Shown: one piece after another, positions 1-64,000 of the stretch
Position numbering within the stretch: position 1 is the first letter of the stretch
Layout of the letters: every line of letters begins with the position of its first letter
Assembly (NCBI GenBank): GCA_028456385.1
Contig: JALNQF010000134.1
Location: 1 to 64,000 of the forward strand
Length of the DNA stretch: 64,000 nucleotides
Direction of reading: 5' to 3'
Source: Ophiosphaerella korrae
Lineage: Eukaryota > Ascomycota > Dothideomycetes > Pleosporales > Phaeosphaeriaceae
Position numbers and translations under genes: made by a program
The notes under the pieces: generated by a model
What the model was told of the DNA's origin: nothing
Seen by the model: only the letters and a program-made list of their open reading frames with translations
Databases searched by the model: none

Positions 1-366
1 TGTCTTTTTTTGTATAGAAATACAATACAATACGTGACTCATTCGATGAGTTTCTATGGCCTCAGCTCCCTAGGGCCTACTATTATCAGTCCCACTTGCA
101 CCCCCCTTGTACCTACCTCTTCCAGATGCCTTGCGTGCCGGAGAAGAAGTTACAAACAGCGAGAACCTAGTTCTTAGAGTCCACCGACAGCCACAACGTG
201 TTAACAGCCCCTCCCCTGTAGGATTCTCGAAGATTCGACGTGGCGATACGTAACCTATATATTTGTGTGCATCCCCGTCCCCCTCTATGAAATAGAGATA
301 AGGAGAAAAGAAGAGAAAGAAGTACAGGAGAGGAGAACAAACCCTCGTTTGTCACTACAAACAATT
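1..366. other. 3' flank of the first NLR gene, no gene seen
   Basis: No coding sequence or RNA gene is supported here. The stretch lies downstream of the minus-strand HET-NACHT-WD40 gene, contains a purine-rich patch at about 296-340, and should hold that gene's 3' untranslated region. Confidence 0.5.
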
Positions 367-3300
367 CTATCTATGGTTAAAGTTGGTACTACAAAGCCAG
401 ACTCTTCCCGTTCCAACACCCATACCAACCACAGTTCCGCACACCAACGAGCAAGACGGTCGATACTCTGATGGTAGCCACAGTATATTGTTGCCGGCAT
501 GGCTAATCCAGATACTGTCTGAGCTAAGGCCTACGCCTAGATACACAGTGCGCTCAGGTTCGCCGGTATTTTTCATGCTAGAGACCTGTGAGCTCCGAAT
601 AATGATAGTACCTATTTCAGTGCAGATAGCAGAACCAGTATTGTCAAAGGATAAGTTGTGAAGAGCCTTGCCGATAGTGAGGGTCTTCAGGCACGCGCCG
701 CTGCTCACATCCCAGATCCTGACCGTCTTGTCGACCGACGCCGACGCCAGCTGGGCCGAGTCGTGCGAGAAGGCCACCGATTTGATCGAATCGCTATGGC
801 CTTCGAGGGTCTGCAGGCACGCGCCGCTGCTCGCACCCCAGATCTTGACCGTCTTGTCCCACGACGCCGACGCCAGCTGGGCCGAGTCGTGCGAGAAGGC
901 GACCGATCTGACATAACCGCTATGGCCTTCGAGGGTCTGGAGGCACGCGCCGCTGCTCGTATCCCAGATCTTGACCGTCTTGTCGACCGACGCCGACGCC
1001 AGCTGGGCCGAGTCGTGCGAGAAGGCCACCGATTTGATCGAATCGCTATGGCCTTCGAGGGTCTGCAGGCACGCGCCGCTGCTCGCACCCCAGATCTTGA
1101 CCGTCTTGTCCCACGACGCCGACGCCAGCTGGGCCGAGTCGTGCGAGAAGGCGACCGATCTGACATAACCGCTATGGCCTTCGAGGGTCTGGAGGCACGC
1201 GCCGCTGCTCGTATCCCAGATCTTGACCGTCTTGTCGACCGACGCCGACGCCAGCTGGGCCGAGTCGTGCGAGAAGGCCACCGATTTGATCGAATCGCTA
1301 TGGCCTTCGAGGGTCTGGAGGCACGCGCTGCTGTTCGCATCCCAGATCTTGACCGTCTTGTCGTTCGACGCCGACGCCAGCTGGGCCGAGTCGTGCGAGA
1401 AGGCCACCGATCTGATCGAATCGCTATGGCCTTCGAGGGTCTGGAGGCACGCGCCGCTGCTCGTATCCCAGATCTTGACCGTCTTGTCGTTCGACGCCGA
1501 TGCCAGCTGGACCGAGTCGTGCGAGAAGGCCACCGAGTTGACCCAGTCGCTATGGCCCTCGAGGGTCTGGAGGCACGCGCCGCTGCTCGTATCCCAGATC
1601 TTGACCGTCTTGTCGACCGACGCCGATGCCAGCTGGGCCGAGTCGTGCGAGAAGGCGACCGAGTAGACATAACTGCTATGGCCCTCGAGGGTCTGCAGGC
1701 ACACGCCCCAGCCATCGCTCATAGCTGGCCTGATCGTGATTTCTTGTGGCTCTTCGTGCTGGAACAGTCGTCTAATCAGACTACCTGTCGGACTGAACAA
1801 CAGCGCAGACGCATATGTTTGAAGAGGATAACTCTCGATTGCCCCTTTGTGATACATAACGAATCGCCGTGCGTCTTGAATAAGCTGAGAAAGTTGGTCG
1901 TGGTCCCGCATCTCCTACTTGTGTCAGCATCTACATCATGTACTCTATACGGATATACAGTTCTGGATGCCATACTTGCACTAGCGACCACAACTTCGCC
2001 ATCGAGACTACAGCTCTCCCCAAACTCTTGCACAGACTGAGCCCTTCTAGCCAGTAGAGATACTTCTTCCTTAAAAACCTATCAACAGCTATAGCTTGAG
2101 GGTCATCAACACTGTTCGCTAAGTACTTAGGTTTCGAGTCGTGAAGATGATCCACCCAGTAAACGCACGGATAGCGTGAGGTTACTAATGGGTCTGGATC
2201 AGGCGGTTTGATGTGCTCGACAAAAAACCCTAGCGCTTCCAGGCTGTACATGTCCCTATGCAATGTTCTGGATAGAATAGCTAGCGACTTCGAAAAGATC
2301 ATCCGATGCGTGTCTTCAGTTCCATCTGGAAAGACCTCATGGAACGCTCTTGCGAAGATATAGTCCTTTGCGGACTGATGCACAAAGTACACTGTGTCGT
2401 CTCGCAGGGTAAGGAATGATCCACAAAGGCTGATGATCTCCCGCACTGACTCTAGATCATCGACAAGGTCTTCAAGCTGCTCAACAAGCGCAACCAGTTC
2501 CACGATCGTGACAGGTCGATACAAGACCGCAGTCGAAGCCAGCACCTGCCGACAAATCTCGGCGCCGTCAAACTTGCTTATCTGTTCCATCATTCGCTTG
2601 TACAAGGAGTCTAGCCCAGGCGGGAATAAGGCTAGCTTCTTTAGCACGTTCCATTTCGGTGTCGCTCTCAGATCTTGGCACACTAACGCCACCCAGAGAA
2701 AGGTATCATTCGCGTTTGACTTTAGATGTTGGAGCACGGCATGTTGAGTCTCTACTTTGTACTGCTTTTCCTGCGCCAACTGATCTACCTTTCGCTGGAT
2801 GAAGACGTTAACCGCTGCTGCAACCGACTCTGCGTTGAGCTCAAGGCTCAGTCTCACTTTGTGCCCTGCCCGCTCTAGCTGTGCTTCAATATCTGGCCAG
2901 TTGCGGCTAGAAACGATCCACTTAACGCAGGAAGACACAGATGACTGCTTTGCGACAAACTCTAATAGTTTCGGTAGATTAGTGACGCATTCATCCAGCG
3001 CGTCGATGATTAGATATGTTGGGCGCAGGCTTGGGTCTCGTAGCACATCCACGAAGATCTCTGTCAAGGCTACCCAGGCGTTCGCGTCTTCAAACAAGCT
3101 TTTGCCGGCGTGATCGTGCTTCTTGCGGACGTGCGATACAAGCGACGGTTGCTGCTTCACGAGCATGTACAACAGCCCTCGTAGCACGGCCGTGGCGCTG
3201 TTGATGCGCGAGTCGGTCGCCTGGCAGAAGAAGTACGAGAGAAGGGCAGTTCTAGGCATCGAACCCTGCAGCTCGTCGATAATGCCACAGAGCAGCATCG

Positions 3301-4225
3301 TCTTGCCTTTACCAGGATCACCTTTCACCCACAGCAGTCGGCTGTGTGGGTCCCGTTGCCATTGCTGGAAAGTGGTGTTGTCAAGGACCCAGCGGTAGGA
3401 GTCTGCGAGTAGTCCACCTTTCGTATCCTCAATGCGCTTCTTGTCGTTACGAGGATTACTAGAACGTAAGTCACAAAGGCAGTCTTTCAGCTTCCGAATC
3501 TCATAATGAAGCCGTCTGAACGCTTCCTCCTCGCCTTCGCCATACACGGGCGCGATATCCACGTCACAGATACCTGACAATGAGTATGCCATGTCCTCAT
3601 TTAGCTTGGTCTTTCTGTCACCTTTCCAACGCAGGCGCTCGTTGACTTCAAACTGGGAAAGAGAGTCTTCGTCGAGTACTTGGTGTGGGATACCAGTAAT
3701 TTGGCTGATCAACGACTTCAGCGATATCTTGTTACCGAGCTTGTTCCATTCTTGAGAGAAGAACTCGACTGTCCTTGGGGCAAGAAGCTCTTGAAGCGTC
3801 CAGCCACGTGTGAACCAGCGACTTGACCTAAAAGCGGGCTCCCAAGTAAACTCGGTAAGCATACTGCTGGCTTTCCGCGTCCTTGTCGATACGTCTGATA
3901 GATAAACATAGCATATCGCCGCGTTTTGGTACCAGCGAAACATGGACCGGATAGCACCAAAATGCTCAGCCTTATCCGACTTATCGATGCAGCATGTGTC
4001 AACCCAGAAGTACTGCAGGCCATCACGCTGTGCTTGCTCTCCGCAGAAGCGAATCTTCTTGTAGCCACACTTAGCCTTGCCATCGCCTTCCACAAGGTCC
4101 GCGAAAGTCACTTCCTCCGCATCTGCTCCCCAAGTATGTGAAAGTATCGCATAAGGAGGTATCGCGTTCTCGCCGAAGCTGATGATAGTGAGCTCTCTAT
4201 CTTCATCGTACTTCAGAAGACGCAT
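367..4225 (-). CDS. HET-NACHT-WD40 NLR (HNWD-type incompatibility protein)
   Basis: Predicted cytoplasmic STAND receptor of the Podospora het-d/het-e/het-r type, whose WD40 domain senses ligands and whose HET domain triggers cell death (family knowledge). The start ATG is at 4225. An N-terminal HET domain is seen (PPYAILSHTW near residue 22; [10 protein letters not shown]). A NACHT domain follows, with Walker A GDPGKGKT near residue 301 and Walker B LIIDALDEC near 404. Eight 42-residue WD40 repeats run from about 822 to 1157, then a conserved tail. One intron, 1915-1975 (61 nt), has a GTATGG donor, GCTGAC branch and TAG acceptor; removing it joins two otherwise separate frames exactly, giving about 1265 residues. 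The HET and NACHT parts show no stops, so it looks functional. It is closely related to the NLR at 52.6-57.2 kb in its NACHT and WD40 parts. Confidence 0.9.
694..1701 (-). repeat. Eight tandem 126-bp WD40 repeats
   Basis: The WD40 domain of the HET-NACHT-WD40 gene is eight in-frame units of 126 bp (42 codons). Units are almost identical apart from a few codons: the three or four after GHS (SYVY, DWVN, DSIR, DSIK, GYVR), the residue before the conserved D (V, N, W), and residues around the WD dipeptide (WDTSSG, WDANSS, WGASSG). Units 4-5 and 6-7 are a duplicated pair. Such repeats are known in HNWD genes to undergo concerted evolution and diversifying selection. Confidence 0.93.
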
Positions 4226-5449
4226 CGACTCGTGTGGATGTGCGATGGGCGTATGCGGTGGGAACGAGACGTGATAGGCTCAACGCGGCAGCCTGGTAGA
4301 TCGAGCGTGTGGCAACGAGCTGTGCCGTTCACTGTAGAGGTCGGCCTAAGGAGAGGAGTATGGCTCCAGATATTCAACGGTAAACTAGCGATCTATGAGT
4401 CGCGAACTGAGACTGGTGTGGTGTGTCATATTCTTGGTTTCGCGATGGCGTGGCACTTGGCCTCAGGCGGGGTAGACGCAGCTCTACGCACGCGCAGAGT
4501 GCCAGCCGCGAGGCTGTAGAGCGGCTGCAACGAGTCGATTGATGGCGTCAACGAAATGATCGACAGCATGACCCATGTCGCGACAGCCCCTGCTAGAGGG
4601 TGTTGTCCTAGGGAAGATTTAGCTGTAGAACAATAACGCGGCAGCTAGATGTCTGCGCACTTGCGAATAAAGGTAGCGAAGGTCCAAAGTGCGAATCCAT
4701 CCCGCGACACCGTGCGTCCCGGCACGCTTGGACGGACATTGACCACTGCGACTAGGCGTGTGTACCGCCACCAGCTTACTAGCCACACACTCAGCTTGTC
4801 AGCTTACAACGTGTCTCCCCACTCCTCGGCCCACCCTAAAAACCCACCAAAAATCGCAAAAACCGTACCTTAATATCTTAACAACAGCCTAATAATAAAT
4901 TCTAAGGAGAGGAGCCATCAGGTGACGCGCGCAAAAGGGTAACTCTGGGGCAGGAGAGTAATCAAAGAACATCACGAATTATATCAATAGCAGCCAGCAG
5001 GCAGATGATAGGCAGAGCACTCAATGAACTCAATTCTTACCCCTACGTGCACGAGTATTTGAGTAACCATGGAAATCTGACACCTCTTTAGGCATATGAT
5101 ATTTAGTCTAGCTCGTGTTAGATCATGAAACGACTCTTATACCCGAACAACCTTAGTGTAGCTAGTCAAAGGTAACTGTATTAGAGTACAATGAACTGAG
5201 GTCAAACAATGAATTAGTAGGCCCCCTTACGTAAGGCACGCTAACAGAGAGGATAAAATAGCAGTAGAAAGTAATACTAGAATGAATACAACTAACTCAC
5301 ATTAATACATCTATCAATCAGTTCAACTCAACTTAATTCTTACTCTAGTTTACATTATTAATTAATAACTATTAAATCTAATAGCTTGTAGTAGGATAAG
5401 GGGTCTTTTTAAAGAGGAAGAACTAAAGTAGACTACAATAAAGCTAGCT
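4226..5449. other. Intergenic region upstream of the first NLR
   Basis: No convincing gene is seen. The first few hundred bases should hold the promoter and 5' leader of the minus-strand NLR. The part beyond about 4850 is AT-rich, with many TAG/TAA triplets, and looks mutated. Confidence 0.4.
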
Positions 5450-6838
5450 ATGGCAGAACGCTTAAACAATAACTTCCTTGGCTTCTCCTATGACTCGACA
5501 CGGTATGCGTCGAAATCTTCCGGCCACACAATCAAGATATGGGATGTGAGTAGCGGCGCGTGCCTGCAGACGCTCGTGGGCCATGGTGACTCGGCCCGCT
5601 TAGCCACCTTCTCCCGCGACTCAAAACAGCTGGCGTCGTCGTCGTTCGACTACGTAGTCAAGATATGGGATATAAGCAGCGGCGCATGTCTACAGACACT
5701 TGAGGGCCATAGCCACTTCATTGGTTTACTTGCCTTCTCCCACAACTCGACATGGCTGGCATCGGGGTCGTTCGACTACACAATCAAGATATGGGATGTG
5801 AGTAGCGGCACGTGCCTGCAGACGCTCGAGGGCCATAGCAACCTCATCTACTCAGTCGCCTTCTCCCATGACTCGACACTGCTGGTGTCGAGGTCGTGGG
5901 ACCGCATAGTCAAGCTATGGGATATAAGTAGCGGCGCGTGCCTGCAGACGTTCGAGGGCTATGACGGGGACCTCTCAGCCTGTTTCTCCCACGACTCGAC
6001 ACGGCTAGCGTTGTGGTCGTACGAAGGAATAACCAAGATATGGGATGTAAGTAGTGGCGCGTGCCTGCAGACGCTCGAGGGCTATAGCCGCATTGTCTCC
6101 TCATTCGCCTTCTCGACACAGCTAGTGGTGGCGTCGTTCAACAAAAAATTAATCAAGATATGGGATGTGAGCAGCAGCGCGTGCCTGTAGGCGCTCGAGG
6201 GCCATAGCAGCATCGTCTACTCAGTCGCCTTCTCCCACGACTCGACACGGCTAGCGTCGGGGTCGTACGACAACATAGTCAAGATATAGGTGTCAGATTT
6301 GCGGTCACAAATTGATAGATGTGAATTGGAGTGAGAGTTGAGTTGATTGATTGCTCTGTCTATTCTCTATCTCTAGCCCTGCGCTCTATCTATGTATCTA
6401 TGCTGCAGCGGTCTCGGCTGGGTCTCTCAAGACGGCGGCGGGCCAGATCCTCAGCACTCCTTCTGTTAAGGTGCTAGTTTCTTTGTTGTATCAGTTGTGC
6501 TGATGTAGTCTATCTCCTAGCATGTAAGATCCTTTGTTTGATTCCTTTGTTCGTAAGGGTCGAGGCTGCGATCTTTCAGCTGCGGCGGGGTTGGCGGCTT
6601 GGCGATCGTCGCACTATTGCGCTGAGCCAATCAGATCGCCGCACTAGCTCAACGAGCCAATCAACAGATTCCGGGTCGACCTGGAATCTGTTGCGCATCT
6701 CTGCGCTCATGCTATCGCGCATCTGATCGCGCATCTGATCGTGCATCTCATCTGACAATAGGATGTGAGCAGCGGCGCATGCCTGCAGACGCTCGAGGCC
6801 CATAGCAGCACAGTCAACTTACTCGCCTTCTCCCACGA
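5450..6838 (+). pseudogene. WD40-repeat fragment of an NLR, transposon-interrupted
   Basis: About seven degenerate WD40 units of the same type as the first gene (KIWDVSSGACLQTLEGHS). There is no HET or NACHT part upstream. Reading ends at a TAG near 6188, but recognisable WD40 sequence continues in frame to 6290, is cut by a TIR element (6291-6757), then resumes with its first codons at 6758 and fades near 6838. At the insertion junction a consensus TGG (Trp) reads TAG. It is a relic of a WD40 NLR or an amplified repeat block. A short expressed WD40 protein from 5450 is possible but unlikely given the decay. Confidence 0.8.
6291..6757. mobile_element. TGTCAGAT-family TIR element with 5-bp TSD
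   Basis: A 467-bp non-autonomous element that begins TGTCAGATTT and ends CATCTGACA (short inverted ends). It is flanked on both sides by ATAGG (6286-6290 and 6758-6762). Removing the element and one ATAGG restores the WD40 reading of the host pseudogene. No coding capacity is seen. Confidence 0.88.
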
Positions 6839-6960
6839 CTTATATCAGATAAGATAAGGTAAGATAGATCTTACAATACAACCGCAACTACACCTTATTA
6901 GCTATAGTATAGTATTAGAGAGCTATAGAGCTAGCCGAAGCTAGCTTGTGCTAGTACAAT

Positions 6961-7715
6961 TGTCAGATTTGAGGGTCACAAATTGATAGATGTAAACTAG
7001 AGTGAATTAGGTAGATTAAGTGATTGATTTTATTGATTTGAGTAACTGATTGAAATCTCTAATCTCTCCTTCTTGGCATTTTCTGCCAGTCTATATATCC
7101 CCTTCCTCCGTAGTTCCAACTCGGTGGTGGAGAGCTGCTATCTCGAGTTTCGTGGCTGACTAGTGTATTAGCTCTACGTAGTCAGTTCATGACGTGATGA
7201 GCTATCGTACCGATGGTATCTAGACTGGGCCAGACCTTGATTCTCCAGCTGGCGCTGGTGCGGAGATGTGCAGTGGTTGAGTTGATGCGCAGTGGATGAG
7301 ATGATGCGCAGTGGTTGAGATGATACGCAGTAGTTGAGATGATGCGCAGTAGTTGAGGTGATGCGCAGTCTCGATTCTCATCTGAATCTCACATGCTAGC
7401 TCAAGTGCTCAACGTCAATTCTAGCGACGTCACAGCTGGCGCGGCTCGCCGCTTATCAGCTGGCAATATCGGAGCCGGTACTATGTGGTTGAGTTGGAGG
7501 CAAGCTAGTATCGCGCACTCGCATCGCAGATCGATCGCCATCACCGATCTCCAACGTCACCTGAAGCTCATGAGCCAGCTGAGTGAGCCAACTCGCAAGA
7601 GCTGAGTTGAGATTGCGATTTCAGCTTGGCGCAGTGTTGAGCGCGAGCAATAGTTGCGCTGGAGCTCTGGCAGCAGCTCGTAGTCGTTGCGCTGGCACAC
7701 GCACCTCATCTGACA
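6961..7715. mobile_element. TGTCAGAT-family copy or composite
   Basis: Starts TGTCAGATTTGAGGG at 6961 and ends CTCATCTGACA at 7715. The flanks (ACAAT and CCAAG) do not form a target duplication, so it may be a recombinant of two copies. The right half has the GC-rich body, with a run of GATCGATCGCC, seen in other copies. It includes a 19-bp minisatellite. Confidence 0.6.
7265..7372. repeat. 19-bp minisatellite
   Basis: About five and a half tandem copies of a 19-bp unit (GATGCGCAGTGGTTGAGAT and variants) inside the TIR element copy. Confidence 0.8.
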
Positions 7716-8034
7716 CCAAGACAAGTATAAATCAAGCAAGTAAAAGATTTCTCAGCTTCCAAACAAGCAAGTATAAAGGCTGTCAAGTACTTGTTACTTG
7801 CAAGTTACTTGGGTGTAAAGCTTTGATGTTATTGAGTTAGCTGTATAATCGATCTCACGATAGATTGTTGTGTTGAGAATCTATAAATAAATATAGTAGC
7901 CGTGTGCACTCAGGGGCAACGCAGGAGCTACGTTGACTATGCTATATTTTGATGCTCAACACTCTCTCCCTTATTCTTATTATATTCCATATACTATTAT
8001 ACTCCGTATTTGTTCTGTATTGTAGTTATCTAAC

Positions 8035-10595
8035 ATGACACCTAAGTACCGTATACCATCCAGCTCGCACAAATCGAAACAATTGAGACCTACTACCTAC
8101 GGTATCAGTGGCAGTTCATAGTCTACATTAACGCATGTACCGACGCTTACATCGACGCCTACCCTAGTAACTATCTCGTTGCACAGAACAACTACTGCAG
8201 GCCAAGTAGCTGATTCCGATATACCTGAACCAGCGTTCGAGCCACCAGAGTCAACATTCGAATCTCAGTTGCTAGAATCGTAGTCTACTAGAGCTGTTGC
8301 CCTATCTCTAGCCGGGAGTAGCCATGCTGTCACAGTAGTTTCAAGTGAAGCCCCTGACGAGAGCAATTCTGAATCTGAGTCTGGGGATGACTCTGTTGGT
8401 ATTAACTGGGCACGCTTACCTAGATTTACGAAGCCGCTGTCGAGTGCAAAACGCGCCAAAAGCTGGGTTTTTGCATACGGCTATCGTGTTGCTGAGCGTC
8501 GAGACCCATCTAAGCTATGGTTTGTATGCAAGTACTGCCATCTACAGACTTATCGAGTGTGGACAGGGTGGTATTGTTGACGTCGCAAAAGCTACTACAT
8601 CAGCAATTGCCATCTTGGGCTACCAAAAGCTGGTCATAATCTTACAAAGGATGGTGTAAGACAACCGTCGAGTACACCTCGACAGTCAGCTGCTACTGGT
8701 GGAAGTATACAACAAAACGCTGCCAATGCATTTAGTGGGTTTAATGTACAGTACTTTCGACAGCTTATTGTACTCTGGCTCAACGAAAACAATAACCCAC
8801 TACGAGAGATTGAGACGCCACGTTTCCGCGAGATGATCGGCTATCTTAATCCTGAAGGTAGAGCAGCATTGTGGGTAAGCCGTACTAGCGTCTCAACATT
8901 TATAATATGGCTCTTCAAGCATCTCCAACCTCAAGTTACTACAGCATTGTCATCTGCTATTAGTAAAATACATATAAACTTTGACGGCTGGACAACAAAA
9001 GGGGGCAAAAGTGGCTTCTTTAGTAATATTGCTCACTTAGCTGACGTAAAGGGAGTAATACATGACCTACCTATCGATCTTCCTCAGCTCGCTGGCGCAC
9101 ATACGGGTGAAGCTATTACCCAAGTAGTAGTTCGAACACTCGCAGTATACAATATATTACCTCAGAGGTTAGGTTACTTTGTATTTGACAATGCCGCCAA
9201 CAACGATACTGCAATTTCTGCAATTGCGCGAGACTACGACTTTGATTCAGCTCACCGGCGCCTCCGCTGTAGCTGCCATATACTTAACCTTATTGGTCAG
9301 AAGATTGTCCACGGTACCGACAGAGATGCCTATAATAATACAAAGGAGGATTATACTACAGAAGGACAATATATGGAGGAGTGGCGTAGACAGAGCCACT
9401 TGGTATATTAATTGATATTATCAACTACATCAAAACACCGCAACAATACGACCTTTTCCGAAGTTTTCAGGAGACTGCTAACGCCCAGCTACCGGAGGAA
9501 GAAATACTCCGGATACTCGAACCAGTTAAGCCGGTTGTTACTCGATGGAACTCGTACTACTCAGCGTTTAAGCAGGCTACAAGGCTCCAGTCTGCCTACA
9601 ACTTATACGCAGAGTATCATATTAATCAGACCGTACTCAAAGACCATTCAGCTTGCCGCTCTCGTATTCAGCCACCAGATGCCCCTAGCTGGATGAGGTC
9701 AACTGGGCTTAAGGCAGCTGATTGGGCTGTAATTACAGGGTATCAAGACCGTTTAGAGCCCCGTAAGCTTACTACACAGCGGCTTGAAGGGCGAGATAAA
9801 GCTAGGAGATTTGGAGCAATCCATGAGGTTATACCAGTCTTTAAATATATCCTTCACTTACTCAAAGTATGAACTTGCCTATTCGAATATGTCGACTTTG
9901 ATGCTTATACTGAGGCCCTTAAGGATCACTTTATAATTAACCTTCGCGCAGCTTAGAGTAAGGCTAATAACTACTACCTTAAGCTTGACGACTCGCCTGT
10001 ATACTATGCTGCTGTCTGTCTCCACCTATATTAAAAATACTACTACGATAATGCCTGGGCAGATAAGGCCGAATGGCTCAGTAACGCAAATGCTGGATTC
10101 CAAAGGCTCTGGTCAGCATACAAACCTCTACGCCCGCGCTCATCTCATACTATATTACCGCACACAAATAGTATCGACAATGTAATTCGTGCATATATAC
10201 ACCGCGGCCATGGTGTAGGTACGCCAGTTGACGAGTTCGAGCGCTGGAAGTCACTAGAGTCAGTATGGGCGCACGACCAGTACATCGCTAAGGGAAATCC
10301 AGTCAAGTATTAGCTACAACTACGACCAAAATACCCTACTTTATCCTGTTTTCCAATTGATATGTTTAAAATCCCAGCATCTAGCAGCGATTGTAAGCGC
10401 CTCTTCAGTAAGCTTAGTGACTTACTTGAGCTAAAACGTCGTAACCTTAGTAGTGAGCACCTCTCAGCTCTACAGCTGATATGTTCATGGACCAAAGCTA
10501 GGTTCAGTCTGCTTCATACCGACGATAGTGAGACTGGTGACGAGGAGATTATTGAAGAGTTTAATATACATGGGTGGGATACTCTAACGGTCTAA
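8035..10595 (+). pseudogene. hAT-family transposase, broken
   Basis: The pieces in order are: a BED-type zinc finger near 8385-8560 (SWVFAYGY then CKYCH); an RNase H-like core at 8833-9411 (INFDGWTTKGGKSGF, VFDNAANNDTA, CSCHILNL); further collinear fragments from 9412 to 10185 in shifted frames; and the C-terminal hAT dimerisation region at 10362-10595 (SSSDCKRLFSKLSDLLELKRRNL). Several frameshifts and stops separate them, so no intact product is expected. Confidence 0.85.
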
Positions 10596-10677
10596 GCTGT
10601 TTATTTATTCAAATCAATTGGCTTGGTACTCTCGCTCGCAGCTATACAATTGATTATTTTGACTTATAGTTATCTTA

Positions 10678-11181
10678 GGCCCTGTTTGGTACGCGCGCGT
10701 TGGAGCAGCCAGTGCGACCTCCAGTGCGCGAGTAGTAGAGCCGAGTAGGTGGCCGAGGCCGTCCCTTAGTGTGAGCTTATATTTTGTAGTGAATTGAGGG
10801 TCGTGTTTGGTAAAGGTCCAATACAAGGTCCAATCCAAAGTCACGTGACTTCAGAATTTTCAAGATTTGATAGATCTGGGCTTACACGTCGCTAGAGAGT
10901 CTATCGCATGACTTTGTATTGGAGGCCAAATTTCTCACTGCACCTCTTGACCAGTAGTACAGTTTGCAACTCAAATACAACCTCAAAACAGTATAGACGC
11001 AGTAATTTTGGCGCTTATAGGGGTGTAAAATTAGGTGGCGTACCTAGCGCCAATATACCTGTGCTGGCCGGATGAATACCTGCTGGTTTACCAAACACGA
11101 GCCCAACTACAACTCCAATCCACCTCCGCGAGCGTATTGGAGGTCACACTGGCCTCTCCAACGCGCGCAACAAACAAGGCC
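10678..11181. mobile_element. PIF/Harbinger-type MITE with TTA target duplication
   Basis: A 504-bp element with inverted ends GGCCCTGTTTGGTACGCGCG... and ...CGCGCGCAACAAACAAGGCC, similar for about 50 bp. It is flanked by TTA at 10675-10677 and 11182-11184, as expected for PIF/Harbinger insertion. A second inverted pair inside (about 10797-10820 and 11078-11100, core GTGTTTGGTAAA / TTTACCAAACAC) suggests a nested related element. No coding capacity. Confidence 0.82.
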
Positions 11182-11194
11182 TTATTAAATTACA

Positions 11195-11285
11195 ACCCTA
11201 ACTCTAGCAACTCAACAACGCCAACTCCAGCAGCGCAACAACGTCAACTCCAGCAACCCAGCAACTCAACATCGTCAACTCTATT
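11195..11285. repeat. Short tandem CAA/GCAACTCAACAACG repeat
   Basis: An imperfect tandem array based on CAACTCCAGCA and GCAACTCAACAACG just outside the Harbinger-type MITE. Confidence 0.6.
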
Positions 11286-11289
11286 GCGT

Positions 11290-12267
11290 TAAGCCCCTCA
11301 GTTAATTACCAGTGGCAATTAATCCAGTGGGCACATTGCCCAGGAATCCGGGTTGCTGCCTGCCCAATAAGGCCAGGTAAACCCGGCTCCTCGCTACCGA
11401 AGTACCTTCCTTCCAGCTTTGTATGCGAAACTCTCCTGGTCAATGGACACTCAAGAGTACGCTACGCAGCTATCTGAAGCAGCAATGCGCCGTAGAACGG
11501 TCTCATCAACCAATAGTGAACAAGGCGACACTGCTCTATTGGACTAGGTCCAGAGACTGGAAAGTTGTTGCTACCAGGACAATATGCCGAAGCCCAGAAC
11601 TGAACACGAATGTACAGTCCTGCCGTTCTACTATTTCTCACAACCCCACAAGTGTATTTGTCCAGTTGGCCACCGCGATGATGGGCTTCCGTGGCCCCCG
11701 GTGAGGGCTTTTGCTGGGAGTGGCCTCCGGTGAGGGCTTTCGCTGAGTGACCTCTGGTGAGGGCTTTTATGGAGGGAGGATTGTTGAATTCCAGTTGCAA
11801 GTTGATCAGACCTGAACTGTTGAACTACAAGCCGCAGAGAGTCTCAACCAACTTGTCTACCCTTACAACCATGCGCAAAGGCAGCATAGCAGTCCCGCAG
11901 AGCAAGGTTACCAGCTGCAGGCATCCCAAGTCGGCGCGAGTTCAGGGTGCGGAGCAAGATGGAGAGGTAATCTCATAAGCTGTGTAGACTACGCCACCAA
12001 AAAGTGGGTAGGTGTTGTAGAGATGGAGCAAAGTAGAGGGAGGAGGCCTTTATATACCTAACCCAAGCGTCGGTGAGGAGTGAGCAATGAAATGCAGTTT
12101 GAATTATTGATATGAGGTGATAAATTTGCTGCTGCCTAACGTATATGAGTATAATGATGAGTGAGTAAGTGAATGTAAGGGCACGTGATACTCTTCCGGA
12201 GCTCGGATATTTTAATACCCGGCTAGGGATGGGCAATCGTATTAGCTAAGTAGTCTAGATATAGTAA
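11290..12267. other. No gene identified
   Basis: Open frames up to about 110 codons are present on both strands, but none resembles a known domain. A direct triplet of TGGCC(A/T)CCGGTGAGGGCTTT-like units lies at 11690-11765. This is probably repeat-derived sequence. Confidence 0.35.
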
Positions 12268-12689
12268 TTATGCTCAAGGACGTACAAGTACTTAGTTACT
12301 TGCAAGTAATTGTCACGCGGTGGCCTGGGCGGACGAGCGCATTTAGGGAGCATTATGGCGAAGAGAGTGCCTGGTTGACGTGCACATGTGACGTCAATCG
12401 GGCGCGAGTCTGCTGACTCAATAACGCATATACAATATTAGTCTAAATTTCTATGACATCTGACATTAGTCGGTTTTGATCTTCAGGGTGCAAGGTTATA
12501 GGAGACACGCAAAGTGAGAGGGAAACGTGCACGTAGAGCTAGCGTTTTGACATTACTACCATGAAATACTTATCAGCAGTCTGTGTGCTTGATTACAAGT
12601 TTATGGTTGCCTCCACATGAATAACGGCTATCGTCAATATCATGGCTCATCACGGCCGATACATGAGCAAACCACGAAACTCGAGATAA

Positions 12690-13153
12690 CGGCTCTCCAT
12701 TATCGAGCCGCAACGGCGCAGGGACAAGTATATAGATTGGAGGCAGAGCAGCAGATAGGAGACAGAGCAATCAATTCAATCATCTCCATCGTCAATCAGT
12801 GACCATCAAATCCGACACCCTCACTCTTGATTGACCTCGATCTTGTTGTCGAAGAGCAGCGCGAGAAGTCGTCAGGGGCCCGTGGTAAGGCTGGTACGCG
12901 AGTGTTCATGGCTATTGGAGTACGTGCATGACAGTTGCCTCAGCGATTGCCGAACCGAATGTCAATTCTCGGGTTAGCGCTGCGGCTCTCCAATGGTGTG
13001 CCGCAGTTGATGGGTTGTGGTTGTGGTTGAGTTAGTGGCGAGCTAGTATCGCGCAATAGCATCGCGCACGCGATGCTAGATGGATCGCCATGGCCATCTC
13101 AATTGTCATCTGAATCGATTCATGAGCTGGCTCGTACGCCAGCTCATCTGACA
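12690..13153. mobile_element. Rearranged TGTCGGAT-family fragments
   Basis: 12690-12817 is the left end of the copy found at 14452-14578 in reverse orientation (ending AAATCCGACA). 13012-13153 is the right end of the same subfamily in forward orientation (ending CTCATCTGACA). The middle about 190 bp does not match. It is either one copy with an inverted half or two abutting fragments. Confidence 0.6.
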
Positions 13154-14451
13154 CTTTCCCATGCTTTCGGAGCAGAAAGCGGGAGTTGTCGTTGTGTCTT
13201 CCTTCCCATATCTGCTACCAGCTACTGCGCTGCTTGTCGCCGGCTGTGACCGTCGCGTCTATCGAGGTGTTCGTCGTAGAGACACCAGCAATTTGTGTGT
13301 GGCCTGAGTTCCTTGGCGGTGCCAAGCAGTTTTAATTGCGATGAGCGATATTCACAACGCAAAATAGCACAGCCTTATTCCTACACCAGCGCAACACCAA
13401 TCGCTCAGGAGTAAGTCTAGTGCTCCACATGGCCAGCTAAATCTGACTGGTTCTCGCGATCTACCAACTGCCATCACCGCCTTTATCCCTTCATTTGCAC
13501 TGGCTGTTATCCTCTCCATTTAGAAGCGCGAGTATCTGCATCTCTATGATGTGTGACTATTATGAATACTTTGTTGTTTACAGAGATTGCCAAAATCCAG
13601 ATGGGAAGCATAGGACTAAGAAGAGACGCGATATACTTTGCAAAAAGGTTACGGAAGAAAATAAGCCTATATGTACCCCAGTTAATAGGTTGCCGTGGGA
13701 ATTTAACTCTACCTTTGTTACTGGAACTTGCTTAGAGTGCAGTAAGCATAATTTTTCTTGGCTAGATAATAGCTTGTAACACTTGGGCAGCCAGAAACTC
13801 GTAGATACAGTTACCTCCGACGCCGTGCAAGACCCACGATTATGCGGATGTCACCGACTGCTTTCTACGCTTCAGCATAATATACAATAATAATAACGTA
13901 TACAAGAGGGAATATAGCAAAGTAGATCAATTTATTATTTGGATGCTATGCCCTATATTGCGCAGAACCTCTTCCATATCCTTAAACTATAATTTAAGGC
14001 ATCTTAAAATAGTATTCATAAGGTCTCTAACCTGTTATTGCGAGAATTTAGGTAGGCCCTCTTGTTATACCTTTTCCCTCTTCTTATCTAGAGAGAGATA
14101 TAGCCCTTTAAAGAGCTAGATGCTAGTTAACATCTTATAAAGCGCGAGACCAAACTCGAAGATATTGTCTTGTTTCTAAGAAGTGCTTAGGCCTAATAAC
14201 AAATTATTGAAGTTACTAAGCTAAAGATTGTATTTGTTATTGAGGAAGAAGTTGTCGCAAGTTATATCCCTATAGGCAACGTTATTTTTATAGACGAAGC
14301 ACAGTGCGAAGGTAGCCTAATAGACTTAGCTGGAAATAAGAACTGAGCTAGGGAGTTGATTATCAGGCCTACCTAGGTATCCCTAGACCGTAATATTCTC
14401 TACGTATTGGAGAAGGATTCCCCTGGCCGTAAGGTTGCTGCGGCAAGGCTG
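13154..14451. other. Gene-free, partly AT-rich mutated DNA
   Basis: A short open frame at 13495-13779 (94 codons, Cys-rich) has no recognisable domain. From about 13860 to 14400 the sequence is AT-rich with very many TAG/TAA triplets, consistent with a RIP-mutated transposon. Confidence 0.4.
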
Positions 14452-14894
14452 TGTCGGATTTGATGGTCACTGATTGATGATGGAGATGATTGAATTGATT
14501 GCTCTGTCTCCTATCTGCTGCTCTGCCTCCAATCTATATACTTGTCTCTGCACCGTTGCGGCTCGGTGATGGAGAGCCGCCGAAAACAGAATGCTGTAGG
14601 AACCAAGGCCGGCATTTTATGATGCGAGGTAGATAGGATTTGCATTTGTGTCTGCTATAAGTATGAAGGAGTAGTTGTTAGGATCAGGCCTTTGTTTTGG
14701 TCACTAATTAATCCGGTGGGAGCTTCTCGGCGAAAATCGGAACGGGTAGGTCCGGCTCTGGTTACCCCGCAGGATCCCACCTCGTAGCATCGCGCACTAG
14801 CATCGCGCACGCGATGCCAGATGGATCGCCATGGCCATCTCAATCGCCATTTGAATCGATTTGTGAGCTGGCTCGTACGCCAGCTCATCTGACA
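14452..14894. mobile_element. TGTCGGAT-family TIR element copy
   Basis: A 443-bp copy starting TGTCGGATTTGATGG and ending CTCATCTGACA. The flanks (GGCTG and CACCA) do not match, so its target duplication is lost or it is recombinant. It shares both halves with the rearranged copy at 12.7-13.15 kb. Confidence 0.7.
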
Positions 14895-15489
14895 CACCAC
14901 GTCGCAACCCCAGAGCTGCAAGGCGTGGGTCGGCAAGGCGTGCTTCGTTGAGACCAACGACTAAAGCAGACCAAGAGTTTTGGCGCGAGTTCAGCGATCC
15001 TGTGTATAGGAAATGACAACTTGTTCTAGTGGCATTCTTTGTATTTGCCGTAGATAGCATATGACCCAAGGGAACTCTAATGGTGGTGGGTTGGTGTCTG
15101 GAGAGTTAGTGATTCGCTGAGGGTTGACCGGGGTCCAAGCGCTCCTATAAAGGTCTCACCCTTACTTGTTCCTCAAAGCAAAGTCGTCCGTTCTTGCCGA
15201 ACGGCTTCCCATCTCCGCCACCACTAGCCTAGCGAGTAAGTTATATGGGATCATTTTTGACCGAGTTCTCTATAATTCGGTACTGTAACATGTTTGCACA
15301 GCTCTTGTTGTATAAGAGGTTGTTCAGGTTCTTTCTCTTAGCTTTTTGTGTTAATGGTTTAAAATTGGTTTCTTTTGCTAGTTGATTTATCACCAGTTGC
15401 GAAATTTCAGCTCTGTGTGCTGTTTTATGGTCTTTGAGCCAACGTGTTAAACAGCCTTGTAGGACGCCACTTCGAGAAGAGAAACCTGA

Positions 15490-15715
15490 CTAAGACGCCT
15501 CTGTCGGGGACCCCTCTCTGGGGATACCTCTCCGGGGACACCTCTCTGGGGATACCTCTTCAGGGAGACGGGTCTGGCTGGGACGCTTTTCCCAGAAGAG
15601 AAACCTGACTAAGACGCCTGATACCTTTTTGGGGACGCCTTTTTGGGGACACCTCTGGGGACGCTTCTCCAGGGACGCCTCCAGGGACGCCTCCAGGGAC
15701 ACCTCTCCCAGGCGA
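15490..15715. repeat. GGGGACACCTCTC-type minisatellite
   Basis: A degenerate tandem array of about 13-16 bp units (GGGGATACCTCTC, GGGGACGCCT). A 25-bp segment beginning GAAGAGAAACCTGACTAAGA is repeated at about 15475 and 15595. The open frames across it reflect only the repeat. Confidence 0.75.
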
Positions 15716-15719
15716 CGGA

Positions 15720-16979
15720 TAAGACTGGGACGTGTCTCCGCGAGCGGCAGATATTCACATTCGAAATTGACGAAGCTAGAAGGGATAGAAAGCGTAATCG
15801 ATATATCCAGGAAATTAGGTTTCACGACCCAACCAACATCAGTATAGAAGGATTACTTCTTTACAGCTCGGAGTGATGGCAATAGAATATTTTATCCAAG
15901 TGTATGTCGACGGGACGTACTTGACGAAGTAGCACTAACAGCGGAAATAAGCTTGATGGGAGCACTGACAGCCGGAGTATTCCAGGTTGTAGTACTCTAG
16001 AATCATTTACGTTGGATAGATTCACTCAAGTCGGTAATACTATAGATTGGTTTACATTGGGCGGATCTACTCGAGTCTGATGTGCTCCGGGTTGGAGTAC
16101 TACAAATTAGTTTACGTTGGATGGATTTACTCAAATCTAATTTACTCGGAATTAAAATGCTCAGCTATAGTTAAAATGTTCTACTAAGAGTGTAACGCGG
16201 CTCGCTTGTTTCGGTGACAAGTACCTGGCCGGCTGGGGTTAGGAGGTAAGAGGTGTTAGGTGGCGAAGGGTTGGGTGGTAGGCGACAATCACGAGTGGCC
16301 TCAGTGCGCAACTGTGAGTATGCGAGTGAACCTGTAGTTGACTGTGAGGTTTCTATCTTGCACGCGCGGGCGCCTATATACTGGTCTGCTTCGTCACTTC
16401 GTGTGCCAAGGCGCCCACGAAGCGGCGAAGTAATCACGTGTTCAGATTATGTTCGATTGCGTCATCCCAATCGAGTTCGCCCCCACTGTCGGGATCTATT
16501 GGTTCCAGCCATAGTGGGCTGATGGATCTGGTCACATTCGTAACAAAGAGCTATGTTCTAAATTAGGCCCTGCTAAATGTAGCGTAGTCTTGTAACGAAG
16601 GTTCTCAGAACACTCGAGACTCTCGTGAACTCTGGTACGAGTTGGGGGCGGGGCCGATGCACCAGAGATCATGACGTTGTATAGTTGTAGTCCAAAGCGG
16701 GACAAATGCGCTACACAGGCGCATAAAAAGCTCGACACTTGCGAAAGGAGTAGGGCAAGTATTATTCTTTCTTAGATACTAGTAGTACTGTTGAATACTA
16801 TCCGTCATCCCTTCACTATCTCCTGTAGCCTACGGCAAGTACTATTGTCTTCCAGCTACCTCTTAACAAGTCTCTATCTAGCACGGATATAGTCTAAAAC
16901 CCTAGAAAGGAGATCTAACTCGATTTCACTCTAGTCCTACACTTTAGTTATATTAGTTTATTAGCTAATATAATATACT
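15720..16979. other. No gene identified
   Basis: Contains a degenerate repeat of a TTACGTTGGATGGATTTACTC-like segment at about 16004-16150 and unassigned open frames under 90 codons. The part from about 16740 is AT-rich. Confidence 0.35.
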
Positions 16980-17347
16980 TGTCAGATTTGATGTAGGATA
17001 TGTGTCAGATGAGGTGCGCGTACCAGCGCAACGGTTACGAGCTGCTGCCAGAGCTCCAGCGCGATGAGTACTCGCACTCGACGCTGCGCCGAAGCTGAGA
17101 TCTCAATCTCAACTCAGCTCATGGATGGAGCTTGCGAGTTGGCTCACTCAGCTAGCTCATGAGCTTCAGATGACGTTGGAGATCGGCGATGGCGATCGAT
17201 CTACGATGCTAGTGTGCGATACTAGCCTCGCCCCTAACCCAACAACAAAACATTAGCTCAACGGCGGCGCATCCCTTGCACAGTAGAGCAATTCAACATT
17301 TCTCACTCCGGTTCACATCCATCAATTTGTGAACCCCAAATCTGACA
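16980..17347. mobile_element. TGTCAGAT-family copy, reverse, with a stray left end
   Basis: A left end (TGTCAGATTTGATG) at 16980 is followed within 25 bp by an oppositely oriented copy, which runs from TGTCAGATGAGGTGCG at 17003 to CCCCAAATCTGACA at 17347. The flanks do not match. One copy probably inserted into, or recombined with, another. Confidence 0.65.
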
Positions 17348-17902
17348 AGAGGACTCACCCTAGATATAACGAAAATTTAACATCATTATCACCCATACTA
17401 TTCTAAGACGTACTAGTTGCTATACAAAGTGCCAATAAAGCTCTTTACAAATACTTTAAATACTCAGATAAGATTTTTAGATTCGTAAAAGACAAATTAT
17501 TCATTTACGCACATGTCCTCGGGATTCTCAAACCACAAGAGTTTGATGCACTCTAGCATCTCAGCATTCTCACCTCGAGGAACGCATGTAAGATCTACCA
17601 GTTTATTACCAAGAATTTAAATCATGAACAGAATAAAGAGATGCTAGAAATTCTTCGCATCCGCGGTGTAGAATAGCCCAATTTAGAATTAGGGAGTGCA
17701 GACACGACTTAATTGGGCACATCATACTTATAGGCAAGGTGCTAGAGCCTATCGGGAAGATGTATGAAGCAACCTCGGACCAAACAACGGGTTTTTGTCG
17801 TCAAACTAGGCGTCAATCAATATTTGTATTGGTTCAACAGCATTCTCCTCCCGGGGAATATGCAAACTACTACTACTAGGGTCTACCCTTCTATAGCTAT
17901 TG
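17348..17902. other. No gene identified
   Basis: AT-rich sequence with frequent stops in all frames. No RNA gene or repeat end was seen. Confidence 0.35.
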
Positions 17903-18460
17903 CTATATGCACGACACTTTAACCTCGTTGTGGCCTGTGACCATGGCCTTGCTTTGCGTCGTAAAGAGCGTCAAGATCGGGGTTATCAACCTCGGGAGGT
18001 CCGACTTTGGCGGCGCTGAAGCGTGTGCAAAATGCGTCCGTACTGCGCCTGGGGTTCGGTCTGGGAAGCGTTTAAATATATCCTTCGACTCCATATCCAT
18101 GTTGCCTATATACGCGAGTAGTCGCAGGTCGTCTGGCTTCAACCATGGTAGGCGCGTTCGCTGGCAGGAGCGCATATCACCTTCCTCTCCGTTCTCGTAC
18201 TCTTCGTCCGCATCGTCGTCTATGTGGTTGGTGTTATCACTTGCAGTATCGCGGAGGGGACTGCTCGTCCAGTCCGCATTGCGCAGCGTCGGGCCTTCGC
18301 GGTTACATGTGCCTGAAGCACCATCGTCATATCGGTGCCCCGGTAGCATCCATGAATCTGGCGATGGCTGGATCATGCGGATGACTTTGCCGTCTTCACC
18401 GAAGAGCTTGTGTACAGGATAAAGCTCTTGGCATAAGACCAATAATACTTTTCTTAGCAC
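17903..18460 (-). CDS. Myb/SANT-like DNA-binding protein, small
   Basis: An open frame of 185 codons. Residues of about 103-150 (LPWLKPDDLRLLAYIG, then DIFKRFPDRTPGAVRTHF) match the fungal Myb-like / homeodomain-like pattern in which an acidic-Trp start is followed by a KRFPGRTPGAVRTR-type recognition helix. The middle is acidic (DDDADEEYENGEEGD) and there is no signal peptide. A nuclear DNA-binding role is inferred. The first 25 codons may instead be intron or leader, so the start is uncertain. It is followed on the same strand by nothing obvious; the adenine deaminase lies upstream, about 460 bp away. Confidence 0.6.
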   Translation of the reverse strand: MLRKVLLVLCQELYPVHKLFGEDGKVIRMIQPSPDSWMLPGHRYDDGASGTCNREGPTLRNADWTSSPLRDTASDNTNHIDDDADEEYENGEEGDMRSCQRTRLPWLKPDDLRLLAYIGNMDMESKDIFKRFPDRTPGAVRTHFAHASAPPKSDLPRLITPILTLFTTQSKAMVTGHNEVKVSCI

Positions 18461-18923
18461 AGCGATGGCGTGGACAGGGACGAAGAGGATGGAGATGAGG
18501 GGGCTGTAGTGCTCTTAACAAAAGTGGTCATGTTCTGATTGCGAAAGAGAGGTTTGCTAAATTCTGGGATGATAAAAAAAAAGTATCATGATGTTAAGAC
18601 CGCAGCTCTACTCCATTGCGCCAAACAAACCCAAAAAGGTAACCAAGTATTCAACAACGTTGAATGCAGGAGTAGAACAGTATATATTGCCCAAGGGCCC
18701 TTGGAGCCTTGTCTTGCGCTCTTGCGCAGCTACGGCCTTACTGCGGCCTATAGCGTGACACATGAATGAAGGAGGGTTGGATCGTGGCATGATTAGCCTG
18801 AACCAACCTTGGGTGCGTACACAACGGTTGCCCGCACGGGCAACAGGAGACCCCGTTTTGCTATCCTGTGCCATCAAATTGTCCGTAGGGGACTTCATAG
18901 TCTGGGGGCCAATCATGCGATAT

Positions 18924-20126
18924 CTATATCCCTAGGTCGATGCCGTACAGCTCCTGCAACATGTGCCTTTTCACGTCTTCAGAAGCCCAGCAAATCTTTA
19001 TGGCATTCTCTGCCAACCTTTGTATCTCCAAATTCGTAAAGCCGCAGTATTTCTTCACCACGAGCAAGTTTTCTAGCACCCATGCATCCTCCATAAATGC
19101 CGGATCGTCGCTTGCAATAGCGATCCTAATGCCGGCGTCGAAGAGAGCTCGAATGTGTTGAAACACTTTGTCCATTGGTTGGTGGCGAATATACGACCAA
19201 GGGCAGATTGTCATTCCAAGCTCCTTCTCCTTGATTAAATTGATGAGATGTACATCGCCAGCAGCATTTAGTCCGTGATCGATTCTGTCCGCGCCTGTGC
19301 CTGCGATACTCGATGCCACCTGATGAATATGTTCGAGAGGATAGGGCTTGCCAACATCGCAGTGGGCTGTAAGGCGAAAGCCATCATTCCTTGCTCGGAC
19401 GAAGACTTCATCAAATAGCGATGGTGGTCTGTCGACTTCGTTCGAGTCAAGACCAATCGCCACTATCATATCGCGATATTTTAGTGCTGCATCATAATGT
19501 TCCATTGCGGACTCTGGTGATTCGTCCCGAAGGAAGCACATGATCCAAGCAGATTTCACCTACAGTGCGCTGTGAGCAAAAAAAAAAACGTTTCTCGAGG
19601 AAGACGACGGGCTTACGTTGAGGTCCTGTGCAGCTTTCCGCTGCGCTTCTCGAAAACCCTCCATCATCGTCTCCCAACTCGTCCCAAAGCGCGTATGTCC
19701 TTGCGGATCAAAGAAAATCTCAGCATATCGCACATTCATGGCCGCAGCATGTTCATAATAATACATAGCAAGATCATAGCAGTCCTGCTGCGTTTTGAGA
19801 GTCTCAAAGCCACCGTAATAGGCCTCAAAAAAGGACAGAATCTCTTCCTTGTTGGTCGTGGGGTTCCCAGTACGCGGCTTCCAGGTGTTGTGAGAGTCTC
19901 GTAGTTCATCAAGTGAAGAGAAAGGTTGACGGGTTCGAGGGTTGATGATTGCTTGGCCGTTTCGTTGCGAGAACTTCCATTTTAGATCTGCACCTATAAT
20001 TCCTTCTATGTGGACGTGAAGCTCGACTTTCGGAACTGCGTCGATGTATGCATCTTTTGTAGCCACTAGGGAGCGCCTCAGCTCTCCTCGTCCTGCTACG
20101 GACAGCGCATTCCCTGCGTCCGTCAT
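18924..20126 (-). CDS. aah1: Adenine deaminase (Aah1-type)
   Basis: Amidohydrolase-fold purine salvage enzyme converting adenine to hypoxanthine (family knowledge). The first metal motif HVHIEG follows PKVEL. AHCDVGKPYPLEHI replaces the AGE motif of true adenosine deaminases and resembles the HCDV motif of fungal adenine deaminases. RIDHGLNA and SDDPAFM complete the site. One intron, 19560-19616 (57 nt, GTAAGC...TAG), joins exons 20126-19617 and 19559-18924 in frame to about 381 residues. I chose the ATG at 20126 because the 34 extra in-frame codons up to 20228 lie inside a duplicated upstream repeat. No defects are seen, so this is a normal housekeeping gene within a repeat-rich island. Adenosine deaminase-like is the alternative reading. 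Confidence 0.85.
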
Positions 20127-20180
20127 TGTGGTCGCGGAGTGGTATCTGTAGAAGCGGATTCGCGGGTGCAGCCGGAAAAA

Positions 20181-20352
20181 GCGATCCAAGGAGGACAATG
20201 ACACAGATTTTGAGCTTTCGAAGGGCACAGTAGTAATATCAATGTATATAAAAGATGGTCTAAGAAGCGATCCAAGGAGAACAATGGCACAGATTTTGAG
20301 CTTTCGAAGGGCACAGTGGCGATATCAATGTATATAAAAGGTGGTCTAAGGA
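20181..20352. repeat. 86-bp tandem duplication upstream of the adenine deaminase gene
   Basis: Two copies, about 90% identical, of an 86-bp unit starting GCGATCCAAGGAG. Each contains ATGTATATAAAAG on the plus strand. The array covers the likely promoter or 5' leader of the minus-strand gene. Confidence 0.85.
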
Positions 20353-20714
20353 CACTGCCGGTAGACCCGGCGGCTGCCGATCGACGGAGCGGGGTATACT
20401 GCCAAGTAGCCGGAGGACGGCGCGTCTGCAGCGGAGCTCCCCAGGCGATGACCAGGCACGCGGAACGAACAAAAGAGCCCGCTCCCGTTTGAGCTCGGGC
20501 CTACCCCACCAAAATCGATGAGCTCACCAAAACTCACCAACTTCAAGCCTCTGTATCTTCACAGCCACATATCCAAATTGAATAATTCCTTGATCATCTT
20601 GTTCCCCATGTCAAGGAATGGTATTTCTGACATTGATACCCCTCGAAAGTCCTGCATTAAGGGCATTTGTGAGTGGAATGATGCTCACAACATCCTATAC
20701 TTTCATACTAACGT

Positions 20715-22079
20715 AGGTGGCAAGCGAGTCGCGCGCCCCACCAGCCGCTCGGTAAGTCGGGAAAGCCGGAAATAGAATCGGGCGCCCCAACACAATGCAC
20801 ACCAGCTTGAAAACACAGGCAAAATCACCACGTTTTGCATTGATTCAGGTCTTAAATTACTTGAACAAGTCAAAATTTTGATGCGCGACCTTGATACTCA
20901 TACTGATCAATCGTTCGGTTAATCTTATCTTGATCCAACTCTAACAAGACCTTGTAGAACCTCTTAATGCCCTGTTTCTCACTTGTGCACTTCCTTGCAT
21001 GGAACAATCGGCGTAGGGGAGACACCCAAGTCTCCATTATACTCATATCTGGTGACTTAGGCGGACTAAGAATGTATGGGAATCTATTTTAAGGTAGCCT
21101 TTGGGCAAACCCTGTTGTTGGCTCCAGTAGTATACGGCAAAGATGGCGCTCCGTTGCGGCGTCTCAAGCTGCGGCAGGGACGTGGTGATTCGAATACGTT
21201 TAGGCATTATAGGCAGGAAGCAAGCGCATCACAAATCAACTAGTTTGGCTCAAAAAACAGGCTTGTGGGGTGTGTGCAAGTTGTTGTTTTGATGCAACTG
21301 ATTTGAGATGGGGCGCGCGATTCTATTTCCGGCTTTCCCGACTTACCGAGAGCAGCTCCGCGCACCTATTTGAGCGTGCAACTCAACAACGCAGTAGAGT
21401 AGCGTAGATATATTGATATATTAAATTAAGTAGTATCTACTACATCAGTTTACACGTACGTGGGTTGTGCCCAGTCTCTCCGCACCTCTTGCAGCGCGAG
21501 CGAGCCCGGCGACTTGGGCCTAATGTATCTCCATCTTGACGCCGTACAGCCTCTCTCTCAGCGAGTATATCCTCTCCTTGTCCCTTTGTTAAGACTCCTT
21601 GCTTCCGAATCCGCTTCTTTTTTTCGTGATTTACGCTTGCTGGCTGCCTCATTGGCTCTTTCAAGACTGGAGATCTGATCGCGCATTACTCTGGTAGAGC
21701 TGGAGTAGCTGGAGTAGGTGTATGGAGCTTATCAGCCATCTCACGCACAGCAGCTAGAGTTGGGGCAAAACCACGAGAATCCAGGTCAAGGATATACCTG
21801 ACTATTACCTCCTCTTCTATCTGAGTAAGCTTCTTTGAGTTAGGCTGGCAATCGCGTCGGGCGCGTCATCCAGCACGTCGGTCACGTAACGTTGATTCAG
21901 GAACGTTGAAGGTAGCAGCAGCTAGCCTACCGCCTTGAATTTGGCTAGAATTAATAGATAAGATAGCAAGCTGGATATCTGCTTCATTTGAAGGCAATTG
22001 ACGCGCGGCGCGTGGAGCCATTACACAATAAGATGATAGGTGCGCAGAGTTGGTGGGGCGCGCGACTCGCTTGCCACCT
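20715..22079. mobile_element. Pogo/Fot-like element inserted in the mariner gene
   Basis: A 1365-bp element with about 29-bp inverted ends (AGGTGGCAAGCGAGTCGCGC / GCGCGACTCGCTTGCCACCT). It is flanked by ACGT on both sides (20711-20714 and 22080-22083); removing one ACGT restores the mariner reading frame. A TA duplication, usual for this superfamily, is also possible but would not keep that frame. On the minus strand it encodes remnants of a pogo-type transposase: a Psq-like N-terminus from 22020 and a zinc knuckle (CKRCGETGHNPRTC) at 21440-21500. The DDE core is deleted. A further element is nested inside it. Confidence 0.75.
20755..21343. mobile_element. Nested mariner-type element
   Basis: Inverted ends AGTCGGGAAAGCCGGAAATA / TATTTCCGGCTTTCCCGACT are bordered by TA (20753-20754 and 21344-21345), inside the pogo-like element. 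The interior holds a minus-strand remnant of a mariner C-terminus (PPKSPDMSIMETWVSPLRR near 21060). It is internally deleted and non-autonomous. Confidence 0.72.
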
Positions 22080-23095
22080 ACGTTGACGTTTTTAAGTACT
22101 ACAACGTTAGCAAAGAGGCAGGATGGGCTATATTAAAGGAGGGCAATCAGGCTTTTGATAGAAGGCATCGCAACAATGAGGCTATCCAAGAAACCCGAGG
22201 TCGCAAGCTAAAGTTATCTACTAAACAGCTTGAACAAGCTGATAGATTCTTGCAAGATGTCGGGTGGGATGCACGCATTTTGATATAGAAACAGCTAGCT
22301 AAGGAGCTTTGATTTAACGTTCACAGTAATACTCTACGCTCTGCTATTGGTTCAATCGACTATTACAAAGGTATTACCTGTACTAAGGACTAGATCTCTT
22401 AAAGATATGCTAAAGAGCGCAAGACCTTTAGTGAAACAATGCTAGGTCTTAAGCCACAGAAGGAGGACTGGCATAACGTTAGGTTCTTTAATAAAGTACA
22501 CTGTCGTGTAGGTCCTCAAGGGAAGCTTCGGATTATCAGGAAATCGGGTGAACGCTACTGCTCTGATTGTATCCAAGAGCAGCTCAACCGAGAGGATAAG
22601 AGAGAGTGGGAAACCTCACATATTTGGGCGGCTGTTAGCTACAACTTCAAGTTAGATCTCACCTTTTACAATACCCCAGGCAACAAGAATAGCAAGCTAT
22701 CTCTCAAGGTCTACAGAGATCAGATTCTTAAGCCAGTTGTAGGCAAGTGGCTTAAAGATCCTAAGACTTCCCCCTTTGTCCTTGAAGAGGATAATAACAG
22801 CGGCTATAGAGGTAGCAGCAACACTAATATTGTGGCAGTTTGGAAGAGAAAGAACGACCTAGATCACTACTTCAACAGCCCTAATTTACCAGACCTTGCT
22901 CCTATTGAAAACTATTGGCAGGTGATAAAGCAACACCTCAAAAAATATCCACGTTGGGATGAGGGTGAGGCCCGTGAGCTGGCTTACGAGGGATGGGAGA
23001 AGGTCACTCAAAAGCTTATTAATCAGAGGGTTGAAAGTATGCCTCAAAGGCTTCGAGATTGCATTGAAATGGATGGAAGAATGACTGGGTATTGA

Positions 23096-23413
23096 CGTGG
23101 GTGGGAAACCTCGTTGAAAACGCTGAAAAACACCTTCTCCAACACCAAGAAATAGCCCTGTATAGCCAATTTTACCTATACTAGCAGCCTCATCAAATGT
23201 ATCACCATCTACATGAGTTTTGAGCTTGTACTGTGGGTGCAAACACCGTTCTCCTATACAAATTTGGTGGTGGTGGTGGTGATGGTGGGGTGCGCCAAGG
23301 CATTTTGCGTGGCGTCAGGCTGCGACCTGCGGGCTTGAGTCTGCCAGGTTGAGGTCTAGCTGGCGCTGCGCTGCAGACACCACCGCCGATGCATACTCTG
23401 CCGCCATAGTATT
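23096..23413. other. Intergenic; GGT microsatellite
   Basis: Short gap between the mariner pseudogene and the next NLR, with a GGT microsatellite at about 23268-23287. It probably contains the NLR promoter. Confidence 0.4.
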
Positions 23414-26400
23414 ATGGCCTCGGCGATATTCTTTGGCGATGCGAACGCCAGCCTCCAAGCTGGCATCGTCAACGGCTCAGTCAACACCACCTTCCACCCT
23501 CCACCTGGTACAGTCACTCGCGAAATTGGGTCTGCACTAAAGCTAGAGCAGAGAGTAGGCGCTTACCAGACATCTAGGACGAGATGACCCCCTCAGTCGT
23601 TTACCGTGCGCCGAGGACGCGCCGTTCAACTCGTACTCGAAGCAACACGAACCCACCTGCTTGCCCAACACGCGCGTCGGCCTTCTCGAAGAAATATACC
23701 ACTGGGTTGATGGGGAAGATGAACGCTGCATCTTCTGGCTGAACGGCTTGGCCGGCACGGGAAAGTCGACCATCGCCCGCACGGTCGCCCGCAGGCACCG
23801 TGAGCAAGGCCGTCTTGGCGCCAGCTTCTTCTTCTCAAGAGGCGGCGGAGACGTTAGCCATGCGGGCAAGTTCGTCACGAGTATTGCCATCCAGCTTGCG
23901 CGGAACGTATCGCCCCTCTATCAACACATCTGCGACGCCATCACAGAGCGTAGCGATATTGCGAGCCAGTCTCTCCGTGACCAGTGGCACCAGCTCGTCC
24001 TCGGTCCGCTAGCGAAGCTAGGCGGCAGTGGCTGCAGATCCTCGTATATTCTGGCCGTTGATGCGCTTGACGAGTGTGACGACGACGAGAACATCCAGAT
24101 TATTGTGGGGCTCTTGGCCGAGGCTCGCTCGTTGGAGACGGTCCGGCTGCGCGTGTTTTTGACGAGCAGACCCGAAATTCCGATTCGATGCGGGTTCCGC
24201 CGGATACCGAATGCAGAGCACCGTGACTTTGTTCTCCACAACATATTGCCGTCGATTATTGACCACGACATATCAGTTTTCCTGGAGTATAATCTTAGAC
24301 TTGTCGGGCAGGAACGCCGCCTAGAGGCTGGCTGGCCGGACAAAGTGATTATTACACGTTTAGTCCAGAATGCAAGCGGTCTATTCATCTGGGCCGCAAC
24401 CGCCTGTCGGTTTATCCGCGAAGGAAAGCGATTCGCAGTCAAAAGACTCGATACGATAATTCACAGTAGTAGCAGCATTGCCACGGCCCCAGAACAGCAC
24501 CTCAATGAGATTTATGCTACTGTGCTTCAGCACTCGATCTATTCCGACTACGCCGACGATGAGAGAGAAGAGCAGTATAGAATGCTGAGGCATACTCTTG
24601 GAAGTATAGTGGTCTTATTCTCTCCCCTTTCTGTCAACTCTTTAAGCAGGCTACTCAATGCCCCAAATCAGGATGTCGACCAGACGTTGGAGGATCTGCA
24701 TGCCATCCTGGATATTCCGAAGGACCGAGCCCAGCCACTTCGCCTGCACCATCCTTCGTTTCGTGACTTCCTCCTGAATAGAGAGAGATGCAGTGATCCA
24801 AACTTCTGGGTAGAAGAGACACAAGCGCATCAGCAGCTGACAGATAGTTGTATCCAGCTTATGGCCACCTCTCTTAAGCGGGACATCTGTGGCGTTAACG
24901 CTCCCGGGACGCTTGTGGCTGACGTAGAGAGTACTGAGGTGGAGGAGTATCTACCTCTAGAGGTTCAGTACGCATGCCTCTACTGGACCCAGCATCTCCA
25001 GAAGGGCGGCGCTCAGCTTTGCGACAATGACCAAGTCCATCGGTTCCTGAAGGTCCATCTCCTTCACTGGCTAGAGGCGCTTAGCTTAATGCGGAAGACC
25101 TCTGAAGGAGTTCTTGCAATCACTTTGTTGGACTCTATGATTAATGTAAGTGATTCCTAAAGGCACTTAAAGGTCAGGATTAATTTTATATCACCAAGGC
25201 TAATGAGAGCCCCCGACTGCACGAGTTTATCCACGACGCAAACCGATTTGCTCTATATAACCGATCAGCAATTGAAGAGGCTCCTCTCCAAATATACTGC
25301 TCTGCTCTTGTCTTCGCGCCGGTAATGAGTATAATTCGTAAACAATTCATGGACCAGACTCCGGACTGGATCTGTAGGCTGCCAAGAGTGGAAGAAGAAT
25401 GGAGCAGTTTGCGGCAGACCCTTGAGGGCCATTCAGATTGGGTCTCGGCTGTGGCATTCTCGCCGGACGGCAAGCTGATGGCGTCTGCATCTAGAGATAA
25501 GACGGTTAGGCTGTGGGACTCGGCCACTGGAGCGGTGCGGCAGACCCTCAAGGGCCATTCAGATCTGGTCTTGGCTGTAGCATTCTCGCCGGATGGCAAG
25601 CTGGTAGCGTCTGCATCTGATGACAAGACAGTTAGGTTGTGGGACTCGGCCACTGGAGCGGTGCGGCAGACCCTCAAGGGCCATTCAGATCAGGTCTTGG
25701 CTGTAGCATTCTCGCCAGATAGCAAGCTGGTAGCGTCTGCATCTTATGATACGACGGTCAGGTTGTGGGACTTGGCCACTGGAGCGGTGCGGCAGACCCT
25801 CAAGGGCCATTCGGGTTGGGTCAGGGCTGTAGCATTCTCGCCGGATAGCAAGCTGGTAGCATCTGCATCTTATGATACGACGGTCAGGCTGTGGGACTCG
25901 GCTACTGGAGCCGTGCGGCAGACCCTTAAGGGCCATTCAAATCGGGTCTTGGCTGTAGCATTCTCGCCGGATGGCAAGCTAGTGGCGTCTGCATCTGATG
26001 ACAAGACGGTCAGGCTGTGGGACTCGGTTACTGGAGCGGTGCGGCAGATCCTCAAGGGCCATTCGGGTTGGGTCAGGGCTGTAGCATTCTCGCCGGATGG
26101 CAAGCTGGTAGTGTCTGCATCTTATGATACGACGGTCAGGCTGTGGGACTCGGCCACTGGAGCGGTGCGGCAGACCCTCAAGGGCCATTCAGATCCGGTC
26201 TTGGCTGTAGCATTCTCGCCGGATGGCAAGATGGTAGCGTCTGCATCTTATGACATGACGGTCAGGTTGTGGGACTCAGCCACTGGAGCGGTGCGGCAGA
26301 TCCTCGAGGGCCATTCAGGTCGGGTCAGGGCTGTAGCATTCTTGCCGGATAGCAAGCTGGTAGCGTCTGCATCTTATGATACGACGGTCAGGCTGTGGGA

Positions 26401-26770
26401 CTTGGCCACTGGAGCGGTGCGGCAGATCCTCAAGAGCCATTCGGGTCGGGTCTGGGCTGTAGCATTCTCGCCGGATGGCAAGCTAGTAGCGTCTGCATCT
26501 GATGACAAGACAGTCAGGCTGTGGGACTCGGCCACTGGAGCGGTGTGGCAGATCCTTGGGGCAATCGACGTGGCCTCGGGTGACAGGAGCAATGATAATT
26601 CAGAATACTCCATAGATTGGTCAGGGCGTTGGATAACTCGCAAGGGCCTAAAGGTCTTGTATCTTCCCGTTGACTATAGGACAGGTTATGTTGAGAGGGA
26701 CGGCTGTACTGGGGTAATTGAATCTCCTGATGGTCTGGCTACGATTATTGCCTTCCGCTTAGATAGATGA
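23414..26770 (+). CDS. NACHT-WD40 NLR with short Gly/Asn-rich N-terminus
   Basis: Predicted STAND receptor without a HET domain. The start ATG at 23414 gives a 31-residue first exon ([16 protein letters not shown] core, then PPPG). Intron 1, 23508-23577, and intron 2, 25146-25198 (GTAAGT...AAG), are placed by frame continuity and by family landmarks that then read through ([39 protein letters not shown]). NACHT: Walker [10 protein letters not shown] near residue 88, Walker [10 protein letters not shown] near 189. Nine WD40 repeats of 42 residues run from about 627 to 1004, then a conserved tail; the total is about 1077 residues. The N-terminus resembles the short amyloid-type signalling motifs of some fungal NLRs (inference). 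No HeLo-type partner gene is seen next to it. Confidence 0.87.
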
Positions 26771-28319
26771 CGATTCTCTCCTATATATATATTTTTCTAA
26801 ATCTCTATTTCATAGAGGGGTCATGGGGAGCAGAGGTATATATATTGCTCGAGACAAATCCGACTCGCTGCATCGCATAATTGCTTTCACAATTAACAAG
26901 CCTTCCAACATATGATAATGTGTGAGATCGGTTATCTAATAAGCTATGTTGGCGCTAGGTCCACGGTCGTTGTTGGCTCCGCCTCCATCTTTCGTTCCTG
27001 GGAAGCAAGACCGAGTCGCGCTATCCGTTCTGGGCTCGGACAGTTTACGGGGTTAGGATGACGTTACGTTTCGCGGTGTCGTCGTAGGCATCGTGCTCCA
27101 GTTTCGTCGTCTAAGTGATAAAACGCGCCCCTCTTTTAGACTAGACGATTGCTGCGTTTACTTCGTTAAGGAGTTTTTACCAAAGGCCTACCAGACATCT
27201 CATTAACTTGACTGAGGTAATCCTCCTGTCTTTCCCCGGCTTTACCACTGCCTTGTCTATCCTTCCTCTCTTCTCCTTCGAAAGGAAAGATGGATTGTCT
27301 TAGGGAAGGGAGCAGTTCCTCTACTATTCCCTAAGTTTGTGCGCTATCGTCGCTATTCTCTTTATTAAGATTGTTTTGGGACGGGACTGGGCTTCTAGCG
27401 CTGCTACCTTGGCTGTCATTGCTAGTTCTAGAGCGGGAATCTAGGCTGCTAGGGTCGGCAGAGGCGTTGGCTTAGGTGTAGGCACTAATCGAGTATAAGG
27501 CTCTCTGCCTATTACTTAGACGGCCTTTGCCGCTTCGCTAAATAAGGGTCTTCCAGCTCTAGTTCTAATATAATGTCCAACACCTCTTCCAAGGAGACTA
27601 TCGTGTCGCTAGATAAACAGCGCGTTCGCTTACATATTAATAGCAACCTACTCGTCATGCTAACGTCGAAGAGTAGTTCGTGCCCCACTAGTGATAGCGC
27701 TAAAGATATCAATATAGGTTCCTTAGCTAGTGCTAGAACACTACTCACCATAGCAAATACCGTCCATACTCTCCACAGAGACGGATTGCATACTAGCTGC
27801 GTCGAGATCGCTATAATATCTAGCACAGTATCCTTCGGTGTCTACCGCTCTACCGCTATACTTAACTTGTGTTGTACCGTAGTGCTCTTCGGCTGCATCA
27901 CCCTCCAAAATTAAAAGAAATTCTATTAAGAATTAGTAAGTCAGCACTAGAATCTACTTATACACTTACCTAGACTGCTTCCGTTAAACAACCCGTTCAG
28001 AGCTAAGTTTGTCTTCGCAACACTTAAATCGTAGCTCATCCCTTTATTAAGGAATTCCTAGTCTAGAGAACTATTGCAGGACTATGCTTACCTATACATA
28101 CCTAGCCAATAGGTAGGCTACTCTTACCGCGCGCCCTTCGCCAACGTTTACAGTTGTGCCCGCTTAGCATCAACACCTTAGCCTACGATACTTTATTCGC
28201 ACAGGTTGTCTGAATTCAGCTATTTGCGACAAAAAGTTCACGATAGCTTTTTCTTTACATAGGGTAATAGTAATAGGGAGGGTAGAGAGGAACAAAGCGA
28301 GCGCATAGCTTAAGGTAGG
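26771..28319. other. Gene-poor, probably mutated repeat DNA
   Basis: Includes the 3' flank of the NLR. Open frames near 27512-27914 (about 105 codons on either strand) match nothing I recognise. TAG/CTA triplets are very frequent from 27100 onward, suggesting a RIP-mutated transposon. Confidence 0.4.
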
Positions 28320-28530
28320 TGTCAGATTTGAGATGTGGGATATAGGTCACTGAGTTATTGGTTCGAATTGAGTGAAGAATGGAACTGATTGATTTCTCTG
28401 TCTATCATTTGCCTTCTGGCTGCCTCTGATATCCTTCATGAGTTTCCTTGATTACTCTCGTGCCTCAAAGGCCGCCCTTGTTGAGTTACTCTCCTGTTCA
28501 AGGGATGCGCCGCCGTTGAGCTTTCAGATG
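28320..28530. mobile_element. TGTCAGAT-family left-half fragment
   Basis: Starts TGTCAGATTTGAGATG and contains a segment from about 28410 (GCTGCCTCTGATATCCTTCA through GGGATGCGCCGCCGTTGAGC) that is shared with copies near 41.4 kb and 50.97 kb. No right end was found. Confidence 0.6.
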
Positions 28531-28857
28531 CATGCTCATAGGTAATTGCGCCTACTGCAAATGCGCGCTTTACAGGATCCAGCTCTTTCCTATTAGTCTT
28601 ATTCTTACGTGACTTCTTGCCCTTGTAATTGTGTGGTTTCCGACGATTAATTCGAGCCATAAATGATGCATACTGATAATGGTTCAAGTAAGTTATATAC
28701 AAGCAAAGCTGATGAAATCATGTAGGTTAACATGCCGAGAGTTGCTAAGCGCTCGGTTATAACACACTAAATATAGGCTCCTCGCACGGAGGAGGGTTTC
28801 AGGAGCCGCATCGTGGAACCTGCATGTTCTCTCGGAGCACGCGCACAAGTTGTTGGT

Positions 28858-29204
28858 CAAGGCCGACCGCGATGCAAGCGTATTATCGTGGAGAGGTAGG
28901 CAGCGCAGCGCAGCAGTCCATATCTCTCATTGCATTGGCAATTCTGTATCTTTGAAAATATTGTAATTGTTTCTGATCGGATTCCTACGCATTTGTAGCG
29001 TCGCAAACCAAATCTTGTTAATTCACAACTTGCGACAGGCCAGCGTTGAGGCTGCACGTCGGCGCTGAGCCCCGCGCGCACTGCGGCTGAGCACCACCAC
29101 CCCGCAGATGCACCCGGCTCAAACAGATCGAGAGACATAAATTGCTGCTCTGCGCTTCCCCCTCTCCACGATAACACGCTTGCGTCGCGACCGGATTTGA
29201 CCAG
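28858..29204. repeat. Large inverted repeat upstream of the chimeric NLR
   Basis: Arms of about 65-70 bp at 28858-28928 and 29130-29204, about 80% matched (core CAAGCGT(A/G)TTATCGTGGAGAG). The right arm ends 35 bp before the NLR start codon. The spacer is about 200 bp. Confidence 0.75.
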
Positions 29205-29238
29205 CGCTCTTTGCTTAGAGAGAAGGTGCTGCGGCAAG

Positions 29239-32200
29239 ATGCGACTTCTACAGCGCCTGCCAGGCGGCGGCTTTCAGCTGCTATCTTTCGACGATGAACA
29301 CCCTCCGCCGTACGCCGTCCTCTCGCACACCTGGACTGAAGGTCAGGAAGTCACGTACCATGATCTGGTGGCCGGTGTAGCCAAGGACACGACAGGCTAT
29401 GCCAAAATCCGCTTCTGCGGCGAACAAGCGGCGGCGGATGGCCTTCAGTACTTCTGGGTTGATACCTGCTGCATCGACAAGTCTACCAGCAACGAGCTGA
29501 GCACAGCTATCAACTCTATGTTTAAATGGTATCAGCGTGCGTCCAAGTGCTATGTATACCTATCAGATGTTTCTGTACCAGAGGTCGCTGACACCCAAGC
29601 CTTCCCGATAACATGGGCGGAAGCATTTCGACGGAGCCGATGGTTCACGCGAGGGTGGACGCTGCAAGAGCTTTTAGCGCCAGCCAGGGTTGAGTTCTTC
29701 TCTGTAGAGGGCAAGCGGCTAGGTAGTAAAATATCGTTGGAGCAGGAAATCAACAACATCACTAGTATTCCCATCCGGGCATTAAGAGGACAGAGTCTCG
29801 CCGAGTTTAGTGTGGATGAGCGGAGGAGCTGGGCGGGCCAACGCACAACAACGTTAAGAGAGGACAAAGTGTATTGCCTACTAGGTATCTTCGGGGTATT
29901 CTTACCCCTTATATATGGGGAGGGAGAAAAATACGCGACTCTACGGCTAGAAGAGGAGATACAGAGGCGTCAGAAAGGAAAGGGAACAGAGGATCTGCAT
30001 GACCTGTCTGGTGCGTCTTAGTCCTGACGAAGCAGCACTTCTATACGCGAGCTGTTCATAGCTAACCATGTATAGTCTCCTCGTTGTCGCCTTTCCCAAG
30101 AAACGAGCGCTTCGTCGGACGAGAAGACCAGTTTCAGTCTCTCGAACAATTCCTCTTCTCCCCAACCACACACCAACCCATGACGGTACATGGACTAGGA
30201 GGCTGTATTGAGATGGAAGGCGCCGGCGTCTCGGAAGAGGTGTCTTGCATCGTCGTCAAAGGAGTGTGCGATTATGCGGACGATCACAAGAACAAGAAAT
30301 GGCAGAATTTTGCAGCTGCGACAACAGCTACCGCATCTAAGGCCGTTCTGGAACGGTATGCCCAAGCAGATAAGAGCCTGGGAGGAAGTATCAGTGATAG
30401 TGAGTCAAGTTAATTTACTGTCACCGTGGATGAGACTCGAGGCTAACAACCCGGCTAAAGCAGGAGGCTGCAGCGTGTCCGTGGCAAGTACAGCACAACA
30501 AGGTCAACAAGCACTACAAACGACAGGAGGGCGCGTTTTCAATGGACCAATTTCAGGCGAATATGTTATCTCGGGGATCTACACAACCGGAGGAACGGTG
30601 AACCCTAACTTCAACCATCCCAAAGACCACCGCCTGGTTGATCTTCAATCGATCGATTCCCGTCAAGACAAGGCCCTACGTGGTGGACCGTTCTGGTCAG
30701 TCCCATTTGAAAGAAATCAGCGATTCGTTGGCCGCAGCTCTCAGTTGATCGCGCTCGAGAATGGTCTTGTTAAGAAGGCCCGCTTTTCGAAATTCGCCAT
30801 CACTGGCCTTGGGGGTGTAGGTAAGACGCAGGTTGCTCTGGAGTTGGCGCATCGAATCAGAGAGCAGCACTCAGAATGCTCAGTATTCTGGGTTCCATCT
30901 GCCAATGTCGAGAGTTTTCACCGAGCCTACTTGGAAATAGGGCGCCTGTTGCAAGTACCTGGACTTGAGGGGGAGAAGTCGGACGTGATGAAACTCATAT
31001 TGCGCCACCTCAGCCAGGGAATCTCCGGCCAATGGTTGATTATATTCGACAACGCCGACGATGTTGATATATGGTTCAAGAAGCCTGCTGAGGGCAAAGG
31101 GAACCATCCCTGCCTCATCGATTACCTGCCGAAGAGCACCAACGGATCTGTGCTCTTCACAACTCGTGACCGCAAAGCCGCAGTACGATTTGCTTCTCCG
31201 AGCGTCATTGAAATTGATCAGATGGACGAGGAGGCTTCTGTCAAGGTCCTACGACAGTCCATCATCCATGAAGAAGTCCTGAACGACCGAGAAGGTATGC
31301 TGGAGCTGCTTAGGCAGTTGACGTACCTCCCGCTTGCAATTGTGCAAGCTGCCTCTTATATCAACATGAACGAGGTGACCATTCAGGAGTATCTTTCGCT
31401 CCTCGAAGACATCGAGGAGAACGTAACTGAAGTTCTCAGTGAAGATTTTGGTGACGAGTGGAGATACGAAGATCAAAAGAATCCCATTGCTACGACTTGG
31501 TTAGTTTCGTTCAGACAAATCCAAGACCGCCATCCATTAGCGGCTGCGTACCTATCATCCATGGCATGCGTCGATCCAAAGGAGATTCCTCGGCTAATAT
31601 TCCCTTCTGCACCGTCGAAAAACAAAGAACTCGAGGCTATCGGGACACTGACGGCTTACTCATTTATTAACAAGCGGATTGGTAATCATTCTTTTGATAT
31701 CCACAGGCTTGTCCATCTTGCTACTCGGAGCTGGCTGAGGGAAGAAGGTTTATTAAAAGATTGGACAGTCAAAACGCTCTCTCGATTAACAGATACCTTT
31801 CCAAGGGAAGATCACGGGAACCGAACTCTATGGAGGACGTATTTGCCTCATGCACGACATCTCCTTATGTCTAACCTGATTGACAAGAGAGATGAGGTAC
31901 GACTACAACTTCTTGATAAATCTGGCCGGTGTTTGCTCAGTGACGGAAGATATGATGAGGCAGAACATCAATTTATGCAGGTAGTGGAAATAAGAAAGAG
32001 TTTGATTGGGGAGGAGCACTCAGACACGCTGATGGGGATGCATTACCTTATGGTAACGTATTGGAACAAAGGACGGTGGACCGATGCAGAGAAGTTAGGA
32101 GTGCAGTTGATACAAACGAGGAAGAAATTGACAGGGGAGGAACATCCTGATACCCTGATGAGTATGGGGAGCCTCGCGACGATATACAGAAGCCTAGGAC

Positions 32201-34332
32201 AATGGGGCAAGGCTGAAGGCTTGTCGAAGCAAGTGATTGAGAGGAGTGTTAGAGTTTTAGGGGAGGGGCATCCAGATACTCTAACGAGTATGGCAAATCT
32301 TGCATTCACATATAGGATGCAGGGACGATGGAACGAGGCGGAGAAGTTAGCGAAAGAGGTGGTGGATGCAAGAAAGAGAATGCTAGGGGAGGAACATCCG
32401 GATACGCTTAGAAGCATGGCAAACCTCGTGTTAACATACAGGAGTCAGGGGAAATGGAACCAGGCGGAGAAATTGGGGGAGCAAGTGACAGATACGAAAA
32501 GGAGGGTATTAGGGGCAGAGCATCCGGATACTCTCATGGGCATGCATACACTTGCGTTGACGTATTGGAGTCAGGGACGATTAGATGACGCGGAGGAGTT
32601 AGGGGAGCAGCTGGTAGTTACAAGAGCGAAAGTGCTAGGGAAAGAACACCCAGATACTCTATGGAGTATACATAACCTCGCACTAGTATATTGGGGACAA
32701 GGTCGATGGAATGACACGGAGGAGTTAGGGAAGCAGGTGGTAGAGACAAGAACGAGGGTATTAGGGAAGGAGCACCCAGATACGTTGATGAGCATGCACA
32801 ACCTCGCGTTGGCCTATTCGGGTCGAGGGCAATGGGATGAGGCAGAGAATCTAGGAAAGCAGGTGTTGAAAATTAGAATGGGGGTACTAGGGAAAGAACA
32901 TCCAGATACACTGAGTAGTATGATGAACCTTGCGTCAACGTACAGGAGTCGAGGACAGTTAGATGAGGCGGAGGAGTTAGCGAAACGAGTGATCGAGATA
33001 AGCGTCCAGGCTCAGGGGCAGGAACATCCAGATACGCTAATGAGTATGGCTAATCTCGCGCTAACATACATGAGTCAAGGGCGATGGGATGGAGCGGAGA
33101 AGTTATGGCAGGAAGTGATAGGAACTCGTACAAGGGTTCTAGGGGAAGAACATCCAGATACTTTGATGAGTATGGCAAATCTTTCGATAACATATAGGGA
33201 TCAAGGACGATGGGATGAGGCGGAGGTATTAGGGAAGGACGTAATAGAAAAGAGAAAGAGAGTCCTGAAGGCGGATCATCCAGAGATTCTGTGGAACATG
33301 GCGAATCTAGCGTTGACGTATTGGGAACAAGGACGATGGAATGAAACGGAGGCCTTGGAAAAACAGGTCCTAGAGGCCAGAACGAGGGTGCTAGGGAAAG
33401 AGCATCCAGATACGCTGCTGAGCATGGCCAATCTGGCATCAACATATAGGAGTCAAGGGCGATTGAACGAGGCAGAAGAGTTGGGGGGACAGGCGGTAGA
33501 GATGGGTGTAAGGATACTAGGTGGGGACTACCTAGATACGTTAATAAGCATGTGTGATCTTGCATTAACGTATTCGGACCAAGGGCGATGGAATAAAGCG
33601 GAGGAGTTAGGGAAGCAGGTGGTAGAGACAAGAACGAGGGTACTGGGGAAGGAGCACCCTGATACGCTGACGAGTATGGCAAATCTCGCATCAACATATA
33701 GGGGCCAAGGACGGCTGGCTGAAGCGGAGGAGTTAGGGGAGGAAGTAATAAAGAAGAGAAAGAATATTTTAAGAGAGAATCACGTAAAGATTTTGCAGGG
33801 TATGGGGAGCCTCGTGTTAACGTACAAGGGCCAGAGGAGATTGGATGAGGCGGAGAAGTTAGGGAAGCAGGTAGTAGAGGTGAGTATAAGGACACTAGGG
33901 GAGGAGCATCCAGATACGTTGACGAGCATGCACAACCTTACGTCAACATATTCGGACCAAGGGCAATGGAATGAGGCGGAGAAGCTAGGGAAGCAGGTGG
34001 TAGAGACAAGAACGAGGGTGCTAGGGAAGGAACATCCATATACACTGTTGAGCATGGCGACTATGGCGTCAACATACAGGGGCCGTGGGCGATTGGATGA
34101 GGCGGAGAAGTTATCAAGTGAGGTAATAGGGATGAGTATAAGGACGCTAGGGGAGGAGCATCCAGATACGTTAGCGAGCATGTACAACCTTGTGTTGACG
34201 TATTTGGATCAAGGGCGATGGAAAGAGGCGGAGGAATTAAGGAAGCAGGTGGTGGAGGCAAGAACAAGGGTACTAGGGAGGCAGCACCCAGATACGGTGG
34301 CGAGCGCGTGGAGCCTTATCGCCTTACAATAA
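29239..34332 (+). CDS. Chimeric HET / PNP C-terminus / NB-ARC / TPR NLR
   Basis: Three exons (29239-30010, 30076-30399, 30464-34332) read as one open frame of about 1654 residues. Intron 1 has a GTGCGT donor and GCTAAC branch; intron 2 a GTGAGT donor and GCTAAC branch. Domains in order: HET ([18 protein letters not shown], residues 1 to about 250); the start of one NB-ARC ([12 protein letters not shown]...MTVHGLGG) stopping before its GK(S/T); directly fused the last about 65 residues of a PNP/UDP-phosphorylase domain ([28 protein letters not shown]); a Gly-rich linker; a complete NB-ARC (GLGGVGKTQ near 480, IIFDNADD); and about 18 TPRs to the end. The ATG at 29239 fits HET starts. HET kills cells on activation; PNP modules in NLRs are presumed effector or sensor parts. 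It may be expressed as two genes, because the second exon could also start its own transcript. Confidence 0.8.
31990..34320 (+). repeat. About 18 tandem 126-bp TPR units
   Basis: In-frame 42-residue tetratricopeptide units of the kinesin-light-chain type (G.EHPDTL.SM.NLA.TY..QGRW.EAE.L..QV). They are diverged from each other, unlike the near-identical WD40 units elsewhere in the window, and form a ligand-sensing superhelix in this NLR class. Confidence 0.9.
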
Positions 34333-34989
34333 CGGGATGACATAGTTAGCTGCGTAGGAATTTTAATTTTCACGGGGGAGGGAGGATAGCAGCAGGAGCG
34401 CAGCCAAACCGCTTTGAACCTCTATCATCAAACACATCGCCGACACCAAGCCGACCTACCTCGCCATCACCATCCGAAGCAATGCTTCCATAATACATAT
34501 GAGATGTGTGAAAAGCCGTAGGGGAAAGGGCTGGGAAAGAACGAAGCTGGAATCCCAGATCCTGAATTGCCGCCTGGTGTCTGTTGCTCGTTTCCTACGT
34601 CAGTTGTGCGCGTCGAGAAATTCGGGCTAGTTTTGCCTCCTATCTAATTCTCGGTCGTATTGCCCAAACTATTCGTATGTTCATCGTCCGTTTGAACTTC
34701 AAGCTCGCAGGTTAAGGCGTCGGCTGCATGAGCAGGGGCGGTTCTACCGTCTTTCCCGCCATGATACCCAGCTGTACGACCCAAGCTCTCTTCCCGTTCG
34801 ACGTTTGGGCTGTCTTTATGGCTTCCGCCCTGTTGGGATGTAACTGCTACTCCGGGCTTATCGCGCAATACTTGGTTTGCAGCGCCGTTATCAGGCGGTG
34901 AATGAGTTGCCACAGGAGGGTCCGGATACTATATAATAATCACTCCGAATGTTATAGCTGAACATAATGAAATCTTGAGCGGGAATGGA
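34333..34989. other. 3' flank of the chimeric NLR, no clear gene
   Basis: A minus-strand frame at 34644-34913 (89 codons, hydrophilic) has no recognisable domain and could be chance. Nothing else is seen. Confidence 0.35.
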
Positions 34990-35244
34990 AGCCCTCATTA
35001 ATGGCACATAGAATCTAGACATCCTTCTCATCCAGGAACCATCAGTGACGGTATATCGAGCTCATGTTAACCACCGACTCTGGCAGCGATATCAACCTAC
35101 TTACACGGAAGAAGGAACTAGGAGACGGAGCCTCCTCTATGTACATAGGAGGATCTCCGCCTCACCTCACTGGCACATACAATGCAACAGCCCGGATATA
35201 ACGGCAGTGAAGATGGACAGACGATATCCAAGTACTCGTCTTCT

Positions 35245-35486
35245 TGTCAGATGTGAGATGGATCATCGGGTCGTTATCCCCTGACGTTCACGTGTGTCAG
35301 ATGTGAAACGCATCGTCGGGTCGTCATCCCTGACAATCACAGACCTCAATGACCGATGTAGCCAGAAGATATAGAGGTCAGGTCTCTCATAGCAGGATAA
35401 TCAGAACAGTCAATCGCTTCATCATCATCTCTAAGCTCACTGCACGATCGTTGACTTCACTCATTACAAACCCTTTCAATCTGACA
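35245..35486. mobile_element. TGTCAGAT-family element inside the LINE
   Basis: A 242-bp copy beginning TGTCAGATGTGAG and ending CAATCTGACA. CTTCT precedes it (35240-35244). CTTTCT follows it, and the hAT's far-side flank (39065-39072) preserves the unmutated CACTTCTC. That supports a 5-bp CTTCT duplication with a later 1-bp insertion. Confidence 0.8.
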
Positions 35487-36114
35487 CTTTCTCCAGTGTG
35501 GCTTACAGTTGAGCCACATTTGACAACTATCAACAACCCATTACCTCTCGTCAACCAGCCCGTTGACTTAATGCTGCGGCTAGCATCAATCAATCAACCC
35601 GTAGGAGTATCAAGTCTTCAAGTAGTTGACTGTGCTAGTTACTTAATTAGGAAGATAGAGCTTTAACTGCCTCCGAGACGTAGCTCCAGCTTTTAGTGGA
35701 GCAGATTGGCCCATGCATGTTGTAAGCGGGTACCTAAGACGAGCTTATAAGCCAATTAGGTGCGTTTCCATAGATTAGCCGACGAGAACTCTATATTAAA
35801 CGCGTCACGTATCCTCCAAACGCGATATCGCGATAATGTCTCTACACTCCTTATGGGGCCTGAAGGGGACACCTAGTACTCGTAATACTACTCTCTCTCT
35901 CAAGTCTCATCGTCTTCAAGGCCTTCCGCTGATCTAAACGAGCCAATTGCGTCAACAGAGCCGTCTGAAGAGCCTACACAACAACCGCTTCATCGATCGA
36001 ATTGCCCACTGCATTGCCTCTCCTTCCCGATCAATTGGAGCGTCCTACGTCGCCACGATGGCAAGCTTCTCGTCGGAGTATAATATCGCATTCGGGATAA
36101 GCGCAACGTACATA

Positions 36115-36889
36115 TGTCAGATTAAACCCTCAACTTGACGGCATCTGAGTAGATGAGCCAGTCGGCATCCGAGTGGACGAGCCAGTGAGAGCTACTCAGC
36201 AGAGCCAGTGTCAAACTGCAAGCGACAGCGGCAGCACGTCAATCAAGCAACAGCGGCAGCACGTCAATCAAGCAACAGCGGCAGCACGTCAATCAAGCAA
36301 CAGCGGCAGCACGTCAATCAGATGCCAGCGGCAGCGCATCAATCGCAGCGCCGCTGGCTTTGACGCTGGCAGCCATGACGTTGATGGCCGATCGCGACCT
36401 AGATGGCGATCGTGGGGCACGCACGCGCCGAGAAGCCACTAGCCACAAGCCACACTAGCTCAAACTCAAAACCAACGCGCCTGACCAACAGCAACGCGCC
36501 AACTCAGCCATGCCGGAGCAATCCGGCAGCCCTGCAACCCTCTGCAAGGGAGCCAATATACCAGTATCGGCCTCATGGCGAGCCCATAGCCGAGCGTCAG
36601 TAAGGGATCGCACATGGAAAGGGATGAGCAACGTTGTACGTTGCTGCACCAAAGATAGCTGCATCTCAACAAGGGATGCTGAGGGTCTGAGCCGAAGCCC
36701 ACTCGAGAAATTCAGCCGAGAAGGCTGCGGCGTAGATACATAAGATAGACTGCAGAGCCAGAGGCCGGGAGAGAGGACAGCAATCAATCAATCACTGAGT
36801 TTACTCACTTCAATCAACTCAATCCATCTACGCATTACCTCACTTCGCATCGATTTTGTGCATATCATATTTGACATCAAAATCTAACA
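36115..36889. mobile_element. TGTCAGAT-family element inside the hAT transposase
   Basis: A 775-bp copy from TGTCAGATTAAACCC to CAAAATCTAACA, flanked by ACATA at 36110-36114 and 36890-36894. It holds a 25-bp minisatellite and no coding sequence. Confidence 0.87.
36222..36322. repeat. 25-bp minisatellite
   Basis: Four tandem copies of a 25-bp unit (CAACAGCGGCAGCACGTCAA plus TCAAG) within the nested TIR element. Confidence 0.9.
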
Positions 36890-39230
36890 ACATAAGCGAC
36901 AGAAGGTGTCATGGATCTATCGCTTCAGCGCAGACTTAGAGCATGGCAAGGATAAATACTTCCTTTGCGCCGATTGCCATGTACAGAAGCGTTATTCTAG
37001 TCAGCTGTTTGCTGCTGAATCGACGACGTCTGTATCAGATCACCTTATAGGCTTCTATAAGGTTAAACCTCATGTGGAGGAGAAGCAGCAAGAGGACACC
37101 TCGCAAGGCTCAAAGGACCTCCTCCAGCTCGTTATACCGTTCAACGAGGATGAATATAAACAGAAGTTTATTGACTGGACTATTAAGCTTCGTCAGAGCT
37201 ATAGAGTAGTGACAGATAACGCTACTATCGATCTATTAACCTATGGCAAGCCATTACTCTCTCGCTTATTGCCAACGCATTACTCAACGCTCTTGCAGTA
37301 GGTGAAGGATTCATTGAGCGAGCGATTCTCTCTCATTAATACTATTGTGCAGGAGGCGCTCAGTAATATTAATCTCTCAATCAACGGCTAGCGAGCAGAT
37401 AATCGTCGCGAATATGCAGCTGTTTATACACACTTCGTTGACAGCCATAGCAAGCCTCAAACTCTCTTAATAGGCTTCCCTCGTCGCCACAGTAGCCACA
37501 CTAGCGAGGACCTCGCGAGCTTAGTCAAACCAGTAATTTAACGCTTCAATTTCAGCCAGACGCTCGGCAGCTTCGTTATAGATAACGCAAATGACAACGA
37601 CGACTACCTCGTCGCCCTACACAAGTCCTTCTCTTCAATCGATCCCATCGCTAATCGTCTGCGCTGTATCGGCCACATCATCAACCTTGTCGTCAAAGCC
37701 CTGCTGTTTGGCGAGGGGGTCAGCAAGTTCGAGAAAGAGCTTATCGAGGCTTCAGAGGCGCAGCGAGCGCGGCTCTGGGGCGAGAAAGGCGTTATCGGCA
37801 AGCCGCATAACTTTGTTATTTATATTAACAGGAACGACGCGCGTAGCGAAGCCTTACGAGCGAAGATGCGTATAATGAGAACCTCCGAAGGCGAACTCTT
37901 TATTGGCGTGCTCCTCATAGACGGTGGCATTCGATAGAACGCGACGTTTTATATAATCGAGTGTGCTCTCAAATATCGTCCTACTATCGAGCTCTACTAG
38001 CTACAGCAGAAGCCTCTAAGCAAGCATGATAAGCACAAAAACAACTTCCTCGATGATTCTAATTGGAACGAGCTCGAGCTCTTCTACAAGCTCCTACAGC
38101 CCTTCGAGCAACTGATAAAGAGACTAGCGCAGGTAGCGAGGGTAACGAAGGCGGCCAGGGATCAGTGTGGCAGGTGCTCTACTGCATACACTTCCTGCTA
38201 ACGAAACTTGAAGGTGTTAAAGAAGAGATTGACGCGATCGATGAAGCAGACGAAGATGCACTCCCTCCATATTACACCGCCGGCGTGCTCGCTGCGTGGT
38301 AAAAGATTAATAAGTACTATAAGTTGACAGATAGTATGCCGATCTACCGTATAGCTATTGCTCTCCATCCTGCCTACAAATTCGAATACTTTAGAGATAA
38401 GTGGTGGAAGAGAGAGGAGTGGATCAAGGCTGCAGAGATAGATCTTACTACTTATTACACAAAAGTTGCGCGTACTATTGCCTCTGAGCACGCAGACGAA
38501 GCCTCTTCGCTGCTATCCTCGCCAACGATCGTCGACGAATTCGATGCCTGGGGCCATATATCAACGCGCCCACGCCGTGGCAAGAGGAGGAAGGTAGAGA
38601 CTGAGTGGGAGATATAGATAAAGCAGCCGCCAACAAAGGAAGAGATGACAGTGAAGAATCCGCTAGCTTGGTGGGTAGAGCGACGTGCTGCATGGCCAAT
38701 ATTAGGCAAGATCGCCCTCAACATCTTTAGTACGCCAGCGATGAGCGCAGAGCCAGAGCGCGTAGCCAGAGCGCGTGTTCTCTGACGGTAGTCAGCTCAT
38801 TACTGAGGATCGTAACGGCCTCGGCAATGATACTGTTGAAACAGAGATGTTGCAGAAGAACTGGATTTAGAGTGGGATGTTGAAGGACTTCGATACACCA
38901 AATGGTCTATACAAATTACTCGATTAGGCTTAGTAATTCATCCATTTGACAACTATCAATCAAACCTTCTAATTGGTCAGGTCAACGCTCAATTAACCCC
39001 AGGAGGCATCAACCAACCGAGTCAAGACCCCGGGGTTGGGGTTGATTGACTATTGGCCACGCTGCACTTCTCCGTATACATCCTGTCGCTTGACAATACA
39101 ACCTACGCTAGATGAAATCCGAACCACTATTCAGGACGCTACACGGGATGCCACAAAACCGATGACGGTCATACTAGCGGGAGACTTCGGCCGCTATCAC
39201 CCAGCCTGGAGCGGGCAACAGAGATTTCCC

Positions 39231-40560
39231 ACGGTCCCCGAGCATAGATGTTGTCGGCCTGCCCGAGTGGTACGCAGAGATTGAGCTTTGGCCAACCTGA
39301 CCGCCGCCATCAGCTGTTTGCAGACCAAGCTGCATGTTTGCAGAATAAGCTGTATGTTTGCAGGCTACGCGGCTTGCTACTCATCTGCTTGTCGCTCCTT
39401 TGTTGGCACTCACTTGTTTGTCAATCTTTTGTGTATTTAATTCTTAGATAGCTCCATTGGTTCTACAGGATAATCAAAGGTGAATCAACTTCACAAAACT
39501 TTGCCTCCCAAGAGATGTACCCACCTTGGCCGAATCAAAGTATCCCACGCTTGTTTACCCTCCTCCAAAGTTGAAGTTCACTGTGCCGCCAGTCCAGTGT
39601 GTCCCTGGAATTACATTGATTTTGCGGGGTAAAACTCAAACCCAGCTTACCCCGCAAAATCGCACTTGGGTTGCCTAATAACTTCTGTAGCTTAACAGCT
39701 AGTATATAATATAAATAATATAAAATATAGAACTAGAGTAGCTCTACAAATCAAGCTATAGATCGCCTAATAAAGCCAAGTATTCGTAGAGTTATAGCTA
39801 GAAAACTACGAAAATTGCGGGGACCCCAACCCACCTCGTATTCGCCAGCCTACCCATGGTTAGATGATATGCAGCCTGGTCTGACACAGAACACTCTCTC
39901 AATCACCATCCACACCATTTGCTGATCGTGAACATTCGATAGTGCGGACTAACGTTTAAGTTCGCGAACGATCCGCAAACTAAGGTCGTACTTAGAGCAG
40001 TTGCATTACACTTCCACCCGATTTGACTTGCCTCCAAAGGGCCAACATATGACCACCGGCTGAATGACATTTATCCGATCGTGTTCCCACAATCGGGGTT
40101 CCACATCTGCATTTCTTCGACTTAGACTTGTCCTCCGCGGCAAGTCCGTTATCTAGTTGTCTGCACTGCGAGATCTATCCACCAGAATACCTGCAGAGTC
40201 CCCCATCTGTCTAGGCCCTTTCTGAAGTGCAACTGTAGAATCAATGGCAAATTTTCAAAAGCGCGTTATCTGTTTGACGCAGAGGCATAGATCAGGAAAT
40301 GGCACAAGGCTTGCGCAGCAAAGCTTGAATGAATGCTACACTCCGATGCACAACCAAACAACTTTCACGCCGATGGCGCGCATATCTCGACTATCGTGTC
40401 ACAATATTATAGGTTAATTCATCCACAGCTGATAGCCCAAATGAGGGACACACAGCCGGACCAATTGCAATAAGAGGTATGACCTTGTGGCATTCTCGCT
40501 TATTTTTACCGTTCAAAAAGTCTTAAATGTCTACAAATAATCGGCCCCCGCCCCGAATTT
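39231..40560. other. No gene identified; hairpin inside
   Basis: Short TTTGCAGA.AAGCTG.ATG direct repeats occur at 39310-39365. No coding domain is seen. A perfect 15-bp inverted repeat lies at 39618-39661. Confidence 0.4.
39618..39661. repeat. Perfect hairpin, 15-bp stem
   Basis: GATTTTGCGGGGTAA at 39618-39632 and its exact reverse complement at 39647-39661, separated by 14 nt. It could be the fold of a transposon end or a transcript hairpin; there is no adjacent gene to assign it to. Confidence 0.7.
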
Positions 40561-41329
40561 TTTTTGGCTCATCTACTCCTTCAATCTCCCTACAACAACA
40601 TCCTTAGTCTTACCGGCTTGTGTATAGTAAAGGAAACTTTTTGCTGGCCGGACGCGTGCGATGTAAGCTCATCTACCACCCCTATTGATATCCTTTCCGA
40701 GCTCTGTCTAACACTGGGGAGATGTCACGCCATCCAAACTCCTGGGAATTTGCAGCTTATAATGTTGGGGGCGGCGGTAGTGGGGGTGCGGGTGGGGGCG
40801 GGGGTGGGGGCGGGGGCAGTTATGGCAGTTGTGGGGGTTATGGGGTCGGTCAAGGTGGTGGCGGCAGCGGCGGCGGTGGCGGCAATTGAGGTCTTAGCTA
40901 AAAAATTGTAGGGTAGTCGACTAATTCTTGGCAGCCGGAATGCCGAAAGTCTCAGGTAAAAATCTTCGGCTTTTTGGCATCCCATACCTATTATTTAGGA
41001 GAACTTTATTGAGCCGTGCGATATTTTTAGGGGCGAGATATTCGACCGTGTAAGAAAGTTATGCCAGCCTATTGGCCAGTGTGTGAGAAGTATATTTATT
41101 TGGGGCCAATAGGCTTAGCATAAGTAGGCATTAAATTAGGTATCAAGTTGTAGGCATTGAATTGGGTATCGAGTTAGCTATCAATCAGCCATCTCTTTCC
41201 TACCTATTAATAGCCTAGGGCTACCTATACGCAGGGTATTCCTTACCTTTATTTTACTAGTTTTTTACGTTAAAAGAGAAGAGATAAGGTTAGGAAAGAA
41301 GAAAGAAGAAAGAGGAAGAAAAGGGGAGA
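40561..41329. other. G-rich tract and AT-rich spacer, no gene
   Basis: 40766-40880 is a strongly G-rich plus-strand tract with many runs of four or five G, then GGC/GGT repeats. An open frame through it is low-complexity and not credible as a gene. From 41277 to 41328 the plus strand is almost pure purine. Confidence 0.5.
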
Positions 41330-41633
41330 TGTCAGATTTGAGGGTCACAAATTGATGGATGTGAACCGGAGTGAGAATTGAGTGGATTGATTGCTCTGTC
41401 TATCATCTGTGTTCTGGCTGCCTCTGATATCCTTCATGAGTTCCTTTGATTACTCTCTTGCCTCAAAAGCCGCCCTTGTTGAATTGCTCTTCTGTGCAAG
41501 GGATGCGCCGCCGTTGAGCTGATGTTTTGTTGTTGGGTTAGGGGCGAGGCTAGTATCGAGTGGAGCCCTCGCCGTACTGGAGCTCTGGCAGCAGCTCGTA
41601 ATCGTTGCGCTGGTACAAGCACCTCATCTGACA
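41330..41633. mobile_element. TGTCAGAT-family copy
   Basis: A 304-bp copy from TGTCAGATTTGAGGG to CTCATCTGACA. Flanks GGAGA and ACTGG do not match. It shares its left 200 bp with copies near 28.3 and 50.9 kb, and its right end with the copy ending at 7715. Confidence 0.7.
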
Positions 41634-42096
41634 ACTGGACTTCAACAAATTTTGGATTGGGTCGAAACACCGTTAGGTACGCCACTCGAAATAATGATTT
41701 GCCGTCTCTAGGCAGATAAGGCACGTGTTTTTTAGGCTTGTTTTTCCAAGTGATTTTGCTTCGAAGTTTGGTATGCCCGCGTCTTCGCGTCCCAACCGCG
41801 GTGTCTCCGGGCAGTACTACCCCACAGTACCCTCGCTTAATTTTACCAGGGCCTACCTTAAGCTGCGGAGACTCTGAACGCTAGTAAATAGAGAGAAAAT
41901 TAGAAGCAGGCTAGGGGGACTAGGGCAAGCAGATTGAAGCGATCTGGTTTGCTGCAACTTTGGTACAGGCAGTCAGCTGATCAAGCGGGTCCATATGGCT
42001 ACCTAGCATGCAAATACTTCACCCGCCTATATATCACATACAGCGAGCACGCATGTTTACTCTCACTAATACCATGTCAACGAAATCCCACACGCC

Positions 42097-43260
42097 ATGT
42101 ATCCACGCAACAAACCCCCTGCGATACGCTACTACGGTCCTGGCTCTACCCCCACGGAGAGGTCCAACAGCGCGAGCGTCGGGGGGCCTCCGGTTCTAAC
42201 AGATGTTATTCTGCACGACTTCCTTCCCTTAGATCTTGCTCCAATCCATCCGGCCCCATCGGTATACAATCTTGGACGTTTCAGCAAGCTTCCGGACGAA
42301 CTGCTCTATCTACATATACTTGAAGAGCTCGACCTTCTCTCCCTCATCAGATTCCGCAACACCAGTCATCATGCCCACTATGTGGTAGACACTATTCCAG
42401 AGTTTCAAATCCTCGTCAAGTGGGCGCCTCAGGTCATTCGGGGTGTACTTGCTGTACAAACGAATATCGTGGCCAGCATGGCAACCATCGTCGACAAACT
42501 TCGACAAAGACATTGCGATCGATGCGACAAGGCAGCTCAGCACATTTGGCTTCCAGCATTAGACCGCCTATGTTTTCTATGCGCGCACAGAGGACCAATG
42601 CCGCTAGAGGAAGAAGAGATGCTCAAGCATTACGGCCTAACCAAAAATCATCTACACTTGATACCCTCTTTTCGTTTTCTACCGGCTACTTTCCAAGGAC
42701 CACGGCTTATCGAAAGTCCACCGCTTAAAGAAAGAAGGTTACCCGAACATTACCGTCCGCTAATAAAGGGTGCACCCTATAAGCCACCCGATTTCGATCC
42801 TCGAAAGATGAGCCCAAAACCGCATCGAAACTCGTTTAGGGTGCCTCAACAGCACATACTCTACGATACTCAAGTCGCTGCGCAACTAGCACTCGAAAGG
42901 ACTGGGCAGGAAATACTGCCGCCGACAGCGACCGAAGACAAAGAGGTTCAGCGTATAGTTGATGATCGTGGCAAGCGACAAGAGTGCATCGACCTGCCTC
43001 CATGGCTAGTCCCCCGTCGCTGTCGCCGCGCCATGGGTCTGGTCTTCGCGCCATGGTTAAATCTTGACGGAGCCGAGTCGGGCGTGTTTTGTCAGGAGTG
43101 TCTCTACATCACCGGAAAAGACAGGAATCATGTGTGGGGAGTTTCCGGCAGTAAGGGGGGTTGCGAGAGTTGCAAAATGCAGAGGCATGAAGACTGGTAC
43201 AACCGAAGGTACTCCGGCTATTCTCTTATGTTGCCAAGTGGTTCGGATGTGCGTGTGTAG
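42097..43260 (+). CDS. F-box-like fungal protein
   Basis: An uninterrupted 387-codon frame. Residues of about 58-100 (GRFSKLPDELLYLHILEELDLLSLIRFRNTS) fit an F-box helix pair, which would recruit Skp1 in an SCF ubiquitin ligase (family knowledge). Two cysteine pairs follow (RCDKAAQH...LCFLC and, near the C-terminus, FCQEC...CESC), a layout common in fungal F-box proteins with a zinc-binding tail. No signal peptide. It lies next to a TIR element that begins 40 bp after the stop codon. The start ATG at 42097 has no rival in frame just upstream. Substrate unknown. Confidence 0.72.
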   Translation: MYPRNKPPAIRYYGPGSTPTERSNSASVGGPPVLTDVILHDFLPLDLAPIHPAPSVYNLGRFSKLPDELLYLHILEELDLLSLIRFRNTSHHAHYVVDTIPEFQILVKWAPQVIRGVLAVQTNIVASMATIVDKLRQRHCDRCDKAAQHIWLPALDRLCFLCAHRGPMPLEEEEMLKHYGLTKNHLHLIPSFRFLPATFQGPRLIESPPLKERRLPEHYRPLIKGAPYKPPDFDPRKMSPKPHRNSFRVPQQHILYDTQVAAQLALERTGQEILPPTATEDKEVQRIVDDRGKRQECIDLPPWLVPRRCRRAMGLVFAPWLNLDGAESGVFCQECLYITGKDRNHVWGVSGSKGGCESCKMQRHEDWYNRRYSGYSLMLPSGSDVRV

Positions 43261-43299
43261 GCATGCAGAGCCCCAACAACGGTGCAAAATCTCTACCGA

Positions 43300-43839
43300 T
43301 GTTAGATTTGAAGGGGTTTCGGTGGTGGTGCACGGTTTGATACAAGTGGCACAAGAATGTGATAAATGATTGATTGATGAAGTTGATTGAATTTATTGAT
43401 TTTTCCGTCTCTTTCCGCTCGTATTTGAGCTCCTCTATATACTCAAGTCTATCCCTCTCGCTGAGGGTGGTGGTTACGGCGAGTGGAGTTCTGTTGTCTC
43501 TTCCGCAGTGGTTCGGCTCCATTCCTATCTCTGCCGCAATGGGTCGGCTCCTCATGTGATGGTCTGGCTCGCTGGCTTTCTATGGTATGTCGATGTTGAG
43601 TTGGAGCTAGCGTGGCTAGTGGCGGGGTGCGCGCGCCCCACCGATCTCCATCTGGGTCGCCATCTCGATCGCCATCTTGATCCCCAACGTCAAGGTTGCC
43701 AGCGCTGCAGCCAGCAGAGTCAACGCTACTGCTGGCAGCGCTGCTGGTTCTGATTAACGCGATATCACTGTGCTGAGGCGTTGCCAGTATGCCGGCGGTA
43801 TTGCTGAGTGTCTCTCGGCTAAGTAGCTCTCATCTGACA
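43300..43839. mobile_element. TGTTAGAT-family TIR element with 5-bp TSD
   Basis: A 540-bp copy from TGTTAGATTTGAAGG to CTCATCTGACA, flanked by ACCGA at 43295-43299 and 43840-43844. No coding capacity. Confidence 0.88.
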
Positions 43840-44103
43840 ACCGAGGTCACGTCTTAGCGCTATTCGCAGGTCCCGACTACCCTGCTCCATTGTCCCCAGT
43901 CCATCTCCAAACAGGTTCTGAGGTACCTGCGGCTTTCTTTGTTCCTTGACCGCGGTCCGCAGATCCTGATAGTATTGGTCAAGCGCCTTTTCCCGCTCCT
44001 TTTGAGTACCCGATTCCGACTACGATTGCGCGCGCCTGCATCTCGAAGAGGCCCAGAATGCGCCTGGAAACCCGATCATCGCGAAGGAAGGTAGACACGA
44101 TTT

Positions 44104-45371
44104 CTAGGTCAGAAGATTATCGTTCAGTATGACTGGTGCGGGTGAACATGAGGCATCGAAGCCTAGCGCAGCTTTCGTATCGTCGGATAAGATTGACAGT
44201 ACTGAAGGTACGTCAAAGCCTGCCGCATGTACGACCGCACACACATTCTCAACCGTTTTCGTACCACCGCCGGATGTGTTTTCGACAACAGCGTCAAGTC
44301 CATTACTGTCTCTGGCCTCGAGTGTTTTCAAGGTTCCGCGGACTTGAACAATCTTGCCAGTTTTGAGAAACTGCATGTACATATGGCCCAGTATTCCAAC
44401 TGGTGCAAGCTCATCCTCGTCTCCGTTGACTAGAGTATTGACCATTTTGCGCAGCGCCTTCACCTTCTGTGGAGTTACTAGCCCCACCGTGAATGAAGGT
44501 GGAGGATCCGCTGGTCGACTAGACCGGTTGAACAGCGTAAAGTCGACGGGCTGGAATTGACAAGAGCTGACGCCCGAGTCTCGTGTGAATTCTGGAAGAT
44601 CCCACATCTCGTGTGAGCTGACGTGTACGACTTCGACATCTTTCCACATTCGTCGAGATTCCCCGCTTGCGCTGGGAGAAAATTACGCATCCGAGATTTG
44701 CAATGCGACCATGGACGCGACCATACCTCCGGAATGGGATCCGCCTACAACCAGGACCTTCCTTTTCTTTGGTGAATGATTTTCGGCATCAAGCTTTAGC
44801 TAGTCCAGTGTTCTATATTCGGTGCTGTAAGTATCGGAACTCGGGAGTCATGGAGCGCTTCCTTGCGGAGCTCAGCTGGAAACGATTTAGGGACGCTATA
44901 TATCCCAGGTGCCGTAACAATGTGGTCGTATATGCCTTCCGTAGTTTCGACGTTTCCGTCGCCAATATCTCTTTCAAGACGCAGCTTCCACTTCATCTCA
45001 GGACTTCCATCTTCTCCGGCGTATTGTTCCACGCTCTTTATCTTTGTTCGGAATTGCACCACATCATGCGGCAGTATAAATCTCTCGTAGTAAGTTGTAA
45101 TATATTGCATGACTTGGGAAGCTTTCGGATAAACGGGCGCTGGCTGACCATCGTGAAGTTGCATAGACTCCCACGAAAGATCCGAGTAGCTCATGACGAA
45201 ATTGGATTGATTCGTGCACATCTCCAGATTGATGATACTGTCCGGCGCCCATGATCCGCCGACTTGTGCGCCTTTCTCGAAGATCGTGACGGTGAACTGT
45301 TAGCTTTGGAGGAGTTTCCGTGCCGCAATAAGACCGGCGGGACCAGCTCCAACAATCGCGACGGTCTTCAT
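44104..45371 (-). pseudogene. Flavin-containing monooxygenase, disrupted
   Basis: Starts MKTVAIVGAGPAGLIAARKL (FAD-binding GxGxxG) at 45371, and a second dinucleotide motif (VLVVGGSHSGG, NADPH-type) lies near 44740. A TAA interrupts the frame about 23 codons in, a frameshift occurs near 44800, and another TAA at about 44689. Both stops are one C-to-T change from CAA. Downstream, a clean frame (44104-44649) keeps the C-terminal part. The enzyme would oxygenate a soft nucleophile; relatives UstF1/UstF2 act in ustiloxin biosynthesis. An unusual intron could hide one defect but not all three. Confidence 0.75.
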
Positions 45372-45529
45372 TTTGCTGCAAGTAAGGAGCCAGTTAATCG
45401 AGGTTTTCGAAAGACGCGGAGACGCGAGGGGTTCTAATGCGTTCTGCTCCCGAGCTCTTTAGATCGCGAAGGACCATCGGATGTCAGCGGGCGCAGGTGT
45501 CGTGACTGCCGTCCACGACTACACGAATG

Positions 45530-45760
45530 CAGTGGGGATAAGCAATCCAAGCTTCTAGCCAAGTTCGACCGCGTCCGGCGCGGCAACATCAACTTCACCC
45601 AAGCTCTTCATTCCAGACTTCGAAACCGCCGCGATAAAAGAAATGCGCCTTCCATCTTGGCCCTGCACGATGCCAGAGAGTATGGTCGCCGCCTCTTTAC
45701 CAACCACGGAAGGTTTATAGACTGCGCTGACGTCGAGCAGGCGAAGTTATGATACCCGGC
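45530..45760 (-). pseudogene. Unrecognised coding remnant
   Basis: The minus strand reads an open stretch (YKPSVVGKEAATILSGIVQG, then SFIAAVSKSGMKSLGEVDVA) with a TAG where a Q would fit. I do not recognise the family. Position and condition suggest a decayed member of the same gene cluster. Confidence 0.35.
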
Positions 45761-46295
45761 TAATGTTGTTGTTCACTATTCCTCTTCAGTATGCTCCGCT
45801 ATGCGTCTATGCAGTGCATGATCCCAAAATGCAGTACCTTGCACAACCTTCGGAGACCGAGGCTGATACGCACAATAGGGGCCCAATCAACGGTCTCGCA
45901 GAATGGCTTCTCTGGGGAGGTTCTGGACTCTAGTGTGCACTCGACGAACCTTGGCGAGGCTCACTCCACTAGCCAGCTGAAGATGATGCGATAGGCAGGG
46001 GTTGCCATCCTCCGAGCCACATCTCGGTCGAGAAGACGGCATTGAACTGTGATTGCTGGGCAGATCGATATAATAGGCCGCAGCTTGGACCCACTTAAAG
46101 CGCTTGCTCTGACGCTCGCTGTCCTCTCTCCACGCCCCGTCACGCCCATCAGTGAGCGGAGACATACCGGCTGCATGGTACCCACGCTTCGCCGCACTGC
46201 ACTCGAACGGTCGCGTTTACGGCCGAAGCAACCACGATGAAGACACTCTCAATTGAAGCGTTGGAGGTAATGCGAACTATCGCGCAAAGGAACCT

Positions 46296-47401
46296 GTGCT
46301 GGCTCTTCCGAAGGCGCTCTTTTGGGGATTGACTGGTCTTGTCATTTTCTTGACGGCGGGTCGCTTTCTTATGCACTGGCAGAGATTCCGGAAAATTAGA
46401 GCCGACGATATCTTCGATGGTCTCGCTGTGGTCTCCCTGATAGCCTTCATGGTCACATGGCAACGTTACGTTCTAGTTGAGTTACCGGCCTAGTTGTACC
46501 CAGCGGGGGTTATCAACACTCCACCTCTAGACTACGACCCCATTGACGCACTGAAGAATGACTCTGCGAATCTGGTGGTCTTCTGGTGCTGTATCTATTG
46601 CGTGAAAGCCAGTTTCCTTGCTCTTTACTGGCAGATCTTTGAAGTCTCACACAGCTTCCGCATCGCTTGGTATATTCTCGCTTCGTACATTGGTACCAGT
46701 TTCTTGGTCACTCTGCTGTCTGTGTTCTGGCACTGCGGTAGTCCAACTATTCATGACTTGGCGAGCCTAGGTAAGCCCTCACTTTAGCAGAGTCTCGCTG
46801 GTTTCCTTACTGACTTGGAGACAGCGTCATGTAAAAGATGGAAGCCTCGTGCCATCGTCATCCTGTACATCGGAGCCGTTCTCCAAATCATTGGTGATCT
46901 ATCAAGTAAGCGGCCGTCTGCATTATAAAAGTTTGCATCCGCTAACGCTCGCAAAAGTGATGGCTCTGCCAATCATGATGCTCCGCAAACTGAAGATGAG
47001 ATTGAGCAAAAAGATCGGGCTGTGTTTCGTGTTCGCAGTCGTGCTCATTGACGTTCTATTCGGCATCCTTCGAGTTGTTTTCACCCTCGAAATCTGTCTA
47101 CTCCACTGCGGCCGACAAGAACACTCTCTGGACAACCCTGGACCCGATCATTGCAGTGCTCATATGCACGATGCCCTGCTATCGGCACGTGCTATTGGGC
47201 GAGAGAAAGAAATCTATCGTCCGAACAGCCAATCTCTCTCTTCACTGGACAACGTTCAAGAGCAATTTCAAGTCGGGTTCATCCGGCACGAAGAAGAGTG
47301 CGTCTCAGAGTACGGAGATGGACGAGTTTGATCGCGATCGGAGCGCGGATCAGTTACCAATGCACCGGGCATATGGTGGCGGCGAAACCTGGAAGTACTA
47401 G
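46296..47401 (+). pseudogene. Rhodopsin-domain-like integral membrane protein, disrupted
   Basis: Several hydrophobic helices are seen (PKALFWGLTGLVIFLTAGRF, NLVVFWCCIYCVKASFLALY, ASYIGTSFLVTLLSVFWHC, GLCFVFAVVLIDVLFGILRV). This is the pattern of the fungal SAT4/PTH11-like rhodopsin domain (CKRWKP after helix four; MALPIMMLRKLKM). Introns at 46771-46824 and 46906-46957 are well formed. An in-frame TAG at 46491 (from CAG) and a frameshift near 47090 break it, so it is probably not expressed as a full protein. Function of the family is unclear (membrane sensing suggested). Confidence 0.72.
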
Positions 47402-47509
47402 GCGTCCAACGCAATCGATGCGCGATCTGACGAAGTAATGTTGATACGATACTACACGTGTGACAATACATGATACTTTCTTACATACGCACCATCATAG
47501 CAATTGGTA

Positions 47510-47807
47510 CGGAGGTGTTGCCACCTAGTTTGGGCCCCCCAAGAAAAACAGTTTTAGTGCCAAGGCTGAGGAACACCAAAATTCCGATAAAATCCAACTT
47601 CAAGGCCAGATTCCTCTGCCTAACAACGTGGTGGAAATTTTTTGCTTGAACTTATAAAGAGCCCCCACCTAGAGGAATCTAAAGCTATAAAGCTCTTTAT
47701 AATTACAAGTTGTTGTTGTAATGCTGCTGCGAAGGTAAAGAGCTTAGGCTTGGCAGTAGTTTTCAATGGCGCTGTTGGGCGGCCCAAACTAGGTGGCAAC
47801 ACCTCCG
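47510..47807. mobile_element. Tc1/mariner-type MITE with TA duplication
   Basis: A 298-bp element with inverted ends of about 28 bp (CGGAGGTGTTGCCACCTAGT / ACTAGGTGGCAACACCTCCG), flanked by TA at 47508-47509 and 47808-47809. No coding capacity. It sits between the rhodopsin-like pseudogene and the UstYa-like gene. Confidence 0.85.
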
Positions 47808-47881
47808 TATATCAAACGTGATATGAACAGAATGCGAAGCATGCTTCATCCGTAGAAATGCTTCTCACGAAGGAAATAAAG

Positions 47882-48860
47882 CTAAGCGACCGCATTGGGG
47901 TCTGGTGGTGGCTCGATAAACTCCACCACGCCGCCCGCGTAATCGTTCTTCTTCGGAAGCGAACCATACTCCTTGCGAATAGCCTCCGCAGACTCAACCA
48001 AGTAATTCCAGTCCCTGCACGTATGCTGAACGTTGAAGTTAGGATGCGGCCGCGAGTGCCCTTTCAGCCAGTTATACGTCAATATGGTTTGGTCGGCCTC
48101 GCACGTCAAATTTTGCCGCAGCATATTGGCGCAGTGATCAATATGTTCTCTCCGTTCTACTCTATGCTCGCGATAGTACACGTCGTTCTCAAGGTAATAG
48201 TCTTGGTGGGTTGCGCGCCACAGGGATTTCTGCGCCGCTGTTAGTCCGTTGGTCGGACTATGAACGAAACGCAGGCTATACTCACTACACAGTGGACCAT
48301 ATGGAACCCTTCGCAGAGAGACATACGTCCGCCGACCTTGGGAACTTCGACGGCGTGCTTGGATGCATTCAGAGTCTGGAATACCTCCTCGGAGATACGC
48401 ATGACGGGCACTAAAGGCGTCAATTTGAAGTGCGCCCTAGTACCAACTTTTCATTAACTTACATGGCGATGCGTTGTCCCATGCATCATCTAGGGCGGCC
48501 GATGGTGGGCCCTTGTATGGTGATGAGCTTCCAAAAGAGCCATCGAAGCGATGTTTGAAGGACGGTTGAGCCTGCGAGGTCGCTTTTGATGGCCCTCTCG
48601 TTAGCAATCGTTGCCTGGAAGAGAAGCGTGTACTTGCCTATGATTGAAGAATCACATCGATTTGATTGGCGCGTCAAGACGCCCGAAAGAAAGAATGCAA
48701 AGGATACCGACATCAGGACCAGGTGTATGGCAATTTAGAGAGAGAGCCGGGGTCGCTTGAGTCCAGACGCGCGGCTAAGATCGGGCTCACTGTGGGCTGA
48801 AAGAAGTTTCGTTGAGGAGGTACTCGAGTCGATGTCGTCTTCCGAGTGCGCGTCATTCAT
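47882..48860 (-). pseudogene. UstYa-family (DUF3328) oxidase-like gene, probably damaged
   Basis: UstYa proteins are membrane-anchored oxidases that cyclise ribosomal peptides in dikaritin pathways. Seen here: a polar N-terminus from the ATG at 48860; one transmembrane helix (IAIHLVLMSVSFAFFLSGVL); FDGSFGSSSPYKGPPS; AWDNASP; MRISEEV; the signature HxxHC (FHMVHC) near 48290; and a second block HCANMLRQNLTCEAD with HTCRDW near the end. Introns 48411-48462 and one ending at 48238 fit the frame. A TAA (one change from CAA) precedes the helix, and the helix-to-FDGSF join requires either an unseen intron (acceptor CGCAG near 48560) or a frameshift. The product may therefore be dead. Confidence 0.7.
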
Positions 48861-49517
48861 GGTCGGCTTTGACAAAGACTGTCAACTGGGTATCGCAAAG
48901 TTGTGGAGTTCATTGACAAGGACCACGGACGGTTTCCGATGCGAAGGGCTCCGCATAGTCTCGCAAAAGGCATTGATCCCTAGATTCCCTGCGGCAAGGT
49001 TATACTCAGGGCAAATGTGCGTCATGATAAGCTACGCGCCGGAACAATCAATCTGGACCCCCTATCGTGCATCGGAGCGAACGTCAATAAAGCAGGTGGC
49101 GGAGAAAGCGTGAGTTGCTGGCATCTTCTTACTCGTAAGAGTAACTTCTCCCCACCACCTGGCCAATGGTTGGCGGAGGTGCATTCCTTACGGATTGGTA
49201 TCCTTGCCGATCCCGCTTCCTGATTCTACCCATGTTCAACGGTCATCATCGTCACCCTACGATGATATGCAAGCAATATACCTAGAAAGGTCGATCTGAT
49301 TAGGTACAATTCACTGTGATATCGAACCTGCATGTGCATTTTCGGCGACCGAGCAAGATCGCTATGACATACTTTCGATAGTTGGTAGCGGGCTTTGTGA
49401 TCGGTAAAAAGGATGGTATAAGATGTGGGAAGAGCACAGACTTCCAATTCAGAGATCAGCTACCGACTTCTAATCCTTCGCACTATACCAACATCGAATC
49501 TTGCAAACTACTTCACC
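48861..49517. other. No gene identified
   Basis: Upstream region shared by the UstYa-like gene (minus) and the repeat-peptide gene (plus). A plus-strand frame at 48757-49113 overlaps the oxidase N-terminus antisense and shows no domain. Confidence 0.35.
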
Positions 49518-49803
49518 ATGCAATTGAAGATCTGCGTCCTGGCACTTCTGCCGCTAGCAGTTGCGCTTCCTACGACATCCAAAGGTGGGAAACGTCATCA
49601 TCCTTTGCAGTGTTGTAGAACATGCTAATACATCACAGTTTGCACGCAGCGCAATTGATGCGGAAGGCTGCGGTGCAGTAGATGGTGAAGCTTGCATTAT
49701 CAAGTATGGCGCGGACGCGGAGAAGCGAGAAGCTGCGGTGGAGGGCTGCGGTGCCGCTGATGGCGAATCTTGCGTTATCAAGTATGGTGCCGATGCAGAG
49801 TAA
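49518..49803 (+). CDS. Secreted Kex2-type repeat peptide precursor
   Basis: The ATG at 49518 gives a clear signal peptide (MQLKICVLALLPLAVALPTT). An intron with a GCTAAT branch appears to end at 49638 or 49649. The second part has two repeats: GCGAVDGEACIIKYGADAE, then the Kex2 plus dipeptidase-style spacer KREAAV, then a second copy with A/S/V changes, ending at 49803. Each repeat has two cysteines and one tyrosine. The precursor could feed a dikaritin-like RiPP (a UstYa-like gene lies 0.7 kb away) or be an alpha-pheromone-like peptide (KREA spacer, paired Cys, GESC near GQPC). The exact exon join is unresolved: the first GT after TTSK is out of phase with the best acceptor, while GT at 49610 to AG at 49649 keeps frame but gives a 40-nt intron. 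Confidence 0.6.
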
Positions 49804-50861
49804 GAGTGGACGGAGGTTTCAATCCGATTCTAGCGTGTAATTATCGTCTAGTCGTCGGCGCCGTGGGTTCTTGTCACGAATGTGCTCTCGCTTTTGCTCT
49901 AGCAATTTTGGAGAGAGCAGTTGCTATCCGACTGCGCCTAAAGCGATTGCCTCCTAACCTGCATTCTAGCGCGCGGACCAGTTGAAGTTCCTCTAGACTG
50001 TAATTGCAAGAGAGGAGCCACATCGATGGAAGGAGAAGTCAGATCGGCATTGTCCAAGGTGCATCGCCCGGACCATTCATGCAATCATAAATGCAAAGAA
50101 AAAAATAGGAGCATTGTTGAGTATACATTCTTCCTTCAATTAGATAAGGACCTAGCGTGTTCATCGCACGTCTTTTAGTTACTGAGCCACACCGCTCTGA
50201 TTTCAGAGTTAAGATCGACATTAGCTAGGAGCACTCGCTATAAGCGAGGCCGTTGTCGAGGACGTATTGCAGGAATCAGCGATTTGAAGCACACAGTTCC
50301 CGGACATTCATAACATTCTCAAGGCGTATATTATCGACCGACTGACCTCCTCCCACCTCCTCTTTTGATTAGCACCGTATCCCCGGCTGGTAAGTAAAAT
50401 AACGCCTGGCTCAACTTCGGCTCACCTACTACTCAGTTCGCACCGCCACAGCTCAGGGTGCTCGCTTTCAACTTACCTTTCTACCTTTACTCCGTTAGCC
50501 AGCCCTAAGAATATAAAATACTAGATAGTCCTCGCTATAACTTTCTGTCCACTCTACGCGAAAGATATCTCTAGGAGTAAGCTGGCAACGCAGCCTAGAA
50601 ATAGGCCACAGGGTAACTATAGCCGCAGTAGCCTAGATACGGGCTATCCTACAAGGTGTCCTAGAACTAGGCTAGCTATGTAAGAGCGCCCTAGGGACTA
50701 GCTTAGAGTTTCTAAATTAATACTATTCCTAGGTGTTAACTAAATGTTGAACGCTACAAGGGTAATGCCGCCCTACCGCCCCTTTTACCTATTACCTTGC
50801 TCCTATTTTCTCTAAATTCTCTATATCTATTCTATATCTACCCTTATTTGTTCTTAATGGT
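49804..50861. other. No gene identified
   Basis: 3' flank of the peptide gene, then increasingly AT-rich sequence with frequent CTAG/TAG motifs from about 50480. Confidence 0.4.
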
Positions 50862-51315
50862 TGTCGGATTTGAGTTGTGAGATTTCAGCTGTGAGATTCA
50901 AGTCACCGATTCAAAAGCGGAGTTTAGGATCGAAGAGATTGATTGTTCGGTCTATCATCTGCCTTCTGGCTGCCTCTGATATCCTTCGTGAGTTTCTTTG
51001 ATTACTCTCGTGCCTCAAGGGCCGCCCTTGTTGAGTTACTCTCCTGTTCAAGGGATGCGCCGCCGTTGAGCCGGTGCTTTGTGGTTGAGTTAGAGCTGAG
51101 CTAGTATCGCGCACTAGTCGCGCACTAGCATCGCAGATCGATCGCCATCGCCGATCTCCAACGTCACCTGAAGCTCACGAGCCAGCTGAGTGAGCCAACT
51201 CGCAAGCTCCATCTATGAGCTGAGCCGAGATTGCGATCTCAGCTTGGCGCAGGGTTGAGCGCGAGCAATCATTGCGCTGGAGCCTTGGCAGCGGGCACAC
51301 GCACCTTATCTAACA
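50862..51315. mobile_element. TGTCGGAT-family copy
   Basis: A 454-bp copy from TGTCGGATTTGAG to CTTATCTAACA (a transition-mutated end). Flanks ATGGT and GTTCT do not match. The right half is nearly identical to that of the copy ending at 7715. Confidence 0.68.
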
Positions 51316-52601
51316 GTTCTAGGCCATCCTACCATAACCTAATACTAGGACGCTCGTGCTAAATACAAGTTTATATATTATAAGGCTTTAGCCTAGTGTA
51401 TCGAGATTGCTAAGCTTTATAACATCTTCCCCGTTCCTTTACCTTCCTCGAGAGCTACGCGATGTAATTTATAAATACGTTCTCTATTAGACGAACAGTG
51501 TTCCTTATTAGCTATATAAAAATAGGCGTGCTAGGCTGTATTTAAGAAATAGCAATTCAATCCGTCGTATACTAGTTAACTTAGTATGTTAATACTCGTC
51601 CCTATAACTTTTACAAAAATTTGGTTGTTATTGTGAGAATAATTCGATCAAGTACGTGTGTCGGCTGTTTTATTATGAGGCTAAGGAATTGGACCTATAT
51701 TACAATCCAGTTATTTTCAAGGATTCAAACAACCTAAATGCACTAACGTCCATCTACCTGTAACGGAACAATTACCGTAACGGAATAATATATAGGTACT
51801 TTGACTTCGCAGCAACAGTGAGCTTGTGCGCGCTGTAATTTTCGCGATACTCCCATTTTATAATATGCTCAGACAACTTCTAAGCCCTTGTAACTACGCT
51901 AATATAAACAATACGTTTGCATGGGCGCCTACCAGCCCAATTTTAGAGAGCTCGTCTGTATAGCGAAAGTGACCCTCGCCTAATATAGGCTACTACTACA
52001 CCAATACTACTATCGCAACTGATAAAATACCCTTATACAGGCCTGCAAGTCTAATAGTCAAAGTAAGGAGTGATAATTAGCCGTAAGGCTATAAGGCATG
52101 CTTAATTCATATAGGGCCGCTATCCCAGTTAGTACCTCTAATCGGGAGGGTTACCTATTCTAGCTAGCACAGAAGTGCTACATAATCGTAACATAATCTA
52201 ACAGACGGCGGCTACCAGCCGTAAAACGGGGCTGTGGCTGTGTAAAGTCTTCGGGCTAACGTATGCCCTGCTGCCTTGTAATCAAATTTTGCTTCCCTAT
52301 CGACCGGCTTACCTCTTGTGGATTCGCTACCTCATAACCCTATGATAGGTGCGGTTCGGCCGTCCTCCCTAGCAGTGTTATCGGAGGAGTTCGTCAGTTT
52401 AACGAAGCAGAAGTAGCAAATCTACAGCGTGTAGAACTTTCTAGAAGTAGCCATCTCACTACTAACTCGATCTAGAGCATGCTGAAAGCTTTGCTGTGGA
52501 AAATCCACAAACTATATATTTGTGCTGATCCCCGGCCCTTATGAAGTAGAGGGAATAATAAATATATGATAGTAAATAAGAATAACCTAGTTCGAAGAGT
52601 C
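51316..52601. other. AT-rich mutated repeat DNA and 3' flank
   Basis: No gene or RNA is seen. CTA/TAG/TTA triplets dominate, consistent with RIP. The last about 150 bp should be the 3' end of the next minus-strand gene. Confidence 0.4.
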
Positions 52602-55600
52602 CTAATACTTGTTACCTTTAATATTACATATCCATACCCTTCCATGGCGAGTACCAATACCAATCATATTCCTATATACTATAAAATCAGACGGCCGATA
52701 TTCAGGTGGTAGCCATAAGATGTTCTTCAAATCGTAGGTCATCCACATGCGATCCGAACTTATGCTTAGGCCTTGATAGTCTGTGTTGTCCTCTGACCCT
52801 AACGCCAGCCGGGTCGAGTCGGGCGAGAAGGCGACCGAGTAGACCAAGTCGCTATGGCCCTCGAGCGTCTGGAGGCACGCGCCGCTGCTCGTATCCCAGA
52901 TCTTGACGGTCTTGTCGCGTGACCCAGACGCCAGCCGGGTCGAGTCGGGCGAGAAGGCGACCGAGTTGACCCAGTGGCTATGGCCCTCGAGCGTCTGGAG
53001 GCACGCGCCGCTGCTCGTATCCCAGATCTTGACGGTCTTGTCGCGTGACCCAGACGCCAGCCGGGTCGAGTCGGGCGAGAAGGCGACCGAGTTGACCCAG
53101 TGGCTATGGCCCTCGAGCGTCTGGAGGCACGCGCCGCTGCTCGTATCCCAGATCTTGACGGTCCTGTCGCCTGACCCAGACGCCAGCCAGGTCGAGTCGG
53201 GCGAGAAGGCGACCGAGTTGACCGAGTGGCTATGACCCTTGAGCGTCTGGACGCAAGCGCTCCAATTTTTTTCCATCGGTGGTTGAATTTCAATCCAACT
53301 CGGATCCTCTCTTTTGAATAGTAACCTCGTTAGACTGCGTGTTGGACTAAACAAAAGCGCGCACATGTATGTCTGGAGAGGGCTTCTTTCAATTGCCACC
53401 TGGTGATACGTGATGAATCGGCGTCCATCGCGGACCAATTCCAACATTCTAGATTCTACCCTAAATTTGGTTTTGTTCTTGATTTTGTCAGTGCGTGTAA
53501 TTACCTTGTTTGTGTGTCCATAGTAAGTACATACCTGGAGTAGAGCTTCAAGTGCACCCATCGATTTGACTCCAGCAGACATGCTCTTACAAAGGCTGAG
53601 AGCCTCCAGCCAGTAGAGATATTTCGTTCTTAAAAATGTGTCCATCTTCTCTCCGTCTCGCAATATGGCTTGCTCGGAATCGCAGTTAACGAGATGATTG
53701 ACCCAGTAAACACATGAGTAGCGCGACGCTGCTAATGGATCTGGGCATGGCGTTTCAACCAGTTCAGAAGAGTAATCCATCGAGCCTAAGCCGAGCATGT
53801 CTCGTCGGAGCACGTTTAACATGACCATCAGAGACCTCGAAAAGATTTCACGGTGGATTTCTTCTATGCCTGACGGAAATATTTCATTAGCCCCGCTTGT
53901 GAGTAAATATTCCTTCGCAGATTGGTGGACAAAGTAGATAGTACCGTCTCGTATCGTCAGAAGCGATCCACAAAGCCGAACCAACTCCTGTACTGATTCG
54001 GGATCATCAGCTATGTCTCCGAGCTCTTCTACGAGAGATGTCAACTCTCGTAGTGATAAAGGCCGGTATACAACCGCTACTACGGCTAGTACCTTTCTGC
54101 AAAGCTCCCCATCATCGGTGACCCTCATTTGCTGAATTGACCGTTCGTAAAGGCCTGAAAGCCCCGGCGGAAATTCGTCGAGACGTCCGATAACGTTCCA
54201 CTGAGGGATGGATTGGAGGTGTTGACAGACCGAAGCCACCCACAAGAAAGTGTTATTGGCATTTGATTGTAAATAATCAAGCACGGCGTCTTTTGTTTTG
54301 TTGTCGCACTTCTTATTTAACACTAGCTGAGCAACACTATGCTTGATATATGATTGGACAGCGGCAGATAACAATTCCACGTTCAATTCAAGGGTGAGCT
54401 TCACCTTTGTACTTGCTCGCTCGAGGCGTTCCTCGATTTGGGGCCAGTTGCGGCTAGAGACGACCCACTTAACATGTGTCAATAGAGAGGACGTATAGAC
54501 AATTAGATCCAGGAGATCCGGTAAGCTGCCTACACATTCGTCGAGGGCATCAATGATCAAGTATGTGCTTGCTGATTCTGAATCTCGCAAAATGTCAATA
54601 AGAATCTTACTCAAGGACTCCCAGGCATTTGCGTCCTCGAAGAGGCTTTTGCCCGCGACATCGTACGTCCGTCGTACGCGCGAAATAAGCGACGGTTGCC
54701 GATCGATGAGTATGTATATCAACCCTCGCAGTACAGCCACAGCATTGTTGGTTCGTGCATCCGTGGCCTGGCAGAAGAAATAGGTCAATAGGCTATTGCC
54801 GGCCGCGGTTAGACGTTCCAGCTCGTTGATAATGCCGCAGAGAAGCATCGTTTTGCCTGCACCAGGATCGCCTTTAATCCACAGCAGTCGGATTTCTCCA
54901 TTACCGTACCATTTCTGAAAGTCGGTGTTGTCGAGAATCCAGCAGTACGAGTCCCGTAGCAGACCGCCTTTAGTGTCCTCGATGCGTTTCTTGTCAACGC
55001 GCGGATCGGTACTGCGCAAACTTTTCAGACATTCTTGGTCTTCTTCGGAAATTTGGATCGAAGCCTGCTAGCAAATCAGTCATTGAATATCCTCATTTTT
55101 TTTGCCTCCCCGTACTCTGCGAAAATAGCACTTACTTTCATGGAGATGAGCGTGTCGTGGTTTATATGTGACTGAAAGGCACCTGATATTATCACCTTTT
55201 CCAGGAAATTGTCTTCCACGAGCGTTGTCGTATCAAGAGGCACATCGTTCCAATTGAAGTGCTCCTCCGTATCTGGGATACCTACCGAAAAGTTGTCATC
55301 ATTATAAATGACATCGCTATCATTATCGAATGAAATGCCTTCCATTGTATCGGACTCCTGGTCAATATCTGTCGGGAGTGACCCAACTCGAGATGAGCCG
55401 TGGTCGGTACTGTTCGAAGCGCTCCAGTTATCTGCTGACGCGTCCATCGCGACATCTATAGATATAAGTCGTAGAGTGAGAAGCATAACGGTCTGGAGAT
55501 GTCCGGCAATATGGCTAGCGATTGATTCTACGGTGAGATGTTTCATTTGGGGAGCGTCGGCTGAGGCCCTTGATTCCCACTGTTCCGGCTTTGTTGACAC

Positions 55601-57188
55601 CTGGTGGCCGTCGCCGACCGCGTGGCGATCCTGAGCCGCATGGCCCGCCTCTGTCTTGATGCGTTTGACATTACCATGCACCTTGGACTCGTCGCGCGGT
55701 TTCTTCTTCGTCTTGTCCTTTATTGTGGAATTCTGTTGGTCTTCCATAACAAGACAGCAAAGTGGACATACATTGCGCGGTCGAAGAGAACGAACCCGGC
55801 TCTGTCGCACGATGGACTGAGCTTGAGTTCCTGTGAAAATATTTCCGTGGTTACCAGAGAGGTGGCTACCAAGCTCATCCGGGATGGAAAAGGCAGTATC
55901 GTCGTCGTTGCACAAGGAACAAATCCACGAAGACGGCGGATACGCTTCGCGATGCCAGCTTTGGCCATGGGTTGTCAGCATATGCTGAAACCACTGACCC
56001 GACGTCGCGAATCTGGGGTATGAGTCGGGACACTTCTCCGAGATACAAATATACGGGTTGTGGTCCTCATTCACGTGCTTTCTATCATTTTCGAATGAAA
56101 ACGTTAGAGGAATTTGACTGTATACAAAAGAAGGGTTTACAAGGGTACGTACTTCCACTTGTCGCCCTCAAACACATCCTTTGAGAGAGGGCTAAAACAC
56201 CAATCGCAGATCTGATTTTCTTTAGCCGGCCGAGGATAGTCAGTTTGACTGACTAGAATGGAAGTTGCCATTCCCTTTACGCGCTGATTTGAGATCTTCC
56301 TGATCCTAGCCTTGACTTCCCGACTGTCCATGGAGGTAGGCTCCGAACAAAGCGGAGTTGAAGATGTCTGCCGAGGCGCTGGTTGGGCTAGGGGCATCAT
56401 TGTGATGGGGCCTCCACCCAACTGAGGCATTTGCAGTTCAGTGGTATCCATGTGAGAAGCTGGCTCTTCGGAGATGGTAGATAGATGGGCAGGCGTTTCT
56501 CGCACTCTCCGCACTTGGAGCTTGTCCTGTCGAGCTTTGCGGCGGCAGAACAGAGCATAAGTCTCCCTCATGGAGTTCGAGAGGAGTTCGAGAAGGTCCT
56601 CGCTAGCCGCACCGTACATCGATTTCAAGGCCAGGTAGGCAGCCTCCTCGAATGAGGTGAAGTTGAACGTCTCGGAAAACTCTCTGGCCTTAGTAGCCTG
56701 GCTCGTCACTGACGACTGGCGGATGGCGGTTCCGATGTGGTTGAGGCGTTCGATAGCCTCAGAAACGGCTTCTAAGCTATCAATGTTTAGGCAGAGACAT
56801 TCACGATCATCTGAGGTCTCAACTTCCGTGGGTTCAGAAATATCATCTTCTTCGAAGACTAGCATCGTCAGCCCATTGTGCCGGTTGGCGGGATGGTGAG
56901 CGCTGTACTAAAGACTAGATTTCTCTCAACAACACCCAGCAGGCGTAGCACCTGTTCTTGGATTTCGACATGGTGACGAAGCCTACGATCTAGACAGATT
57001 TTTGATTCAGCGAAGACGCCCAAGAATGCGGCCCATGTAGCAAATCGCTGGCTGAGCTCCGAAAGAATTGCTGCGTCGTTTTCCCTCTTGGCTTCCTTCA
57101 GTCTTGAGATTTGCTTCGTATAAAGCCTTTCACAGTCGATGGCAAGTGAATAGATGGGTTCCGAGTTTTCAACAGAGTCGCTTTCCAT
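52602..57188 (-). CDS. C2H2-NACHT-WD40 NLR
   Basis: Four exons joined at introns 56859-56908, 56082-56152 and 55065-55135. Each has GT-AG ends, and the first has a GCTGAC branch. The joined protein is about 1464 residues. The first about 300 residues are helical. A cysteine/histidine region follows (ICDWCFSP near 313, then CISEKCPDS, WICSLC, NVCPLC, each with downstream His pairs), as in fungal C2H2-type NLR N-termini. NACHT: Walker A GDPGAGKTM near 708, Walker B LIIDALDEC near 813. Four WD40 repeats from about 1249; repeats two and three are identical. The conserved tail NILWLPPEYRPS closes it. There are no stops. It is transcribed away from the subtilase gene across a 221-bp gap. The start at 57188 is the first ATG of the frame. 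Confidence 0.85.
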
Positions 57189-57409
57189 AATGGCAATGAC
57201 AACGACACCGCGGATTAGCTTGAATTTCGCTCACAACAGCGAAAAGAACAGGGTTGAGTTGGTCAGCCATTCACGTGATAAGATGAGGGGTTGGGTCTCA
57301 GCTGATTTCGGTGGGGTTTCGCCAAGATTACGGTTTCCCCGCGCCCACCCCCAGCCTGCTTCCAGAAGTACACTGATGATTGTCGGAAAAGCTGTCCAGC
57401 GGGTCCACC
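57189..57409. promoter_or_regulatory. Shared divergent promoter, NLR and subtilase
   Basis: The 221 bp between the start codons of the minus-strand NLR and the plus-strand protease must hold both 5' leaders and promoters. No TATA box is obvious. Co-regulation of the two genes is an inference from this geometry. Confidence 0.5.
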
Positions 57410-60314
57410 ATGCCGAGCCAACAGCCTGACCAAGGTACTTCAACGAAGCTTCTCTCCGAATCCCCAGGGTGGAACGCTCTACAGACGCTCAAGTCTTGCC
57501 TGTCGGGTAGACTTGTGGTGTTTGCGCCGGATCGGCGTCCCAGCCGCAGACCGAGCAGATTCGAAAACGATGTCGCTTTCTTCGAAGACGATTTGCGGTA
57601 TATCTTCAATGCCAAACCCGTCGCTGTTAGCCTCCCAGAGAAAGATCACAGCGACATGGACAGCATGGCACTGGATGTTCTCGAGTCTTTGAATGATATT
57701 GTCAGCAGTGATTTAGTTAAGCTACAGGAAACGGGAGACATGCGTGAATTCGATCCGCGTGAGGACGAAAGCTCGAAAGCTCGCCAAGTTACAAGCTTTG
57801 CCAAATACGAACGGATAAGCGCCATGATGTGCTGCTTGCAAACCCGCCCCGAAGCTCAGTTCAGCCTGGTAGCTGGCCTAGATCCCACGCTGTTCACGTT
57901 ACCCCCAAATGGGCATGGAAAGGTGGTAAAGGGTCGCGCGAAAAGATGGAGAGCTTTCTTGGACCGCCTGGCGGCCGACGCAGAAATATCGCAGGGCTTG
58001 CAAATTATTTCACTACAGGCGATCGGTATACCGACTGAGGAGCTTACGGATAACGAGGGAGACGTGCTTGAGAGGCGCGCAGGTGTGGTGATTGATGCAA
58101 TGTTCAGAGAGTTTCGGCAGCTTAGCTGTGCGACTGTGAAAACGCACGAAGTTAAGCTGAGGCTGTCGGGATTGTATACCGGCCCGCCTATGTCCTTCCT
58201 TGAAATGTTCGTGTCTTGTTGTGCGGGCGAGAAGTGGCACGAGGCTAAGTGCGGCTCGTTTCCGTAAGTTAATCTCCACCATACAAACGCTCGCTGCCAC
58301 GCTCTAACATATACGGCTCAGAGTTGAAATTGATAAGAGAGGAAAGGAGAGCTTCTGCGCCATCATTCCTCGAGCGGTGGAAGAAGCTAAAATACTCCAT
58401 CTATATGTTAGCCAACAGGGAATTTTTAACGTCACAGATATGTTTCCCGCCACACTCTCGACTTCGTCCAAACTCACGTCAAAGGCGCTCAAGGACCTGC
58501 TTCGTGAAAAGGTTTTTGGCCATCTGACCTTGGAAGACTACAAGAATGGAGCAATGGGTAAGAAGGTCGGTCTCAGAGAGAAGGCAAGGATCGCACTCAT
58601 GCTCGCGAGATGTTTATTGGAGTTCTTTGATGAGGACATCGAACTCGCATCGCACAGCTGGGCCCCAGAGCAGATATTCTTCGTCAACCCTCCGACTTCC
58701 GATGCAGTGCGAGGCGACCTTTACGTTTCTCTCAAACCAAGACTTTTCGAGATTAGACCAGTCGATTTGCTCGAAGAATTCAGGGCCGGCAACCCAACTT
58801 TGCTTTCGTTCGCCAGGCTGATGTTAGAGATCGAGCTGGGTGAGGAGATACAGATGAATATTCGTCCTACAAATAAAGACAACGAAAGTAGCTGGGCGAC
58901 CCTGTGCGACTTGGTTGAACAGAGTTCGAAACACGGAGGAAATGTTCAGTATCTAAAGGCCGTGGAAGGTTGTCTGCATTTGTGCGATAACTTGCCAAAA
59001 TCCAAAAACCGCGCAACTGGCTCTGCGGCAAGGAAGGTGTTGAGGAGGGCCATTTATGAAAAGATCATCCGAAAGCTCGAAATCATAGTGAACCCTCAAA
59101 ATTTGAAGCGGAGGCGACAACACTCAGTCTCTGAGTACCCACAGGCCAAGAAACCGACAATCACGTCGCAACTTGGGATTGACTCAACTTCGAGTTTCCA
59201 GAATTCAGCCATGACAATTCCGACTCAGGTGGAGGAGCTAGATTCACGCACATTTGATTCGTTCCACGCGGGAAAGCTTATCAATCCCGAAGATTGGCTC
59301 GAGGACATTAAGCGAATCAGCCGCTACATAGCCAAGATCAAGCACAAGAACTTTGCAAGCGCAGAATCGCGGCCGGTTCGGATTGCGATCCTGGATTCGG
59401 GGTGCAACCTCGAGGCGCAGTACTTTCAAGATGACGAAGGATCCCAACGCGAGGCCAGAATTGTAGATTGGAAAGATTTTGTCCACGAGTCTGAAGCAAA
59501 AGTAGATGTATTTGGCCACGGCACGTTCATGGCAATGCTTTTGATTGAGACTGCTCCACTTGCTGAGCTATATGTTGCACGAGTTGCAGAGAATACCACC
59601 CAACTCATCGGGATGGAAGGTAATATAGGCAGAGTGGGTCTCTCTTCTTTTCCCGTCAACCATCATAGTTGTAGCAAAACTAACCTTGGCGCCCACTAGG
59701 CAATTCGATGGGCTGGTATCGAATGCAACGCCGATATAATATCCATGTCCTTCGGAGTAACCGATGGCGATGGAGACATCAAGCAGGCCATCTTGGAAGT
59801 CCGAAAAGAGCGAAAGGACAGTGTTATATTCTTGGCCAGCGCCGGCAACTCGGGACCGCACGAGGACATTGCCCTTCCGGCACGGTACGAGGGCGTTACG
59901 TCGATCCGGGCGACCGACTGCATGGGAACCGTCGCTAGCACCAACCCCACGACCGATTGGCTAGGCGCGATTTCGTTCGCCACCTTCGGTGACAATATTC
60001 CCGCTCGATTTCGAGACTATAATCCAGAGGTCTGCAAGCCAGGATCATCTGTATCCACAGCGATAGCGGCAGGGATTGCGGCTACTATGCTCTCATACGT
60101 GTGTTTACTTCGGCTACTGTTTCCCAACACTATTAGCGAAGATGACGTCAAGAAAGTGCGGACGGTCAAGGGGATTCAAGATCTCTTCCTCACACTCTCG
60201 ACCGATGTGGGCAATCGGGTGCGGTTCATCAATCTAGTCAAATTCTTCGCAGATCGGGAGACAAACTTCCGCAGACTCTGTGCTATCGTAGAATGCATAG
60301 GCAAGGCTACATGA
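57410..60314 (+). CDS. DUF7580-like / S8 subtilisin protease, HET-Q2-like
   Basis: Exons 57410-58263, 58322-59633 and 59700-60314 give about 926 residues. Introns have GTAAGT/CTAAC/CAG and GTGGGT/CTAAC/TAG signals and keep frame. The N-terminal two-thirds is a helical region resembling the fungal DUF7580 type, without a signal peptide, so the enzyme is probably cytoplasmic. The C-terminal third is a subtilisin domain with a complete triad: Asp643 in ILDSGC, His684 in GHGTFMA, Ser839 in PGSSVSTAIAAG, and an oxyanion Asn in SAGNSG. In Podospora the HET-Q2 subtilase cleaves a gasdermin-like partner to trigger cell death. Here a gasdermin-like gene converges from the other side 174 bp away. The ATG at 57410 is the first in frame. 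Confidence 0.83.
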
Positions 60315-60488
60315 GGGAGTACATGTCATTCCGAGAGCAAAATAGCTCATGATGGAACGATGGAAGTCGGTAAAGAAGAAAAAAAGCTGGTCAGCGAGAA
60401 ATTGGCCCCTTAAGGGAGACTGGAGAAAGATACAACGCGCCATGGCGCTGCTCAACATGGACGCGATTCAACTGAAGGGGCCGGGCGA

Positions 60489-61310
60489 TCATGCCGAAAT
60501 CCAATAGTTATCACCTCCGGCGTCATGTTGATAAACCTCAACTTTCCCCTCGAAACTTTCCCGGAGGACATGGGGAGTTACTTGGACACATTCAAAGCCG
60601 GAGCCATCATCCACCGTCATGAAAGCCTTGCGGTGGGAAAAGAGCTCTTCTTCTACTTCCCCGTCTCCCTTTGTGCGTATGACGTGCACTCGATACGCGA
60701 AGACAATGCCCGGCGCGGTTGCGTACGAGTCGCCCACTGACCTCGTCACTTGCGCATTTGTCTCGCCTCCAACCGTCAAAGGAACAGCACCGGTGGGGTC
60801 ACTTACAGAAGCAGAGCTTTGTCCAGTGATGGTGGTCTCGGCCGTTGTCGATACGGTGAATGATGTCTTGGCGATGCGTATGCCTGTAATGATGAAGATG
60901 GGTTTACGGCGGAGGAAACCTGAATTGATGTATCTCTGTATATCGGGCACGTTTGTAATTGATTTTAAGCTGCCTTTGCTCAGCTCGCGATCAAACGACC
61001 ATACCTCGTGATCTACCATGCCAAAGTCGCGATTGAAGGCCACATCGGCCGATGCGCCAATCGAAGCTGATGCTACCTGGAGAAAATTGGCCCACAGCTT
61101 CAGCCCGGCGACGGTGCCGGCTCCTCTATGGTGTTCGTGGTTCGCTTCTTCGATGCTCCTTTCGGGCGGAAGCTCGAGATCGGCCGGCAGCCCGTTGCCC
61201 TTTGAGGCGAGGATAAGCGTGGGCCGCAACAGGTCTTTGAGAATGGTTCCGAGACGGATTGGACCGTCTCTTCGAAAGGTAAAATCCGGGGCCAGGAACC
61301 AGAACGGCAT
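60489..61310 (-). CDS. Gasdermin-like protein (RCD-1/HET-Q1 class), putative
   Basis: An intact single-exon frame of 273 codons, the usual length of fungal gasdermin-like proteins (about 250-280). Features I associate with that family: an N-terminal short hydrophobic start, then PIRLGTILKDLLRP; the central PIFIITGIRIAKTSFTV strand; an amphipathic Ser/Thr-rich hairpin region (STTAETTITGQSSASVSD); PGIVFAYRVHVIRTK; and a short C-terminal segment after about residue 225 that could be removed by protease. No signal peptide or stable transmembrane helix. Such proteins permeabilise membranes after cleavage. Genomic adjacency to a subtilase supports the call. The family assignment is from recognition and context and is not certain; a lectin-like or unknown beta protein is the alternative. 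Confidence 0.65.
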   Translation of the reverse strand: MPFWFLAPDFTFRRDGPIRLGTILKDLLRPTLILASKGNGLPADLELPPERSIEEANHEHHRGAGTVAGLKLWANFLQVASASIGASADVAFNRDFGMVDHEVWSFDRELSKGSLKSITNVPDIQRYINSGFLRRKPIFIITGIRIAKTSFTVSTTAETTITGQSSASVSDPTGAVPLTVGGETNAQVTRSVGDSYATAPGIVFAYRVHVIRTKGDGEVEEELFSHRKAFMTVDDGSGFECVQVTPHVLRESFEGKVEVYQHDAGGDNYWISA

Positions 61311-61860
61311 ATTAGCGATGAGGCAGGCTGATTTGCGGATAGGCCGCCGGGAGGACCGCTGCGAGGACGGTGAGCAGAAAGCTGGGCCGGGCTGCTATAT
61401 AGCTATGCCATTTACCCCGCTCCCGCCCTTGTCAAAAAAAGCAACGGATGGATCCAGCACCGCCTCACTCGCCTTGTCGCAATAGAACCCCCAGCTCTTG
61501 CACTCATCGCAAATAAGTGCACATCGCTCCCCAACGTTCCCAGCTGCACATGGGGAGTGAGCAGCAACAGCCGCAAATTAATCGTGCTGGCGTCTGACTC
61601 CAGCTCGGATATCCGCCCTCTCGGTTAACTGCGAAAGTGGCTTTTTCAGCACGGACGCAAAACAACGCGTCGCGCAGTCTCCTACCTTTGACTCCTGTGC
61701 ACTCAACTTAGCTCTTTTCCTATAGTAAAACTTGATAACTGATGCTCCTGAGTCTTCTGGTCAATACTGGCTGACCAAAAATTGCCAAGACCAAGATTTC
61801 AGCTTACTACGCCGCCGCCCGAGCTGGAGTTGTGCGTTAATATAATCACGCCAGAGGTCA
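61311..61860. other. Upstream region of the gasdermin-like gene
   Basis: No gene is seen. The plus-strand frame reaching into this region is antisense to the gasdermin-like gene. The promoter of that gene should lie here. Confidence 0.4.
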
Positions 61861-62240
61861 AGAAAATGGCCAATTTCACTCAACAACGATTCAACGCCAT
61901 GTTACGCGCGAGACTGGGATGAAGACGCATCGCGCGCCAGTCAAAGAACTCCATGCAGACCGTTAGAGACATGACCGTCGTGAATACCTCTGTATGCAGC
62001 TTGAGCTTCGTCTAGCGTCACGAGACTAGCACTTTGTCTTCTGGTGCGACAAGATCCACTACATGATTGGTCCAAAATACCAGCAAAGTATTAAAAGAGA
62101 TGCTGGAGAAGAAGCTAAGTAGGACCCATCAAATATTTCAAATGAGAAAGATGATAAACCTGATCCAGACCTTCAACACCACTTCCATATGTTCTGTGTA
62201 TTAGGATTTGACCGAGAGCTATGGTGCAAGGCAGAGGTAG
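61861..62240 (+). pseudogene. Tc1/mariner transposase remnant
   Basis: Fragments of a transposase are readable in shifting frames: FWCDKIHYMIGPKYQQSIKR near 62040 and NEKDDKPDPDLQHHFHMFCV near 62145. There are stops and no complete domain. Confidence 0.55.
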
Positions 62241-62279
62241 TGGGGGTGGGTCCCGGGCGGCAGGGGTCAAGCGATACCT

Positions 62280-62772
62280 CTTCTACTCGCCGCACCTTGG
62301 CCGTGGACAGCCAACGACCGATTTTATCAACTTTTCACGCGTTTTTTTCGCCACGCCGCAATGTTTTCGCGATACCGAAGTTACAGCCATGTCGAGAAGC
62401 GTATCGAGCTCTGCATAGCGTCTTTAGACGCGTCAAAAAAACCTAATTTTGCACAGTTATCGCGCGATTACAAGGTGCCAGTCAAGCGACTAGAGCGCCG
62501 ACTCAAAGGCGTCGACTCAAAAATCTCGCGCCCAGCTGCAGTAGACGCGCGCATTGAAAAGGATGCTGAGAAGGTCGCGCGCGCTGCGGCAAGGAAGTAC
62601 AAGGCTGACCAACAACGCATTGCAGACCAGCGCCTCAGCGCGCAGCAGTAGTCTCCAAATTGTAGCTTCAATTTACATCTACGTTGCGCAATTATAACTC
62701 TTGCAAGACAAATTTGCATACAAATCGGTCGTTGAGCTGTCCACGGCCAATGTGCGGAGCGAGTAAGAACCG
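62280..62772. mobile_element. Pogo-like TIR element with Psq helix-turn-helix fragment
   Basis: Imperfect inverted ends of about 50 bp (core TTGGCCGTGGACAGC...AACGACCGAT at 62297-62323 and 62724-62757 in reverse). Inside, 62361-62651 encodes 96 codons with a Psq/CENP-B-like helix-turn-helix (LDASKKPNFAQLSRDYKVPV) and a basic tail, so it is an N-terminal transposase fragment. It lies against the end of a TPR pseudogene. Confidence 0.6.
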
Positions 62773-63600
62773 CCTCCCGCCGTGCCAGCGTCCGCCTGCT
62801 TGTGGATTCCGCCTCGTCGTACTTGGCCTGGTTGTTCAGCGCGAGCGCCAAGTTGCGAGCGCCCAAGCAGCTGTTTTTGTAGAGCCGGCGCTTGCGCCAA
62901 ATCGTCCATCTCTTCCGCTTTGCTATATCGCTCTATCGAGCGGAGTTCAAGGTTGTACATAGCTGTTGCCTGGTTTGGATGGCCTTCTGGCGTCGCATCG
63001 ACAGCATGCCGGGTGACTCGAATTGCTCCGCCAGGGTCAGCCAATGCATCTGTTTTTGGATATTTCTCTTCACAGTAAAGCCAGAGATTATTTAAGTGCC
63101 CTGGCAGATATAGATAATCTTCTGGGGTTGCTTTGTTAACTAGGCGTGTAAGCTGGATCGCTTCTTCGAGGTCGGCCATGGCCCCTTCTCTCAAATATTT
63201 CAGTCTGAGTTGCCGTCCAAGCTGAGTTACCGCGGCCAGGTGGACTATATGGCTATCCGGAGTCATATCAACAGCCTCGCTCGTGAGCTAGATTGCTTCT
63301 ATAATGTCAGCGACTACCTAAGTTCTCGAATACCAAACGTAGAGTTGATCCCCAAGGAATAGTACGTTGATTGGCCGGTCTAGGTTGTCTTTAGGGATCG
63401 CCTTCACGGCTTGTTGAGTCAGCTAGATGGCTTCTTTAAGATTGGCCATGGCGCCTATCCTTATGTAATGGACTGGTGCCCAGTATTCTCCTCGGCGGAT
63501 AAAGCCTCGGTGCACGGATGCATCCTCAAGAGCCTCATCTCGCATCACCAAAGCTTAGCACCTGATCCGGACTAGGTCCGGCGATCAGGGGCAGATGTAA
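62760..63600 (-). pseudogene. TPR protein fragment (CHAT/NLR-associated type), disrupted
   Basis: Minus-strand repeats of two TPR styles: the AMADLEEAIQLTRLVNKATP type found in fungal TPR-CHAT proteins (63050-63450), and ALALNNQAKYDEAES..RTLARREAVL of kinesin-light-chain style (about 62765-62860) in another frame. Stops such as EAI-TAG-LT sit where EAIQLT is expected, each one C-to-T change from CAG. No CHAT domain is present; the pogo-like element abuts the truncated end. Confidence 0.7.
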
Positions 63601-63689
63601 AATTGCACTTCGTAGCAGTAGATAGCTCTTTACCAAATTCATCTCGTTTCAAACCAGCCAAAAGCCAGCTACGGCAAGCCTCTTACAAC

Positions 63690-63900
63690 TTCCGTAGCCT
63701 TCTCGCCCGGCTCGACCCGTCTAGGTTTGAGTTCAGATAGTAATTGGATAACCTACAATTCTAAAAATATATTATAGTTGCCATCAGAATATCGACCGTT
63801 ATGTTCCACAAGGTCTAGTGATATTAGCGGCGTTGGTACACAGCATGGGGGGACATGGATACGCAAGCTCAATGCGTCCCAAGGCATTGCAACATTGTCA
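63690..63900 (+). pseudogene. C-terminal tail of a WD40 NLR
   Basis: The plus strand reads VAFSPGSTRLGLSSDSNWIT and then NIL-stop-LPSEYRPLCS, matching the last WD40 unit and the tail (NILWLPPEYRPS) of the NLRs at 0.4 and 52.6 kb. A TGG (Trp) has become TAG. The rest of the gene is absent, so this is a relic. Confidence 0.72.
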
Positions 63901-64000
63901 TCATTATTATTTCCTATCATATATTTACAATCCTCTCTATTCCATAGAGGGCAGGAAACCAGCAAGCACATATACTTGAGAATCTGTCACGTCGAAACCT

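Follow-up and report, generated by a model that had tools for sequence, protein, structure and literature searches.

A candidate sensor-protease-gasdermin cell-death module with a chimeric DUF7580-S8 protease in Ophiosphaerella korrae

Animal inflammasomes are built from a separate sensor, protease and pore former, namely an NLR, a caspase and gasdermin D. In HET-Q1/HET-Q2 of Podospora anserina and in the Q2L clusters, the gene of a small, short-tailed gasdermin-like protein lies beside an S8 protease gene, and reviews report that about 80% of gasdermin genes in fungi have a protease gene nearby (PMC10989679, PMC10197012). Fungal NLRs that carry an S8 or CHAT protease at the N terminus are likewise described beside gasdermin genes (PMC9815663, PMC12881547), and in nwd2/het-S a NACHT receptor gene is reported beside a cell-death effector gene (PMC10197012). 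How the gasdermin-activating proteases of fungi are controlled is left open in a 2025 review (PMC12881547).

The window analyzed here is the 64,000-nucleotide stretch at positions 1-64,000 (forward strand) of contig JALNQF010000134.1 from Ophiosphaerella korrae (GCA_028456385.1). A first-pass annotation had placed an NLR, a subtilase and a gasdermin-like gene side by side in one block, with the full NLR head-to-head with the protease, and the gene models bear out both points. All three genes are intact (receptor, 1464 aa; subtilase, 926 aa; gasdermin-like protein, 273 aa), the start codons of receptor and protease are separated by a divergent intergenic stretch of 221 bp (57189..57409), and the stop codons of protease and gasdermin-like gene lie 174 bp apart. 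We consider it somewhat probable that the three genes form a sensor-protease-gasdermin cell-death module, in which a head-DUF7580 unit and an S8-gasdermin unit were joined by recombination within the protease gene.

The receptor is encoded on the reverse strand. Its head, an N-terminal helical and C2H2 region that recurs at other gasdermin loci, extends over 55136..57188 (gene model exons 57188-56909, 56858-56153 and 56081-55136), and no Pfam domain was found above the cut-off in these exons. The last exon (52602..55064) encodes the NACHT and WD40 parts: the NPHP3_N domain at 54450..54947 (E 1.4e-33) retains intact Walker A and B motifs (GDPGAGKT and LIIDALDEC), and the WD40 match (E 7.2e-55) corresponds to the C-terminal superstructure-forming repeats expected of a fungal NLR, with near-identical units at 52794-53260 (126-bp unit, 3.7 copies, 96% matches). 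The nucleotide-binding domain and the repeats agree with the initial description of a C2H2-NACHT-WD40 NLR. Five Sordariales NLRs have been reported with zinc fingers as the sole N-terminal domain (PMC12258605).

The protease gene occupies 57410..60314 on the forward strand (exons 57410-58263, 58322-59633 and 59700-60314), and domain matches identify its product as a DUF7580-S8 protein. The Peptidase S8 domain (59376..60095) carries the triad D643 (59394), H684 (59517) and S839 (60048), the codon positions being calculated from the gene model. This triad, already recognized as complete at first reading, is intact in the gene model and conserved in relatives, the D, H and S being retained in 28, 27 and 26 of 30 alignment rows, two of which are PNP rather than S8 proteins. 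The DUF7580 domain (58064..59093, forward strand) is probably kinase-like, according to a structure model of an orthologue whose fold match is modest (best Foldseek E 0.012), and no HRD motif was seen by eye at its likely position in 12 alignment rows. DUF7580 also occurs fused to PNP domains. A search of the open-access literature found nothing on DUF7580 and nothing joining acuF and C2H2 with fungal heterokaryon incompatibility.

The third gene is a single exon on the reverse strand (60489..61310). Its family profile of 35 rows matched three PDB entries, all of them RCD-1 gasdermins (best E 0.0035), and so relates it by sequence to a proven fungal gasdermin; the Pfam Gasdermin model was not passed (E 0.23, below the cut-off). 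The gasdermin fold anticipated for this gene was indeed predicted, with gasdermin pores as the best structural matches and the gasdermin N-domain fold present in the model. Judged from profile and predicted structure, the 273-aa protein is gasdermin-like. Residues 214-273 (60492..60671, reverse strand), mostly of low model confidence, form a C-terminal tail presumed to be an inhibitory segment by analogy with HET-Q1, and the short tail and overall length fit the fungal gasdermin-like size of about 250-290 aa, HET-Q1 being given as 278 aa (PMC10989679).

The arrangement is repeated elsewhere in the source genome. Searching the 63-Mb assembly with the C2H2 exon gave seven other places (E<=0.001), each with a DUF7580 and/or S8 match 1-3.2 kb away in divergent orientation. 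Gasdermin loci were located with three queries and the heads at them detected by profile; all nine have a head no more than about 6 kb away, and seven of the nine are complete trios of head, DUF7580-S8 and gasdermin. A protease gene lies less than 10 kb from a gasdermin gene at the window and at six other loci. Of 16 DUF7580 loci at which 5 kb or more of upstream sequence was read, 14 have a divergent upstream head. What follows the head varies, comprising NACHT-WD40, NB-ARC-TPR, kinase and HET, or ankyrin-like frames, so that the constant partner is the C2H2 head of the receptor and not its NACHT-WD40 part or an NLR as such. Because this head recurs at gasdermin and DUF7580 loci, the receptor is probably not a bystander. 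The head was used as the test of partnership because NPHP3_N matches are abundant (at least 151, 4 of those listed lying on the window's contig), and NACHT adjacency was set aside. Incomplete loci also occur: two have head and gasdermin with no protease found (C14 and C846, the latter match containing five stops), and C34 combines a head with DUF7580 but lacks S8 and gasdermin. C180, with head and S8 and a candidate gasdermin at only E 0.02, was left out of the count.

Based on identities, alignment and trees, the protease is a chimera of a DUF7580 half and an S8 half of different ancestry. Residues 1-560 share 51-63% identity with three proteins of type A (Bathelium, Chlorociboria and Pseudocyphellaria), and the DUF7580 half shares 56-63% with proteins adjoining head genes in two species; the S8 domain of the A proteins, present in two of the three, is only 34-37% identical to that of the window. 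Conversely, the window S8 is 60-64% identical to six proteins of type B, whose DUF7580 reaches only 26-30%, and B-type S8 proteases share a contig with gasdermins in three species. The switch of identity is sharp and falls at residues ~565-583 (59160..59216, forward strand, bounds set by eye), where head-paired DUF7580 ancestry gives way to gasdermin-paired S8 ancestry. Trees agree, the window protease falling inside the A clade for DUF7580 (100/100) and with the B rows for S8 (87/84), where a 100/100 branch splits it from the A rows. The window head itself groups (94/87) with two heads that adjoin A-type DUF7580 genes by locus tag. This shuffling inside the protease gene suggests which half works with which neighbor. 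The Achaetomium protein P0049 may be a second chimera, left unclaimed in view of its long branch in the DUF7580 tree.

These data also bear on whether the C2H2 protein, rather than partnering DUF7580 directly, regulates transcription of the protease across the shared 221-bp promoter. C2H2 motifs often bind DNA, and the divergent arrangement recurs; a cytosolic receptor is nevertheless favored because the head is continued by entire NACHT-WD40 or NB-ARC-TPR parts. The head moreover tracks the DUF7580 coding half of the chimera, though a shared promoter would travel along with it. We regard transcriptional control as decidedly unlikely.

Divergence across the seven trio loci is consistent with an S8-gasdermin unit, gasdermin and S8 agreeing with rho 0.63 (p 0.009). 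Head and DUF7580 divergence gave rho 0.00 (0.12 for the helical part) at these loci, where DUF7580 similarity is near noise. The untrimmed head correlated with neither S8 nor gasdermin; trimmed to its own region, a choice made after that result, it correlated weakly with S8 (rho 0.39, p 0.048) and gasdermin (rho 0.34, p 0.073). The head-DUF7580 round of these mirror-tree tests comprised 10 pairs, and p values are uncorrected.

Beyond the source genome, each of the two pairs was seen on its own, as neighboring locus tags or as contigs of matching length, and the trio was not seen together in any other species; the expectation that the three genes stay together is borne out at seven loci of the source genome. 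Of the 16 organisms found in both lists, only 5 have head and DUF7580 on contigs of matching length. Prokaryotic and viral contig collections yielded 20 and 34 pattern matches, respectively, none confirmed as relatives. Locus tags put gasdermin next to protease in P. macrosclerotiorum and Fusarium gaditjirri, with no adjoining head seen, as would suit a functional unit of protease and gasdermin alone, DUF7580-S8 sensing by itself and the receptor being a bystander in an NLR-rich region. The contig is indeed NLR-rich, with 4 NPHP3_N among the matches listed in 121 kb plus an NB-ARC-TPR frame, and reviews describe two-gene clusters with the protease as receptor (PMC10989679, PMC10197012). Against this stand the regular heads at gasdermin (9/9) and DUF7580 (14/16) loci and a head phylogeny that follows the DUF7580 half, and we judge such a two-gene unit unlikely.

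The sensor, activator and executioner roles proposed at the outset are supported by the predicted gasdermin fold and the seven trio loci, and from the gene models, predicted folds, recurrence and chimera we infer the functional steps as follows. The C2H2-NACHT-WD40 protein would act as the sensor, with a ligand bound by WD40 and oligomerization driven by NACHT. In the divergently encoded protease, the C2H2 head would then touch DUF7580, which is probably a kinase-like transducer lacking catalytic activity, and this contact would activate S8 to cut a C-terminal tail of roughly 50-60 residues off the gasdermin-like protein, leading the released N-terminal part to form membrane pores and cause cell death. 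The head-DUF7580 and S8-gasdermin pairs would be separable units recombined inside the protease gene. A variant in which the receptor works by crowding, its oligomer gathering DUF7580-S8 chains for mutual activation in trans, departs from activation by head contact solely in the way S8 becomes active. Oligomerization is expected of NACHT-WD40 proteins, and DUF7580 may be a generic dock because it is also fused to PNP domains; nothing specific speaks against crowding, which we nonetheless rate as very improbable.

Protease-gasdermin pairs are already known; the pairing of receptor with DUF7580 looks new, as does the swap seam. At the window locus and at its paralogues, each protease now has a candidate controller, with head and DUF7580 as the candidate contact, and protease halves are predicted from the chimera to be exchangeable at one seam. 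If the proposed module is real, separate proteins in fungi form an inflammasome-like chain made from different adaptor parts. Tentatively, C2H2 head and DUF7580 could serve fungal immunity as a general plug and socket, coupling a wide range of sensors (NACHT-WD40, NB-ARC-TPR, ankyrin, kinase or RhoGEF) to many executioners (S8 with gasdermin, PNP or HET), with new circuits built by recombination at a seam in the DUF7580 effector gene and the window as one product caught with its junction.

Compared with HET-Q1/HET-Q2 and Q2L, whose pairing of gasdermin-like and S8 genes it repeats, the window adds a separate, divergent C2H2-headed NLR, and its protease carries DUF7580. The S8- or CHAT-headed fungal NLRs hold the same pathway parts (NLR, protease and gasdermin), but with NLR and protease in one protein, whereas the window has two. 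As in nwd2/het-S, a NACHT receptor gene adjoins an effector; that system signals by amyloid templating, whereas the present proposal invokes no amyloid motif. The proposed chain would resemble animal inflammasomes in keeping sensor, protease and pore former separate, a likeness of working, while the protease is S8, the adaptor parts would be a C2H2 head and DUF7580, and common descent would apply only to the gasdermin fold.

The receptor, subtilase and gasdermin-like genes, read in the first-pass annotation as an adjoining sensor, activator and executioner module, proved intact, with complete gene models for a receptor of 1464 aa (minus strand), a DUF7580-peptidase S8 protease of 926 aa (plus strand) and a single-exon gasdermin-like protein of 273 aa (minus strand); the intron borders of these predicted models were chosen to keep the reading frame, to follow GT-AG and to agree with relatives. 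The head-to-head layout was confirmed as well, the divergent receptor and protease having start codons 221 bp apart, and the protease and the 273-aa protein are convergent with 174 bp between their stop codons. The near-identical WD40 repeats of the receptor (window 52794–53260; 126-bp unit, 3.7 copies, 96% matches) resemble the fast-evolving repeats of fungal NLRs. The window spans bases 1–64000 of contig C40 (121 kb, in a 63-Mb genome of 974 contigs whose relatives mark it as fungal), and this contig is NLR-rich. Three further NLR-like loci lie at 367–4279 (minus, HET with NACHT), 23559–26770 (plus, NACHT) and 29050–34332 (plus, HET beside NB-ARC-TPR), with WD40 read by eye in neighbouring frames. 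The window also holds an adenosine deaminase-like gene at 18924–20324 (minus; PF00962, 2.4e-37 on 18924–19559), and hAT- and Tc1/mariner-like transposase frames were read by eye at 8581–9411 and 22403–23095 (both plus), with no Pfam match at 1e-5.

The C2H2 exon of the receptor's N-terminal helical and C2H2 region (the head) gave eight genome matches at E ≤ 0.001 including itself, and the other seven (contigs C669, C22, C21, C223, C569, C180 and C113) each had, 1–3.2 kb away, a DUF7580 and/or S8 match in divergent orientation. Because the 54 DUF7580/S8 matches with 4 kb on each side span, by arithmetic, only ~0.7% of the genome, this association is far beyond chance. Upstream sequence of at least 5 kb was read at 16 DUF7580 loci; 14 of them, genes without S8 included, have a divergent upstream head, and none was found at the other two (C157 and C401). 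Eleven more DUF7580 loci lie outside this count; within 1.5-kb flanks no head appeared at three of them (C180:22057, C148 and C889:423658), nor at seven other S8 loci, a control of shorter range than the test. These own-genome counts are lower bounds from a sensitivity-limited search, and unseen heads far from DUF7580 may exist. Across seven own loci, head divergence did not track DUF7580 divergence.

Queries from three loci revealed nine gasdermin loci (C40, C569, C113, C22, C21, C223, C669, C14 and C846), some individual matches being weak. A gasdermin profile without paralogues, of which the C40 gasdermin is itself part, matched frames of the first eight with E values no higher than 4e-6 in a set of 373 frames; C846 comes from one gasdermin query search alone. 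A profile of other-species heads plus the window head placed heads within about 6 kb of all nine. Complete trios of head, protease and gasdermin occur at seven, with no protease detected at C14 and C846. Every trio has its receptor and protease genes in divergent orientation, and the order is receptor, protease, gasdermin in six, the gasdermin sitting between the other two at C669. The expectation that the three genes stay together thus holds for seven trios within this genome, but none of the other species among the matches listed shows all three. At C846:6515–9574, a decayed gasdermin match with five TAG stops lies beside head fragments.

The full NLR envisaged as third partner stands only in part: the receptor recurs, but its constant part is the head and the NLR part varies. 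NACHT-WD40 follows the head on C40 and C669; on C223 the head's frame contains NACHT_N and, read by eye, a start resembling patatin, with an NB-ARC-TPR frame downstream. Downstream of the head are a TPR frame with DUF7779 (C21), NACHT (C113), a kinase and then HET frames (C22) and a sub-threshold ankyrin match (C14), and C34 has HET in the head's frame; head and downstream part form one predicted gene firmly only where a single frame holds both. Other-species relatives with the conserved head carry, among the matches listed, ankyrin, kinase, NACHT, RhoGEF, NB-ARC-TPR or CHAT parts. Between C40 and C669, identity reaches 51% in the NACHT frame and 60% in the WD40 frame and only 30% in the head exon. 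The pattern looks as if sensor parts had been swapped onto heads. At C34:22751–28656, the head fused in-frame to HET (3.6e-24) faces away from a divergent DUF7580 gene that lacks S8, and no gasdermin was found near this locus.

By sequence comparison, the window protease is a chimera of two ancestries. Its residues 1–200 and 200–560 share 51–63% identity with relatives of the DUF7580 half (A proteins; Bathelium, Chlorociboria and Pseudocyphellaria) and 32–48% with four proteins joining DUF7580 to a nucleoside phosphorylase domain (PNP), and its S8 shares only 34–37% with that of the two A proteins, out of three, having one. Six relatives of the S8 half (B proteins; Thozetella, two Penicillium, Microsporum, Immersiella and Schizothecium) reach 60–64% in S8 and 26–30% in DUF7580. 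Measured in steps of 40 residues, the highest identity to A drops from 0.85 (521–560) to 0.20 (601–640) as the highest identity to B climbs from 0.20 to 0.53. In the DUF7580 tree the window protease joins A and PNP proteins in a clade of nine rows (support 100/100); in the S8 tree it groups with B (87/84), and a 100/100 branch separates it from the two A rows. The protease of Achaetomium macrosporum (P0049), on a long branch with DUF7580 and S8 in different clades, perhaps represents a second, independent swap. Fusions of DUF7580 to PNP (PF01048) occur in Aspergillus and Penicillium (P0046, P0053, P0055 and others), and hit-list records apparently place a head gene on the same contig as the DUF7580-PNP gene in A. 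insuetus and A. spectabilis.

In its own tree the receptor head forms a clade (94/87) with Pseudocyphellaria MMC07_000016 and Chlorociboria B7494_g5907, inside a set of four rows (97/95), and by locus tag these two genes adjoin the A-type genes MMC07_000017 and B7494_g5906. The nearest full-length named gasdermin relatives among the matches listed are from Thozetella, Penicillium and Immersiella (56–61%), and a Diplogelasinospora fragment reaches 71% over half the length. Hit-list records apparently place gasdermin and B-type protease on the same contig in Thozetella, P. macrosclerotiorum and Immersiella, with adjoining tags (000408 and 000409) in P. macrosclerotiorum. Since the head groups with A-adjoining heads and the gasdermin relatives pair with B proteases, the left and right halves of the locus are of different ancestry, and this phylogenetic pattern puts the ancestry seam inside the protease gene. 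As judged from locus tags and contig data in hit lists whose size was limited, gasdermin and protease apparently share a contig in 7 of the 10 organisms that occur in both lists. For a head with a protease or DUF7580 the figure is 5 of 16; here the tags of Magnaporthiopsis poae are 11 apart, and some misses may be different assemblies. Because the neighbours follow the halves, we infer that DUF7580 is the working partner of the receptor, and the gasdermin that of S8.

Alongside the gene content, recurrence and chimera observed here and the folds predicted by modelling, a mechanism may be proposed in which WD40 would sense, NACHT would drive oligomerisation and the head would contact DUF7580, whereupon S8 would become activated. 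The gasdermin tail would then be cleaved, with a candidate region at about residues 224–240, near the almost invariant F224 and F230, and pores would form and the cell die, in what may be either allorecognition or defence.

In the portions of the literature searched, no pairing of a C2H2-headed receptor with DUF7580 effectors was found, and no swap seam within a DUF7580-S8 protease. Already known are the zinc fingers of some NLRs (PMC12258605), two-gene clusters of protease and gasdermin, and fusions of NLR and protease (PMC10197012, PMC10989679, PMC12881547 and PMC9815663); 'two- or three-gene clusters' are also mentioned in general terms (PMC12881547).
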